Below are positions 1 through 64,000 of a stretch of DNA of 64,000 bases, one piece after another. Positions within the stretch are counted from its first letter, which is position 1; the number at the start of each line of letters is the position of its first letter. The notes beneath the pieces are model-generated. The model searched no databases. It saw only the letters and a list, made by a program, of their open reading frames with translations, and was not told the origin of the DNA. The stretch comes from Odontesthes bonariensis. Its lineage: Eukaryota; Chordata; Actinopteri; Atheriniformes; Atherinopsidae. The stretch lies in NCBI RefSeq assembly GCF_027942865.1, contig NC_134507.1, positions 33,276,447 to 33,340,446 of the forward strand, read 5' to 3'. A program made the position numbers and the translations under genes.

Positions 1-1340
1 GAACCCGCCAACAGGCCAGAAGCTGTAACAGCAAGCTCAGGAAACCATCAATCCCAGGTCTCTGCTGCTTCCAATACACCCAACAAAGAAAACACGTCTA
101 CACGTAGAGGCACGTCTACTTCTACGCCAGTTCCTACGCTTATGCGGGTGAGTCATGTAAATACAATATTTGATACAAACTCGTGTCAGCAACAGCCAGC
201 ATGACAGTGTGTCCTTAGCCAACGTACAAAGAAGCATAAACTAACGCTTCCCCAGCATCCTTTTGCAGCTTTGATGGTGGAACCTCTGGGAGCTCCTTCT
301 TGTTCAGGGTTTGACTCCAGTTCAGACTGATAGTGTTGTTCCATTCTACCAGAGTAACGTTCTTTTCACCAACTTACTTCCTCCCCCGCAGCTTGCTCGG
401 CAGTTACCATGGTAACGAGAATCTGGCTTTCTCAAGAATTTTGACCAAAGCCTGTCTCACATTTCAGTAAGACCTCGGGAAATTGTACCAAAAAGGGCAA
501 AACATGTCTCCTTTAAAGGACCAATAAGAGCTACATCTCAGACTCTACAGGCCTCAGTTTACTTGTTGAATGTGTGAGTGGGTCGGTGTGAAAACTCAAC
601 ATCTACGCTGTTATTTCCAGCTCCTACATGTAACTGAAATTCCGAGAGAAACTCAGAATAAGTGCACAGCAATACACAGTACAATGTTTGGCAGTGACTA
701 AGTGCCTTTAGCACAGACAGGAGGGTGGAGCTGAGAGGTGATATTCAGTGGGTCTATATGATGAGATTAGTTCGATTATAGCTATGGTTGGGTTATGCTC
801 CTTATTTGAGCAAGGGTAATTATCTTGGCTATATGGCGGTGAATGAATCGAATCATAGGCACAAAGCACGTCATACCCCGCCCGGTACGATAGGTGGCGC
901 TGTACCCGTTTCAACTATTGCTAATAGAGCCACCTCCGGTTGACCTCTTCACCACAACCAACAACAACAACAAACAGGCATTCGAGAAAGATGGCGAACG
1001 AAGGGCAAGATGACGCTACGTCCCTCTACATTTTGTTTGTGATGAGCTGCTTATTGCACAAACGCGACTCACAACCGAGTTATCTCGGGGTCTTAATCCG
1101 ATCGCGAGTAACCGATCCAATTTTTTGTCAGATTAAGGTGTACACATGAACTTAATAAATCAGTCTTATTTTAATTTAGCCCTTAATCCGATTCTTTCAG
1201 TGCCATGTAACCTCATTTAATGACGCTGATACCAGAACAACCAGATGAGCCTCCAGCATCCACCTGTCCTGATAGTCCCTCACAAGCAGCTGTCTGTTGT
1301 TAGCACGTTAAGCTTTGATTGGTCTGGGCTGGTCTGTGGC
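1..1340. other. Intergenic, no gene recognised
   Basis: No convincing coding exon or RNA gene is visible. Around 990 a short reading frame starts in a good Kozak context (aagatggcg), but it runs only about 50 codons and has no visible partner exon. It may be a transposon remnant. Confidence 0.4.
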
Positions 1341-1344
1341 ATTA

Positions 1345-1352
1345 TTTATAAA
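1345..1352 (+). promoter_or_regulatory. TATA box of secreted-protein gene 1
   Basis: The sequence TTTATAAA lies about 45 bp before the start codon at 1393. This spacing suits a TATA box with a very short 5' UTR. Confidence 0.55.
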
Positions 1353-1392
1353 CCTTCACCCTTGCTGTTTCCTCTCATAGCTTGTTTTCACC

Positions 1393-2697
1393 ATGACAGC
1401 TGCTGGGTTCTTCCTGAGGTATAAGCACAAGCTGCCTTTTACAGTTTTTGTTTGATTGGAAACATTGGTTAATATTGCATTCTTACTCTTTGTTGTACAT
1501 AATTTCAGGATTTCCCTCTTGGCCTTGTTGACTGCTGCTACATGGGGTTTTCCCACTAAAGGTGTGCTATCATCTGTTGTGGTAAAACATTACATGCTTG
1601 CTTGAATCAGCTTCTGCTAAACTTGTTGTCATGCACCCAGGTTCAAAATCAGCAGGCCAGAGCAGCAGCGGCACAAGAGCTGCAGGTCATTTTGGCTCTT
1701 ACCAGGGAGCAGCCGCTGGCCGCCCGGTGACCGTGCCCTACACTGCTTCCAGTAACACTTATATGGCGACACCTGCGCCGGTCTCTGGTCAAAGTCAACC
1801 GGTTCTTCAGGCTGACCCAAGACTCAACAGCTATGGCTCATTTGTGCCAACTCAACTGGTTGTCCAAGCTCCTGGCCTTGTCCAAGGTGCTCTTCAGGCA
1901 GACCCAAGACTCAGCAGCTATGGCTCCGTTGTGCCCGTGCAAATGGCTGTGCAAGCTTCTGGTGTCCCACAGGCTGTTCAGACGGGTCCAGCATTGAGCA
2001 GCTTGAGCTCTGGCCTGCCTGCAACAGGATACTCTACTGTCACTTATGTGCCTGTTGACGTAGGATCTGACGCTGGCGCTCTGCAACCTGGAGCTGCCCA
2101 ACCTGGACCACAAGGTAAATCTTCTGCTTGGAGTGTAGATGGCCCAAAATGTTTGGAGTGGAGCTTTTAAGTTTACATCCTAGGAAACTGCGATGTCAAC
2201 ACTCTGTGCTATCAGAGCTTCTGCTGTGAAAAGGACTAATTGTGAAATGTCTCCACACAGAAACCCAGTGGGCTATTGCTCCCTCAGTCTTTGAGGATGC
2301 GTCAGCCCAAGCCCTCAGCCTCACTGACGTTCTCCCTGCAGCCCCTCTGTCACCACCTGGCCCTGTCCTCCAGTCAGGGGAGACCTCCAGTGTCACAAAG
2401 GAAGCTGAACTCGGGAATTACCAGCAGCAGACGGAGGAATTCGGCTACCCGGATGAACGCCAAGGGTCTGGACCGGGATCTGCAACCGTACTGGTGCCAC
2501 GCTTTGGTGTGGGTGGATCTCCTAACTTTGACTACAGGCTTTTGTACGGCTTGTACCCCTCTGGAACCTACAGCACCTTCAGCCAGCAGCATGAGAAGGG
2601 CAAAGACTACTTTCAGGATGTCCACTACTTGAAGGAGCATATTACTGACAGCCATGGTTCTGGGCAGCAGAAAAAGTTCTTCCCAAGTGCCCGCTAG
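1393..2697 (+). CDS. Secreted low-complexity protein, gene 1 of a local trio (4 exons)
   Basis: Inferred coding exons are 1393-1418, 1509-1561, 1641-2114 and 2261-2697, all with GT-AG introns and compatible phases, giving about 329 residues. Residues 1-23 form a signal peptide (MTAAGFFLR, then a Leu/Ala-rich core). Exon 3 encodes a Ser/Gly/Gln/Val-rich region with a repeated segment built on QADPRLxSYGS. The last exon encodes a Tyr-rich tail (FDYRLLYGLYPSGTYSTFSQQ) and a basic C-terminus ending in SAR. The start is chosen because a TATA box and the signal peptide agree on it. An AATAAA follows at 2831. I do not recognise the family. The exon plan matches the two minus-strand genes at 9-10 and 13.7-14.4 kb, so the three are probably paralogues. 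Egg-coat or other matrix roles are possible but unsupported. Confidence 0.7.
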
Positions 2698-2830
2698 AGC
2701 TGAACATGATGTGCAGAGGGTATGTTGAGTGGTACCTGCAAATGTCTTAATCACAATGCTCTAACTAACCTGGTTCTGTTTCAGATTGAAAAGATGAATC
2801 CCAACAGCATAAGATTCTTTTTAGTCTATG

Positions 2831-2836
2831 AATAAA
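2831..2836 (+). terminator. Poly(A) signal of gene 1
   Basis: AATAAA lies 134 bp after the stop codon of gene 1. Confidence 0.6.
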
Positions 2837-2849
2837 GTCTTGTCAAATG

Positions 2850-4666
2850 ATCCCACTTTATTGACATTAATGATTAAGGGAAACTATGTCCTGTGAACAC
2901 CATCTGGGTTCAAGGCAAATGGCAGGCATCACCTGTCATATTTGACTGGGACGTTCTGCTTTTGGTTTCAAACATGGCTTCTCAAAGCTCTGCATCTTGA
3001 GAGGAATTGCTATGAAGGTGTTAAATAGTTGAACCCTTTGCTCAATTGACTATAGCGATCAGCTACAGCATCCTTTACAGCCATTTCTCTACACCTGTAC
3101 ATGGCAGCCAGACACAACCCCTTCTATGCAGTGCATGCTTCAAATTGGTACAACTTTGATCCACCACGTAACTCCGGGCACAGATTGCTGAGTGCACGGT
3201 AGCCAACCTGAAGGCTTGCCAAACAAACATTGTGCTTGAAATACCTGGCTGGTTACTCGTTAAATATTATTCTGCAATTAAACCACAGCCAGTGCTGTCT
3301 TTAGCAGTGTCATGTGATGACCTTGTCTGGGTTTTTCCCCCATTCCCTGCAGATGGAATGCTAAAGTAATCGCAAGCCAGTGGCTAATGAACATGATTTC
3401 TATTTTTGTCTCTGGGTATCATATACTAGGACTGTCAAAATTGCTTATGTTCAAATATTCCCTCTAAAAAAAAAAAAGGAAAAGAAACATTAAAACATCT
3501 GTATTTGCGCATTGTCTGACGCACATACGCATCTGGGGGCTTTCAATCAGCCAGGCGACGACAGCATTGTGTCAATAGCAAGACAAACTACAATGAGACA
3601 TGACTACTTGTATAGGTAGTTTAAACATATTTGAGTTTAATATTATGTCATGTTCATTTGGGTGCACATTTTCAAGATGTAACCTCATTTTAATGGTGGT
3701 CAAATAATGAGCTAACCGTAGCTTTTTTTTTTTTTTTTTTTTTTATATTACATAAGTCAACTTTCAGCAGTGACTCCTGTGACCTGTCCCTGACCCCGTC
3801 ATGCAGTGTGCCGACTCAATGCAGACAGCGGCTGCACAGATGTTTTTCCACATTTGAATATTAATATTCACCGTTGTCTGTAAAACCTATACAAATTTAG
3901 AATATTCTTTGACAACCCTACCCTGTACCACTCTACTATTGTGCTTTAATAGGCAACTTGTTGCCTTTCCACTCTGTAATGGCAGGTTCTGCAGTTGTGC
4001 CAGAACATGCCTATTGATGTTGCATCCTCTGAATTTACAACTTCTAAATGGGAAGTCAGATTTCCTAGTTGGTATCCTGGGTAAGCTTTATCCAGTCCTT
4101 GTACAGTTGGAAGTGTACATGGTTTACTGAGTAAACGTGAAATCTTTCATTTGCTATTCTGCTCTAACTCACTGAGCAAAGTATTGGTAGAACTAATGGT
4201 GCTCTCCCAGTACCCAGCTCCTCATCCAGCTTTCAAATTTCTATCCAGCAGTTTTTGCTCATAAGTGGTCCAGGAAAGATGTTGGAGCAACTCTAAGCGA
4301 GAGGATGTGTTGTTGATGCCATTTAAGAAAAATAAAGTTGATTTGAAGACCGGTTTGTCTATGAAAATATAGAAACTATCTTTTGAATTTTAATCCTCCA
4401 TAGATTCCTCAATTGGCCTGTTTGCCTTGTTTTAATGTGCTCTTTTCATGTCTTGTACACGGTTTGTTTTTATTGCTGAGTTAATATTTTACTGTTTTCT
4501 GCAAATGCTTTTATTAGTGTGGTCATTTTACAATCCTTGTATTTTGTTTCATTCCATGTTTGTCCTTTTTAATTGCTATATCAAACATTTTTTTACATTT
4601 TGCTTGAAAAATGCTCTATAAAGTCACAAGCCCTGCAAATCCCTGAGATGCTCAGAGAAAATCTTA
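2850..4666. other. Intergenic, AT-rich
   Basis: Nothing gene-like is visible. There are A-rich (about 3468) and T-rich (about 3723-3744) tracts. At 4667-4682 the sequence TTAA followed by AGGGGACATATTATG matches the left end of the piggyBac-like repeat at 6577, so an older copy of that family starts here. Confidence 0.4.
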
Positions 4667-4686
4667 AAGGGGACATATTATGTTAA

Positions 4687-5190
4687 CACATTGACTCCCA
4701 AGTCACGTAAAACTACGTTTTTACTGCCCATGCGTTGGCTCCCAAATGGTAAAAATACGTTTTTACGTTTTTTTTTATGGATTCTGAATCCATACATTCT
4801 TAGAATCCCTCCACCTACTTCGTGGTTTTATGAACATGTAAACTGCTTTGACACAAGGACACGACGCAAATCCTCTGACCCGGATATGTAAGTATCTAAA
4901 GTGCGACAGGCTGAAAGAGCGCATGTTTCACAAAAGCCCCGATATCTGTTTGTTGTTGATTTTGGTGGATACCCGTCTTGGTGTAGCTAAGGATAGCTCG
5001 CTAATGGCGGCACCTAGAGACACGCAGTTTTGACCCACAAAGAGTTTAAAGTCTCAGCTTTCAAACGAGCCATAACATGTTTCAGTGGCCCTATCACATA
5101 ATATGTGACTGTACAAAAAACGTCAAAAAATGGTTTAGAACGCTGGGATTCTACGACATAATTCCGTAAACACCGCCGGTATTCAATGTG
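4687..5190. mobile_element. piggyBac-type MITE with TTAA target duplication
   Basis: TTAA occurs on both sides (4683-4686 and 5191-5194). The ends are inverted: CACATTGA at the left and TCAATGTG at the right. The 504 bp between has no coding capacity. TTAA duplication is the mark of piggyBac integration. The element sits directly after the left end of another TTAA element (4667), so it is probably nested. Confidence 0.7.
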
Positions 5191-5194
5191 TTAA

Positions 5195-5627
5195 AATAAC
5201 TTTTTGTTTTTCCCACCTGTGCTTTTAGAGCATGATTTGGGTGTCTGAAGTCTATATCTTTATACCACGAGTGTTTTGGGTATATCTGGAAGAATGGACT
5301 CGCGTGTGTTTACTGCATTAAATTTCACACCAGATGCCCAGGTTTTGATGACGGGAAGCAGCATCAAAGCTGAACAATGTGAACTTTAAACCTTATAGGA
5401 TGTGAAATAAAATGTGGTGAAGAGCAGGATTTCTCCACACGTCAGTCATCATGATGTGAGTGCTCAGCTGCATAGAAACATAAGAAGAAGCTCCACTTTA
5501 AGACTGTGTGATTGTAAAGATCATCGTGGATTTGTCACCTTCAGTTTATAAAGAATTTGTTCCAAAAATCTTCCCATGAAGTCATTTTATTGTAGGTCAG
5601 CGCCCCCTGCAGGCTGTAGAGTGAAGA
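5195..5627. other. Intergenic
   Basis: No gene seen. Part of this is probably the body of the interrupted TTAA element whose left end is at 4667. It shares phrases such as TTTGGGTGTCT with the copy at 6577. Confidence 0.35.
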
Positions 5628-5975
5628 GATTCCCCTATTTTACCAGAGAGTTGGCTTGAGAGGCTGATGTTGAGCCTGCACATCGACTTCCCTGATGTGA
5701 TTGTTCTCTGCAGCTGAAAATGGGACTCTCAGATAACTTAGTGTGTCAAACTCCTCTGTTCCCTGTGTGTAGTTTTGTGTTCATCGTCATATAGATAAAC
5801 CAGGGAAGCTCAATTTGATGACATCCTCATACACTGCGTCTTTTTTAAACAGTATAGTTCTATTTTTAGAAAACAGAGTACAATAATAGATGTTTCTGCA
5901 TCTATAAAAAGCTTGTTTGTGATCACTTCTCTCGTGTACGGCCACACCGCCCTGAACATGCCCGATCTCTGAAGC
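5628..5975. repeat. Relic of U2-5S spacer plus 5S fragment, partly inverted
   Basis: Positions 5628-5885 are the reverse complement, with scattered changes, of the spacer between U2 and 5S in the array at 39.7-40.0 kb (for example CTGCAGCTGAAAATGGGACT against AGTCCCATTTTCAGCTGCAG). Positions about 5885-5975 then match, in the same orientation as the array, the end of that spacer and the first part of 5S (TACGGCCACACCGCCCTGAA), followed by a deletion. So one copy of the unit lies 34 kb away, with an internal inversion. Confidence 0.75.
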
Positions 5976-6572
5976 TAAAGTCAGTTTTTGACACATTTTA
6001 TTTAGCTTTTGATACATAATTCTTGTTCTATCAACATGTTTCCTTCACAGCAAGTTGTGTCCCTGAACACATGTGCAACGCTTTGACCAAAACCAATTCA
6101 ACGTGCCATGAGAAAATACAACCAACGGGAAATGACATAAAGCCATGTGCTAACTAACAAAATGAAGGGACCAAAACTAAGTTCTTGTAATGTGTAAAAT
6201 GCAATTAATCCCACAGCACTTTGCACTATAAAAGTATATGTAGATGCGCACAGAAAAGTAAACAGCTGCACATAAGACGTCCCGGTTATCAGATTTGATA
6301 CATTTTTCTGATCTGAACTGCATGTAATTCAGTCTTCACCCAGCTTCTATGTTGGACTGATTAAAGGAGAAAAGTGCTGATATATTGTTATCCCATTAGC
6401 CATTGTTCAGATTTAAACAGAAAGTTTAAGGCTTAATCTTACAGGTAGAGAGGGTGTCAGCTTCCAGCTCCAAATTGATCATGTAGCTTTGCACCCAAAG
6501 GCATTTGAGAATGCATCGTCCACATGTGTGCACGTCAGGTGGTAGAGTCAGGAAAACAAATGCAGGAGAGAT
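5976..6572. other. Intergenic
   Basis: No gene, RNA or clear repeat boundary recognised. Confidence 0.35.
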
Positions 6573-6928
6573 TTAAAGGGGACATATTATGCAAAACTCA
6601 CTTTTTGCAGGTCTTTGTGTTCATATTTGGGTGTCTACTGTTCCTTTAAACACTCCAAGCGTGAAAAAAACCCATCCATCCATTTTCTGTAGGTCAGTAG
6701 AAAGACTTTGGTGTCAAGAAAAATACTGCTGTGAGCCATTTGGATGGCTCCCTTATTGTGACGTCACAATAGGGGAATTTGCATATACCTGTCGAGTCCC
6801 CACCCACTCCCCACCCTCTACATTAGTTGAAGATCTTTTATCGAGCATCGAGCATACGAGCGCAATGGCTACGAAAGGAAAATCACACATGAAGTTGTTG
6901 TGTTGTTGGCTGCACCTGTGATGTGTTT

Positions 6929-7158
6929 CTGGAGACCCAGGTGTCCAGCAGCAGCTCCAGTCTCTGCCGGTGATACCTCCCGGTGGTTTTCACAGCCACG
7001 AACAGGTCAACCTGTGTGAGCTGCTCCACAGGCCGAGGGGGAGCGCTCCTCCGCGCTGGGCCACTCATCGCTCTCCTCTGCCGACCCAGCCGCCTGAAAT
7101 AAGTTGAGAGGTATCACCGGCAGAGACTGGAGCTGCTGCTGGACACCTGGGTCTCCAG
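6929..7158. repeat. Perfect 51-bp inverted repeat
   Basis: Arm 6929-6979 (begins CTGGAGACCCAGGTGTCCAG) is an exact reverse complement of arm 7108-7158, with a 128-bp loop. The arms read as coding-like sequence on one strand ([18 protein letters not shown]). Exact identity suggests a recent origin or gene conversion. Confidence 0.85.
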
Positions 7159-7237
7159 AAACGCACCACAAGTGAGTCAGGCTGGAGACTGCAGAAGCTC
7201 TGCACTGAAAACAAATGAACCCTTAATTCATAGGGAA

Positions 7238-7390
7238 TAGATAGATAGATAGATAGATAGATACTTTATTGATCCCAAAGGAAATTCAAGCATCCAGTAG
7301 CAAGACATAATAAAGCAATACAAATGTTTATACAATTATAAACACTTTAAAAACAATCTAAGAATTAAAAAAAACAGTTTAAAAATACAC
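7238..7390 (-). mobile_element. LINE 3' end with GATA-type tail, minus strand
   Basis: A (GATA)n run followed by TACTTTATTGATCCCAAAGG is the 3' terminus of a common fish CR1/L2-type LINE read on the minus strand. Only the tail and some 3' UTR are present. Confidence 0.6.
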
Positions 7391-7850
7391 TCTCAGAAAA
7401 TAAAGTACAGAATTGTACCTTTAGGGGCACGATGGCTTGTCACTGAGGCAGTACCCTCTGAAGGATAGTTTTGTACCCTTATACTGAAGTAGCTTAACAA
7501 AGACTGTCTATTATACCCCAGCATGTAGAAAAAAGGGTACATATATGTACCTTTTACCACTTGAGTACATATATGTACCTTTTGGACCCTCAAAACAAAA
7601 GGGTAAACAGTACACGCAGCCAGAGGCTACTCATGAGCGGGGCGGGGCATGGCCAGCAACAGCTTATTTGCATAAAAGTGACAGAGCCCTTTAAACGGCT
7701 CAATTTGGGAGAGACTGAAACTGCCAAGAATAGAGCTGGTGAAATCTCTTTATGTGAGAGTGATTTTGTGCAAAGAACTTCATGAACATGTTTGTATAGG
7801 CCATAGACCAATTCTAACTTGTTTAAAGAGGTAAAATATGTCTCCTTTAA

Positions 7851-8815
7851 GTCTCGTGTAGGATGAAAATCCCAACATGGGAAGATGCAATGATGCCATA
7901 TTCAGTACCGAGCCTGTATTAAAAGGTAGGGTAGGAGATCCTGGATTTTGAGTCCAGCGAAGCTGCATTTTGAAAATACACAGGACAAAAGTCCCAACCC
8001 CTTTCTTCAGACTTTGCCCCCGAAGGCACGCCTCTAGAGTACATGAGCACGAAGGTGCACGAGCGCTGTTCTGACAACAAGCGTCGATCGTTGCTGTATT
8101 TAGTATGCTAACTATGTTTAATAATGCTAGCCAAGCTGGCTTTAGTTTAGCTTCCTGCCAAGCTTCTGGGCACACGTAATTTGTTCACGAAGAAGGGTAC
8201 GTGCACAGGGGGAAGGAGCAGATTGCAGTTTGATGGACGCAATCATCGTTAACAGTCCGTTCAATATGACTGGATAGTTTTTTTTCCTGGATTGTTTGTT
8301 CCAAGAGGCCACTAAAACTTTTAATTGGTTGCAATGGGGGTGTGAAGAGTATTTCAAGCAATATGTACAGGGTCATAAGCCCTCCAGCTGGTGTCCCAGG
8401 TGAGATGAATAAAGGCTGCACACACAGAGAGCAAGTCGAGACAGTTGGTTAAGAGGGATGTAAGACTGTTGAGGCACACAGAAGACACCAAGCAGAGGAG
8501 GGGCAAAGCTACGTAGCATAGGCTAACGAGTCACATGCAATTAAAGCTTGGAAAAGGCCAGCGAGTGCAGATTTAACCGAGGCACCTTCATGGTACAAGG
8601 GCAAGCAGGGCCACTGTATTGAGCTTCATCAAGTTATTTTGGTCTGGGTTTGTGTAATGCAATTCAACCATGAGGAGAAGGAAACATGTAGTGGTAGAAT
8701 TCAAAGCAGAAGTATTCAGTTTGCCCTTCAAAAGCAGAGTCAGCCTCAGTGGGTGTGGTGAAGACTCAAATCTTCTATGAAGTGAAAACAATCCTCGAGT
8801 TAAAGTATTCAATAC
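7851..8815. other. Intergenic, dispersed repeat sequence likely
   Basis: No gene recognised. The stretch from about 7920 to 8420 looks like a dispersed fish repeat, but I cannot name it or find its ends. Confidence 0.3.
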
Positions 8816-8826
8816 ACAGACCACAT

Positions 8827-8832
8827 TTTATT
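8827..8832 (-). terminator. Poly(A) signal of gene 2
   Basis: TTTATT on the plus strand reads AATAAA on the minus strand, 139 bp after the gene 2 stop codon. Confidence 0.5.
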
Positions 8833-8970
8833 GGTCATGTTTATTTTGCCAGAGCTCAGCCACATGTTGGAATCTCCATGGAAGTGTCCATGAGAGTCAC
8901 CTGCAGAAAACAGAAGGGGTCAGTATTGATACAGGAGTCTCAATACTTCAGACACTAGTCCAGCTTTACC

Positions 8971-10025
8971 TTAGTACAACTTCTGCCCTTTAGACTCAGT
9001 CTTGGCATCAAAGTGGTCAAAGGCATCCTGGGAGTATTTGGCGTACGAACTGGAGTCGCGGGCTCGTTGGTAGCCACTGCTGGACTGGACGACGTGGGAT
9101 GAAGGGTATACAGCGCGCATCTCAGATGTGTCCTTAGGGACCTGGTCGGAGGTCCAGGCAGACTGTGGGAAAGAACGGTCGATCTTCAAGTTCATTAGGG
9201 CAGCAAGGAAACGAGCAAAGTCTGCGTCCTGCGCAGTAAAGCCAGCATTAGACCCAGAGGAGACGCCGCTGCCGTAGCCAGAGCCAGAGGAGACGCCGCT
9301 GCCGTAGCCAGAGCCAGAGCCAGAGGAGACGCCGCTGCCGTAGCCAGACCCAGAGGAGACGCTGCTGCCGTAGCCAGACCCAGAGGAGACGCCGCTGCCG
9401 TAGCCAGACCCAGAGGAGACGCCGCTGCCGTAGCCAGACCCAGAGGAGCCGCCGCTGCCGTAGCCAGACCCAGAGGAGACGCCGCTGCCGTAGCCAGACC
9501 CAGAGGAGACGCCGCTGCCGTAGCCAGACCCAGAGGAGACGCCGCTGCCGTAGCCAGACGTGCTACTACCAGAGGATCCACTGTTTTGACCTGAGCCAAG
9601 AAATTAGTTGAAGCAAACTATGACAGCATGGTTGGTCATGCTGTCAGTAGCCTCTGTATCACTGCCAATATGTTTAGTAACAAAATTAAAGCTAAAGGAG
9701 TATCTGCAGTTCAAGTGGGTCATTAAAACTGAAGTCTAATATATTGGAAGATTAGGTGCTGCATGATTAATATAGTTGCAGACCCTCTTCCCCCTCATTC
9801 CTAAACAACTTCCCATGTTGGCTGCCTTTATATAAAGTGCACCTAAATGTTGATATACTTGCTTTTCTGGGGGGGATAACATGTTCCAATGCTGAAGAGT
9901 AGGACACAAAGCCAGGAAATCCTGTTTGGATTTCAAAAGAAAAGAAAGAAACTTTAGTATATAGGAGAACAAAAACCTAAACCATTAAACATGAAGACTC
10001 ACCTGAAGAAAACCTTAAACAACAT
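8971..10025 (-). CDS. Secreted Gly/Ser/Tyr-repeat protein, gene 2 of the trio (3 exons)
   Basis: Inferred coding exons on the minus strand are 10003-10025, 9863-9921 and 8971-9590, giving about 233 residues. Exons 1-2 encode a signal peptide (MLFKVFFRISWLCVLLFSIG). Exon 3 opens with QNSGSSGSS, continues as about ten copies of GYGSGVSSGS, and ends in a Ser/Tyr/Asp-rich tail (YQRARDSSSYAKYSQDAFDH) finishing KGQKLY. Intron 1 is GT-AG. Intron 2 keeps frame only with a GC donor (GCAAGT at 9857-9862). The nearest GT lies 4 bp further on and breaks frame. A minus-strand TATAAA at 10143-10148 and an AATAAA at 8827 bracket the gene. Exon sizes (23, 59, long) and phases (2, then 1) match gene 3 and gene 1. 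Function unknown. Confidence 0.7.
9245..9560 (-). repeat. In-frame 30-bp coding minisatellite
   Basis: About ten units of 30 bp (one of 36 bp) encode GYGSGVSSGS. All length changes are multiples of three, so the true frame survives. Some units vary (VSSGS to SSSGS or GSSGS). Confidence 0.85.
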
Positions 10026-10142
10026 GTTGAACAAGACAAAACAGCAGCAACACAATTCAGATAAAACTGGTCCAAAACAGCAATCTAGTGACTGCTGTTG
10101 AGAGAAGATTTGTGCTGTAACTCATCTGAGGCTGCAGCTGAC

Positions 10143-10148
10143 TTTATA
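10143..10148 (-). promoter_or_regulatory. TATA box of gene 2
   Basis: Minus-strand TATAAA lies 118 bp upstream of the gene 2 start codon. Confidence 0.5.
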
Positions 10149-10149
10149 T

Positions 10150-12175
10150 TGGTGCTCTACCTGCTCTAATTACACTCATAAACCTCACCTGGGACCCAGT
10201 CAGATCGTGCTGCATTCAATTCAGCTCTGAAAATGAACACTTCTGACATCCCATTTAAAAAGGTTTGTTGCAACATGTGAGGAATGAACATGGGATGTTT
10301 TAAAGAAGGTGAATTCCGCTTGGTCAGATACGGTGTTAAACATCTGGACCAAAGTCCTGCAGATCACTGTGGGCCCCTAATCTCTGGCTGGGGAGTGTGA
10401 GGGGAGTGACAGAGATTTGGTCTGAAGGACTCCAGGTTATAACCTCGGTTCTAATCCGTCACAAACACGTCACAGTCATGAAATTGAGGTCCAACACATC
10501 ACTTGTCCACTTCACTAGTGGGAGCTGCTAGTTGGGTTTCAAAGGGAAAAAAGTGAGCTCAGCGTGACATAAGACTGGAGTCTTAGTAAGTTCACCTGCT
10601 GAGTTCTGGAAATAACTCTAAGATAATGTTGACTCCTTGGCAGGAATAAGGAGCTCTGCAGCTCTCTCATCCAGAGGATCTAGAAGCATGGATGTGTTTG
10701 GAACATAGCAGAGGGTGGATTCTTACTAAAGTCACGCTAACTGCCTTCTGCGCACTCTGAGATGTTTAAAGCTCAGATTAATATCTGAGCTGAGATGTAG
10801 AAACGTGAGACAACATGATGCAGAGCTGCTCTTTTATTAAGTGATATGGAGGAGATCTTAGATTTATTTCAGATGAACTTGATTAAACAGGACATAACGG
10901 AGGTTAAATGTTTAAAGCACCTTGTGCCATCATTTTGTTCATATCTGGAAGTGTTTCTCAAATTTGTCTTGACGATTTCTGTGGATTTCCATCATTCCTC
11001 CTGAAAACTTGTTGCCTTGTGAGAACAACCACAGACTCCCACAGACTCCCTGTGACACAGCAAACTTCCAACATGGGAAATGTGACATTTGAGCACTTTA
11101 TAGTCTGTAGGCGACTGTTTTCTGTTCTTTGTACTGTGGAGGCTTTAGCAGCCATCAGTGAGGTGGAACTGTACTGAAAATACACTGAAGTTAAAGTTAC
11201 ATTTTTAACTCATTTAAAGAGAAAATGCATCTATTTGAATAATGCTCTTTTTTAATATGGGTCTAAGTTTCTGAGAAAGTCTTTTTTACTGTAAAATGTT
11301 GACTGTCACACCTGAACTTCATATTTATTTATGAAAATGAGAATATTTATATCCCCAGGTTGTTTTAATTCTGAAAACTAACATTTGTTACAGTAGTTCA
11401 CATCATCTGTCCTCATAATTACTTTCATAAAATCCAACAAAGACCAGCCTTTATCATGTTAATATGTAAACTGCAACCTGCAGGTTAACAATGTGAGTGA
11501 CTTAAAGTGTGGAAACAAGTCCACAGAAGTTTTTCTTTTAATTATTAGTCAATATATGTCAACTATCTGCAAGTAGTGCCCACAGGCAGTGTTCTTGCTG
11601 CAGAGACAACCAGGTAAGACATCTGATTCTCACATATAGATGGAACATTAAGCTGTTGCATTATGCCCAGTATTAATCAGACATGTTTGTTCATGTTCCA
11701 GACAGGATAGTGAATGTTTTTGTGCACAGTCCACTGTGTGGTTGTACAGCTCACGACTTAACTGAATATATTCCAACACCTGGCTCGCCTTCTTGCTTCC
11801 AATTGTAGAACAAAATAGATGTTTGATCTGTAAAATCTGATGTAATGGACAGAATCCATGAGAGTTGTTGGATTTATTAATTTATTTAACAAATTTATTC
11901 TAACCCTCCCCGGGTTCTGGGGAGGATTCATCCCTCCAGACCTGATTTTCAGTCCACTTCTTGTGCCATTTTTCATAGCTCAGCCTTTTCTCCCTGTTTC
12001 CCCTCCTTATGAACGGCTTCTTGACAGCCACCCTTCCATGGAGCCCATTTCTGATGAGGCTTCATTGAACAGCTGAAGGTACAGATGCATCTCTCAGGGA
12101 ATTACCTGGTTTCTGCAAAAATGCCATTTCATGCATGTCAAACTGTTATTTTATAGATACAAAGAAATGGGAACA
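10150..12175. other. Intergenic
   Basis: No coding exon, RNA gene or bounded transposon recognised. It is AT-rich, with scattered short open frames that lack splice context. Confidence 0.35.
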
Positions 12176-12716
12176 GATAATATAATTTAATAAATTTATT
12201 TGTATAGCACCGTTCAGAAAATAAAATTCACAAAGTGCTTCACAATACGATGCAAGTCAACGTTTCATATACACACACACATAAGAAAACACAGTAATAG
12301 CAGAAAAGCACGAGGCTACAGAGCAGATGGGCACTTTAAGAACGGACAAAAGCTATTTTAAATAGGTGGGTCTTCAGATTCTTTTTGAAATTGTCTAAAG
12401 AAGTTGCAGACCGTAGACATAGGGGAAGAGAGTTCCAAAGAGTTGGAGCCAATACCTCAAAGGCACAATCACCCTTTGTCTTTAGACAAGAGCGGGGGAC
12501 AGTCAATAAGCTCTGGTCTGAGGACCTAAGAGACCTGGTTGTGTAATAGGGGTGGATCAGGTCACAGATGTAACCAGGTGCCTGATGATTAAAGGCTTTG
12601 TATGTGATAAGAATTTTAAACTGGATCCTGAACCTTATAGGCAGCCAGATGAGAAATTCTTCCCATCCCTGAATTTTAGCTTGAGCAGCTACTGATGATG
12701 CGGCCCTTTTGGCCAC
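12176..12716 (-). mobile_element. L2-type LINE fragment, C-terminus and 3' UTR
   Basis: Minus-strand frame 12336-12716 encodes the familiar C-terminal stretch of fish L2-like ORF2 (RSLRSSDQSLLTVPRSCLKT, then WNSLPLCLRSA). Downstream, 12176-12260 is the usual 3' UTR (TTTATTTGTATAGCAC on the plus strand). The 5' part is missing, as expected from 5' truncation. Confidence 0.75.
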
Positions 12717-12719
12717 TTG

Positions 12720-13560
12720 GTACCCGCTTCAGGTCAACCTCCTGAACAACCCAACACAAAAGGCCTTTTTCTACAGTTTGAATTTTTCCCTACAAGCTAA
12801 TATTCACAAGCAGGTCCTATGCTACTGTCCTGATAGGCAATGATGACCTTCTGGCCACACCTCAATGGTAATGTATAGATTTAAAAAAAAAAAAACTCAG
12901 CTTTGTGTTTAAGATGTCATGAACAGGGTCCTCCACTAGATGTTTGCCCCCACCACCTGATCCAACTTACTTCCAGGTAGTGAGTAAGTGACAACATTGA
13001 GCCTATAAATTTTGTTGCCAAGCCACTTCACTAAAAGTAGCTGCCACATCTTTTGATTTGTGTAGCACAAGCTTCATTACAAGTATTCAGAGTACAAGAC
13101 CTTTGCAACCACAGACAATATGATGAAGCCATCCTCGGTCATGGACTTGCAGAAACTACTGTCCAGGTTTCACATGGCCCCAGCATCTGATGGGTCTGCC
13201 CTTACCCAGAGCTGTAGGGTGAGGACTGCTACAGAGTGGAAAGGTTTCCCCCTCAGCACAATGTGCAGCAGTGGAATCTTCTGATAGAGCTCAAGGCCAC
13301 ACCTTTACCCACTGCTGTCAGAGAGCTGCAGTTGGCTTTTCAGCCAGTTTTACTTGGGAATGCATTCCAAGCTGAAGCCGTCAAGACCTTCACAAGCTCA
13401 CCTTTGATCAGATACTGTCCTTAAGTTAAGGCCAACACCTTATTTATAGGATTAAGTCATGTCAACCTGTCAGGCCCTCAACTATCCCCTCCAACCCACA
13501 ACTGGATGACCCAGAGACAGCGAGGAGCCATTTGATGGAGCAACAAGGTATTCAAGTTAA
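12720..13560. other. Intergenic
   Basis: No confident gene. The stretch 13040-13430 is less AT-rich and looks old-coding, but no frame or splice model convinced me on either strand. Confidence 0.3.
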
Positions 13561-13564
13561 AGCC

Positions 13565-13570
13565 ATTTAT
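13565..13570 (-). terminator. Poly(A) signal of gene 3
   Basis: TTTATT on the plus strand reads AATAAA on the minus strand, about 125 bp after the stop codon of gene 3. Confidence 0.5.
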
Positions 13571-13694
13571 TCAAGCGGTAGCAGCAGCGATGCCTCTAGA
13601 ATATGCAGATCTGCAAGACAAAGAAAGTCAGTCACCTACCAGCAGCTACAGAGAGCACACATGCAGAGTAAAGTGAGCCTCACCAGAAAGATCC

Positions 13695-14392
13695 TCAGAA
13701 GCCGCTCTGAACTTGAACCTTGTGCTGAGATGTTTTGCCGTGGTCTGGCTCAGATTCTGTTGGGGTGTAGCGGAACTGGCTGAACAGCACACGCTTCTGG
13801 TTGTAGCGGGACCGAGATTTGTAAGCGTAGACTTCATCCTCGTCTGCCACAGGAGTGAAGACTGGCTCGTCCTCGCCGCTGGTGTCAGATGAAAGGCTCC
13901 AGCTCCCATCTTCAAACTGGTAATTGCTGCCAGGAGCTCCAGAACCACTGGTTCCAGTTTGTTTCTGATACGTTGGCTTAGATAGATCTTGCCCATAAAC
14001 TTAATACATGGGTGAGGAAACAGAGAATTAAGATCAGCCTTCCATTTACACCCCGAGTCAATTTAATCTGTTTTTAGTTGCTGAGCTTTGATTGGGATCA
14101 GCTTACCGCTTTGTGCAGGAATGCAGGCGATGCTTCCAATCAGCACACAAGAAATCCACAAAACCCTGCAGAAACAGGGACATCTCATATGAAGTTCTGA
14201 GTACATTTAGAGACCAGTGGGGTCCAACCACCACCTCCCCTTAACATGCCCAGTCCTGTTGAGCTTAACTGTATATTCATAGTGTAATGCTGCGACCAAA
14301 TGAGGTTCTGCTTGCCTCAGACATTTAAGGCAGCAGAGGTTCAGTGCCACCACTTAGAAGCACTGGGATAGACTAGAAGTTACTCACCTCAT
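13695..14392 (-). CDS. Small secreted protein, gene 3 of the trio (3 exons)
   Basis: Inferred coding exons on the minus strand are 14388-14392 (ATGAG only), 14107-14165 and 13695-13987, giving about 118 residues, with GT-AG introns and matching phases (2, then 1). The first 20 residues are a signal peptide (MRVLWISCVLIGSIACIPAQ). The mature part begins SDLSKPTYQKQTGTSGSG, carries an acidic patch (TSGEDEPVFTPVADEDEVYA) and then a basic aromatic segment (YNQKRVLFSQFRYTPTE). The true frame is shorter than overlapping frames but is the only one joined to the signal peptide by good splice sites. No family recognised. A full-length LINE sits from 14486 onward, about 80 bp upstream of the start codon, so the gene may have lost or changed its promoter. 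Confidence 0.7.
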
Positions 14393-14473
14393 TCTGGTGC
14401 AATATAATTAAAGCTTGCCTGGGACCTGCTCCTGCCAAACTGCACTAACACAAAGTTCAGAGCCCTGTGACAC

Positions 14474-14485
14474 TAACCTGAAGCT
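14474..14485. repeat. Target-site duplication, 3' side of the LINE
   Basis: CTAACCTGAAGCT (14473-14485) recurs exactly at 19850-19862, giving a 13-bp duplication around the LINE. Confidence 0.85.
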
Positions 14486-14513
14486 CTCTCTCTCTCTCTT
14501 TCGGGTTTTTTAA

Positions 14514-14551
14514 TGGCGGTTGGCAAACAACTTTTAGCAGCATTACCGCCA
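14514..14551 (-). other. LINE 3' terminal stem-loop
   Basis: In element sense TGGCGGT (14545-14551) pairs with ACCGCCA (14514-14520), leaving a 24-nt loop just before the (GA)n tail. Such 3' structures are known RT recognition sites in several LINE clades; that role here is inference. Confidence 0.5.
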
Positions 14552-14729
14552 CCCACTGACATGGAGTGTGGATCACATGACACCTATCTTTATCCCTATA
14601 TACCCTTCAATATATATATATACACTCATCTATAGCCCCATATATCTACTTATACCTACACTTTTACATATTCCCTACTCATATACCCTCAATTATATAC
14701 TCTATATCTATATATAATATATATCTATA

Positions 14730-17700
14730 CTAAATTCTATTATATAACCTACACTGTTTTAAATAATAAAAAATTACTTGATAACATCTGTTTCCTGATT
14801 CTTTTTGCAATAATTCTACTATATCTAATTTCATTTTCATCCTTCTAAGTTTTCTAATTAAATTATTTCTCTGATCCTGATAATTCCTACAATTTATCAT
14901 TACATGTTCTATTGTTTCATCTTCCCCACACTCACATTTCCCTGATTGATGTTTTCCTATCATATATAAGTTTTTATTTAATCCATTATGTCCAATTCTA
15001 AGTCTTGTTATAATGATCTCCTCTCTCCTACTTCTTTCTGTTCTTCTCATTTTCCCTATTTTCCTTTGTATTCTAAACAACCAACGTCCTTTTCTTTCTT
15101 CCTCCCATAACTTTTGCCATCTCTCTTCCATTTTTTGTTTTATAATACCCTTTACTTCTTTTACACTCATTCTTACATTAATATCAATCATTCCTCGTTT
15201 CACACTCTGTTTTGCCATTCTATCTGCCATTTCATTTCCCTCAACTCCATAATGCGCTGGTACCCATATAAAATGAACTATAAGCCCCATCATATTAATT
15301 CTATATAGTGTTTGTTCTATTTCTATTAATACATCTGGTCTACTTTCTGACTTACTATTTTGTATACTAACTAATGAAGAACTTGAATCTGAACATATAA
15401 TTGATTTTAATGGTTTAACCTCTTCTATCCATTGAACTGCTAAAAGTACTGCAATCATTTCTCCAGTATATACTGATACTCCATCACTTGCCCTTTTCCC
15501 CACTTTAATTTTAAATTGCGGTACAATCATACCTATCCTATCATCTAAAGTTTTTGATGCATCAGTATATATATGTACATAATTATAATATTGGTTTATA
15601 TGTTCCTGTACAATATATTTATTCAAACTAAAATTATTTCTATTCTTCTTTTCTAATAATGCTAAATCTACTTTTGCTTCAGGTATTATCCATGGTGGAA
15701 CTGTATGTAATGGAATCATTTGACTTATATCTATTTTATCTAAATGTTTTTCCCTAATTTTAACTTTTACTATTGTACCATAACTTTTAATTTTTTCTTT
15801 TTCCCACCCTGTTTCTAATACTTTTACTGTTGGATTATCTTTTTTCTGTCCTTGTAATTTTGACCAGTAGTTTAAGGATAATTGTTCCCTTCTCATTTTT
15901 AGAGGCATTTCACCCATTTCCACCTGTAATGCTGCTATAGGAGATGTTTTAAAGGCACCTGTACATATTCTTAAAGCCTGATATTGTATAGTATTTAACT
16001 TTTGTAGATTTGTATCTGCAGCTGAATTATATACTATGCTCCCATAATCCAATACTGACCTAATTAAACCTGTATAAATAGCTTTCAATGACCTTCTATC
16101 AGCCCCCCACTCAGTACCAACTAAACATCTCATTATATTCAAAACCTTCCTACATTTATCTATTATTTTCTTAATGTGTATACCCCAAGTCATTCTTTCA
16201 TCCAACCATACCCCAAGAAATTTAAATTCCTTAACTCTTTCCAATTCCTGACCATATATTTTCAACTTAATTTCTCCATCCACTCTTTTCCTTGTAAAAA
16301 ACATTATTTTAGTTTTTTCCACCGAAAACCTAAATCCCCATTTATATGACCACTTTTCCACCATTGAAATTGCTTCCTGTAGCTTCTTTACTATAAATTT
16401 TAAATTCCTTCCTCTTTTCCACATTGCGCCATCATCAGCAAAAAGTGAACAACCCATTCCACCTTCTGATTCCTTAAACATATCATTTACTATGACAGAA
16501 AATAATACTGGACTTACTATGCTTCCTTGTGGTGTCCCATTTTCTATATTAAAATTTTCAGAATATTCCTTCCCTATTCTCACTTGTATTTTTCTTCCTT
16601 CTAAAAATGTTTTAATCCATTTAAACATGCAACCACTTATACCCATTCTTCTTATTTTAACTAATAACCCTTCCCTCCACATCATATCATACGCTCTTTC
16701 AATATCAAAAAATACTGCTACTACACTCTCTTTATTTACTTGAGCCTTCCTAATTTCATGCTCTAGACATATTACTGGATCCATTGTACTCCTCCCTTTT
16801 CTAAATCCACTTTGAACCTCTGTTATAAGTCCTTTACTTTCTATATAATATAACAATCTTTCATTTATCATTCTCTCCATTATTTTACATATATTGGATG
16901 TTAAAGTTATTGGTCTATAATTTTCTGGTTTGGAGTCATCTTTCCCTGGCTTTCTAATTGGTATAATCACAGCTTCTTTCCAACTTTTTGGTATTTCTCC
17001 CTCCTCCCAAATTCGATTATACAATTCCAATAAAATGTTTTTAGAAAATTCACTTAAATTACTGATCATTACATAACAAATCTGATCTTTCCCTGGTGCT
17101 GTTAATTTATATTTTTTAAGTGCCCTATTTAATTCCATTATTGTAAATGACATATTCAATACATCATCCGATTCTACCATTTTTTCCAAAAGCTCCTTAT
17201 TTTCCAGAATTGTTTTTTCTCGCCCTTTTTTCCCTTCTAAACTGATATTTTCAGAACTATGAATTTTAACCAACACTTTTGCTAACATCTCTGCCTTATC
17301 TTTATCTGTCACTGCTGCTATTTCTCCATTATTTAATACTGGATATGCAGTCACTCTTTTAATTCCTTTCATTCTTTTAATCATTGTCCATACCTTAGAT
17401 ATTTCTGTCTCCCTCCCTATTGAGTTACAAAAACTCCTCCAATAATCTCTTTTTACATTTTTAATAGTTTGTCTTACCATCGCCTGTAATTTTTTGTATT
17501 CATTCAAGTTCTGAAAGTTATGATTTTTTTTTAATACTTTAAACGCTTTATTTCGTTTCTTAATAGCTGCAGTACATTCTATTGTCCACCATGGTACCAA
17601 CTTCCTTTCCTTTTTCCCGCCTTTTATCCTTATAGTTTGATGCGCCGCTTCTACTGTAGCATTACATATATTAAGATTCAAATCCTCAATACTACTATTT

Positions 17701-18455
17701 ACATCCACTTTTCGTATTTTTAATTCACTATTATTCCTAAAAAGTTTCCAATTTGCAGATCTAAAACACCATTTTTCCATCTCATTCATACAATATTTCT
17801 CTATATGCATTTGAATTTCTATCATAATAGGGTAATGATCACTTCCTATAGTCGTTTCTTTAAGTACTTTCCATAAACTTTTACATGCTAAAGAATTTGA
17901 CACTATCGTTAAATCAATGGCTGACTCTGTATTCTCTCTAAAATTAACTCTTGTTCCACTCCCATCATTTAATATTACCAAATTTTTTACATCCATTATT
18001 TCTTCAATTACTTCCCCATTCTGATCATTATGACTGCCCCATAATGAGTTATGCCCATTAAAGTCCCCACACCAAATCACTTTACCCTCTAAATACTTCC
18101 CAAATTCCTCCATTAACTCTAGAGATAGTTTTTTACATGGATTATAAAAATTTATTATTTTAATGTTCCCTTTTGTTGTCCAAATTTCAATAATAATGTA
18201 TTCTAATTCTTTTCCTTTAGCTATTACTCTAAATTGAACTCCCTTTTTTATAAATATTATACATCCTCCTCCAGACCCTCCCTCTCTATCTCTTCTAACA
18301 CTTTCATATCCTTTAATAACAAAATCTAAATTAGGTTTAAGCCAAGTTTCCTGAATACATATAATATCTAAATCTTTTTTAAATTCTTTAATAAATCCTT
18401 TAAACTCCTGTCCATTTGCAATCAAACTCCTGGCATTCCACTGCAGGATGTTCAT
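14730..18455 (-). CDS. LINE ORF2: AP endonuclease, reverse transcriptase, RNase H
   Basis: 1241 residues. The endonuclease is N-terminal: NILQWN near residue 2, the QETW glutamate near 37, GDFNGH near 130, and SDHYP near 206. The reverse transcriptase follows, with NYRPITL, GTPQGSIVSP and the FADD catalytic box near residue 672. RNase H starts near 960 with its acidic residues visible (YTDAS, TGEMIAV, CSDSS, GNEMADR). A C-terminal knuckle CxCx8Hx4C lies near 1171. The ATG overlaps the ORF1 stop as TAATG, which suggests termination-reinitiation, a mechanism shown for the R1-group LINE SART1. The protein would nick the target and copy its RNA in place. Confidence 0.92.
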   Translation of the reverse strand: MNILQWNARSLIANGQEFKGFIKEFKKDLDIICIQETWLKPNLDFVIKGYESVRRDREGGSGGGCIIFIKKGVQFRVIAKGKELEYIIIEIWTTKGNIKIINFYNPCKKLSLELMEEFGKYLEGKVIWCGDFNGHNSLWGSHNDQNGEVIEEIMDVKNLVILNDGSGTRVNFRENTESAIDLTIVSNSLACKSLWKVLKETTIGSDHYPIMIEIQMHIEKYCMNEMEKWCFRSANWKLFRNNSELKIRKVDVNSSIEDLNLNICNATVEAAHQTIRIKGGKKERKLVPWWTIECTAAIKKRNKAFKVLKKNHNFQNLNEYKKLQAMVRQTIKNVKRDYWRSFCNSIGRETEISKVWTMIKRMKGIKRVTAYPVLNNGEIAAVTDKDKAEMLAKVLVKIHSSENISLEGKKGREKTILENKELLEKMVESDDVLNMSFTIMELNRALKKYKLTAPGKDQICYVMISNLSEFSKNILLELYNRIWEEGEIPKSWKEAVIIPIRKPGKDDSKPENYRPITLTSNICKIMERMINERLLYYIESKGLITEVQSGFRKGRSTMDPVICLEHEIRKAQVNKESVVAVFFDIERAYDMMWREGLLVKIRRMGISGCMFKWIKTFLEGRKIQVRIGKEYSENFNIENGTPQGSIVSPVLFSVIVNDMFKESEGGMGCSLFADDGAMWKRGRNLKFIVKKLQEAISMVEKWSYKWGFRFSVEKTKIMFFTRKRVDGEIKLKIYGQELERVKEFKFLGVWLDERMTWGIHIKKIIDKCRKVLNIMRCLVGTEWGADRRSLKAIYTGLIRSVLDYGSIVYNSAADTNLQKLNTIQYQALRICTGAFKTSPIAALQVEMGEMPLKMRREQLSLNYWSKLQGQKKDNPTVKVLETGWEKEKIKSYGTIVKVKIREKHLDKIDISQMIPLHTVPPWIIPEAKVDLALLEKKNRNNFSLNKYIVQEHINQYYNYVHIYTDASKTLDDRIGMIVPQFKIKVGKRASDGVSVYTGEMIAVLLAVQWIEEVKPLKSIICSDSSSSLVSIQNSKSESRPDVLIEIEQTLYRINMMGLIVHFIWVPAHYGVEGNEMADRMAKQSVKRGMIDINVRMSVKEVKGIIKQKMEERWQKLWEEERKGRWLFRIQRKIGKMRRTERSRREEIIITRLRIGHNGLNKNLYMIGKHQSGKCECGEDETIEHVMINCRNYQDQRNNLIRKLRRMKMKLDIVELLQKESGNRCYQVIFYYLKQCRLYNRI

Positions 18456-19693
18456 TATGTTCTGTCTTCCTGTCCTCCTGTCTTCCCTTCTCCCCCCAAC
18501 TTTTTATTTATGTGCTCCCAGGATATGTCCTTTATCCCAAAGAATTTCTCTGCTCCTTTCACTATTATTTTGATTTTTTCTGTTTTATATTTAACTTGCT
18601 CTGTACAGTTAATGACATATGCAATGAACAACATAATCTTCTCAGCTGTCAACCCTGTATCTGTTCTTATATGTCTTTGTTCTGATGTTGTATTCATCTC
18701 AGCTGTCACCACTGTATCTGTTCTCATTTGTCTTTGTTCTAATGTTGTATTTATTTGATTTTCCCCTGACACCTGTCTTGGCTTCTTCATTCTCTTTGCA
18801 GCTTCTGCATAGCTTATATTTTGAGCAACTTTAACTTGTTCTATTTCCACTGCTTTTCTTCTAACTTCGCAACCTCCATAAGTCACCCTGTGTTGCCCTC
18901 CACAGTTACAGCAAATATCCTTTTCATTTTTACACTCTTCATATCCATGCTCCCCTCCACACTTTGGACATCTTTGTTTCCCCTTACATGCTGCTGCTAT
19001 GTGTCCATATCTCTGACACTTATAACATCTAAGCGGAGGAGAATTGTATGGCCTAACAGGAAAGACCATACATCCCACTCTGATCCTTTCCGGAAGAACT
19101 TCTCCTTGAAATTCTAACATTACTGACAGGCTTTCCACTCTCTTTCCTTCCACTGTTCTCATTAATCTTTTAATTTTGTTTATCTCATTTCCACTAATAC
19201 TACGTCTGAACTTTTCTAGATCTTTATCCACCGGTATTCCATAAATGACCCCTCTAGCTATTTTAGCTTCTCCCAAAATCTTTGTCTCATTCACCATTTT
19301 TTTGCAAATGTTCTGACTATTCATCACTTTGTTTTTCTGCTCTTCACTCCCAACAATAATCAAAAGATTCCCATCTCTCAGAATCTTAGCCATAATCACC
19401 TCACCAAACTTCTTTTTTAGTTCCCTAGATAAATTTAATGGACTTAGTTGAATACCCTCATCTTCTTTCCTGAATTTTATAATTATTTTGGTTTCCTCCC
19501 TGACAACCTTCTTACACACTATATTATTTTCGTCTGAGCTATTTCCTTCTAAACTTCGCTTACTACTTTGCATTCCCCTCATATTATCTTCCTTTGTCCT
19601 TCTTTCTTTTCCTGCCCTACCACTACCACATACATGACTCCAATCTCCATTTTCCATTTCATCATCTCCCTCATCTTCACCCTGAGACGCCAT
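18455..19693 (-). CDS. LINE ORF1: nucleic-acid-binding protein with three zinc knuckles
   Basis: 412 residues. A basic, Lys-rich N-terminal half precedes three zinc knuckles near residues 216-270: CYKCQRYGHIAAAC, CPKCGGEHGYEEC and CCNCGGQHRVTYGGC. This Gag-like layout is usual for I, Jockey and R1 LINEs; the protein packages the element RNA. Near the C-terminus a short segment is duplicated (RQMRTDTVVTAE and RHIRTDTGLTAE). The start is taken as the first ATG after the short 5' UTR. Confidence 0.88.
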   Translation of the reverse strand: MASQGEDEGDDEMENGDWSHVCGSGRAGKERRTKEDNMRGMQSSKRSLEGNSSDENNIVCKKVVREETKIIIKFRKEDEGIQLSPLNLSRELKKKFGEVIMAKILRDGNLLIIVGSEEQKNKVMNSQNICKKMVNETKILGEAKIARGVIYGIPVDKDLEKFRRSISGNEINKIKRLMRTVEGKRVESLSVMLEFQGEVLPERIRVGCMVFPVRPYNSPPLRCYKCQRYGHIAAACKGKQRCPKCGGEHGYEECKNEKDICCNCGGQHRVTYGGCEVRRKAVEIEQVKVAQNISYAEAAKRMKKPRQVSGENQINTTLEQRQMRTDTVVTAEMNTTSEQRHIRTDTGLTAEKIMLFIAYVINCTEQVKYKTEKIKIIVKGAEKFFGIKDISWEHINKKLGGEGKTGGQEDRT

Positions 19694-19849
19694 ACAATCC
19701 AGTCACAAATCAGTTTATGCCAACCGCCCTACCGCCACGTCTCTCCAAACCTCCAACTCCTCCGAACTACGATTTCGATTTCAAAATTCAAATCTACTCC
19801 ACGTCACCAAACCAACAGCTCGCCTCCGACACACTCAGGCTCCGCCTGC

Positions 19850-19862
19850 CTAACCTGAAGCT
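19850..19862. repeat. Target-site duplication, 5' side of the LINE
   Basis: CTAACCTGAAGCT, identical to 14473-14485. Confidence 0.85.
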
Positions 19863-21320
19863 GCAGGAGCTGCTTTCATATGATCCTCAGTGCAGAGGGA
19901 ACTGATTGCTCAGCGGTAACAGCTGCTGCTGAAAGGTGCAAGGCTGCAGTTAACTGGCAACAATGGACTCACATATGGAGCATCTCAGTGTTATGTCAAT
20001 AAATAGATAATAATCAGGACCTCTTGTGAGTATTATGTATTTTATTTACATGTATAAATATAAAATTATAAATATAAATGATCAAATATCCTGAACTGCT
20101 GATATACGTGATAATAATAACAATAACAATGGAAGTCGCTCTCAACACGTGAAATGCCTCTCATGGTTCATTATTAGTAGGCTACTTGATGAATAAACAT
20201 CCTGCTGCTGAATATGTGTTTAAAAATAAATAAATCAGAAGGAAACCTGCAGAAGAAAGTCTTCTAGCAGCTGTCTCTCTGTGTTTATGGGCATACAGCA
20301 CGGTTAGTGAGATCCAGATCCATGTGGGCACTCAGGACGGATTTAAATAGCGACTCTGAATGGACGGTAAACCCGCACTGAAGGCCCAGTGAGCCAAAGC
20401 ACGGCCGCCACTGAAACATATATTTGAAACCTGTCAATATGTTAACTTTGCATGTTTACCTCTATAAGTGGTGTTATATGTAAAACAGAGCACATGATCA
20501 GTTAGCTTTTTAAAAATGTTTATTTTAAAGAAAATGATCAAAACGAGAGTTTTTCTGGAAGAGATTTAAATAAGTTCTGAATATGCATTGAAGAGAGGTT
20601 ACATTTGAGTCTATTTTCTTTGTTCAAAACTTAAAACAAAAAGCTGAAGTCTGCACACTGAGAAAAACTGCTTTTGAGCATATTTCTGAAATTTCCTCCT
20701 AATAACCAACTTGGGTCGGTGTCCCCAGTGGAACATTTTATTTGTAGGATGCAGGTTTCATGTTTTCAGCTGGAGATGTATGCTTTTTGTTCTGTATGTT
20801 ACATATTTTTATCTTGATCAGGACATTCAGAACGCTTGCATGCACAGGTAAGTCCAGCTTCAGTTCCAGGTGTACTCGTCCATTTAACTGGACCACCATG
20901 TTGTCCCAGCGTACATGCACGGGATAGACTGAGCAGAAAACCTTCCTGACATTCTGCTGCCTCTAACTTTCTCTGTGGGACATCACGCTGCATGTAAGCG
21001 CAGCTGAAATCGCTGCCAACATGTTGTCTTTAAGTCACCTGAAGGGTGATTTTCTCACATGAGGCTGCGGTTACAAAATCAGGATTTTATTAGAGCAGAG
21101 CGACAGTCTGGACATGCTTTAAGTGACCACGAGTTGACCCGTAGTCTTAATGTGCTGATTTTCAGTTTAGCCGTCTGACAGAAGAAACAGAAAAATATGT
21201 GGATGAGAGCAGCTTTATTGGGAATTTGGCTGGAAATATACACTCATTCTTTACTGTTTTTACTAAAAGATGCAGAAATATTAAACTCTGTAACATGTGT
21301 TTAGTGCACCAACCCATGCC
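19863..21320. other. Intergenic; pre-insertion upstream region of gene 3
   Basis: Sequence just right of the LINE was joined to the gene 3 5' region before insertion, so its promoter elements may lie here. No gene recognised. Confidence 0.4.
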
Positions 21321-21344
21321 AGCTCAGTTAGCATATATACAGTT

Positions 21345-21545
21345 ATAGGAACAGTTTACTGAATGTCCCATCTTGTAGACAGCCTCAGAGTTGCATTTCC
21401 AGTCCAGTCTGCTGTCCAGGTGAACCCTCAGGTATCTGTAATCCTCAACCACCTCTTCACCGAGGATGGAGACGGTGTTCAGCTGACTGCTGCTCCTCCT
21501 AAAATCCACAATCATCTCTTTTGTTTGTATTCCAGATGAGGCCAT
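21345..21545 (-). mobile_element. L2/CR1-type LINE reverse-transcriptase fragment
   Basis: The minus-strand frame reads TKEMIVDFRR, then NTVSILGEEVVEDYRYLRVH and LDSRLDWKCNSEAVYK. This is a well-known stretch C-terminal to the catalytic box of fish L2/CR1-like elements; the LINE at 25.6-25.8 kb has the same region. Both ends are truncated. Confidence 0.75.
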
Positions 21546-21549
21546 AGTT

Positions 21550-21960
21550 TATTTTCCTATAGATGTGATAGTTTCATGTAGATGTGCTGAGGTGTGACAG
21601 GGAAGCTGTTGGTACATGGAGGATGTGAGGTCTGTAGCAGGAGGCAGCAGCATGCTGAGTTTGTCTGAACTCTTCCATCTGTCTGATCCCACATTATCCC
21701 AAAGCCTGTGAGCTTTTCCATTCCTGACCACACAGCCCTCACACTGTTCTGCTGCAGATAGTTTCCCACCGACTTGCTCTCTTCCTTTTTTCTTCACACT
21801 CCTCCTTAACTCCCTGTTTCCCTCCATGAAGGCCTTCTTCTTTATGCTCAGTGGCTGCAACACGAGTTCACATCAACCAGGCATTTGTTCAGAAAACAGC
21901 GTCACAGCTTTGGACTCAGGAAGTGTTTCAGATGTCAGCTGTCACTCAGACAAGCTTTCA
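21550..21960. other. Intergenic
   Basis: No gene or bounded element recognised before the tRNA gene. Confidence 0.35.
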
Positions 21961-21964
21961 TAGG

Positions 21965-22037
21965 GCCTGGATAGCTCAGCTGGTAGAGCATCAGACTTTT
22001 AATCTGAGGGTCCTGGGTTCAAGTCCCTGTTCAGGTG
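21965..22037 (+). tRNA. tRNA-Lys (anticodon TTT)
   Basis: A 73-nt cloverleaf: D arm TAGCTCAGCTGGTAGAGCA, anticodon loop CTTTTAA, T loop TTCAAGT, intact A and B boxes. The acceptor stem closes with a G-T pair at position 1. One T-stem pair is mismatched (T where the usual tRNA-Lys has A). No T-run terminator follows closely. It may be functional or a mildly decayed copy. Confidence 0.8.
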
Positions 22038-22039
22038 TA

Positions 22040-23200
22040 GAAATGTAATCTCCCACTTAACCTGTACTTCCCTCTATGCCTGCACTCTGTTTCTACACTG
22101 TCACCTCTGACAGAGCCTGGCTGATACTTTTCCTTCTATGTAGCTTATTGTTAGCTTTGCTGTTAGCTGCATTATATCCTCATTTGTAAGTTATAGAAAT
22201 ATATAAATAATATATATAATATATAAGTTATCTAAAATATATTGTTGCTCAGTTTTCCTCTGAGTCACAGAGATGGTCAGCTCTCATTGTGTCCAATAAC
22301 TGCAGCTTCTAAAGTGGATTTCATAGCACTGCTGCATCTCTGACAGTTATCAGATCATTTGGGTGGAAAAACATACATCACAACCCTCTGAATCTGCTTT
22401 CAGTCCCACTTGAACAGTCTCTCACAGTTTCAGACACAAAATGTGTCTTTTAGTTTGAATCTCAGCTGATATCTACAACAACTGTAGAGGGACTCATATC
22501 ATTTCACCAGCTGGTGTGATAAACTCACAGAAACACCTCAGGAGCAGCACCTGGGATCTTTTGGGAGAAAAGGGGATTCTCTCCATGCTGATAGAGCTGG
22601 TAATAAATGAGTTTATGGATCCTACATATTACACAGTAAAACAATGATAAAGGTGCTTTCTGAGCCTTGACATCTTTTTCTTTTATTAGGAAAATGTTCC
22701 AAATTTTATCCCATGGAGGGAGCCAATGAAGTAAAGATTGATGCATAAAAGCATTAAAAACCTCTCCTGTAAGTTCTCTGTTCAAGTTTTATTTAGGTTC
22801 AGCTGCATGTTTCTCTTTGTTGAATCTTTAAGCCCTCATAGATCAGTCTGATCCCAACAGAAGTCTCGCAGGTTTACTTGGTTGCTGTAGTTCACTAAAG
22901 CAGGACTCTGAGCAGGGCCCTCCGCTAACAGGCTCCTCTCCTTTAGAGCCGGTGACAGGGTTGGCTTTGGGAGGTGTCGTTGCTCTGTGCTTTAAAGAGC
23001 AGGCTTTAATCCACCAAACTTCAGTTGGATTATGATCTACTTTTCAGAGGATTTGTAAATGACTAAATAAATAACACCACTGACTAAACCTTCAACTGAA
23101 CCTGAACTGTGAGCAAGAGCCACAGGCGCTTGCACACGCAGCGACTGGCAGGGAGAGAGTTTGGCGTCCGACATGTTTGTTTGTTTTAATCGGTTGTATA
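22040..23200. other. Intergenic
   Basis: No gene recognised. There is a TA-rich patch near 22200-22240. Confidence 0.35.
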
Positions 23201-26200
23201 AGTCTTAAGAGTCCTGACGTTTGTCTGAAGTCTGTTTAAAGTTTGTCCACGTCATTTCACCCTGAACTGACGATACAAAACAAAAATGGAACTTTTCTAT
23301 CTGGTTGTAACTTGGATTCTGGTGTCATGCCTGCTGCTTGCCCGAGACACAATGCAGGCCGCCCAAGCAAGAACTGTGTACAGCAGAGACCAGTTGCTTC
23401 AACTTCGCTTTGAGGGCGCGCACAACACACCAGATGCGGTTTTAAACTTACCAGACTGTATAAGAAAAGATCACAAGCCCGAACACTCGGCATGGCAGGG
23501 AAAAAAGAGGAAGCGGGGCAAACGCGGAGGTGTTCGTTTACGCCGGAGGAAGCGGTGTCTGAAACGGATCCCCCTCCCCACCATGATTTTAGGAAATGTA
23601 CAATCCCTTAGGAATAAACTCGATGAGCTGCAGGGAAACGTCCAGCTGCAGAAGGATTTTGGGGAATGCTGCGTCTTGGCCTTCACGGAGACCTGGTTGT
23701 CTGGGCACGACCAGGACCGAGAACTGTGGATCGGCGGTTTTGGATCACCTATCCGGACGGACAGAGATGCTAACATAACGGGGAAGACGCTCGCCGGAGG
23801 GGTATGTGTATACCTGAACAGGCGCTACTGTACTTCTGTGACTGTCAGAGAAAACATCTGTTTACCCGACATTGAGCTCCTGTCCGTGTCAATGCGTCCA
23901 TTCTATCTGCCACGCGAATTTCCGCAAATCTTTCTAACAGTCGTGTACATTCACCCGAAGGCAAATGCCACCATTGCCTGCAATGTTATTTCGGATGTCA
24001 TGCATAAATTACAATCACTCTCACCCGACGCTCCGAACTTTATCCTAGGTGACTTCAATCATGTGACGCTAAAACATTCCGTGAGAGACTTTTATCAGTA
24101 TGTCCCCTGTCCAACCAGGCGGGGAAAGACACTGGATCTCTGTTATGGTACAATGTAGGACGCCTACAAATCGATTCCACTGCCCCCGCTGGGCTCTGCA
24201 GACCATAACTGTGTTCAACTCATTCCCAAGTACGTCTTGAGAAGGGAACAAGTGCAAATTAAGGAAGTAAAGGAATGGACTGAGGATTCAGTTATGTGCC
24301 TTCAGGAATGTTATGACTGCACAGACTGGGACACTTTTACAGACTCCTGTAATGATTTGGATGAACTCACTGATGTGGTGTGTTCATATGTGGCTTTTTG
24401 TAGGGATATGATTATCCCATGTAAACAGATCAAGATTTACCCAAACAACAAGCCATGGGTAAATGGGACTATTAAAAGCTGTTTACAGAGAAAAAGGCAG
24501 GCTCACAAGCAGGGTACTGCTACTGATCTACATGTAGCCACCAGAGAACTGAAAACTGAGATATCTAAAGCCAAACAAAGATATAAGTCCAAACTCGAAC
24601 AAAGAATGGCTGAGAATAACCTTGGCTCTGCCTGGTCCTGTATGAAAACTATAGCTGGTATCCAGAACCAGAGTAAAAGTAACCATATATCCCTTGAAGG
24701 TTTTAAATCTGATAATGAGCTTGCAAATGCCTTGAATTGTTTTTATAACCGTTTTGATAAGTTTGATTTCAGCCAGGAAATTGGAAAACTCCAGTGCAAA
24801 CTCAGAGATGGTCAGCACACCAGCATCACATGTAGAGATGTTGAAAATGTCTTCTTCAAGACAAAGGTTAATAAAAGTTATGGACCAGACAATATCTGTG
24901 GGCATGTAATTAAGACATGTGCAAAAGAGTTGAGCTCAATATTCCAGCTCATTTTTAATAAATCTCTGCAGACACAACATGTACCCAAGGTATGGAAACA
25001 CGCTGTTGTGGTCCCTGTCCCGAAATGTGGCAGGCCAAGTACTTTGAACGATTTTAGACCCTTTGCCCTAACCTCAATTGTAATGAAAAATTTTGAGAAA
25101 TTGATAGGGTCACACATCTTAAGGCACACTGAAAATGCATTGGACCCCATGCAGTTTGCCTACAGGCCGAACAGAGGAGTGGAAGATGCTACCATCACCC
25201 TACTCCATCAGCTTCTAAAACATCTTGAAGGAAGTGGGTCACATGCACAAGTTTTATTTATTGACCTTTCATCAGCTTTTAACACCATCCAACCACACAT
25301 TTTAATAAACCGTCTTCTTACACAATTTTCTTTAAGTTTTAATCTTGTTGGTTGGATTTTAGACTTTTTAATTAATAGGACACAGGAAGTCAGGGTGAAT
25401 GGAGTCATGTCCAGTCAACTTTGCTCCTCCACAGGCTCGCCACAAGGGTGCGCACTCTCACCCCTCCTGTTCATCCTGTATACGAACATGTGTCAGAGTA
25501 CTTTTGCTAATAGGACCATAATTAAATATGCAGATGACTCTGTCATTGTAAGCTTGCTACAGAAGAACGAACGAGGTCATGGACCAATAGTAGAAGATTT
25601 TGTACAGTGGTGTGAGGAATCATATCTTCAACTGAACATAGCAAAAACAAAGGATATGCACATTGATTTTGGAAACAATCCTAGGCATGAGGCCACCACT
25701 ATGAAAGGTCAAATAGTGGAACAAGTTAAATCCTATAAATGCTTGGGGACAATCATCGACGCCAAACTAAATCTCCGGGAGAATTGTGAGGCTATATGCA
25801 AAAAAGGACAACAGCGGTTACACTGTTTGAGGAAGCTTTACCAGTTTAATGTAACAAGACCATGATGATTTTGTTTTATCACTCTTTTATTGAATCAATT
25901 ATATCTTTTTCTTTAGCATCATGGTTTGGCAATATTCCCCTTACACACAAGAACCGCCTATACCAAATTGTCAAGTGGTCAAGCAAACTAATTGGGGAGA
26001 CACAGCTGCACCCTTCTTCCCTATACACAAGACAACTACAGCGGATAGCAATGGGTATCCTGGATGATAGCCGACACCCCTTGAATAATGAATTCCAGTA
26101 CCTCCCCTCTGAACGGAGGCTGGGAGTTCCTGGTTGCAGAACCAACAGATTCTAAAACAGTTTTGTCCCAGCTGCAGTTATTCTGCTAAATAAGATGTAA

Positions 26201-26565
26201 GACAAATTTCCTGTGGATTATTATGTTTCCAATGCACTTGCAGATTATGTATTTACTTGTAGCAATGCTTTTGCACTTAAATTGCATTCTAACTGCCATA
26301 GTTCTTCAATAACTGCATGAAGCCTTATGGTCATCCCACTGCAGTTCTGCTTCTTGCGTACATATATGTTGTATGTTATATGTCAGCTCTGTCCTTGTAT
26401 TATTTATTCTTGTGTAGCCTATATGTGTTTTTTAGATTCCATGTTTATATGTGTCACGTGTCTTGTAGCTTGTATGTAAGGACACCCATCTCTCTCTTAA
26501 ACTGCAAAACCAGTTTACCTACGGGTACCAATAAAGTAAACTGAACTGAACTGAACTAAACAGAA
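23200..26565 (+). mobile_element. CR1/L2-group LINE, nearly complete, lightly broken
   Basis: Plus-strand element with endonuclease and reverse transcriptase, ending AATAAAG followed by (ACTGA)n near 26530-26560. Short 3' repeats of this kind are typical of CR1/L2 LINEs. The 5' boundary is uncertain (23.1-23.3 kb). No clear target duplication was found. Confidence 0.75.
23286..26155 (+). pseudogene. LINE ORF2: AP endonuclease and reverse transcriptase, interrupted
   Basis: The frame opens at 23286 with a hydrophobic stretch and a basic segment (KKRKRGKRGG, RLRRRKR), then the endonuclease (NVQSLRNKLDEL, FTETWLSG, FILGDFNHV). A TAG at 24156-24158 interrupts it before SADHN. The same frame continues (24237-25865) into the reverse transcriptase: FRPFALTS, FIDLSSAFNTIQ, GSPQGCALSPLL, and KYADDSVIV as the catalytic box. 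A frameshift near 25860 moves the C-terminus (LFYHSFIESIISFSLASWFG) to another frame, ending at 26155. With only two lesions the copy is fairly young but probably inactive. Confidence 0.8.
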
Positions 26566-28363
26566 GTTTGACTGGTTTGGATACGGTCAGGAGGATCACA
26601 CTCATTGGACTCATAGAAGATCTGATTTACTTCCTTTACTTCTTCATTTGCTGTTCTGAGTGACACAGAAGACGGGATGGTGAATGAAGAACTGCAGCTA
26701 ACATTCTTCATAGAGCTGGTGTGGACGGGAGAAGATGATATTCACTGTTGAGGTGAATGGAGACGGTTCTGTGTTGGATGTCATGTAAACATTCCTTTCA
26801 ACACCCCGACTGATTCATTATGGAACTGCTGCCTGTGCAGAAATCAGAGCAAAGGGTTCAGTGGAACAGTTTTTCTGCACACAAAGGTTCCTAACTGAGT
26901 TCAATAACAGGAAAAGGTCAAAAATCATGAATGTAAGGTGATGTGTTTCTGTATTTTATAGGTCAAAGTCCAGAGAGAAGAGCTGCAGGACAGCACATCT
27001 GAGTGTCTGGAAGAATAGATCAGACTGTTTGGTGAATGTTTTCAACCTCAGAGGTTCTGGGATCAAAACTTATGACTCAGTGAAGTTTCAGCTCCAAACA
27101 CTAAAAATACAAATTGAAAAACACTCCAGAAACATCTTCAAGTGTGAAGGTGGCTTGGTGAATTTCAAAGAGACCATAACTTGCCAGTGTTGCAACAGCT
27201 GGTTCAAATCCTGCCCGTTATCTTCAGGATAACTTTACACTCAATGGAGCAAACTCTCCATCCTTCCATTTGCTTTACATGGTTTCAGGGGGACTGGAGC
27301 CTATCTGCCACAGAAACTCATCAACATTTCAATCCAACAAGTCTGAAACTAAATGAAAAACTGCAGCCCCAGATCAACGTCAGCATGATATAGTCTATGT
27401 CAAATGCAGAAACAGTCCCTGTTTCCCTTTTTGGAACTTCTCCTTTCTCAGGACAAAGTTAAATGTATGAGGACCAAAGCCAACAATGACCTGGGACATC
27501 TCAGCAGATCCAGGATCAGCAGCTTGTCTTCTGTGGAGGAAATCTCTGTTAACAAAGCTCAGTGAGACCGCATCAACGTTTCAGTTTAATTTGACTTCCT
27601 GAAGGAGAGAAACAGCGCTGGCTGCAGCTCTGAAGAAGTCTCAACTTTATGACTGCTTATACATTCACAGATGGGGTGTTACACAAAAGTGGACGACCTG
27701 CACAGGACAGATAAGTTTTTCAGTCGCTAACTTGACCTCTAAAGCTGCCAGACTTTGCTTCCTGCTTCTGAAGAGTGCAGACGTGTCTCTGCTTCCTCCT
27801 GCTGCTTATTGCTTTATTTGCTTTTAAATCATTTTACTTCTTTCCACAAGTCTTGGATATAATTTTATTATTTTTCTTTTAATGTCAGACAATATTTTCA
27901 CGCCTTTCAGGTGTGGCGGATAAATACTACAAATTAAATGATACCATCACAGACTCTGTGGTATTTAGTAAATATAATAATAAACTTGAATCCACTGTGT
28001 ACTTGTGTGTAACTTTATTAGCAGCGTCCTCCTGACATCCTCTCTGGTCGCTATGGTAACGCTGAAACATGTCTTCAAAATGCAGCTTTCTTTTTCTTAG
28101 CCTCTTCTTCTGTCTCCTCAGTGGGAAGAAGCTTTCCAAACACGCCTGTTTTTGACTCATTTTGCTCGGTTCGTGGGTTTAATATCAGCGTTGATGTGAC
28201 TGAGACGAGAGAGCAAGTCAAGAACAGACGGATGGAATGGAGAGAATTCGGTCATTTTTCCAAATAATGTGGCTCTTTGTGGTAACACAGTAAAAAACTG
28301 CGGCTCTGACCGGTTGGCCACCCCTGCTTTAGGTGTTCTTGTGGGAGGTGTGAGCCAATGCAA
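26566..28363. other. Intergenic, with an old hAT-like end
   Basis: No gene recognised. At 28313-28327 the sequence GGTTGGCCACCCCTG is the inverse of the common hAT terminus CAGGGGTGG; its partner end was not found. Upstream, 28050-28160 on the minus strand has a basic frame (MSQKQACLESFFPLRR) resembling a transposase N-terminus, at low confidence. Confidence 0.3.
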
Positions 28364-28371
28364 GTAGTAGA

Positions 28372-30032
28372 CAGGGCCGTAACCAGGATTTTTCAAATAC
28401 CGAGGTCAAATATTGCCATAAATCTTATTTGACAAAAAAACATCCTAATATGTTGACTTTTTAAAATACAGTTTGGAAATGTGAATAAACAGAGGTAAAT
28501 CACAAGCCCATCAAGGAGGTGAATATGTAGGTGAACAAGTTTATTATAACAATGTGATCACAAAAGTGGAGTATTTGAGTGAGTGAGACTCAGTTCTTCC
28601 CCTTTCTTCCTCTACTGACTCTCTCTCTTCAACTCCCTCATTCTCATCCTCTCCTGTGTCATCTGTTTTAAAATATCATCATCAGCATCACCATTAATAT
28701 TATTGTTATTATTAATATTACATTATTATTATTATTACTATTGTCACCATCATCACCATGCATGTGCATGACCCACTAAAAGGTCAAATGAATGAGTTGG
28801 GTTATAGGTCTAACCGATGTGCAAAATTTTAGACACCATTTGCAATAAAATCCAAATGGTTCATTAGGAAAAATGCAATCATTTTACCTAAGTAACTGGT
28901 TGAATCCACCCACTAAATTAACATCGTAGAATGTGCCAAACAGACCACAAGATGTTGGCTGTATTTTAGATGTATAGTCTCAATTCAATCCATTCACTCA
29001 ACACAGAGAAGACATAGGTATCATGCTGGGCCTGACAACTAGCTAAATGCTGGTAAAACTTGGCTTCATAATGCACCATGAGCAGCACAACTAACCTCAA
29101 GATTGTGTCATGTGAGAGTACACGGGGTATTTCAATCTGTTATTTTGCCCCGTGTGCATCATCAATTGTTTTAAGTAAAATGAAAAATATAAGTTTCTGA
29201 CCCAGTTTCTATTAGTCTGCTTTATTTACATGTAGGAAGCCATATAGCACTGAACAAAACTGTAGCTAGTGAGGCTGAATGAGCCACAGTTGGCACAAAA
29301 CTGTCAAGCCCTGATTTAAAAAAAAAAAAAAAAGTTAGCTTAACAGCCCAAGCCGTGTCACGATTCCCAATAATTTCATTACAGGTCGCTACTTTTTTTT
29401 TTTTTTGGAAAATCGAATTGAGAGAGAGATTTGTGTGCAGTGTGTTTGTGCCGACTGGAAAACGAAATCCTAACCAAGGGGCTTTGTGACGGTTGCTTGA
29501 AATGCTGAGGACAATGATCTAGCATTCTCCTATTCCTAGCCGCGCTTTGAACGCATATGAACATTATGAACTGTCACTCATTCTCACTGGCGATTGGCGA
29601 AATGAACTCACCTCCTTCTCTCTTTCTTTTCCCCTGGCCAGTTGGCTTTCCAAAGCTGAGTTTAGTTTGTTTAGTAGATTTCTTCATCTTGCTTCCATTT
29701 CCTAGCTGACTTTCGCGTCGAAGCTGTGTAATATGATAAACATGTTTCCAATGGCGGGTGGCGGAAAAAAAAAGAAAAAGAAAAAAAAGTCGGGTGGCGT
29801 TTTTCCGCTCAGTTTTAAAATATAATATGATAAAGGGATTATGTGGACTTTATTTTCAGAAAAACAAATGAGAATGCATGCTGATCTTTCCACCAATCAA
29901 AGTCAGAACGATTTTCATCTTATATTAATTTGACATTTCTCTGAATAAAAAAAATAAAATATTAAAAAAAAAAACACCGGGGAAAATACCGAGGTCATGA
30001 CCTGTTTGTCCTCAATGCTGGTTACGGCACTG
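28372..30032. mobile_element. Nonautonomous hAT element with 8-bp target duplication
   Basis: Termini CAGGGCCGTAACCAG (left) and the inverse of CAGTGCCGTAACCAG (right) match at 14 of 15 positions. GTAGTAGA flanks both sides (28364-28371 and 30033-30040). Eight-base duplications and CA-G termini are hAT marks. The 1661 bp between encodes no transposase; it holds ATT/CAT microsatellites near 28680-28760 and A/T tracts. Confidence 0.85.
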
Positions 30033-30298
30033 GTAGTAGATGAGTCGGTGTGCTGCCGCGAACAGTCTAAAGTGTGCGAGAGGAGAGAGGAGGAGGGAGC
30101 AGACGTTCCGGAGCATACGTCATTTTTATGTTGGAACGTTGGCGGGACACTGGCCTGTGGATTTCAGTGGCGTGCGTTCAAATTTCGAAAATAACAGAGA
30201 ACCGAGCATATTTATCACAAAAATGTATTTCAACTCGAAAATAATAGTTATTTCAGACTAAACAAAAAAAAAAGTCGTCTCCAGGTGTCATGAGGTCT

Positions 30299-30820
30299 TT
30301 AATGTTGGCCTGTTGGGAATTTGATATACGTGGCTGAGATGCGATTAATTCTGTCCCACGCGGCTGGCATGGCTTGGGTCACGGTAGACTGGCACAGTCC
30401 CAATCGGTAGGCCAGCTCCCTCTGGAATGCCCCGGTTGCTATAGGAACCCCAGTGTGCACATCACCTCTGGAATGCTCCGGTTGGAACCCCAGTGTGCAC
30501 ATCACCCCTGGAATGCTCCGGTTGGAACCCCAGTGTGCACATCACCTCTGGAATGCCCCGGTTGGAACCCCAGTGTGCACATCACCTGTGGGCACAGACA
30601 GCGCATGCCTCCTCGCTGTGTTGTGCTCCAACGCCGGCCGCAGCTCTGCGCACAGTTCCAGGAGGATTTCCCTCAAAACGGCTGATGAGTCAGTCGCCAT
30701 CATGTGCCAGCTAATCCTCTCTGTTGTAGTGAACACACGCTCTCTTCGAATTGCACCATTTGCAAAGTCTTCTAATACTGCTAAAGCAGCCATTGTTTTT
30801 AATGGTATGCATTGCACCAC
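30299..30820 (-). pseudogene. Harbinger-type transposase N-terminal fragment
   Basis: The minus strand reads VLEDFANGAIRRERVF and LLELCAELRPALEH, then, after a tandem repeat, FQRELAYRLGLCQSTVTQAM and AWDRINRISATYIKFPT. This is the N-terminal helix-turn-helix part of fish HARBI1-like transposases. The catalytic domain is absent. A 40-bp repeat shifts frame inside it. Confidence 0.75.
30421..30590. repeat. 40-bp tandem repeat, about four copies
   Basis: Units containing CCCCAGTGTGCACATCACC recur at 30451, 30491, 30531 and 30571. The 40-bp period is not a multiple of three, so it scrambles the transposase frame it expanded in. Confidence 0.85.
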
Positions 30821-30829
30821 TTTGCGCTG

Positions 30830-31227
30830 TTTTTATGTCCGCTCGTGTAATTGCAGACACATGGGTGTGTTAATAGTTTATCAGTATTAATTGTTCATGT
30901 GTCTCAGGTGTGCACATCACTGTCTGAGCACTAATTGTTGTCACATTTATTTATTATAACAGTTTCCCAACATCACCTTAGGTGTCGCCAAAGAATCAGC
31001 AGCTGTAGAAAAGTGCGTACGCCAGCCCTGAAGCTGCCGTGAGGCACCGCACATTTCCACGGTCTTTTCGTTCTTGATCTGATGTTGACGTGAAAACGTG
31101 CGCCACTATTTTGTGCGTACGCACGCTTTGTACATGAAGCCCCTGATGTCTATGTATGCACGCCACAGATTCCATGGCTACGTCAGCTGACCCCCGCTCT
31201 CATGAAACGTACAAATGTCGACCTTCT
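30830..31227. other. Intergenic, likely Harbinger flank
   Basis: No gene. Probably the 5' non-coding part of the Harbinger element read on the minus strand, with no clear terminus. Confidence 0.3.
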
Positions 31228-31299
31228 GGCTCGTTGGTCTAGGGGTATGATTCTCGCTTCGGGTGCGAGAGGTCCTGGGTTCAAATCCCGGATGAGCCC
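31228..31299 (+). tRNA. tRNA-Pro (anticodon CGG)
   Basis: A 72-nt cloverleaf with anticodon loop TTCGGGT, acceptor stem GGCTCGT pairing with ATGAGCC (one G-T), and T loop TTCAAAT. One T-stem position is a T-G wobble. A and B boxes are intact. No long T run follows immediately. Confidence 0.9.
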
Positions 31300-31309
31300 T
31301 CCTACTCTA

Positions 31310-31740
31310 AGAAAAGCTTACGGAAAGCTTGATGGTTAACTTTGGGTACCTTCCTTGATCTCACCCAAATTGTTCATTAAGAGTGCTGATAACAATTGCA
31401 AAAATGTCCTGTCTTACTATATTGTTTGGAGCTGTAGCAGTTGGCTCTCCCTTCACTCAACATGAGTGAAGTTATTGAGGACATAGACTGAACATCCCCA
31501 ACATTAAAGGAGTCTTGGCCCTGTGGTGAAGTGGTGGTTGATTGACGCTGTGACGCTTTGCTTTGCAGTAAGACGTGTTGCATCACTTACTGTTACCTTG
31601 CTTGTGTACTGTGGAATTTCTTGCTTCTCTTGGACTACTGATAATCACTTTATTTCTACCTATAACTTACACAATTTTGCATAGTTAACTCTATAGCTTA
31701 CCGTTCTTTTCTAACACACTCCTACAGATCTTTAATCTTT
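31310..31740. other. Intergenic, L2 5' UTR likely in its last part
   Basis: No gene. From about 31500 the sequence resembles the leader of the L2 element whose ORF1 follows. Confidence 0.35.
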
Positions 31741-32604
31741 ATTCTCACTTTTTAGCGGTGTGTCTGGTTCTCTAGCTTAGCATGGCTACCAGTTCTCTCC
31801 CTCCATCTCCTGCTTTCACCTGCTCCCTTTTTCAGATGTTTAGTTACTCCTCTGCCTCCTGATAATGATAATGGTACATGTAACAAATGTAGTCTTTTTG
31901 TAGTTTTGGAGGCGAGGTTATCTGAATTGGAAGCTCGGCTCTGCACTGTTGAAAATCAACCGATAGCGAGCCAGGTCCCTTTTGCCAGTGTGGAGCCACC
32001 TAGCGTAGCTAGCTCAATTAGCCTCCCCCTAGCAGAACCTGAGCAGCCGGGATTACAGGGTGGCTGGGTGACTGTCAGGAAGAGGCGTAGCTCTAAAGTC
32101 AAGCCCGTTGTTCACCATCGACCTGTCCACGCTTCAAATAGATTTTCCCCACTCAGCGACACACCCGCTGAGGACAAAACCCTGGTAACTGGCAGCTCTA
32201 TAGTCAGAAACGTGGCATTAGAGACACCAGCGGCCATAGTCAAATGCATTCCAGGGGCCAGAGCGGGCGACATAGAATCCTATTTAAAACTGCTGGCTAA
32301 GGATAAACGTAAATATGGTAAAATAGTTATTCACGTCGGCGTTAATGACGCCCGGTTACGCCAATCGGAGGTCACTAAAATTAATGTTGCATCGGTGTGT
32401 AATTTTGCCAAAACAATGTGGGACTCCGTAGTTTTCTCTGGACCCCTGCCAAATCTGACCAGTGATGACATGTTTAGCCGCATGTCGTCCTACAATCGCT
32501 GGTTGTCTAGATGGTGTCCAGCAAACAACATGGGCTACAGAGATAATTGGCAATCTTTCTGGAGAAAACCTGGAGAGACGGCATGCATCCCACTTTGGAA
32601 GGAG
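31741..32604 (+). pseudogene. L2-type LINE ORF1: coiled coil and SGNH esterase, 5' part of element
   Basis: After a knuckle-like CNKC comes a coiled coil ([12 protein letters not shown]), then an SGNH esterase. The blocks are visible: VTGSSIVRN (GDS-like block with serine), [12 protein letters not shown] (GxND block), and DGMHPTLEG (DxxH block) in a shifted frame near 32578. The open stretch 31906-32640 ends in unrelated sequence. At about 32604 the element runs into a Helitron helicase fragment. The esterase ORF1 is typical of L2/CR1 LINEs. Confidence 0.75.
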
Positions 32605-32719
32605 TGGGACTTTCCTGTTCCTGCACCACCGTTGACATAAAAGAAAAACTGCTCTGGATTTAGGCCACACACAAGTTTAATGCAGCAGTCTCTGATAGCA
32701 TGGAACACACAGGCCTGCT
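32605..32719 (-). pseudogene. Helitron PIF1-like helicase fragment, Walker A part
   Basis: The minus strand reads CVFHAIRDCCIKL and [18 protein letters not shown], a helicase Walker A loop of the PIF1 type carried by Helitrons. The reading continues upstream at 34034-34125, beyond a hAT insertion. The part after Walker A is missing. Confidence 0.7.
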
Positions 32720-34033
32720 CAGTGGCGGCTCCTGACATTTTTTTTAGGTAGTGCAATTTCCAGTCTGTGAAAGCTGCATCAGAGTGAGCTGTGCGAAGCT
32801 GAACCGATTGCACTGATGCAAACCTGTTATGTTCCCACACAGGAAATAAAATGTCCAATCGTCCAGAAACTCCTTGTCTTCCTTAAATAAACACAACGCA
32901 GAGTCGAGGGGTTATTTGGTCTGCCAAATAACCAAAGTGACTGCAATGTCCCCCGTTATGTCCATAAGTACCATAAAAGTCCATAGGACTGAGGTACATT
33001 TGTCTAGGTAGCATAATTTATTATAATGATTTTAAATCATTTTTTGTTATTTTTTGCATAATTTGCCAATCAGTTAATATTACACCTTAACCATTATTTA
33101 TTTATTTTCCTCATATTTTTCCAGGATTCTATGAAATAGGTAAACACACAAGCTCTTAATGATAATATTCATTCAATTTTCATTCTAAAGAATGTAATTA
33201 AAATGACAGCATATAAATCCAAGTCAAGTGTTTATTGAAGTTTTGGAAAATATGACTTAGAAAAGCATAACCAGTTGTCAAACATGGTTAAGTGCAGCTT
33301 ACTTATGTGAGATTTCTCTCTTTTTTAAATGTAATACTGCACCATTAACAATGAATGTGTCATTATACATTCTGCTATCATTGTCAACATTATATAAAAG
33401 ATTTAAATCATTACAAGTCAATGATTGAGCACAAAAGGGTAAGTTATACTACCTGGAAAAATAGCAGGGTTGGTGGAGCTCTGGGTTTCATCTTTGCCTC
33501 GCAAGGCGAGCCCAAAAATCCCGCAAAATTCTTCCAAACTTCCTTCTCCGCATCAGTACGACGACTAAAGGGCACTTCTGTCAGAAACACTAACGTATTG
33601 TTTCACTCGACACTCGCCATCTTCTTCATAGAATGTTTTTTTTTTTTCTTTATTGAAAACCACAATGTTACAACAACAAGTAGAAAGTTCATGGTCCCGC
33701 GCAACAGACATATGACGAAAGCACGTTGTGCGTCGTTTGTGCGAGCACATAAACCCTCATAGAGAATGCATTGGGAGCAGGATTTTTGAAAAAAACTGAC
33801 GGACCATTCATGTCAATGGGAACTTCCTGATGCAAATTCGACCTTGACAGAAATCGCACAAAATGGGCATAGCAACACCAGGCGGGACCTTAATCTGATT
33901 GGACAATGACATATACAACCAGTTTGCCCACAGCAGATCAGTCCCGCCTTAGCAACTAGATTAAAAAAAAAAAAAAAAACTCTGTGTTTGGTAGTGAGTC
34001 GCACAATTCGCCCCTATGGAGGAGCCACCACTG
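32720..34033. mobile_element. Nonautonomous hAT inside the Helitron fragment
   Basis: Termini CAGTGGCGGCTCC and the inverse of CAGTGGTGGCTCC match at 12 of 13 positions. The 8-bp duplication GGCCTGCT lies at 32712-32719 and 34034-34041. 1314 bp, no transposase recognised. The helicase frame on the two sides is continuous once the insertion is set aside. Confidence 0.88.
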
Positions 34034-34125
34034 GGCCTGCTTCTGCTTCAGGTTCTGATACATCTGCCGCAGCACAGCTGGATCCACAGCTGGGGGTTCT
34101 CTGATGGCTCTCATTTCTGTCACAG
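34034..34125 (-). pseudogene. Helitron PIF1-like helicase fragment, upstream part
   Basis: The minus strand reads EMRAIREPPAVDPAVLRQMY and QNLKQKQA, ending at the hAT duplication. This sits N-terminal to the Walker A segment at 32605-32719. It is an isolated piece of a large Rep/helicase gene. Confidence 0.65.
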
Positions 34126-34129
34126 CAGT

Positions 34130-34680
34130 AAATAAAAAACAAAGCAGCAGGAAATACTTTCTGCTGACATGGCAGACTCGCTTTAACTGGAAACACTTGA
34201 GATATTTATATTACATTTACATTATATTACAACAACAGATATTTAGATATAAATATAAATGTATGTTTATCCGTCAAGTTAAGCAGTTATAGAAGTTTGT
34301 TGAAATTTTGTTAATAGTAAAAAAAAATTGTGTCTTACAATGAAATCAAGTGACAGGTTTAGGATTATTACAACTTCCATCTTTCAAAGGGTTTTTCACC
34401 TGAAATCCTGTCAGTTTTAGCCCTGTTATATGTGTAACCTGGACCTCTTGTAGCTGTTGTACTGTTGTTTAAGAGTCGTAACCTTTCATTTTATCACAAT
34501 AACATGGTGTGTTAGACTTAAATGTTATAAAATGTAATGTCAGCAAGAGACATTATTAAAACTTTAATCAGAGTTCCCCAAAATGACTAATACGGTGCAT
34601 GATTCTATCATAAGTTCAATGGATACAGTCATATTTGCATGAGCTATATACTGACCGAGGGATCGGACCTGTCCTGCATA
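34130..34680. other. Intergenic
   Basis: AT-rich, no gene recognised. Confidence 0.35.
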
Positions 34681-35235
34681 ATGTTAATCTCCCCCTTTTG
34701 TGTAAATGGCAGAGCAGAGCCTTCCCTTATCAGGCCCCTCTCTGTGGAACCAGCTGCCAGTTTGGCTTCAGGAAGCAGACACCCTCTCTACTTTTAAGAT
34801 CAGGCTTAAAACTTTCCTTTCTGATGAAGCTTATAGTTAGGGATGGCTCAGCTGAGCCTGAAACATCCCATAGTTCTGCTGCTGTAGGCCCAGCCTGCTG
34901 GGGGAGCTCCCATGATGCACCTCTCCTCTCCATGTACATGTGCCATCATTGTTGTCATTAACTTGTTCCTCTCTCAGCAGGTGTCCCTGGCCTGGTGTTC
35001 CGCTGCTTGTTGTCCCCTCTTTTCTGTCCTCTCAGCCCCAGCTGCTCCAGGCAGATGGCCGCCCTTCCTGGTTCTGGTTCTGATGGAGCTTTCTTCCTGT
35101 TAAAACTCAGTTTTTTCTTCCCACACTTCTGTGCGTGCTCGGGATTGAACAGAAGTTACGGTGCATTTTGTAGGATTCCTTAGCTAAGCTACTTCTTTTA
35201 ATTGTGTCTGTGTTAATAAAACTGAACTGAAATGA
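34680..35235 (+). mobile_element. L2-type LINE C-terminus and 3' UTR
   Basis: The plus strand encodes SRAFPYQAPL, then WLQEADTLSTFKIRLKTFLS and DEAYS before a stop, the usual end of fish L2-like ORF2. The 3' UTR ends GTTAATAAAACTGAACTGAA. It could be the 3' end of the same element whose ORF1 lies at 31.7-32.6 kb, split by the Helitron piece. Confidence 0.7.
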
Positions 35236-35244
35236 CAAATAAAT

Positions 35245-35955
35245 GAACATGTGCATCTGTACTGTTATATGTTACGTTAAAACAGAGTACTGAAATATAT
35301 CTTTATTGAATAGATGAATAAATCTGAAGTCTGATTGTGTCCAGGGTTTCTTCCAGGTGTCCTCCCTCTGTCACCATCTCACATCTGAAATTCCTCTCAG
35401 TATATTTCAGAGCTGAGCCTTGGTTGGGAGAGTTTTTATCTTCACTTCATCTTCACAGACTATATTACCACAGCAATACAACTGAGCCAAATGCTGGATT
35501 TAAATTCATTTTTATTATATTTTCAAAGAAACGTCATCAATAAAAATAGAACATAAAACAATATTAACTATGTGTAAACTATATACATATATATGAAATG
35601 TATTCTGCCAGAGGGCAGGGTCTTTCCACTGCCTCAATGTTAATGATTTTGTTCCCAATATATTTTATATTTAGAAAGACTTTACCCTTTTCCAGGGCTC
35701 CCACAAGTCCTGGGAAATATAAAAGACTTCGGTGCTGGACATGAGGAGCTCCAGCACCCCCCTGTGCTGCTCTCCATCACGCCCATCACCTCCACTCCAG
35801 CTGCCTCATCAGTCACAATCAGCACCTGCCAAAACAAACAGCACTTATGTCCCATAATACCTTGCAGCTAGATATTAAACCCCTTTCTTACTCCTTGTTT
35901 ATTTCTTTAATCTCTTTCTCAATTGTGTCAGATCACTTGCCATTTTATGTCTGTA
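35245..35955. other. Intergenic with an exon-like patch on the minus strand
   Basis: At 35695-35830 the minus strand reads VLIVTDEAAGVEVMGVMES, then in another frame LELLMSSTEVFYISQDLWEP, after a plausible AG acceptor. It may belong with the exon-like pieces at 36.9-37.2 kb. No gene model can be completed. Confidence 0.3.
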
Positions 35956-36400
35956 TAATATACACTAGATTGCCAACAGTATTCACTCACTCATCCAGAT
36001 AATTAAATTCAGGGGTTCCCATCACTTCCATGGCCACAGGTGTAGAAATGCAAGCCCCTCGGCATGCAGACTGCTTCTACAAACATCTGTGAAAGAATGG
36101 CTCGCTCTCAGGAGCTCAGTGGGTTCCAGCGTGGTGCCATGATAGGATGCCACCTGTGCAACAAGTCCAGTGGAGACATTTCCTCGCTCCTAAATGTCCC
36201 ACAGTCAGCTGTCAGTGGTGTTAGAACAAAGTGGAAGCGACTGGGAACGCCAGCAGCTCAGCCACCAAGTGGTCGGCCACGTAAAATGACAGAGCGGGTT
36301 TGGAGGTCTGTAGCAATGGACTCTGCAGAAGGTTGGCGACCTTTCTGCAGAGTCCATTGCTGCAGACCTCCAAACTTCATGTGGCCTTTTACATGTTTAA
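35955..36400 (+). pseudogene. Tc1-type transposon, 5' end and transposase N-terminus
   Basis: The left terminus TACACTAGATTGCCAACAGT resembles Tc1 ends of fish. The transposase N-terminus (36064 on) reads ELSGFQRGAMIGCHLCNKSS, then SLLNVPQSAVSGVRTKWKRL and SGRPRKMTER, the paired-type DNA-binding region. After 36299 a snap-back palindrome replaces part of the gene, and the catalytic domain is missing. Confidence 0.8.
36299..36374. repeat. 32-bp near-perfect palindrome inside the Tc1 copy
   Basis: Arm 36299-36330 (TTTGGAGGTCTGTAGCAATG and on) is inverted at 36343-36374 with one mismatch and a 12-nt loop. In ordinary fish Tc1 copies only the right arm is present, so the left arm looks like a template-switch product. 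Confidence 0.8.
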
Positions 36401-36404
36401 ACCA

Positions 36405-36475
36405 GAGAAAACAACTCCTTGTATGTGCCTACCGACTTGGCAAATAAAGCTCATTCTGATTCTGATTAGAATGTG
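36405..36475 (+). mobile_element. Non-LTR retrotransposon 3' tail
   Basis: CGACTTGGCAAATAAAGCTC followed by (ATTCTG)n is a common fish LINE tail. Only the end is present, attached to the Tc1 fragment. Confidence 0.5.
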
Positions 36476-36479
36476 TTTT

Positions 36480-36895
36480 TAGATTAGATGAATTAGAATG
36501 CTTTTTACTTCTACATTGCTGTAGGGTGTTGTGTGCAGGAAGTCCCCTCCTGCATCCATGTTGGACTTTAAGTGGGTAATCCTGCACTGGCTGCCGAGGT
36601 CCAGCTCCTGGACTGCAGCTTCCCGCCACAGCGTGAGGGAGGCAGAAGCTTTATCCTGTACAGAACACAGTATGAGATGTCAGAACTATAAAGGCACCAG
36701 AGATTACTCTGTAATGTGCAGCCTACAAGTGACCACAGTAAACATATAAACAACCAGCGCCGCAGAAAGAGACAGTTAGCACACTCCCATAGACTACTAA
36801 GGTACTCACAGAATATGAAAGTTATCTTATTTTATCTTCCCTTATCTAGAAACCACAGAGGTTGTCCCTCCTCTCCAATCCTCCCGTTCTCTGGT
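36480..36895. other. Intergenic
   Basis: No gene recognised. Confidence 0.3.
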
Positions 36896-36900
36896 CTTAC

Positions 36901-37240
36901 CTGCTGCAGCTTCACCTCACGCAGCGGGACCTCCTCTCTCCCACTGCGGACCTTTTTCACAGCTGAGAGCTAAATAAGAACAAGTTCAATCACTTAGTGA
37001 TCTAATTAGACCTAAACATGTCATTGCAACAGCTTTTCTGTAATAAAACATTTCAAATACTGGTAGGCATTACTTTGTCTACCTAAAATGTTTGTATCTC
37101 TGAATTACAATTAAGCACGGTAATTTATCTGAGTGTATTAGTGTGTTCTTCTGATGAAGACAAATCAACATACCTGAACAACTTTGCCCTCCAGTGTGAG
37201 GAGGCCCTTTGTCCCCTTCACATTCTTTATAGTTGTGTGT
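36901..37240 (-). pseudogene. Two exon-like pieces, possible OB-fold protein
   Basis: Minus-strand piece ending at 37174 reads TIKNVKGTKGLLTLEGKVVQ before a GT donor. The next piece, 36969-36901 (69 nt), reads LSAVKKVRSGREEVPLREVK between AG and GT signals. Joined, they resemble the start of an OB-fold domain (V-x-G-K-V-V ... E-V-P-L-R-E-V). The upstream end runs into a hAT fragment, so this is a remnant or part of a gene I cannot complete. Confidence 0.35.
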
Positions 37241-37289
37241 AGGGACGGGGGACAGAGGAGGGCTTTCCTGCAAAGGGGTCCATCCTGCA

Positions 37290-37475
37290 AACCTTGCAGC
37301 ACCAACCCCGCTCCATGCTGTCAGAGGTGGAGAAGATCATTAGGCTTTCCCTGGCCCTGCCCATATCTGTCACAGCATCTGAGCGCTCTTTCTCAGCCTG
37401 AAAACCTGGCTGCGCAGCACCATGACGCAGGAGAGACTAACACATTTGGCCATTATGAACACTCACAGTGACCTT
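37290..37475 (+). pseudogene. hAT transposase C-terminal dimerisation fragment
   Basis: The plus strand reads MLSEVEKIIRLSLALPISVT, then ASERSFSA, a small deletion, and KTWLRSTMTQERLTHLAIMN. This is the hAT C-terminal domain. The missing LRRL segment shifts frame. Confidence 0.75.
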
Positions 37476-37745
37476 ATGGATAAATTGGCTTAAACAATTT
37501 ATCAAGGACACATCTTCAATTTGGAACTTCATACCGAATTTAATTTTCTCTAAATTAGGAGGCCTAAATTTCTTTTTACTTTGTAATTATAATGTTGAAA
37601 AAATCCCCTCAAAACTATCCTACTTTCATAAACAGATGCTTCTTTCTTGGTCATTGATCTGCAAACATAATTTTCCCCCACATAGATACTACATATGGAA
37701 CAATATTGGTATGAAGTTCCAAATTTAAAATGGGTTCTTGATAAG
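37476..37745 (+). pseudogene. L1-type LINE ORF2 C-terminal fragment
   Basis: The frame at 37468-37728 encodes LGGLNFFLLCNYNVEKIPSK and LSYFHKQMLLSWSLICKHNF, then YYIWNN. This matches the region after the reverse transcriptase of fish L1 elements. The two ends carry an imperfect inverted match (TTTGGAACTTCATACC and GGTATGAAGTTCCAAA). Confidence 0.7.
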
Positions 37746-37749
37746 TTGT

Positions 37750-39030
37750 TGCCAATTGCCAATTTATTTTGAAAATATTAATACCATCTCAAACCAACTG
37801 GGTTATGTGTCGCACACGGAGCAAGACACCTGAGCTCAGCCACTCTGCTGGGAAATAATATGGGCACGGAGCGCAAAAAGAGCGAGATGAGGAGCTAACT
37901 GGGCTATATAGTCCATCCCACCTGCAGTCAATGGCTATTTACCCTTATTGCGGTGTGCAATTAGGGCCGTCATGACTCAGGCTTTGGAACTGTTCAAAGG
38001 TTTTAAGATAATCACAGGACTATGGTGGGAAACCGCCCAAACTCGCCTTAACCATGGCCTGAACAGGCTAACGTTATGCCTGTTTGGTTCGTTAGCTAGC
38101 TAACTAATGCTAACGTTAGCTAGTGAACGCTAACAGTCAGAGCAGTAATTAAAACATATTAACAAACATACTTGCTTGATAACTTACCTTATTTATTCTT
38201 CTTCAAAAGAATTAAAAAAACTGGACTCAGCAGGCTGCCCTCAGTGCCCCGGCCTGTGTGCTGGACTGCTGCGTTGCTGACATAGACCTAATATACTTTG
38301 CTGAGCCGGAGAGACTGAATGTCGCACCATGCACACTTCTTCTTCTTTGAATGCGCAGTGGGAGTGAGACTGTGTTGCTACTTATTGTTGAATGAGCTTC
38401 ACTCTAAATAAAGTCATCTTCCCTCTAAACACTAAGTTTTTTGCATTTTTCACCATGCAACTAACTTTTACTTCATAAAAATCAGTCATAAGTGCATATG
38501 GTAATTAACCTAGTAAAGTTAATGAATGTATGTATGTCAGGGCAGCTATTGGACTTTACAGTGAAGATGTATTGTATATAGATAATCCATGAGCCTAGTC
38601 AAGCGGTGAAGTTGTAAAGCAATGAGATTGCTGAGATTTTCTCATGAGAATGAGAAAAAAGTGATCAGAGCTTCATCCTCTGTGGCTGGTTGACTGTTAG
38701 AGCTTCCAGCTGCCTCTAACTCCCACACCTCAAAAAACAAATGTCCCTCACAGGGTAGATATCTCAGGTGATGTTCTGACTGGGGTGGTTTATATAATCT
38801 ATGTGTAGAACTGTTTGTGTTCTACCATCCAGGTATAGACAATAGTGATCCATCAGCTACTATTTATAACACTCTCATGCTCTCTCCTTCACAGTGACGG
38901 TGCTGCTGTCAACACAAGTAATTATTAACTTCCGTCACAGAAATGGATGTTAATGACATGATTTTTATCCATAAGGACAATTCTTTCCAATTCTAAAAAA
39001 AAATACAGTTATATTTACTTCTGCGTCCTG
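37750..39030. other. Intergenic, transposon-rich
   Basis: No gene recognised. It contains a TAGCTAGC/GCTAACGTTAGC-type patch near 38090-38120, common in fish repeats. Confidence 0.3.
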
Positions 39031-39066
39031 CATGTCTTTTGTTGAAACATCTGACAATCACCCTGT

Positions 39067-39157
<91 letters not shown>

Positions 39158-39301
39158 ACAGACACGAGGAAGTTAACCAGCTTGGGCTGCTGCTGATTGG
39201 TTGGCAGACACCTCTGTTTCTATTGGCTCTCAGTCTCCATGTTTCTGATCCTGGACCTGCTGAGATGTCACAGGCCATTGTTGGCTTTGATCCTCATACG
39301 T
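39031..39301. repeat. Diverged copy of the array spacer, split by (CA)n
   Basis: CATGTCTTTTGTTGAAACAT (39031) and GATCCTCATACGTTTAACTT (39290) match the spacer after 5S in the array units (40170-40290). A (CA)n microsatellite at 39068-39164 is inserted between. This is an older copy than the units that follow. Confidence 0.8.
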
Positions 39302-39414
39302 TTAACTTTGTCCTGAGCGGGCGGGAGTGCAAAGTTGTACCATCTGAAACGGCTGAAGAGTGCTCACTGCAGCGGGTGGGCGGAGGTGCAAAGTGACGCT
39401 TTGTAGGCAAAAAA

Positions 39415-39434
39415 AGAGCACCGCCACAAGTGCG
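39415..39434 (+). promoter_or_regulatory. Proximal sequence element of U2 copy 1
   Basis: GAGCACCGCCACAAGTGCGC ends 45 bp before U2, where the snRNA proximal element sits. The same block precedes the other two copies. Confidence 0.5.
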
Positions 39435-39478
39435 CATTGTGCCAGGAAGGGCGCTCGGACGTGAAACAGTGGAGGGTT

Positions 39479-39666
39479 ATCGCTTCTCGGCCTTTTGGCT
39501 AAGATCAAGTGTAGTATCTGTTCTTATCAGTTTAATATCTGATACGTCCTCTATATGAGGACTACATATTAAATGGATTTTTAGGCACAGGGGTTGAAAA
39601 AGGGGCTTGCTCCGTTCACTCCACGCATCGACCCGGTACTGCAGTGCCGCCGGGAACGGTGCACTC
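39479..39666 (+). ncRNA. U2: U2 snRNA, copy 1
   Basis: A 188-nt match to vertebrate U2: the 5' end ATCGCTTCTCGGCCTTTTGG, the branch-site recognition segment GTGTAGTATCTG, an Sm site in GGATTTTTAGG, and the 3' stem ending GGAACGGTGCACTC. U2 pairs with the intron branch point in the spliceosome. All key segments are intact. Confidence 0.95.
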
Positions 39667-40033
39667 TTCCCAACTCTTGTGAAATAACAAAACCAGCGGT
39701 ACATGGTGGTAGTTTCAGGGAGCCGTTGTATTCTGACTTCTAAAATAGGACTATAATCTTTAGAAAAGACGCAGTTTATGAGCATGTCGTGGGACTGAGC
39801 TTCCCTGGTTTCCCTGTATGACCATGAACACCAAACTACACACAGAGAACAGAGGAGCTTGACAGACACACACTAAGTTATCTGAGAGTCCCATTTTCAG
39901 CTGCAGAGAACAATCACATCAGGGAAGTCGACGTGCAGGCTCAACATCAGCCTCTCAAGCCAACTCTCTGGTGAAATAGGGGAAACGTATGGTTCCAGCA
40001 CCTATGTAACACATATTTGTCACGGGGACTGTG

Positions 40034-40152
40034 GCTTACGGCCACACCGCCCTGAACACGCCCGATCTCGTCCGAACTCGGAAGCCAAGCAGGGTCGGGC
40101 CTGGTTAGTACTTGGATGGGAGACCGCTTGGGAATACCAGGTGCTGTAAGCA
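40034..40152 (+). rRNA. 5S: 5S rRNA, copy 1
   Basis: A 119-nt match from GCTTACGGCCACACCGCCCT to GTGCTGTAAGC, with the internal control region intact (A box AGCCAAGCAGGGTCGGGCC, C box GGATGGGAGACCG). A T run follows as Pol III terminator (40153-40157). A component of the large ribosomal subunit. Confidence 0.95.
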
Positions 40153-40157
40153 TTTTT
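40153..40157 (+). terminator. Pol III terminator of 5S copy 1
   Basis: A run of five T directly follows the 5S gene. Confidence 0.8.
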
Positions 40158-40361
40158 CTCTCTTCTCTCTGCATGTCTTTTGTTGAAACATCTGATGATC
40201 ACCCTGTGATCCATCTTGCTGATCCTGGATCTGCTAAGGTGTCCCAGGTCATGGTTGCCTTTGATCCTCATACATTTAACTTTGTCCTGACAAAGGAGCA
40301 GTTCCAAAAAGTCAAACAGGGACTGCCTTTGCAAACTGCATGCGCCTGGAGAAGCCAAAAG

Positions 40362-40438
40362 GCTTACAGCACCTGGTATTCCCAGGCGGTCTCCCCATCC
40401 AAGTACTAACCAGGCCCGACTCTGCTTAGCTTCTGAGA
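40362..40438 (-). pseudogene. Antisense 5S fragment, unit 1
   Basis: The minus strand carries the 3' two thirds of 5S (AGAAGCTAAGC through GGTGCTGTAAGC) without the 5' third. It has GAGTCGGGCC where the gene has GGGTCGGGCC, and the B/C boxes are partly kept. It is repeated in unit 2, so it is part of the amplified unit. Confidence 0.85.
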
Positions 40439-40678
40439 TAAAACTCTGGCTTTTAGTCTGCGAAAAGAGAGTGAAAGTGAACTCCACTTTGAGATGGCTC
40501 TGGGATTGGGCCGACTGGGAGAATTGCTTGAAAAAAAGCTCTACACCCAATGAGCGGTCAGAACAAAGCCTCAACACCCCTAGTCTTTTGCACAGAGTAA
40601 AAGACAAAGCAGCCATTGAATAGGGCCCGATTGTTCCTACCTGGTCGGCCGAGGAGCCAGCGTCTCAACCAAGCAAAG

Positions 40679-40698
40679 CTCACCGTGGGGAAGGTGGC
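40679..40698 (+). promoter_or_regulatory. Proximal sequence element of U5 copy 1
   Basis: CTCACCGTGGGGAAGGTGGC lies 47 bp before U5, close in spacing and form to vertebrate snRNA proximal elements. Identical at 42374-42393. Confidence 0.5.
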
Positions 40699-40744
40699 TA
40701 TGCCAACTAGCCTGATGCACTGCTCCCGCAGTGTCAAATACTCG

Positions 40745-40863
40745 TACTCTGGTTTCTCTTCATAACGTACAAGTCTTTCGCCTTTTACTAAAGACTTCCG
40801 TGGAGAGCAGCATTAATGAGTTGTTTTTATTTTTGGAAGGCTTTACCTTTGCGGGTGAAGCCC
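40745..40863 (+). ncRNA. U5: U5 snRNA, copy 1
   Basis: About 119 nt: TACTCTGGTTTCTCTTCATA, then the invariant loop CGCCTTTTACTAAAG with its flanking stem (AAGTCTT and AAGACTT), an Sm site ATTTTTGG, and a 3' stem GGCTTTACC/GGGTGAAGCC. The loop holds exon ends during splicing. The exact 5' end is uncertain by a few bases. Confidence 0.92.
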
Positions 40864-41160
40864 ATTCTGTCTGTGCAAAGGAAATCTTCTTGCTGTGCCA
40901 AGTGACTTCTCGGAGTAGAGTCACCTTATTTCTTGAGACCGTGCCCATGTTCGAAGCTGGAGCGCTAAATTGTTGTTGTTTGAATGGTGCTCAGTGGAGC
41001 GGGCGGGAGTGCAAAGTTGTACCATCTGAAACGGCTGAAGAGTGCTCACTGCAGCGGGTGGGCGGAGGTGCAAAGTGACGCTTTGTAGGCAAAAAAAGAG
41101 CACCGCCACAAGTGCGCATTGTGCCAGGAAGGGCTCTCGGACGTGAAACAGTGGAGGGTT

Positions 41161-41348
41161 ATCGCTTCTCGGCCTTTTGGCTAAGATCAAGTGTAGTATC
41201 TGTTCTTATCAGTTTAATATCTGATACGTCCTCTATATGAGGACTACATGTTAAATGGATTTTTAGGCACAGGGGTTGAAAAAGGGGCTTGCTCCGTTCA
41301 CTCCACGCATCGACCCGGTACTGCAGTGCCGCCGGGAACGGTGCACTC
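41161..41348 (+). ncRNA. U2: U2 snRNA, copy 2
   Basis: Same as copy 1 except for an ACATGTT in place of ACATATT near position 90. All functional segments are intact. Confidence 0.95.
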
Positions 41349-41715
41349 TTCCCAACTCTTGTGAAATAACAAAACCAGTGGTACATGGTGGTAGTTTCAG
41401 GGAGCCATTGTATTCTGACTTCTAAAATGGAACTATAATCTTTAGAAAAGACGCAGTTGATGAGCACGTCGTGGGATTGAGCTTCCCTGGTTTCTCTGTA
41501 TGACCATGAACACCAAACTACACACAGAGAACAGAGGAGCTTGACAGACACACACTAAGTTATCTGAGAGTCCCATTTTCAGCTGCAGAGAACAATCACA
41601 TCAGGGAAGTCGACGTGCAGGCTCAACATCAGCCTCTCAAGCCAACTCTCTGGTAAAATAGGGGCAACGTATGGTTCCAGCACCTATGTAACACATATTT
41701 GTCACGGGGACTGTG

Positions 41716-41834
41716 GCTTACGGCCACACCGCCCTGAACACGCCCGATCTCGTCCGAACTCGGAAGCCAAGCAGGGTCGGGCCTGGTTAGTACTTGGATG
41801 GGAGACCGCTTGGGAATACCAGGTGCTGTAAGCA
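41716..41834 (+). rRNA. 5S: 5S rRNA, copy 2
   Basis: Identical to copy 1 over 119 nt, followed by a T run. Confidence 0.95.
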
Positions 41835-42056
41835 TTTTTCTCTCTTCTCTCTGCATGTCTTTTGTTGAAACATCTGTTGATCACCCTGTGATCCATCTTG
41901 CTGATCCTGGATCTGCTAAGGTGTCCCAGGTCATGGTTGCCTTTGATCCTCATACATTTAACTTTGTCCTGACAAAGGAGCAGTTCCAAAAAGTCAAACA
42001 GGGACTGCCTTTGCATTTGACGCAGTCAAACTGCATGCGCCTGGAGAAGCCAAAAG

Positions 42057-42133
42057 GCTTTCAGCACCTGGTATTCCCAGGCGGTCTCCCCATCCAAGTA
42101 CTAACCAGGCCCGACTCTGCTTAGCTTCTGAGA
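42057..42133 (-). pseudogene. Antisense 5S fragment, unit 2
   Basis: As in unit 1, with GCTTTCAGC in place of GCTTACAGC at the edge. Confidence 0.85.
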
Positions 42134-42373
42134 TAAAACTCTGGCTTTTAGTCTGCGAAAAGAGAGTGAAAGTGAACTCCACTTTGAGATGGCTCTGGGA
42201 TTGGGCCGACTGGGAGAATTGCTTGAAAAAAACCTCTACACCCAATGAGCGGTCAGAACAAAGCCTCAAGACCCCTAGTCTTTTGCACAGAGTAAAAGAC
42301 ATAGTAGCCATTGAATAGGGCCCGATTGTTCCTACCTGGTCGGCCGAGGAGCCAGCGTCTCAACCAAGCAAAG

Positions 42374-42393
42374 CTCACCGTGGGGAAGGTGGC
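42374..42393 (+). promoter_or_regulatory. Proximal sequence element of U5 copy 2
   Basis: Identical in sequence and spacing to the element of U5 copy 1. Confidence 0.5.
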
Positions 42394-42439
42394 TATGCCA
42401 ACTAGCCTGATGCACTGCTCCCGCAGTGTCAAATACTCG

Positions 42440-42558
42440 TACTCTGGTTTCTCTTCATAACGTACAAGTCTTTCGCCTTTTACTAAAGACTTCCGTGGAG
42501 AGCAGCATTAATGAGTTGTTTCTATTTTTGGAAGGCTTTACCTTTGCGGGTGAAGCCC
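42440..42558 (+). ncRNA. U5: U5 snRNA, copy 2
   Basis: Differs from copy 1 at one base in the U-rich segment before the Sm site (TTGTTTCTATTTTTGG against TTGTTTTTATTTTTGG). Loop and stems are the same. Confidence 0.92.
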
Positions 42559-42855
42559 ATTCTGTCTGTGCAAAGGAAATCTTCTTGCTGTGCCAAGTGA
42601 CTTCTCGGAGTAGAGTCACCTTATTTCTTGAGACCGTGCCCATGTTCAAAGCTGGAGCGCTAAATTGTTGTTGTTTGAATGGTGCTCAGTGGAGCGGGCG
42701 GGAGTGCAAAGTTGTACCATCTGAAACGGCTGAAGAGTGCTCACTGCAGCGGGTGGGCGGAGGTGCAAAGTGACGCTTTGTAGGCAAAAAAAGAGCACCG
42801 CCACAAGTGCGCATTGTGCCAGGAAGGGCTCTCGGACGTGAAACAGTGGAGGGTT

Positions 42856-42904
42856 ATCGCTTCTCGGCCTTTTGGCTAAGATCAAGTGTAGTATCTGTTC
42901 TTAT
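42856..42904 (+). pseudogene. U2: Truncated U2 (first 49 nt), unit 3
   Basis: U2 runs normally to CTGTTCTTAT and then joins spacer sequence (AGTAGTTTCAGGGAGCC) that lies 3' of U2 in full units. The Sm site and 3' stems are gone. Confidence 0.9.
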
Positions 42905-43187
42905 AGTAGTTTCAGGGAGCCGTTGTATTCTGACTTCTAAAATAGGACTATAATCTTTAGAAAAGACGCAGTTTATGAGCATGTCGTGGGACTGAGCTTC
43001 CCTGGTTTCCCTGTATGACCATGAACACCAAACTACACACAGAGAACAGAGGAGCTTGACAGACACACACTAAGTTATCTGAGAGTCCCATTTTCAGCTG
43101 CAGAGAACAATCACATCAGGGAAGTCGACGTGCAGGCTCAACATCAGCCTCTCAAGCCAACTCTCTGGTAAAATAGGGGAAACGTAT

Positions 43188-43210
43188 GGGAATACCAGGT
43201 GCTGTAAGCA
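43188..43210 (+). pseudogene. 5S: 5S remnant (last 23 nt), unit 3
   Basis: GGAATACCAGGTGCTGTAAGC follows directly on spacer AACGTATG. The internal promoter is lost. Confidence 0.9.
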
Positions 43211-43515
43211 TTTTTCTCTTCTCTCTGCATGTCTTTTGTTGAAACATCTGTTGTGACACAGATTTCTGAATAATATGCATCCTATTCTAATACAAAGCTT
43301 TTATACTAGTCTCATGCCATTACTACATGGAACAATTTTCTATTAATATCCCATAGTTATACAGATTTATAACTACAGTAATGCAATCGTGTCAGCCTCT
43401 GTGCTTTTTTCCCCTCTATAACTTGTAAACTAAACAACTGGTTATACTATACAGGATGGCTGTGTGTGTGTGTGTTAGTGTGTGTGTGTCTGTCTGTGTG
43501 TGTTTACAGAAGCAA

Positions 43516-45593
43516 ATGGATCCTCTGATGCCTGTGCTGTCCATCCTGGACACAAGCTTCCCTAAGGACAGGCAGCAGTGTGTGCTTGGGATGACCAAGG
43601 AGGCCAAGGACTTCCTTAAGGCACATGCACGGGACCGTGAGACAGTGGACAGTAGGCTGAGAGACTCAGACAAGGCTTACAAAGAAGGTGAGAAGAGTGC
43701 ATGCACAACCCTGTGCTTACAACTGCACTACTGTCTAGGCATGATTACTTTAATTTTGTTCCCCCTTATTTATCTGTCTACAGCTTTGAAGAAATGCCAG
43801 ATCGTCACACCCTCTCCGACTGAGGCGCAAGTCCTGGGGCAGCTGGTGATGACCTTTGGCCAGTACACCAGCAAGAGCTTCAAGTGGCTGGTCGAGAATG
43901 ATGTCGGCTACTGCAAATAGTAAGTGTGGTACACTAAATGTGATCGCCATGTGAATAGTGTTATAACTTAATAGTACTGTATCACTATGTTACATTACTA
44001 TGCCATTTCAGAATCGTCAACCGCCACATGAACGAGATGAGGCACCCTGAGAAGAGGAAGACCATCAACGACGAGTGGCTGAAGGAGCAGCTGGTCAAGT
44101 ACGCGCACCTCTTCACCACCGTCTCGTGCCACCTGGAGGTGAATGTGGACCGGGCCATCTATGGACAGGGGAGGTTCAAGTCGTTCACCTACCTGGAGAT
44201 GTGGCAGTGGTACAGCCTGCACAAGAGGCTCCTGGTGGATCCTCAGGCTGGCAGCGACGCTGAGAGGAAGAGGGCGCAGGAGGCCTACACGTCGGTGACA
44301 CAGTGGCTCCTCATGAAGGAGGATGACATCAATTCAAAGGCCCTGAAGAGGTTCAGAAAGTACATTATGGACAAGGAGGTATGTGTGCAGGTGAACATGT
44401 GTATAAAGGAATAACATAACAAATGTATTGAGCACAACTGAAATGTAATATTCCTCCTAATACCTCAGCAGGGTGTAGCCACTCCTTCCACCGCATCTGC
44501 TTCCTCCAACAAGCCCCCAGCAGCATCTGCAGCAGCAGCAGCAGCACCACCCACCACCAGCAAGGCCCTCCATCACCTCCTCCTCCTGCATCTCCCTCCA
44601 TCACCAGCAAGGCCCCAGCAGCATCTGCAGCAGCAGCAGCAGCAGCAGCAGCACCCACTGCCACCATCAGCAAGGCCCCTCAATCACCTCCTCCTCCTGC
44701 ACCTCCCTCCATCACCAGCAAGAATCGTCCATCAGCCACACCTACCTCCACCACAAAGCCCCCTTCAGCACCAGCAGCAGCAGCAGCATCCCCCACCACC
44801 ACCGCGAAGCCGAAGAAGAAGGCCTCCTCCAAGTCGGCTGCCCCAACACCATCGCCTGCCACCCCAGCACCCCGTGCAGCTGTGCCCACCTCTTCACCGG
44901 TACCCTCCTTCTTTGTGCCCCGTCCATCAGCCACCACTGCCAGCTCAGCAGACCCCAGCTGAGAAGACGACGCTCTGCTTGTGGAGGCTCTGTCCACCTA
45001 CGAAACACAAGGTACATATTCATTTAACACAAGTTGTATTAGTTTACTGGCTAATAGCACACAGATCGTGCATGTCACATCCAGTGGGCTGCTGTAATGA
45101 AAAGCCTCATTCCACAGTGTGGATATACTATAATCAATGTGTTTTGGGTTTTTTTGTATTTACAGAGAGCCAGTCACAGGAGGCAGTTGGTGGTGAAGAC
45201 GCCATCCTGTTTGAAGGATGGCACAAATCCTGGGAGGCTGAGGACAGCGGGCTGCCCAAGCAAGACATTAAGTGGCTGAAGGAGGATGAGGAGAGGGGGC
45301 TCTTTCTGAAGCCGCGGCCCTTCTCTGACATGTACGGCAGGAATAGGTGGAGGAAGATCCTGAAGAGTGAAAAGATGTGGTTCCACCCTCCCGAGATGCC
45401 CGGTGTGGTGGATGGCAGCACGGTCCCCGTGGCAGACAGTTTCTTCCGACACCGCGTCTTCTTCTGGAGGCCAGTTGGTGTGTGGCGCTACAGCGAGCCC
45501 GGCTGCCCTGCCAAGGACAACCCGAAGGCTTTCCTGTACCGCTGTGGCTACGGCAACACGGTGAGGCCCATCTGTGACATCAACGGCTGGTAA
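43516..45593 (+). pseudogene. Copy A gene: N-terminal half of the Dada-like protein, broken
   Basis: Exon-like blocks 43516-43687, 43784-43919, 44012-44378, 44469-45011 and 45166-45593 line up with exons 1-5 of the copy B gene, with the same phases. Block 2 carries TFGQYTSKSFKWLVENDVGY and block 5 GLFLKPRPFSDMYG and FFWRPVGVWRY. Joining blocks 2 and 3 makes TA|A, a stop where B has Tyr. Block 4 is frameshifted and has TGA where B has Trp. Block 5 runs straight through the site of B's intron 5 and stops after ICDINGW, so no transposase core is present. It could instead be a short expressed relative with other splicing, but that seems less likely. AATAAA lies at 46179. Confidence 0.7.
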
Positions 45594-45765
45594 ATGACTG
45601 ATACTGAGGCCCAGTGACTGATCTTGACTTGTCTGAACTTTTTTTTTCTCTTATCTTTGATGTCACTTTATGTTGTTGTTTGTGTATATAGTTTCCTGAT
45701 TGCACTCCTACATGCACATGTATACAGTTCTCATTTTTATTGTTCACTTACACTTGATTTCTTGT

Positions 45766-46165
45766 TTGTTCCCATATCTGCTGTGGCACATACTCCACAT
45801 GGCTCTTCTGTCTGCCGACTGCTCCTGGTCAGTCAGTCTGTCTGTCTCTCTCTCTCACACACACACACACTTAATTTCAAATATCTTTTCATGACAAATG
45901 TGCACTATACATGTCTTCACTTTGTTTACCAAATGAGCATGCAACTTGTTTGTTCCCATATCTGCTGTTGCACATGGCTCTCTCTCCTGTCTGCCCACTG
46001 CTCCTGGTCAGTCAGTCTGTCTCTGTCTCACACACACACACACTCCCTCCACCTCCACCTCACCCCCCCCCCCCTTCTCGCTCTTTCTCCCCCTCACACA
46101 CTTAATTTCAAATGTCTTGTCATGAAAAATGTGCACTATACATGTCTTAACTTTGTTTACTAAAT
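45766..46165. repeat. Two tandem copies of about 190-200 bp in the copy A 3' region
   Basis: The block from CTTGTTTGTTCCCATATCTG through CACTATACATGTCTT occurs twice (from about 45761 and 45947), each with CA/CT microsatellites of different length. Confidence 0.8.
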
Positions 46166-46189
46166 GAGAATGCACTTGAATAAATGCAC

Positions 46190-46965
46190 TTCAGCCATTA
46201 AAGTGCCTTGAATCGCAGTAGCAGTGTGTTGTGTCATTTCTTATTCCAAGTCAACACTTTCAATGTTCTCCTTCAATCTATTCATTATAATGTAACCTAC
46301 CAGTAATTATAATCATTCATGATATACCATCATCTGTAATAATAAACACATGAACAGCATACAACTGTGAAGAAATAAAAAAGTTTATTGACTTAATAGA
46401 CAATGTTGCAGAGGTAACAGTGTGTCATTTCCCCCATAATCAATGTCTCCATCACCATGTAGGCCTCAAACCAGCGGGTCGACCAATGGGAAGACAAAAA
46501 TAAGAGCTTTAGAGGTTTTGTTTACGTTCACATCCACATGTTTCTAATAATAGCCACACCAATTAGTCTCATGTCTTTTTTTAACCACCTTTTTCTTTTT
46601 TTCATACAATACCAAGTACCAGCTGGTGGGTGAAAATTAATAAATCACTCAAATGAAGTGATCAATAGACAGCAATGCAAGCATTAAAACACGATTCAAT
46701 GTCCAACACTCCCAATTAGACAAAACACTTGTATAAAACGATCATTTAAATCGTATTTTGTACATTTCCCTAGATTCACCCTGCCACAACACTTCACCAC
46801 ATGGCCTGGCAGCTTTTGACAGCTAATTGACCAATAGTACAGCATGCCCATGATTTCCCATCCCTCCCTCTCCATTGATTTGATTGACAAATCTTTTACC
46901 CAATAATGTGCCTTATTTGTCCTACAGTCTACATCTGATTTTGCACTTTGTACGCGCTGAGGGCC
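46190..46965. other. Non-coding right part of copy A
   Basis: No frame of note. TTTATT at about 46382 could serve as a minus-strand poly(A) signal. The end carries the AGTGCAA subterminal motif. Confidence 0.4.
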
Positions 46966-47061
46966 GCTCGCAAGGGTCAGCACAGCCGGTGTGCAATGGC
47001 TGAGCCTCGTCCTGGGTGAACCACCTTCTTGATCATGGTATCTCCCCTGCCAGGTAAGTAT
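46966..47061 (-). pseudogene. U1: U1 5' part (96 nt), cut by copy A
   Basis: Has the 5' splice-site recognition segment ATACTTACCTG, stem-loops 1 and 2 (AUUGCAC loop for U1A), then stops at TTGCGAGC, where the transposon end begins. Stem-loops 3-4 and the Sm site are gone. Confidence 0.93.
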
Positions 47062-47609
47062 GATTTGGAACTGTCAGAGGCTGACACCTCTTTTCCCGGT
47101 GCCTCACTCGGCCGGACGGTGCAGTAAATTCAACTGTCTGCAGTGCCATGCCAGCAGCTAACCTGAATCTGAAAAGCTTGCAGATTAAAACACTCCGGCT
47201 TTTCTTCATCTTTCTGATCAGTTCTTGTTTCAACAACCAAGGAACTTGGAGCACAAATTGATTTAGTTTTTCCACTCTCCCCATCTCTAGAGCCACACCC
47301 ACCCACAATGGGAAAATTCTTAGTTGAGGCAAACCCTCACGGCTTAATATCTCCAGTGCAGAAATGCTGCCGTATTCTCATCTCGTTGTTGCCATCACTA
47401 AGGCAACGCCCACCTGCCTGGGGTGACTGCACTGTATGACCTCACCTGACAACTGCGCAGCTGCATATCAGCTGTGCAGACCTGCCGCAGCATTCAGCAA
47501 ACCTTGCAAAACATGGGTTTTAAAGATAGAAAGGTGTCGTTAAAACAGCAACGCCAGGACAAAAACCAAGGTAGAGTTGCCCAGGGATATTTACGTCATA
47601 CAGTCAAAT

Positions 47610-47773
47610 CAGGGGAGAGCGCGAACGCAGTCCCCCACTACCAGAAATTATGCATTCGAGATTCCCACATTCGGGGAATTCGCAAGGGTCAGCAGAGCCG
47701 GTGTGCAATGGCTGAGCCTCGTCCTGGGTGAACCACCTTCTTGATCATGGTATCTCCCCTGCCAGGTAAGTAT
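47610..47773 (-). ncRNA. U1: U1 snRNA, array 1 copy 2
   Basis: Full 164-nt U1. It opens ATACTTACCTGGCAGGGGAG, has stem-loop 1 with GATCAAGAAGG, stem-loop 2 with ATTGCAC, the Sm site AATTTCTGG and stem-loop 4 ending GCGCTCTCCCCTG. U1 recognises 5' splice sites. Copy-specific changes: CATTCGGGG in stem-loop 3, GCATTCGAG near the Sm side, CAGCAGAGCC before stem-loop 2. Confidence 0.95.
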
Positions 47774-47810
47774 GATTTGGAACTGTCAGAGGCTGACACC
47801 TCTTTTCCAG

Positions 47811-47830
47811 GTGCCTCACTCGGCCGGACG
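47811..47830 (-). promoter_or_regulatory. Proximal sequence element of U1 (representative)
   Basis: On the minus strand GGCACCTGGAAAAGAGGTG lies about 40-56 bp before each U1 start and resembles vertebrate snRNA proximal elements (ACC ... AAAG-G). It recurs in every unit. Confidence 0.45.
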
Positions 47831-48321
47831 GTGCAGCAAATTCAACTGTCTGCAGTGCCATGCCAGCAGCTAACCTGAATCTGAAAAGCTTGCAGATTAA
47901 AACAGTCCGGCTTTTCTTCATCTTTCTGATCAGTTCTTGTTTCAACAACCAAGGAACTTGGAGCACAAATTGATTTAGTTTTTCCACTCTCCCCATCTCT
48001 AGAGCCACACCCACCCACAATGGGAAAATTCTTAGTTGAGGCAAACCCTCACGGCTTAATATCTCCAGTGCAGAAATGCTGCCGTATTCTCATCTCGTTG
48101 TTGCCATCACTAAGGCAACGCCCACCTGCCTGGGGTGACTGCACTGTATGACCTCACCTGACAACTGCGCAGCTGCATATCAGCTGTGCAGACCTGCCGC
48201 AGCATTCAGCAAACCTTGCAAAACATGGGTTTAAAAGATGGAAAGGTGTCCTTAAAGCAGCAACGCCAGGACAAAAACCAAGGTAGAGTTGCCCAGGGAT
48301 ATTTACGTTATACAGTCAAAT

Positions 48322-48485
48322 CAGGGGAGAGCGCGAACGCAGTCCCCCACTACCAGAAATTATGCAGTCGAGATTCCCACATTTGGGGAATTCGCAAGGG
48401 TCAGCACAACAGGTGTGCAATGGCTGAGCCTCGTCCTGGGTGAACCACCTTCTTGATCATGGTATCTCCCCTGCCAGGTAAGTAT
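48322..48485 (-). ncRNA. U1: U1 snRNA, array 1 copy 3
   Basis: Full length. One change near stem-loop 2 (ACAACAGGTG in place of ACAACCGGTG on the plus strand). Sm site intact. Confidence 0.95.
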
Positions 48486-49034
48486 GAGTTGGAACTGTCA
48501 GAGGCTGACACCTCTTTTCCAGGTGCCTCACTCGGCCGGACGGTGCAGCAAATTCAACTGTCTGCAGTGCCATGCCAGCAGCTAACCTGAATCTGAAAAG
48601 CTTGCAGATTAAAACAGTCCGGCTTTTCTTCATCTTTCTGATCAGTTCTTGTTTCAACAACCAAGGAACTTGGAGCACAAATTGATTTAGTTTTTCCACT
48701 CTCCCCATCTCTAGAGCCACACCCAACGAACACTGGGAAAATTCTTAGTTGAGGCAAACCCTCACGGCTTAATATCTCCAGTGCAGAAATGCTGCCGTAT
48801 TCTCATCTCGTTGTTGCCATCACTAAGGCAACGCCCACCTGCCTGGGGTGACTGCACTGTATGACCTCACCTGACAACTGCGCAGCTGCATATCATCTGT
48901 GCAGACCTGCCGCAGCATTCAGCAAACCTTGCAAAACATGGGTTTAAAAGATGGAAAGGTGTCGTTAAAGCAGCAACGCCAGGACAAAAACCAAAGTTGA
49001 GTTGCCCAGGGATATTCACGTTATACAGTCAAAT

Positions 49035-49198
49035 CAGGGGAGAGCGCGAACGCAGTCCCCCAAAAACAGAAATTATGCAGTCGAGATTCCCACATTTGGG
49101 GACTTCACAAGGGTCAGCACAGCCGGTGTGCAATGGCTGAGCCTCGTCCTGGGTGAACCACCTTCTTGATCATGGTATCTCCCCTGCCAGGTAAGTAT
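49035..49198 (-). ncRNA. U1: U1 snRNA, array 1 copy 4 (variant Sm region)
   Basis: Full length but the most diverged copy. The Sm region reads AATTTCTGTTTTTGG in place of AATTTCTGGTAGTGG, and the stem-loop 3 edge reads TGTGAAGTCCCC in place of TGCGAATTCCCC. It may be a poor assembler of Sm proteins. Confidence 0.9.
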
Positions 49199-49747
49199 GA
49201 GTTGGAACTGTCAGAGGCTGACACCTCTTTTCCAGGTGCCTCACTCGGCCGGACGGTGCAGCAAATTCAACTGTCTGCAGTGCCATGCCAGCAGCTAACC
49301 TGAATCTGAAAAGCTTGCAGATTAAAACAGTCCGGCTTTTCTTCATCTTTCTGATCAGTTCTTGTTTCAACAACCAAGGAACTTGGAGCACAAATTGATT
49401 TAGTTTTTCCACTCTCCCCATCTCTAGAGCCACACCCAACGAACACTGGGAAAATTCTTAGTTGAGGCAAACCCTCACGGCTTAATATCTCCAGTGCAGA
49501 AATGCTGCCGTATTCTCATCTCGTTGTTGCCATCACTAAGGCAACGCCCACCTGCCTGGGGTGACTGCACTGTATGACCTCACCTGACAACTGCGCAGCT
49601 CCATATCAGCTGTGCAGACCTGCCGCAGCATTCAGCAAACCTTGCAAAACATGGGTTATAAAGATGGAAAGGTGTCGTTAAAGCAGCAACGCCAGGACAA
49701 AAACCAAGGTTGAGTTGCCCAGGGATATTCACGTTATACAGTCAAAT

Positions 49748-49911
49748 CAGCGGAGAGCGCGAACGCAGTCCCCCACTACCAGAAATTATGCAGTCGAGAT
49801 TCCCACATTTGGGGAATTCGCAAGGGTCAGTACAGCCGGTGTGCAATGGCTGAGCCTCGTCCTGGGTGAACCACCTTCTTGATCATGGTATCTCCCCTGC
49901 CAGGTAAGTAT
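49748..49911 (-). ncRNA. U1: U1 snRNA, array 1 copy 5
   Basis: Full length. The 3' end is changed (CTCTCCGCTG in place of CTCTCCCCTG), which alters the last stem-loop 4 pair. Sm site intact. Confidence 0.93.
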
Positions 49912-50460
49912 GAGTTGGAACTGTCAGAGGCTGACACCTCTTTTCCAGGTGCCTCACTCGGCCGGACGGTGCAGCAAATTCAACTGTCTGCAGTGCCATG
50001 CCAGCAGCTAACCTGAATCTGAAAAGCTTGCAGATTAAAACAGTCCGGCTTTTCTTCATCTTTCTGATCAGTTCTCGTTTCAACAACCAAGGAACTTGGA
50101 GCACAAATTGATTTAGTTTTTCCACTCTCCCCATCTCTAGAGCCAAACCCAACCCACACTGGGAAAATTCTTAGTTGAGGCAAACCCTCACGGCTTAATA
50201 TCTCCAGTGAAGAAATGCTGCCGTATTCCCATCTCGTTGTTGCCATCACTAAGGCAACGCCCACCTGCCTGGGGTGACTGCACTGTATGACCTCACCTGA
50301 CAACTGCGCAGCTGCATATCAGCTGTGCAGACCTGCCGCAGCATTCAGCAAACCTTGCAAAACATGGGTTTTAAAGATGGAAAGGTGTCGTTAAAGCAGC
50401 AACGCCAGGACAAAAACCAAGGTAGAGTTGCCCAGGGATATTCACGTTATACAGTCAAAT

Positions 50461-50624
50461 CAGGGGAGAGCGCGAATGCTGTCCCCCACTACCAGAAGTT
50501 ATGCAGTCGAGATTCCCACATTTGGGGAATTCGCAAGGGTCAGTACAGCCGGTGTGCAATGGCTGAGCCTCGTCCTGGGTGAACCACCTTCTTGATCATG
50601 GTATCTCCCCTGCCAGGTAAGTAT
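50461..50624 (-). ncRNA. U1: U1 snRNA, array 1 copy 6
   Basis: Full length. Stem-loop 4 reads ACAGCATTCGCGC in place of ACTGCGTTCGCGC, and ATAACTTCTGG replaces ATAATTTCTGG at the Sm site. Confidence 0.93.
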
Positions 50625-51172
50625 GAGTTGGAACTGTCAGAGGCTGACACCTCTTTTCCAGGTGCCTCCCTCGGCCGGACGGTGCAGCAAATTCAACTGT
50701 CTGCTGTGCCATGCCAGCAGCTAACCTGAATCTGAAAAGCTTGCAGATTAAAACAGTCCCGCTTTTCTTCATCTTTCTGATCAGTTCTTGTTTCAACAAC
50801 CAAGGAACGTGGAGCACAAATTGATTTAGTTTTTCCACTCTCCCCATCTCTAGAGCCACACCCACCCACACTGGGAAAATTCTTAGTTGAGGCAAAACCT
50901 CACGGCTTAATATCTCCAGTGCAGAAATGCTGCCGTATTCTCATCTCGTTGTTTCCATCACTAAGGCAACGCCCACCTGCCTGGGGTGACTACACTGTAT
51001 GACCTCACCTGACAACTGCGCAGCTGCATATCAGCTGTGCAGACCTGCCGCAGCATTCAGCAAACCTTGCAAAACATGGGTTGTAAAGATGGAAAGGTGT
51101 CGTTAAAGCAGCAACGCCAGGACAAAAACCAAGGTAGAGTTGCCCAGGGATATTCACGTTATACAGTCAAAT

Positions 51173-51336
51173 CAGGGGAGAGCGCGAACGCAGTCCCCCA
51201 CTACCAGAAATTATGCAGTCGAGATTCCCACATTTGGGGAATTCGCAAGGGTCAGTACAGCCGGTGTGCAATGGCTGAGCCTCGTCCTGGGTGAACCACC
51301 TTCTTGATCATGGTATCTCCCCTGCCAGGTAAGTAT
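51173..51336 (-). ncRNA. U1: U1 snRNA, array 1 copy 7
   Basis: Full length and close to the array consensus. Confidence 0.95.
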
Positions 51337-51885
51337 GAGTTGGAACTGTCAGAGGCTGACACCTCTTTTCCAGGTGCCTCACTCGGCCGGACGGTGCAGC
51401 AAATTCAACTGTTTGCAGTGCCATGCCAGCAGCTAACCTGAATCTGAAAAGCTTGCAGATTAAAACACTCCGGCTTTTCTTCATCTTTCTGATCAGTTCT
51501 TGTTTCAACAACCAAGGAACTTGGAGCACAAATTGATTTAGTTTTTCCACTCTCCCCATCTCTAGAGCCACACCCAACCCACACTGGGAAAATTCTTAGT
51601 TGAGGCAAACCCTCACGGCTTAATATCTCCAGTGAAGAAATGCTGCCGTATTCCCATCTCGTTGTTGCCATCACTAAGGCAACGCCCACCTGCCTGGGGT
51701 GACTGCACTGTATGACCTCACCTGACAACTGCGCAGCTGCATATCAGCTGTGCAGACCTGCCGCAGCATTCAGCAAACCTTGCAAAACATGGGTTTTAAA
51801 GATGGAAAGGTGTCGTTAAAGCAGCAACGCCAGGACAAAAACCAAGGTAGAGTTGCCCAGGGATATTTACGTTATACAGTCAAAT

Positions 51886-51960
51886 CAGGGGAGAGCGCGA
51901 ACGCAGTCCCCCACTACCAGAAATTATGCAGTCGAGATTCCCACATTTGGGGAGCTCGCA
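51886..51960 (-). pseudogene. U1: U1 3' part (75 nt), cut by copy B
   Basis: Holds stem-loop 3, the Sm site and stem-loop 4, then ends at GCTCGCA on the plus strand, next to the transposon left end. With the 96-nt piece beyond the transposon (61144-61239) it accounts for the whole 164-nt gene plus a 7-base overlap. Confidence 0.93.
51954..51960. repeat. Left target duplication of copy B (GCTCGCA)
   Basis: GCTCGCA, against ATTCGCA at the right side (61144-61150). Five of seven bases agree. Identical to the sequence at the right end of copy A (46966-46972). Confidence 0.7.
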
Positions 51961-52013
51961 GAAGATTTCCGAACTGAAGTGCAAAAGTCTACGTTTCTTG
52001 TAGACAGTTACGG

Positions 52014-52104
52014 CCTGTCATTGGCCTAGAGTCTACGTTAAGTGTAGACTCTAGGCCAATCAGAGAGGAGTCTACATTCTAAATGTAGACTCTAGGCCAA
52101 TCAG
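52014..52104. repeat. Palindromes near the left end of copy B
   Basis: ATTGGCCTAGAGTCTAC (52020-52036) and its exact inverse (52044-52060) are separated by 7 bases. Next to it GAGTCTACATT/AATGTAGACTC forms a second, 11-bp palindrome. The block TAGACTCTAGGCCAATCAGA occurs twice. These may be transposase binding sites. Confidence 0.8.
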
Positions 52105-52242
52105 AGAGGCTCTTGGCCAATTCAAGCCAAACCAACTCGCGAAATACCGAGAGGCTGCTACGAAGGTACAGTTTGTTACTACGATCATATTCTAGCGATA
52201 TACCTCTGTAATTGATAAAAAATGTCCCGCATTTACCTACTA

Positions 52243-53130
52243 CGATTATATTCTAGCGATATACCTCTGTAATTTATCAAGAAGATCACCTGTTTATATG
52301 TAATACAAGGTTTTTAGCGTAATGTTAAAGCTGGGTGACCGGAGGGTGTTAGCAACGCTATAAAGTTTATTTTTAGGAAAAAAAATATACAGCATGGCTT
52401 TATTTATATCATTTTCCTGTCTTCTTTGTGAATGTCACATCAACAGATAACAGATAACGTTTTTAACGTTGTAACATGGAAGTCGAGTGACACCAGCGGC
52501 AGTACAGGTCTGCAGCCAGACCCTCTAGCTCGTCTGCGATCATATTCTAGCGATATACCTCTGTAATTTATTAAGAAGATCACCTGTTTATTTTTAATAC
52601 AAGGTTTTTAGCGTAATGTTAAAGCTGGGTGACCGGAGGGTGTTAGCAACGCTATAAAGTTTATTTTTAGGAAAAAAAATATACAGCATGGCTTTATTTA
52701 TATCATTTTCCTGTCTTCTTTGTGAATGTCACATCAACAGATAACAGATAACGTTTTTAACGTTGTAACATGGAAGTCGAGTGACACCAGCGGCAGTACA
52801 GGTCTGCAGCCAGACCCTCTAGCTCGTCTGCGATCATATTCTAGCGATATACCTCTGTAATTTATTAAGAAGATCACCTGTTTATTTTTAATACAAGGTT
52901 TTAAGCGTAATGTTAAAGCTGGGTGACCGTACGCTGTAAATATCTGCGCGTTGCTCCATGGGTGTTTTGTTTAATCAACGCTATAAAGTTTATTTTTAGC
53001 AAAAGAAAAAAATACGTCATGGCTATATTTATATCATTTTCCTGTCTACTTTGTGAATGTCACATCAACAGATAATAGATAACGTTTTTAGCGTTGTAAA
53101 ATGAAAGTCGAGTGACATCAGCGACAGTGC
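52243..53130. repeat. 294-bp tandem repeat, about three copies
   Basis: Units starting CGATYATATTCTAGCGATAT lie at 52243, 52537 and 52831; the first two pairs are nearly identical and the third is diverged after 52920. A partial start occurs at 52180. It occupies the non-coding leader of copy B. Confidence 0.85.
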
Positions 53131-53385
53131 ACATGCGCTCTTTCAAGCTGCAACTCTGTCAAGTGCGTCTGTGATTTGGCCCGGAGCCATTATTTATGCA
53201 AAAAAAAAAAATAAAATATCCACCTCGTTTGGATGAATTTTAATACGTGTTACATTTGCCTGTTGTACATTTTCAATTCTGGTGGCAATGCTATGGCTTT
53301 TGCCTCCATTTGTCTAATAATAGTGACTATTGCAATGGTTATAATGATCATGATATTGCTAAAAGTCTGTTGACAATTTCAGGAC

Positions 53386-53852
53386 ATGGATACTTTGCTG
53401 CCAGCCCTCAACATCCTGAACACCAGCCTGCCGGCAGAGAGGCAGCAATGCGTTCTGGCAGCCTCCAAGGCAGCCAAGGCCCAGCAGGGGAGAGGTCAGG
53501 TTTGTCCGAGGGACGATAAACTGAGGGACCCCAAGACTGCCTTTGAGGAGGGTAAACATCTTGGCATTGCATTTATACTATAAATATATAAGTAATGACA
53601 ATGTGGTGCACTAGAGCTTTTGCTTGCCTGTTCACTGAGGTCATAACATGTCTCGTCTTCAGCAAAGAGGCGCTGCGGCGTACAGAGGCCGACTGAGGCC
53701 CAGTACTTGGGGCAGCTGGTCCTGACCTTCGGCCGCTACACCGGCCGGACCTTCAAGTGGCTGGTCGAGAACGACGTGGGCTACGTCAAGTAGTAAGCAT
53801 TTACAAGAAAACCAAAGCAAGCCAGGAACAGTTTTCCCTTCACTGAAACTAA

Positions 53853-53890
<38 letters not shown>

Positions 53891-56800
53891 ATTTCAGTCT
53901 CGTCGACCGCCACGTTAAAGAGAGCCGGCAGCCGGAGAAGCGTGGGGCCATCAATGAGGAGTGGCTGAAGGACAGCCTGCTGCAGTACGTGGAGCTTTTT
54001 CCGGCCATCTCCTGCCACCTCGAGAGGAACGTGGACAAGGCCATTTACGGCATGGGCCGTTTCCGGTCGTTCACGTTCCTCGAGATGTGGCAGTGGTACC
54101 AGCGCCACCAATCTGACCCTCAAGCCGGCAGTGAGCAGGAGCGGAGGATGGCGCAGGAGGCCCACAGCTCTGTCAAGCAGTGGCTGCTGATGCGGGAGAG
54201 TGACATCACCTCGAAGTCACTCAAACGCTTCAGACAGTATATACTGGATAAAGAGGTAACTACACTGCATTCTGTAACTACACTGCATTCTGTAACTACA
54301 CTGCATTCTGTAACTACACTGCAAAACCCAATAATAATGTAATAGCTCACACTCACCTGTAATTCACAGAGCGCCACTCCTCCTCCTGCTGCTGCCGCCG
54401 CTGCCACTTCAAGGGCCCCTGCTGCAGCTGCCACCTCCCAGGCGCCATGGTCTGACGACGCTCCGGACGACACTGCTCTGGTGGATGCCCTCATCACCTT
54501 CGAGAGCCATGGGGAGCCCATCTCCGCCAGTCAGCCTCCTCCTATGTCCGCCGAGGGTCCCAAACAGCCGTCGCCACTCTCCACCAGCGTGCCAGCTTCT
54601 CCAAAGAAGTCTACCAGCAAGAAGGAAAGGCGCAGCAAGCAGCAGAAGCCGTCCTCACAGCCGTCCACCAGCACGGCTGCCTCAACACAGCACAAGCAGC
54701 TCCTGCTGTCCTCACAGGCGTCCACCAGCACGGCTGCCTCAACACAGCACAAGCAGCTCCTGCTGTCCTCACAGCCGTCCACCAGTAAGGCTGCCTCAAA
54801 GCAGCTCCTGCTGTCCTCACAGCCGTCCACCAGCAAGGCTGCCTCAAAGCAGCTCTTGCTGTCCTCACAGCCGTCCACCAGCAAGGCTGCCTCTACTGAG
54901 TCTCCTGAACAACAGACGCCCGTGCCGTCCTCAGCGCCTGGTCAGGGTCCCCCTGATGCTCGTCCCGAGGAGCCGCCGTCGACCTCACAGCCTGCGTCTG
55001 CCACCACCTTGTCACAGAGTGACTCTTCTGTAAGTGTAAAATCACAAAATACACAAGCAATGTTAATGCATTTCACAAAATCACCACATTAGGGAAAATA
55101 AATAACTAAATGTTGTGCGTTGTTGTACACCTTGTGTCTTGCAGGTGGAGCTGGAAGGCTGGGTGCGCCTCTGGGAAGACCCCAACGGAATCCCCTCTGC
55201 CGACATCCCCTGGCTGAAGGAGGACAGCGAGCGAGGCCTCTTCACACCAGTCCAGGTCTACAAGGACATAAAGGGCGCCATTAGAAGGCGGCGAGTGTTG
55301 AAGTCAGACCGGATGTGGTTCTACCCACCCGAGCCACCCGGCTTTGTGAGCGGCGGCATTCCCACTCCACAGGCCTTTTTCCGAGGCCGCTTTTTCTTCT
55401 GGCGTCCCGTTGGAGTGTGGCGGTGCTCCCTGAAGTGTCCGCGCGGAGAGAAGTGTGCCGGGGCTGGAGGCAACTCACACCTCTCCAAGTCTGGCTACCA
55501 CTCCCGGGTAAGGCTCAGTCTCTGCACAGCTGTGCTCAGAGAAATACACACATCACCATGGACTACTTAACCTTGTAGCACCCAAGCATACGAATAATCA
55601 TTGAAAAAAATCATTTTGGCTCTTCTTGCATCTTTTTGGGTGGGAATAAACCAATATTTTTGGAATTTTTGAAATTGGGCTATTTTTAATCATTTTAGGC
55701 AATGTTGCATATTTGCAACTGTGGGCTTTCCTGATTAATTTTGTTCACACAACCAAGTCATTCTCTGCAGATCGATTGGCAAAAAAGGTATAGTGAACTG
55801 CTGCTACCACAATAAAATGTATGTAATAGATCTTTATTGAACATTCTTAATACAAAGTGCGGAACGCAACCATCATAAACTTTCCATTCAACAACAAATC
55901 AAAAAGATTTCACAGATCTTTGTTGTGAAAAAGGGAAGCACACATAAAATGCAAAAAATGTAATGTAAATAAATAATGTAAATAAATAAAAAGCTTGTTG
56001 CATATCTGCAACCTGTGATTGACCTGTGATTCTCTCTCTCTCTGTTTTAGGTACGTCACATCTGTGATGTGTTGGGCTGGTACACCCTGGCGACAGAGGT
56101 GTTGTCGTGCGGGCCGTGTCTCAAGGCTGCCAGAGGTGGAGAGAGCGGACCCATGGGTCGGTGGCTGGCGTGGGACGACGCCATCCTCCGGCAGCTGAGC
56201 GAGGCACATCGCCTCCTGCGTGACAGAACGGAGGGTAACACGATGGTCAAGGTGTGGCGGCAGGTGCAGGAGAACCACCTGGAGGACTACCACGAGAGGA
56301 AGGACCTCTACACCACACTCCTCATGGCCCTGGTGGAACCCAGAGGCATCGTCTCTGCGCTGGGCCACAGGGAGTTCCAGGCACCGCCCCCTCCGAGAGC
56401 GGTTCCCTGCGCCCGGCTCCTGCGCCACGCCTTCCTCCTGGCCGAGGCGGACAACGTGCAGGATTACCGGAGCCAGATCCTGTCCACGTTCGGCAAAGTG
56501 CTGAAAATGGACTCCACGAAGAAGGCAAGTTAGCCAAAAGTGTGTTGCATACAAGTACTCACAGGGAAACACCACATTATGCAAAGCTAAACTGTATTTG
56601 TTTGTTTGTTTTGTTGTAGGTGGTGAAGAAGCTGTCTGGGGAGGGCAAGGGCTCGGCTGAGTGGTTCACCAGCATCGGCAACGAGCTCTCCCAGATCGTC
56701 AGCTTTGTGCTCACCTGCGAGGAGTCGGTGGAGAAGCTGGGGCCCATGTGTCGTGGGGTGATGGAGAGGTTTCGCCTCGCAAACCAGCCCGTCCCCCAGA

Positions 56801-59690
56801 TCCTCTACATCGACCGCGGCTGCTGCAAAGCACAGGGTCCGACCGCGGTGGAGATCATGTTCCAGTCCTGGGTGGACGAGGGGATGGTGGTGAGGCTGGA
56901 CATTTTCCACTGGCTCCACCGTTTTGACGCCGCTCTAAGAACGGAGGCTCACTCCAAATACGGCCCCTTTAAATCCGCACTGGTCGGGGCGGTGCTGGCC
57001 TACAACCGCGAGGACCTCCAGCTCCTCATCGCTGCCATCAGGGCCAGAGACCCGGCCACCATGGAGGTGGTGAGTGACGAGGACGTGGTCCGGCGGTACG
57101 TCTCCCGGGACCAGCTGAAGCACCATGTCCGGCGCGTCACCCTCGGGGCCCAGGAGACGTTTCGCCTGGTCCACCTCCTCATCGAGGACCTGAAGGGTCC
57201 AGCAGGGCTGGATGAGAGCGGCGTCAGCCTCTTCAAGTCCCCTGGTAAGGAAAAAAAAACACCTCACACACACACACACACGTGCAAAATGACTACAGCT
57301 CAACATGTGTGTGTGTGTTTACAGCGGCCATTGATGAGATGTGGGCAGCCCAGCAGCGACACCTGGAGTGCATCCAGGACCCCCCAGGCATGGTCATGTA
57401 TCGTGTCGCCCGCACCACCACCATCAACGGTGTGGACGTCCCATATTACAAGGGCCTGCGTGGGAGCAACAGCCTGGAGGGGTTCCATAAATCTTTGCCC
57501 CACATGATTCCAGGTAATCTAAGGGGGAAAAATACCAACAAAAAAAACACGTTTATCACATGATAACTGAGGTACTGATAATACCTGTTTGTTGTGATGT
57601 TCAGGTCCCCACTGTGCGGCGCGGCCTTATCAGGTTTACCTGATAAGCGGCATCGCCAGGTGGAACGCTGACCGCAGCTCAGACGCGGTGTTTGGGGGCG
57701 GAGGGCGGCACCACCGGGTGTACTCTGCGCCGCTCATTGACCGCCTGAACTCCCGCTGCCAGCAGCTGTTGGGCGAGCCAGTGGAGCGCAACTTCCGGGC
57801 CCCGGCTGATGTCCAGTCCGATGAGCTGCTCGGGCTGGAGTACCTCTTCAGCCAAAGCACGGGGGAGGCGTTCTCGCTGGAGGGCATCGTCAGCGACGGT
57901 CCTGGGCCGGAGGAGGAAGTCGTACAGCCTGGGGAGGTCGACCCAGACGCCGACGAGGCGTACCAGAGCGAGGAGGACCGTACTGATGTGGAGCCCCACA
58001 TCAGACTGACCAGCAGCGAGACTGCTTCGGTCAACCCTCCTGCCTTTGTGAGTCCAATACATACTGATAGAAGAGAATACAGCGATACATGTGACCCGCT
58101 AAAAAAAACAAGACATCGTATACATTGAAACTTACCTACTTTTCTGTGTGTGTGTGTGTTTTACAGGATGATGTCTGCAGTGTCAGTCCTCTGCCCGGGT
58201 TCCAGAAGCTGGAGGCTTTCTGTGCTGCGCTGCTGGAGGTCGGCTTGACAGAGCAGAAGCTGCTCCTCAGCACAGCAGAGCGGAACAGGGTCCTTCATGC
58301 CTGGAATGCGGTGGAGGAGCATGACAAGCAGCCACAGCGGTACCACCAGCTCTACCGCACCCACTGGGGCAACACGCTGTATTGTCGGACCAAGAGGGAC
58401 GACCTGGCTGACGCCGCCGTGGTCCAGCGGGTAAAGATGGCTAGGAGGTACGCGCCAGCTCAGCAGGACATCAGCCCGCAGCACAACCGGCTGATGTACG
58501 TGCTGGTCAAGCTGCTGTGGCTGCGCAGCCCTCAGGCCTCTCGCTCCAGCCCTGAGAAGGCCAACATTCTCAAGGCCTATGAGAGGATCCAGCACCGGGT
58601 CTTGGTAGAGGACCCCGTCCTGTGCAAGGCGGGCATCCCTCTCCCCAAAATTAACACCAAGACGGTGAGAGACTTCATCCGCCAGCAGGAGAGGCTGGTC
58701 AACCTCCACGCCACCAGGCAGCCAGCTGTGACCTCAAAGGCCGCGTCTGTGTCTTGTGAGCAGCTGCCTCCTGCACCGCGCCAGCCGGACGTCCTCCCTC
58801 CACCCGACTACCCCGTGATGGAGTACGTCCCCACGCCCAGCACAGCCGGCACCAAGGTGTTGAAGGGTCGGACCAACCTGCTGCTGGAGACGCCGCAGCC
58901 TCCTCCACAGCTGCTCCGTCTGCCGGTGAGGAGAATCCCCACCACCTCCACCATCACCAGGCCTCCTGCAGTGCTGCCCCTCGTCTCCTGCTCTGCCCCG
59001 TCCACCATCACCACGCCTCTGCTGCCCCTCGTCTCCTGCTCTGCCCCGTCCACCATCACCAGGCCCACTGCAGTGCTGCCCCTCGTCTCCTGCTCTGCCC
59101 CGTCCACCATCACCAGGCCTCCTGCAGTGCTGCCCCTCGTCTCCTGCTCTGCCCCGTCCACCATCACCACGCCTCTGCTGCCCCTCATCTCCTGCTCTGC
59201 CCCTTCCACCATCACCACGCCTCTGCTGCCCCTCGTCTCCTGCTCTGCCCCGTCCACCATCACCAGGCCCACTGCAGTGCTGCCCCTCGTCTCCTGCTCT
59301 GCCCCTTCCACCATCACCACGCCTCTGCTGCCCCTCGTCTCCTCCTCCACACAGCCTGCTGGTCAGGCCTCCATCCCGCAGGTCACGGCGTCTGTGCCCA
59401 TCAGGCCAGGTGTAAAGCCGCCCTCTAGACAAAGTGCTGTGGCAGGGTTGTCGTGGTACCGATCGACTCTGTACAAGAGAAAGCTGGCAGACCACCCCAC
59501 TGAGCTGGGCGTGGAGGTGCAGCGTCTCCCGGCCTGCAAAGTTTGCGGGCACAAAATCCAGGGACACAAAAAATATGAAAAAAAGACATATTGCCCTGAG
59601 ATCCACCGTTCACCCTCCAAAGGACTGGAAGACATAGTTTTCAAAAACTTTGAACACTTCATGTCCGTTGTGGACGGACTGGAGGAGTGA
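53386..59690 (+). CDS. Dada-like transposase, ten coding exons, about 1643 residues
   Basis: Exons: 53386-53551, 53663-53792, 53898-54255, 54370-55029, 55145-55507, 56051-56524, 56620-57244, 57325-57513, 57605-58047, 58167-59690. All phases agree. Introns are GT-AG except intron 6, which needs a GC donor (AAG|GCAAGT). Residues about 1-218 include a module with LVLTFGRYTGRTFKWLVEND, GYVKYLVDR. Residues 219-438 are Ser/Thr/Pro/Gln-rich. Residues 439-610 hold a Cys/His module (DRMWFYPPEPPG, FFWRPVGVWRC, C-x4-C, HICDVLGWY, LSCGPC) that resembles a DUF6729-type zinc domain. The catalytic core follows: D713 (KMDSTKK), D782 (LYIDRGCC), D811-x2-H814 (LDIFHWLHRF) and E977 (SNSLEGFH). The tail has proline repeats and a Cys cluster (CKVCGHKIQGHKK). 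It should cut and rejoin the element ends and choose the U1 target. Start matches copy A. AATAAA at 60585. Confidence 0.82.
54650..54900 (+). repeat. Coding repeats in exon 4
   Basis: Units encoding LLLSSQPSTSxAAS recur about five times. All length changes are multiples of three. Confidence 0.8.
55508..56050 (+). other. Intron 5 of the copy B gene, absent from copy A
   Basis: 543 bp with GTAAGG donor and TTTTAG acceptor, between CGG and GTACGTCACATC. Copy A reads straight through (ACGGTGAGGCCCATC). The intron contains repeat-like sequence with GTTGCATATTTGCAAC and GTTGCATATCTGCAAC near its two ends. Confidence 0.7.
58945..59345 (+). repeat. Coding minisatellite in exon 10
   Basis: Alternating units encode STITRPPAVLPLVSCSAP and STITTPLLPLVSCSAP, eight in all, in frame. 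It falls between the core and the C-terminal Cys cluster and looks like a length-variable linker. Confidence 0.85.
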
Positions 59691-59750
59691 ACGGTCGGCC
59701 CCTTGTAAATAGTGTATATAGTTGCTGTATTCATGCTCTGCATTCTGTGT

Positions 59751-60395
59751 GTTGTTCTCTGCACTGTTGCCCTATTTCATTCACTTTATGTGGGGTTGTT
59801 CTCTGCACTGTTGCCCTGTTTCATTCACTTTATGTGGGGTTGTTCTCTGTGTTCTGGACGAACAATTGCCCTTAAACATGGCACGTGTTGTTCTCTGCAC
59901 TGTTGCCCTGTTTCATTCACTTTATGTGGGGTTGTTCTCTGCACTGTTGCCCTGTTTCATTCACTTTATGTGGGGTTGTTCTCTGTGTTCTGGACGAACA
60001 ATTGCCCTTAAACATGGCACGTGTTGTTCTCTGCACTGTTGCCCTGTTTCATTTACTTCATGTGGGGTTGTTCTCTGCACTGTTGCCCTGTTTCATTCAC
60101 TTTATGTGGGGTTGTTCTCTGCACTGTTGCCCTATTTCATTCACTTAATGTGGGGTTGTTCTCTGCACTGTTGCCCTATTTCATTTACTTTATGTGGGGT
60201 TGTTCTCTGCACTGTTGCCCTGTTTCATTCACTTAATGTGGGGTTGTTCTCTGCACTGTTGCCCTATTTCATTCACTTTATGTGGGGTTGTTCTCTGCAC
60301 TGTTGCCCTGTTTCATTTACTTCATGTGGGGTTGTTCTCTGCACTGTTGCCCTATTTCATTCACTTTATGTGGGGTTGTTCTCTGCACTGTGCCC
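59751..60395 (+). repeat. 44-bp tandem repeat in the 3' UTR
   Basis: About 14 units of GTTGTTCTCTGCACTGTTGC ... TTATGTGGG, some joined into longer units by an insert (CTGTGTTCTGGACGAACAAT). It follows the stop codon by 60 bp. Open frames through it are a by-product of the repeat. Confidence 0.85.
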
Positions 60396-60584
60396 TTTAA
60401 AGTTGCACTTCTGTGATGCTCTGTAAACTGTGCCATTACATTTTGTATTGCTCCACAATGCCATGCAATTCATGGTCCTCTGTGCCCTCTCTGAGTGCCC
60501 TTTAACGCAGCACCTTTTGTTGTTCCTCGGCACTGCACACTCTGGTGTCAACATTGCCCTTGGATGCTGTTTGCTGTGGTACTG

Positions 60585-60590
60585 AATAAA
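60585..60590 (+). terminator. Poly(A) signal of the copy B gene
   Basis: AATAAA about 900 bp after the stop codon, just beyond the 44-bp repeats. Confidence 0.6.
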
Positions 60591-60639
60591 AATGGTCAGT
60601 GCTACAGTCACAATGAGTCGTGGAGTGTCTGTCAATTGA

Positions 60640-61143
60640 TTCAACAATAACAGAGCCTAGTTATCAGAAATAAGTGCCATATAAATAAATGGCTTCTAGG
60701 GAAGTAGCATAAGAGGCATAGGAGTAAGTGATAATCAACAATACTTTATTGAAAGAAAGGGAGCAAAAAAAAATACATGGCATGAATTTTGAATAGCTTT
60801 TTGTTCATACACACACTTGAGATACGGCAAAAGTATGACAATAAATGCATTTAACACTTTATTCTGTTGATTGACATGACAAAACCATGCAAAAGCATGC
60901 CAGGAGGGGACTTTTGTGCGCAAATGGATGCAGGGGGCTTATGCTTGGTGCAACTATAAAATTGTGTGCCATTTGTGCTGTAATATCCTGGTCCTTCCTG
61001 GTCCATCCTGGTCCACAAGACCTGGAGGAAGGCATATGCAAATTACTCTTGAGGTCAGTGACATCAGAATTCTTAATTGCACCTACGTGGACTCTAAGCC
61101 AATGGCTCGCAGGGTCAATTGCACTCCTATTCAGCACATCGCC
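60640..61143. other. Non-coding right end of copy B
   Basis: No gene. TTTATT at about 60743 and 60859 would be AATAAA on the minus strand. The inverted terminal blocks lie at 61084-61125. Confidence 0.4.
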
Positions 61144-61150
61144 ATTCGCA
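61144..61150. repeat. Right target duplication of copy B (ATTCGCA)
   Basis: ATTCGCA, the sequence found at this place in intact U1 copies. Confidence 0.75.
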
Positions 61151-61239
61151 AGGGTCAGCACAACCGGTGTGCAATGGCTGAGCCTCGTCCTGGGTGAACC
61201 ACCTTCTTGATCATGGTATCTCCCCTGCCAGGTAAGTAT
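61144..61239 (-). pseudogene. U1: U1 5' part (96 nt), cut by copy B
   Basis: Same extent as the piece beside copy A. The 5' recognition segment and stem-loops 1-2 are intact; the rest lies 9.2 kb away at 51886-51960. Confidence 0.93.
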
Positions 61240-61788
61240 GAGTTGGAACTGTCAGAGGCTGACACCTCTTTTCCAGGTGCCTCACTCGGCCGGACGGTGC
61301 AGCAAATTCAACTGTCTGCAGTGCCATGCCAGCAGCTAACCTGAATCTGAAAAGCTTGCAGATTAAAACAGTCCGGCTTTTCTTCATCTTTCTGATCAGT
61401 TCTTGTTTCAACAACCAAGGAACTTGGAGCACAAATTGATTTAGTTTTTCCACTCTCCCCATCTCTAGAGCCACACCCAACGAACACTGGGAAAATTCTT
61501 AGTTGAGGCAAACCCTCACGGCTTAATATCTCCAGTGCAGAAATGCTGCCGTATTCTCATCTCGTTGTTGCCATCACTAAGGCAATGCCCACCTGCCTGG
61601 GGTGAGTGCACTGTATGACCTCACCTGACAACTGCGCAGCTGCATATCAGCTGTGCAGACCTGCCGCAGCATTCAGCAAACCTTGCAAAACATGGGTTTT
61701 AAAGATGGAAAGGTGTCCTTAAAGCAGCAACGCCAGGACAAAAACCAAGGTAGAGTTGCCCAGGGATATTTACGTTATACAGTCAAAT

Positions 61789-61952
61789 CAGGGGAGAGCG
61801 CGAACGCAGTCCCCCACTACCAGAAATTATGCAGTTGAGATTCCCACATTTGGGGAATTCGCAAGGGTCAGCACAACCAGTGTGCAATGGCTGAGCCTCG
61901 TCCTGGGTGAACCACCTTCTTGATCATGGTATCTCCCCTGCCAGGTAAGTAT
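61789..61952 (-). ncRNA. U1: U1 snRNA, array 2 copy 2
   Basis: Full length. Changes: CTCAACTGC in place of CTCGACTGC after stem-loop 3, and CACTGGTTG in place of CACCGGTTG in stem-loop 2. Confidence 0.95.
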
Positions 61953-62500
61953 GAGTTGGAACTGTCAGAGGCTGACACCTCTTTTCCAGGTGCCTCACTC
62001 GGCCGGACGGTGCAGCAAATTCAACTGTCTGCAGTGCCATGCCAGCAGCTAACCTGAATCTGAAAAGCTTGCAGATTAAAACAGTCCGGCTTTTCTTCAT
62101 CTTTCTGATCAGTTCTTGTTTCAACAACCAAGGAACTTGGAGCACAAATTGATTTAGTTTTTCCACTCTCCCCATCTCTAGAGCCACACCCATCCACACT
62201 GGAAAAATTCTTAGTTGAGGCAAACCCTCACGGCTTAATATCTCCAGTGCAGAAATGCTGCCGTATTCTCATCTCGTTGTTGCCATCACTAAGGCAACGC
62301 CCACCTGCCTGGGGTGACTGCACTGTATGACCTCACCTGACAACTGCGCAGCTGCATATCAGCTGTGCAGACCTGCCGCAGCATTCAGCAAACCTTGCAA
62401 AACATGGGTTTTAAAGATGGAAAGGTGTCCTTAAAGCAGCAACGCCAGGACAAAAACCAAGGTAGAATTGCCCAGGGATATTTACGTTATACAGTCAAAT

Positions 62501-62664
62501 CAGGGGAGAGCGCGAACGCAGTCCCCCACTAACAGAAATTATGCAGTCGAGATTCCCACATTTGGGGAATTCGCAAGGGTCAGTACAGCCGGTGTGCAAT
62601 GGCTGAGCCTCGTCCTGGGTGAACCACCTTCTTGATCATGGTATCTCCCCTGCCAGGTAAGTAT
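62501..62664 (-). ncRNA. U1: U1 snRNA, array 2 copy 3
   Basis: Full length. The Sm region reads AATTTCTGTTAGTGG, losing one G of the usual AATTTCTGG. Confidence 0.94.
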
Positions 62665-63212
62665 GAGTTGGAACTGTCAGAGGCTGACACCTCTTTTCCA
62701 GGTGCCTCACTCGGCCGGACGGTGCAGCAAATTCAACTGTCTGCAGTGCCATGCCAGCAGCTAACCTGAATCTGAAAAGCTTGCAGATTAAAACACTCCG
62801 GCTTTTCTTCATCTTTCTGATCAGTTCTTGTTTCAACAACCAAGGAACTTGGAGCACAAATTGATTTAGTTTTTCCACTCTCCCCATCTCTAGAGCCACA
62901 CCCATCCACACTGGGAAAATTCTTAGTTGAGGCAAACCCTCACGGCTTAATATCTCCAGTGAAGAAATGCTGCCGTATTCTCATCTCGTTGTTGCCATCA
63001 CTAAGGCAACGCCCACCTGCCTGGGGTGACTGCACTGTATGACCTCACCTGACAACTGCGCAGCTGCATATCAGCTGTGCAGACCTGCCGCAGCATTCAG
63101 CAAACCTTGCAAAACATGGGTTTTAAAGATGGAAAGGTGTCGTTAAAGCAGCAACGCCAGGACAAAAACCAAGGTAGAGTTGCCATGGGATATTTACGTT
63201 ATACAGTCAAAT

Positions 63213-63376
63213 CAGGGGAGAGCGCGAACGCAGTCCCCCACTACCAGAAATTATGCAGTCGAGATTCCCACATTTGGGGAATTCGCAAGGGTCAGCACAA
63301 CCGGTGTGCAATGGCTGAGCCTCGTCCTGGGTGAACCACCTTCTTGATCATGGTATCTCCCCTGCCAGGTAAGTAT
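63213..63376 (-). ncRNA. U1: U1 snRNA, array 2 copy 4
   Basis: Full length, consensus sequence throughout. Its 3' spacer has TGCCATGGG in place of TGCCCAGGG. Confidence 0.95.
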
Positions 63377-63925
63377 GAGTTGGAACTGTCAGAGGCTGAC
63401 ACCTCTTTTCCAGGTGCCTCACTCGGCCGGACGGTGCAGCAAATTCAACTGTCTGCAGTGCCATGCCAGCAGCTAACCTGAATCTGAAAAGCTTGCAGAT
63501 TAAAACAGTCCGGCTTTTCTTCATCTTTCTGATCAGTTCTTGTTTCAACAACCAAGGAACTTGGAGCACAAATTGATTTAGTTTTTCCACTCTCCCCATC
63601 TCTAGAGCCACACCCAACGAACACTGGGAAAATTCTTAGTTGAGGCAAACCCTCACGGCTTAATATCTCCAGTGCAGAAATGCTGCCGTATTCTCATCTC
63701 GTTGTTGCCATCACTAAGGCAACGCCCACCTGCCTGTTGTGACTGCACTGTATGACCTCACCTGACAACTGCGCAGCTGCATATCAGCTGTGCAGACCTG
63801 CCGCAGCATTCAGCAAACCTTGCAAAACATGGGTTTTAAAGATGGAAAGGTGTCGTTAAAGCAGCAACACCAGGACAAAAACCAAGGTTGAGTTGCCCAG
63901 GGATATTCACGTTATACAGTCAAAT

Positions 63926-64000
63926 CAGGGGAGAGCGGGAACGCAGTCCCCCACTACCAGAAATTATGCAGTCGAGATTCCCACATTTGGGGAATTCGCA
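63926..64000 (-). ncRNA. U1: U1 snRNA, partial at window edge
   Basis: The 3' 75 nt are visible, with stem-loop 4 changed to GTTCCCGCTCTCCCC in place of GTTCGCGCTCTCCCC. The window ends exactly at the transposon target base, so it cannot be seen whether the gene continues or is interrupted. Confidence 0.85.

Follow-up and report, generated by a model that had tools for sequence, protein, structure and literature searches.

A Dada-U1 transposon in a U1 snRNA gene of Odontesthes bonariensis, and what its junctions suggest about the movement of its family

Introduction

How does a 9.2-kb stretch of DNA come to lie inside a U1 snRNA gene from which no base has been lost, and can that DNA still move? 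These questions are raised by the window analysed here, a 64,000-nucleotide stretch of one contig of the fish Odontesthes bonariensis. We are highly confident in the following answer: the insert is a member of the Dada-U1 lineage, it probably inserts into U1 by sequence recognition, its family has moved recently, and the copy in the window is probably non-autonomous. Dada elements were the first DNA transposons reported with such strict target sites, and a possible use in targeted gene delivery has been raised (PMC3706591).

A U1 gene split without loss

In the window, a U2-5S-U5 array (39.4–42.9 kb, plus strand) precedes a minus-strand U1 array, in which Rfam finds nine intact U1 genes of 164 nt, spaced by ∼713 bp inside runs, and three damaged ones (46937-47061, 51886-52045 and 61114-61239). 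The features that concern the insert, its ends and the gene it interrupts are as follows.

51886..51959, minus strand: U1 3' part of the split gene, 74 nt, left 6-bp copy included
51954..51959, no strand: left 6-bp target copy, GCTCGC (ATTCGC in most intact U1)
51960..61143, plus strand: Dada-U1 element, 9184 bp
51979..51984, plus strand: subterminal motif GTGCAA of the left end, at a distance of 19 bp from the 6-bp copy
52019..52038, plus strand: left arm of the subterminal inverted block, matching 61085-61104 at 18/20 bases
61085..61104, minus strand: right arm of the subterminal inverted block, pairing with 52019-52038
61119..61124, minus strand: right subterminal motif GTGCAA (TTGCAC on the plus strand), 19 bp from the end
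61144..61239, minus strand: U1 5' part of the split gene, 96 nt, opening with the right 6-bp copy ATTCGC (61144-61149)
61169-61174: GTGCAA inside the U1 5' part, 19 bp from the target

Compared with the intact copies, the gene bounded by 51886 and 61239 has been cut once with no loss of sequence, its 74 and 96 nt adding up to 164 + 6. A preliminary description of this DNA had likewise reported a 9.2-kb insert and a loss-free split, counted there as 75 + 96 nt with 7 nt in common; the counts differ because base 51960 (A) is compatible with both U1 and the element, and we set the element borders using the published 6-bp duplication (PMC3706591). The near-duplications that it reported are indeed present, the two flanks (GCTCGC and ATTCGC) being alike at four of six bases, but their length is 6 bp rather than 7, the seventh base being ambiguous.

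What do the two ends of the element share with each other and with the target? GTGCAA stands at an offset of 19 in the left end, in the right end, in the right end of a second Dada-type element in the window and in U1; a seventh motif base, T (GTGCAAT), is present in the right end and in U1 only. The related inverted blocks noticed earlier at the ends are also real, with 18 of 20 bases matching and a score of 16, which none of 1000 dinucleotide shuffles reached (best shuffle, 15). Separately, a GCTCGC-like box, AATGGCTCGCAGGGTCA, occurs within the right end of the element and is a candidate source of the GCTCGC flank.

Copies of the element in the host genome

The host genome was searched in pieces (945 Mb, 187 contigs), and all copy counts are lower bounds. 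On the window's own contig, C2, there are at least eight copies of the left end; two further matches, which are without the first 27–28 bases, lie on another contig, C14, and there are fragments besides. The right end gave at least 12 matches, 10 on C2 and two diverged ones on C14. All eight left ends on C2 lie at the U1 site, seven in the orientation seen in the window and one, at 36.70 Mb, inverted. Nine of the 10 C2 right ends lie there too, one of them with an additional C; the exception is the 36.33 Mb copy. Insertion is site-specific, as had been proposed from the window, and this specificity is not due to chance. The two diverged right ends on C14 are both off U1, one having GTTCGCAGG after it. 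ATTCGC flanks three of the eight copies left and right with the U1 parts in their normal order. Two of the 10 C2 right ends, at 37.07 and 39.32 Mb, adjoin U1 but have no left end in the stretches examined; the one near 37.07 Mb is fused with an element of the second family and looks like an ordinary deletion.

The predicted transposase

The element carries a predicted gene, the parts of which are listed here together with one break that is taken up below.

53386..59690, plus strand: predicted transposase gene, 10 coding exons, 1643 aa (from splice signals and open frames)
53386-53551, 53663-53792, 53898-54255, 54370-55029, 55145-55507, plus strand: predicted exons 1-5
56051-56524, 56620-57244, 57325-57513, 57605-58047, 58167-59690, plus strand: predicted exons 6-10
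56208..56209, plus strand: point at which 57 nt (19 aa) present in six sister copies have been lost in frame, with TCG microhomology at the break
56510..56512, plus strand: putative catalytic D713 (LKMDSTKK), by motif
56812..56814, plus strand: putative catalytic D782 (YIDRGC), by motif
56899..56910, plus strand: DxxH motif, D811-H814, by motif
57477..57479, plus strand: putative catalytic E977 (SLEGFH), by motif
59535..59594, plus strand: C-terminal CCHC finger (C1593, C1596, H1603, C1612), by motif

The predicted introns are GT-AG except for one GC-AG intron, after 56524, and the joined exons form a single open frame. From D713 to D782 the spacing is 69, with E977 a further 195 on; the corresponding values for Dada-U6_DR are 68 and 176 (PMC3706591). 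Within the core, Pfam reports only DUF6729 (PF20499, 1.3e-29). A protein search, in which relatives were taken from the best 8000 candidates by common words, yielded at least 32 of them; among the matches listed, the best is from Phoxinus phoxinus (86% identity), the next are from Alosa, Esox and Sebastes (77–79%), and more distant ones come from a sea star, a lancelet and molluscs. Thirty-one of the 32 relatives were aligned (P0029, which covers 34% of the query, was omitted), and among these 31 homologues the putative catalytic positions are conserved as follows: D1 in 30, D2 in 31, the D and H of DxxH in 31 and 28, respectively, and E in 30. Of the 31, 24 show the C-terminal CCHC pattern. 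For the N-terminal CCCC finger, C536, C579 and C582 correspond to columns kept in 28 of 31 homologues and are matched by spacing, whereas the fourth cysteine, C542, is matched by position only.

A tree built on 32 rows pairs the window protein with Phoxinus (100/98) and places Alosa next (100/100), and the rows are not in close agreement with the relationships of the host fishes. Losses and old duplications could produce such a mismatch, and we do not claim horizontal transfer. Sequence searches of solved structures returned chance-level matches only, none of them to a transposase, which is weak evidence either way; six exact peptide patterns of P0001 found no match in the viral collection, a result with little bearing on distant relatives.

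A recently mobile family and a probably defective copy

Does an open frame mean a working element? The gene had been described as unbroken, and the element as one that may be active. The frame is indeed open over 1643 aa, but 57 nt are missing relative to six sister copies, and an open frame by itself is no guarantee of a functional copy. The 19-aa stretch in question follows the zinc-finger region and precedes the first catalytic D, is present in all six sister copies that have that exon, and contains residues (FPA.LT..RG.D) that are kept, counted residue by residue, in 29–30 of the 31 homologues. Because these 19 near-invariant residues are missing, the window copy is most likely defective and probably no longer autonomous; the complete transposase expected of an active element is absent here, and the suggestion of activity is unsupported for this copy.

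The family as a whole gives a different picture. The D2 exon has at least nine matches on C2 at ≥93% identity, with pieces on C14 at 77–99%, and exons 5–9 are 97.5–99.6% identical across the seven copies that have them. Over the 21 pairs of these seven copies, pN/pS (uncorrected, from non-independent pairs) runs from 0.12 to 0.73, with 15 of the 21 values between 0.2 and 0.4; this comparison leaves aside the copy at 38.18 Mb as well as exons 4 and 10, in which there are tandem repeats. Judged by these values, the family looks recently mobile and under selection on its protein. Premature stops in the aligned exons of eight copies, counted roughly as exon 10 is hard to align, are absent from the window copy and the 36.33 Mb copy and number 1–15 in five others; one more is without most exons.

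A second Dada-type element at the borders between snRNA arrays

The window holds another element of this kind, where one array gives way to the next.

42856..43253, plus strand: sequence to the left of the second element (U2 nt 1-49, U2-5S spacer, 5S 3' end and downstream flank)
43254..46965, plus strand: second Dada-type element, with N-terminal exons, part of DUF6729 and stops; right end of Dada-U1 type
46966..47061, minus strand: right neighbour, a U1 5' part opening with GCTCGC

It is a remnant whose predicted product shows 65% identity over residues 100–218, and no DDE core was found in 43254-46965. C2 carries at least 20 right ends of this second family (best 20 candidates scored). The flanks of 16 of these place 11 at the U1 site (nine with ATTCGC and two with GCTCGC, one of the two being the element in the window), four at a second position, within the U1 spacer, where TTGCCA precedes AGGGATATT, and one at another sequence. 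Six of the 16 have the same derived U1 flank, AAGAATCAG, so the 16 right ends are not independent events; those sharing this flank are probably duplicates.

On the left, all four copies examined at length adjoin the U2-5S-U5 unit, and there are two kinds of right neighbour among these four and three among the 16 right ends. The break 3' of 5S was aligned in three of the four copies and in the window, the fourth being assigned the layout of the window by match; in the window, as in one or two of the long copies, a deletion has also removed most of the 5S gene. In other words, second-family elements sit at borders between snRNA arrays, and the one in the window bridges U2-5S-U5 and U1. A Dada-U2 target for the second element was considered and rejected: the 42904/42905 junction is a deletion within the U2-5S-U5 unit, the sequence to its right is array spacer, and the true break is 3' of the 5S gene. 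That break is near the Dada-5S site given in PMC8869645 and shows TGG microhomology, so its closeness to the site is possibly due to chance.

Mixed flanks of this sort have precedents. In the copies of Dada-tL_DR and Dada-U6 described in PMC3706591, one end likewise lies in the proper target and the other in a different RNA gene, a spacer or a transposon, and the authors propose one-ended transposition; the second family differs in having the U2-5S side on the left in four of four long copies. What else might join two arrays at a Dada end? Recombination between arrays through Dada copies, rather than one-ended transposase events, would yield the U2-5S to U1 junctions and the U1 head-to-head junction described below, and we consider this a strong contender that falls just short of an even chance. 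The arrays are long and alike, the fused copy near 37.07 Mb resembles an ordinary deletion, and the 5S break of the window shows TGG microhomology, but several of the breaks fall exactly at an element terminus or at the edge of the 6 bp.

Are the six flanking bases carried along?

The left 6-bp copies of the eight C2 left ends are not uniform: five read ATTCGC, two GCTCGC and one GTTCGC. An exact search of the whole genome for empty sites, GGGGAATTCGCAAGGGTCAG, found 203 with ATTCGC and none with GCTCGC in that context; G[C/T]TCGC before AAGGGTCA or AGGGGTCA also had no exact match in the whole genome. Since empty sites vary, exact patterns miss mutated ones; among the ∼39 readable empty sites in the fetched loci (doubles removed by context), 33 have ATTCGC, six have other variants and none has GCTCGC or GTTCGC. 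On these two counts we set aside GCTCGC as a common U1 variant, with the proviso that mutated contexts escape exact patterns. Read on the opposite strand, GTTCGC is GCGAAC, which belongs to the pair of duplications described for zebrafish Dada-U1 (PMC3706591). In the inverted copy at 36.70 Mb the order is CTGACCCTT-ATTCGC-element-ATTCGC-AAGGGTCAG, with a U1 5' half on either side, head-to-head.

Could the mismatched flanks be ordinary duplications that mutated after insertion, in U1 halves that had become useless, with nothing carried along? This seems to us the less probable case, although it has appreciable weight. Split U1 halves are unable to make U1, GTTCGC is a single change from ATTCGC, about six of the 39 empty sites in the fetched loci are themselves non-ATTCGC, and in six sister copies, a set without the ones at 36.33 and 36.70 Mb, the left flanks (215 bp) differ by 1.4–4.2%, being 95.8–98.6% alike as compared with 96.8–98.7% for nine array units. 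The replacement of AT by GC, however, takes two adjacent changes, found at two left ends that are not each other's nearest relatives in coding sequence and again at two of the 16 second-family right ends, and the left flank of the 36.70 Mb copy is ATTCGC, whereas GCGAAT would be expected from a simple inverted insertion. Later mutation is a serious rival for the one-base variant GTTCGC and less so for the shared two-base change.

Replacement of flanks has been reported for Dada-tA (PMC3706591) and for tA, tY and perhaps tV, with the proposal that the element may carry an ancestral flank along (PMC8869645). In Dada-tA, Dada-tY and Dada-tV, as here, the flanking 6 bp are replaced on one or both sides by sequence absent from the target gene (PMC3706591, PMC8869645); the targets differ, being tRNA genes. 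The Results and Discussion of these two papers do not describe flank replacement for Dada-U1, which their figures or supplements may show. Our data extend the published idea to Dada-U1 and supply a whole-genome denominator.

Repeated transposition or passive spread?

A single insertion followed by passive duplication of the snRNA arrays, rather than repeated transposition, might also be put forward to explain the many copies; we regard this as quite improbable. Four of the eight first-family left ends do lie 1.4–5 kb from a second-family right end, and the derived flank common to six of 16 second-family right ends would fit as well. Against this, pN/pS is below 1 in all 21 pairs, one copy is in inverted order, and the right flanks are as divergent as array units, or more so: those of eight copies (28 pairs, the 36.33 and 39.54 Mb copies being omitted) are 52.7–97.3% alike, as compared with 96.8–98.7% for nine array units. 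Given this divergence, one insertion plus recent duplication is not the simplest reading; older duplication of copies may have occurred.

Placement among known Dada elements

The assignment to Dada-U1 made in the preliminary description is well supported by the U1 site, the 6-bp duplication in sister copies, the subterminal motifs, the exon structure and the catalytic and zinc-finger motifs. With the Dada superfamily the element shares a specific site in a multicopy small RNA gene, a 6–7-bp duplication and, by motif rather than by alignment to a Dada reference, DDE with DxxH and CCCC plus CCHC fingers; with the Dada-U1 lineage it shares the U1 target GCGAAT/GCGAAC, the absence of terminal inverted repeats and an equal-distance subterminal motif. 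Zebrafish Dada-U1 is described as having a 6-bp duplication of GCGAAT/GCGAAC (U1 sense), no terminal inverted repeats and subterminal GTGCAAT/ATTGCAC (PMC3706591). Dada-U1A_DR and Dada-U1B_DR of zebrafish (PMC3706591), to which we liken the element by their published description, have the same U1 target, 6-bp duplication and motif distance as in U1, a DDE transposase with introns, and two families in one genome; unlike them, the window copy has unequal flanks (GCTCGC/ATTCGC) and the 19-aa deletion, and one sister copy lies in a head-to-head U1 context. That the element belongs instead to another DDE superfamily (MuDR, hAT, Kolobok or P) and sits in U1 by chance is extremely improbable: DxxH and long duplications are common to Dada and these four (PMC3706591), but Pfam finds only DUF6729 in the core, and in its site, ends, motifs and zinc fingers the element agrees with the published description of Dada-U1.

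A possible mechanism and its meaning

How might such an element find and enter U1? We propose that a DDE transposase, itself predicted, would recognise U1 DNA through the GTGCAA box 19 bp from the cut and would bind the same box, which is observed at the same 19-bp spacing, in both ends of the element. A 6-bp staggered cut at GCGAAT (U1 sense) would then open the target, and the element would be inserted there, probably by cut-and-paste movement. Sometimes the six bases beside the element may travel along and replace those of the target, and sometimes only one end may be joined to the new site, which would leave mismatched, inverted or mixed flanks. Flank travel and one-ended joining are read from the junctions, and we hold them less firmly than membership of the lineage.

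The element is of known Dada-U1 type; the informative part is the junctions, with their replaced, head-to-head and array-border flanks. With sister copies in one assembly, the idea of flank replacement is testable against 203 perfect target sites in the same genome. A further scheme, which we offer tentatively and think rather unlikely as a whole, is that Dada-U1 can make its cut beyond the 6-bp flank. The mobile unit would then consist of flank plus element and would be joined to the cut end of U1 without target duplication, with either orientation possible and each end joined separately. If true, such a unit would explain the GCTCGC and GTTCGC flanks not found in empty U1 sites and the head-to-head U1 junction with its carried ATTCGC. 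It would also explain why Dada ends lie at the borders between U1 and U2-5S-U5, and would make of this transposon a builder of snRNA array architecture.

The second Dada-type element and its insertion spot

The U2, 5S and U5 genes of the window form a tandem array on the plus strand (39479-42551), and the U1 array comes directly after it.

Genes of the U2-5S-U5 array
39479 and 41161, plus strand, U2 genes
40034 and 41716, plus strand, 5S genes
40744 and 42439, plus strand, U5 genes

These two arrays are bridged by a second Dada-type element, which lacks a core (43254-46965) and whose family has at least 20 right ends on the window's contig. Four of the family's right ends (L039-L042) lie at a second insertion spot, in the U1 3' spacer, where TTGCCA is followed by AGGGATATT, which is similar to the U1 target (CAAGGG); the four are probably duplicates of a single event.

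At 37.07 Mb (locus L060), an element of this family passes straight into the body of a Dada-U1 (first-family) element, with the facing ends of both absent.

The Dada-U1 element and its relatives

Three minisatellites lie inside the Dada-U1 element at 51960-61143, and it is partly within these minisatellites that its sister copies differ in length.

Minisatellites of the Dada-U1 element
52243-52929, 294-bp unit
58947-59347, 48/102-bp units, coding
59749-60390, 44/136-bp units, 3'

First-family right ends are also seen away from U1. On another contig (C14, locus L057), a diverged right end (93%) is followed by GTTCGCAGG, which resembles GCGAAC, the duplication of zebrafish Dada-U1. The 36.33 Mb copy (L019) has non-U1 sequence on its right flank; ∼5 bp from its Dada right end lies sequence with ends that, judged by eye, are hAT-like (CAGAGCCGGACAG...CTGTCCGCCTCTG).

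Elsewhere in the window there are two tRNA matches and two stretches of long ORFs that, by eye, resemble gag and reverse transcriptase genes of the LINE type.

Other features of the window
14730-19702, minus strand, long ORFs
23271-25865, plus strand, long ORFs
21965-22037, plus strand, tRNA match
31228-31299, plus strand, tRNA match

Numerous other Dada-like cores occur on contigs C13, C16, C20, C22 and others of the host genome, mostly at ∼30–50% identity (153 matches in all, with the best 150 of 194 candidates scored); these cores represent other Dada-like families in this genome.
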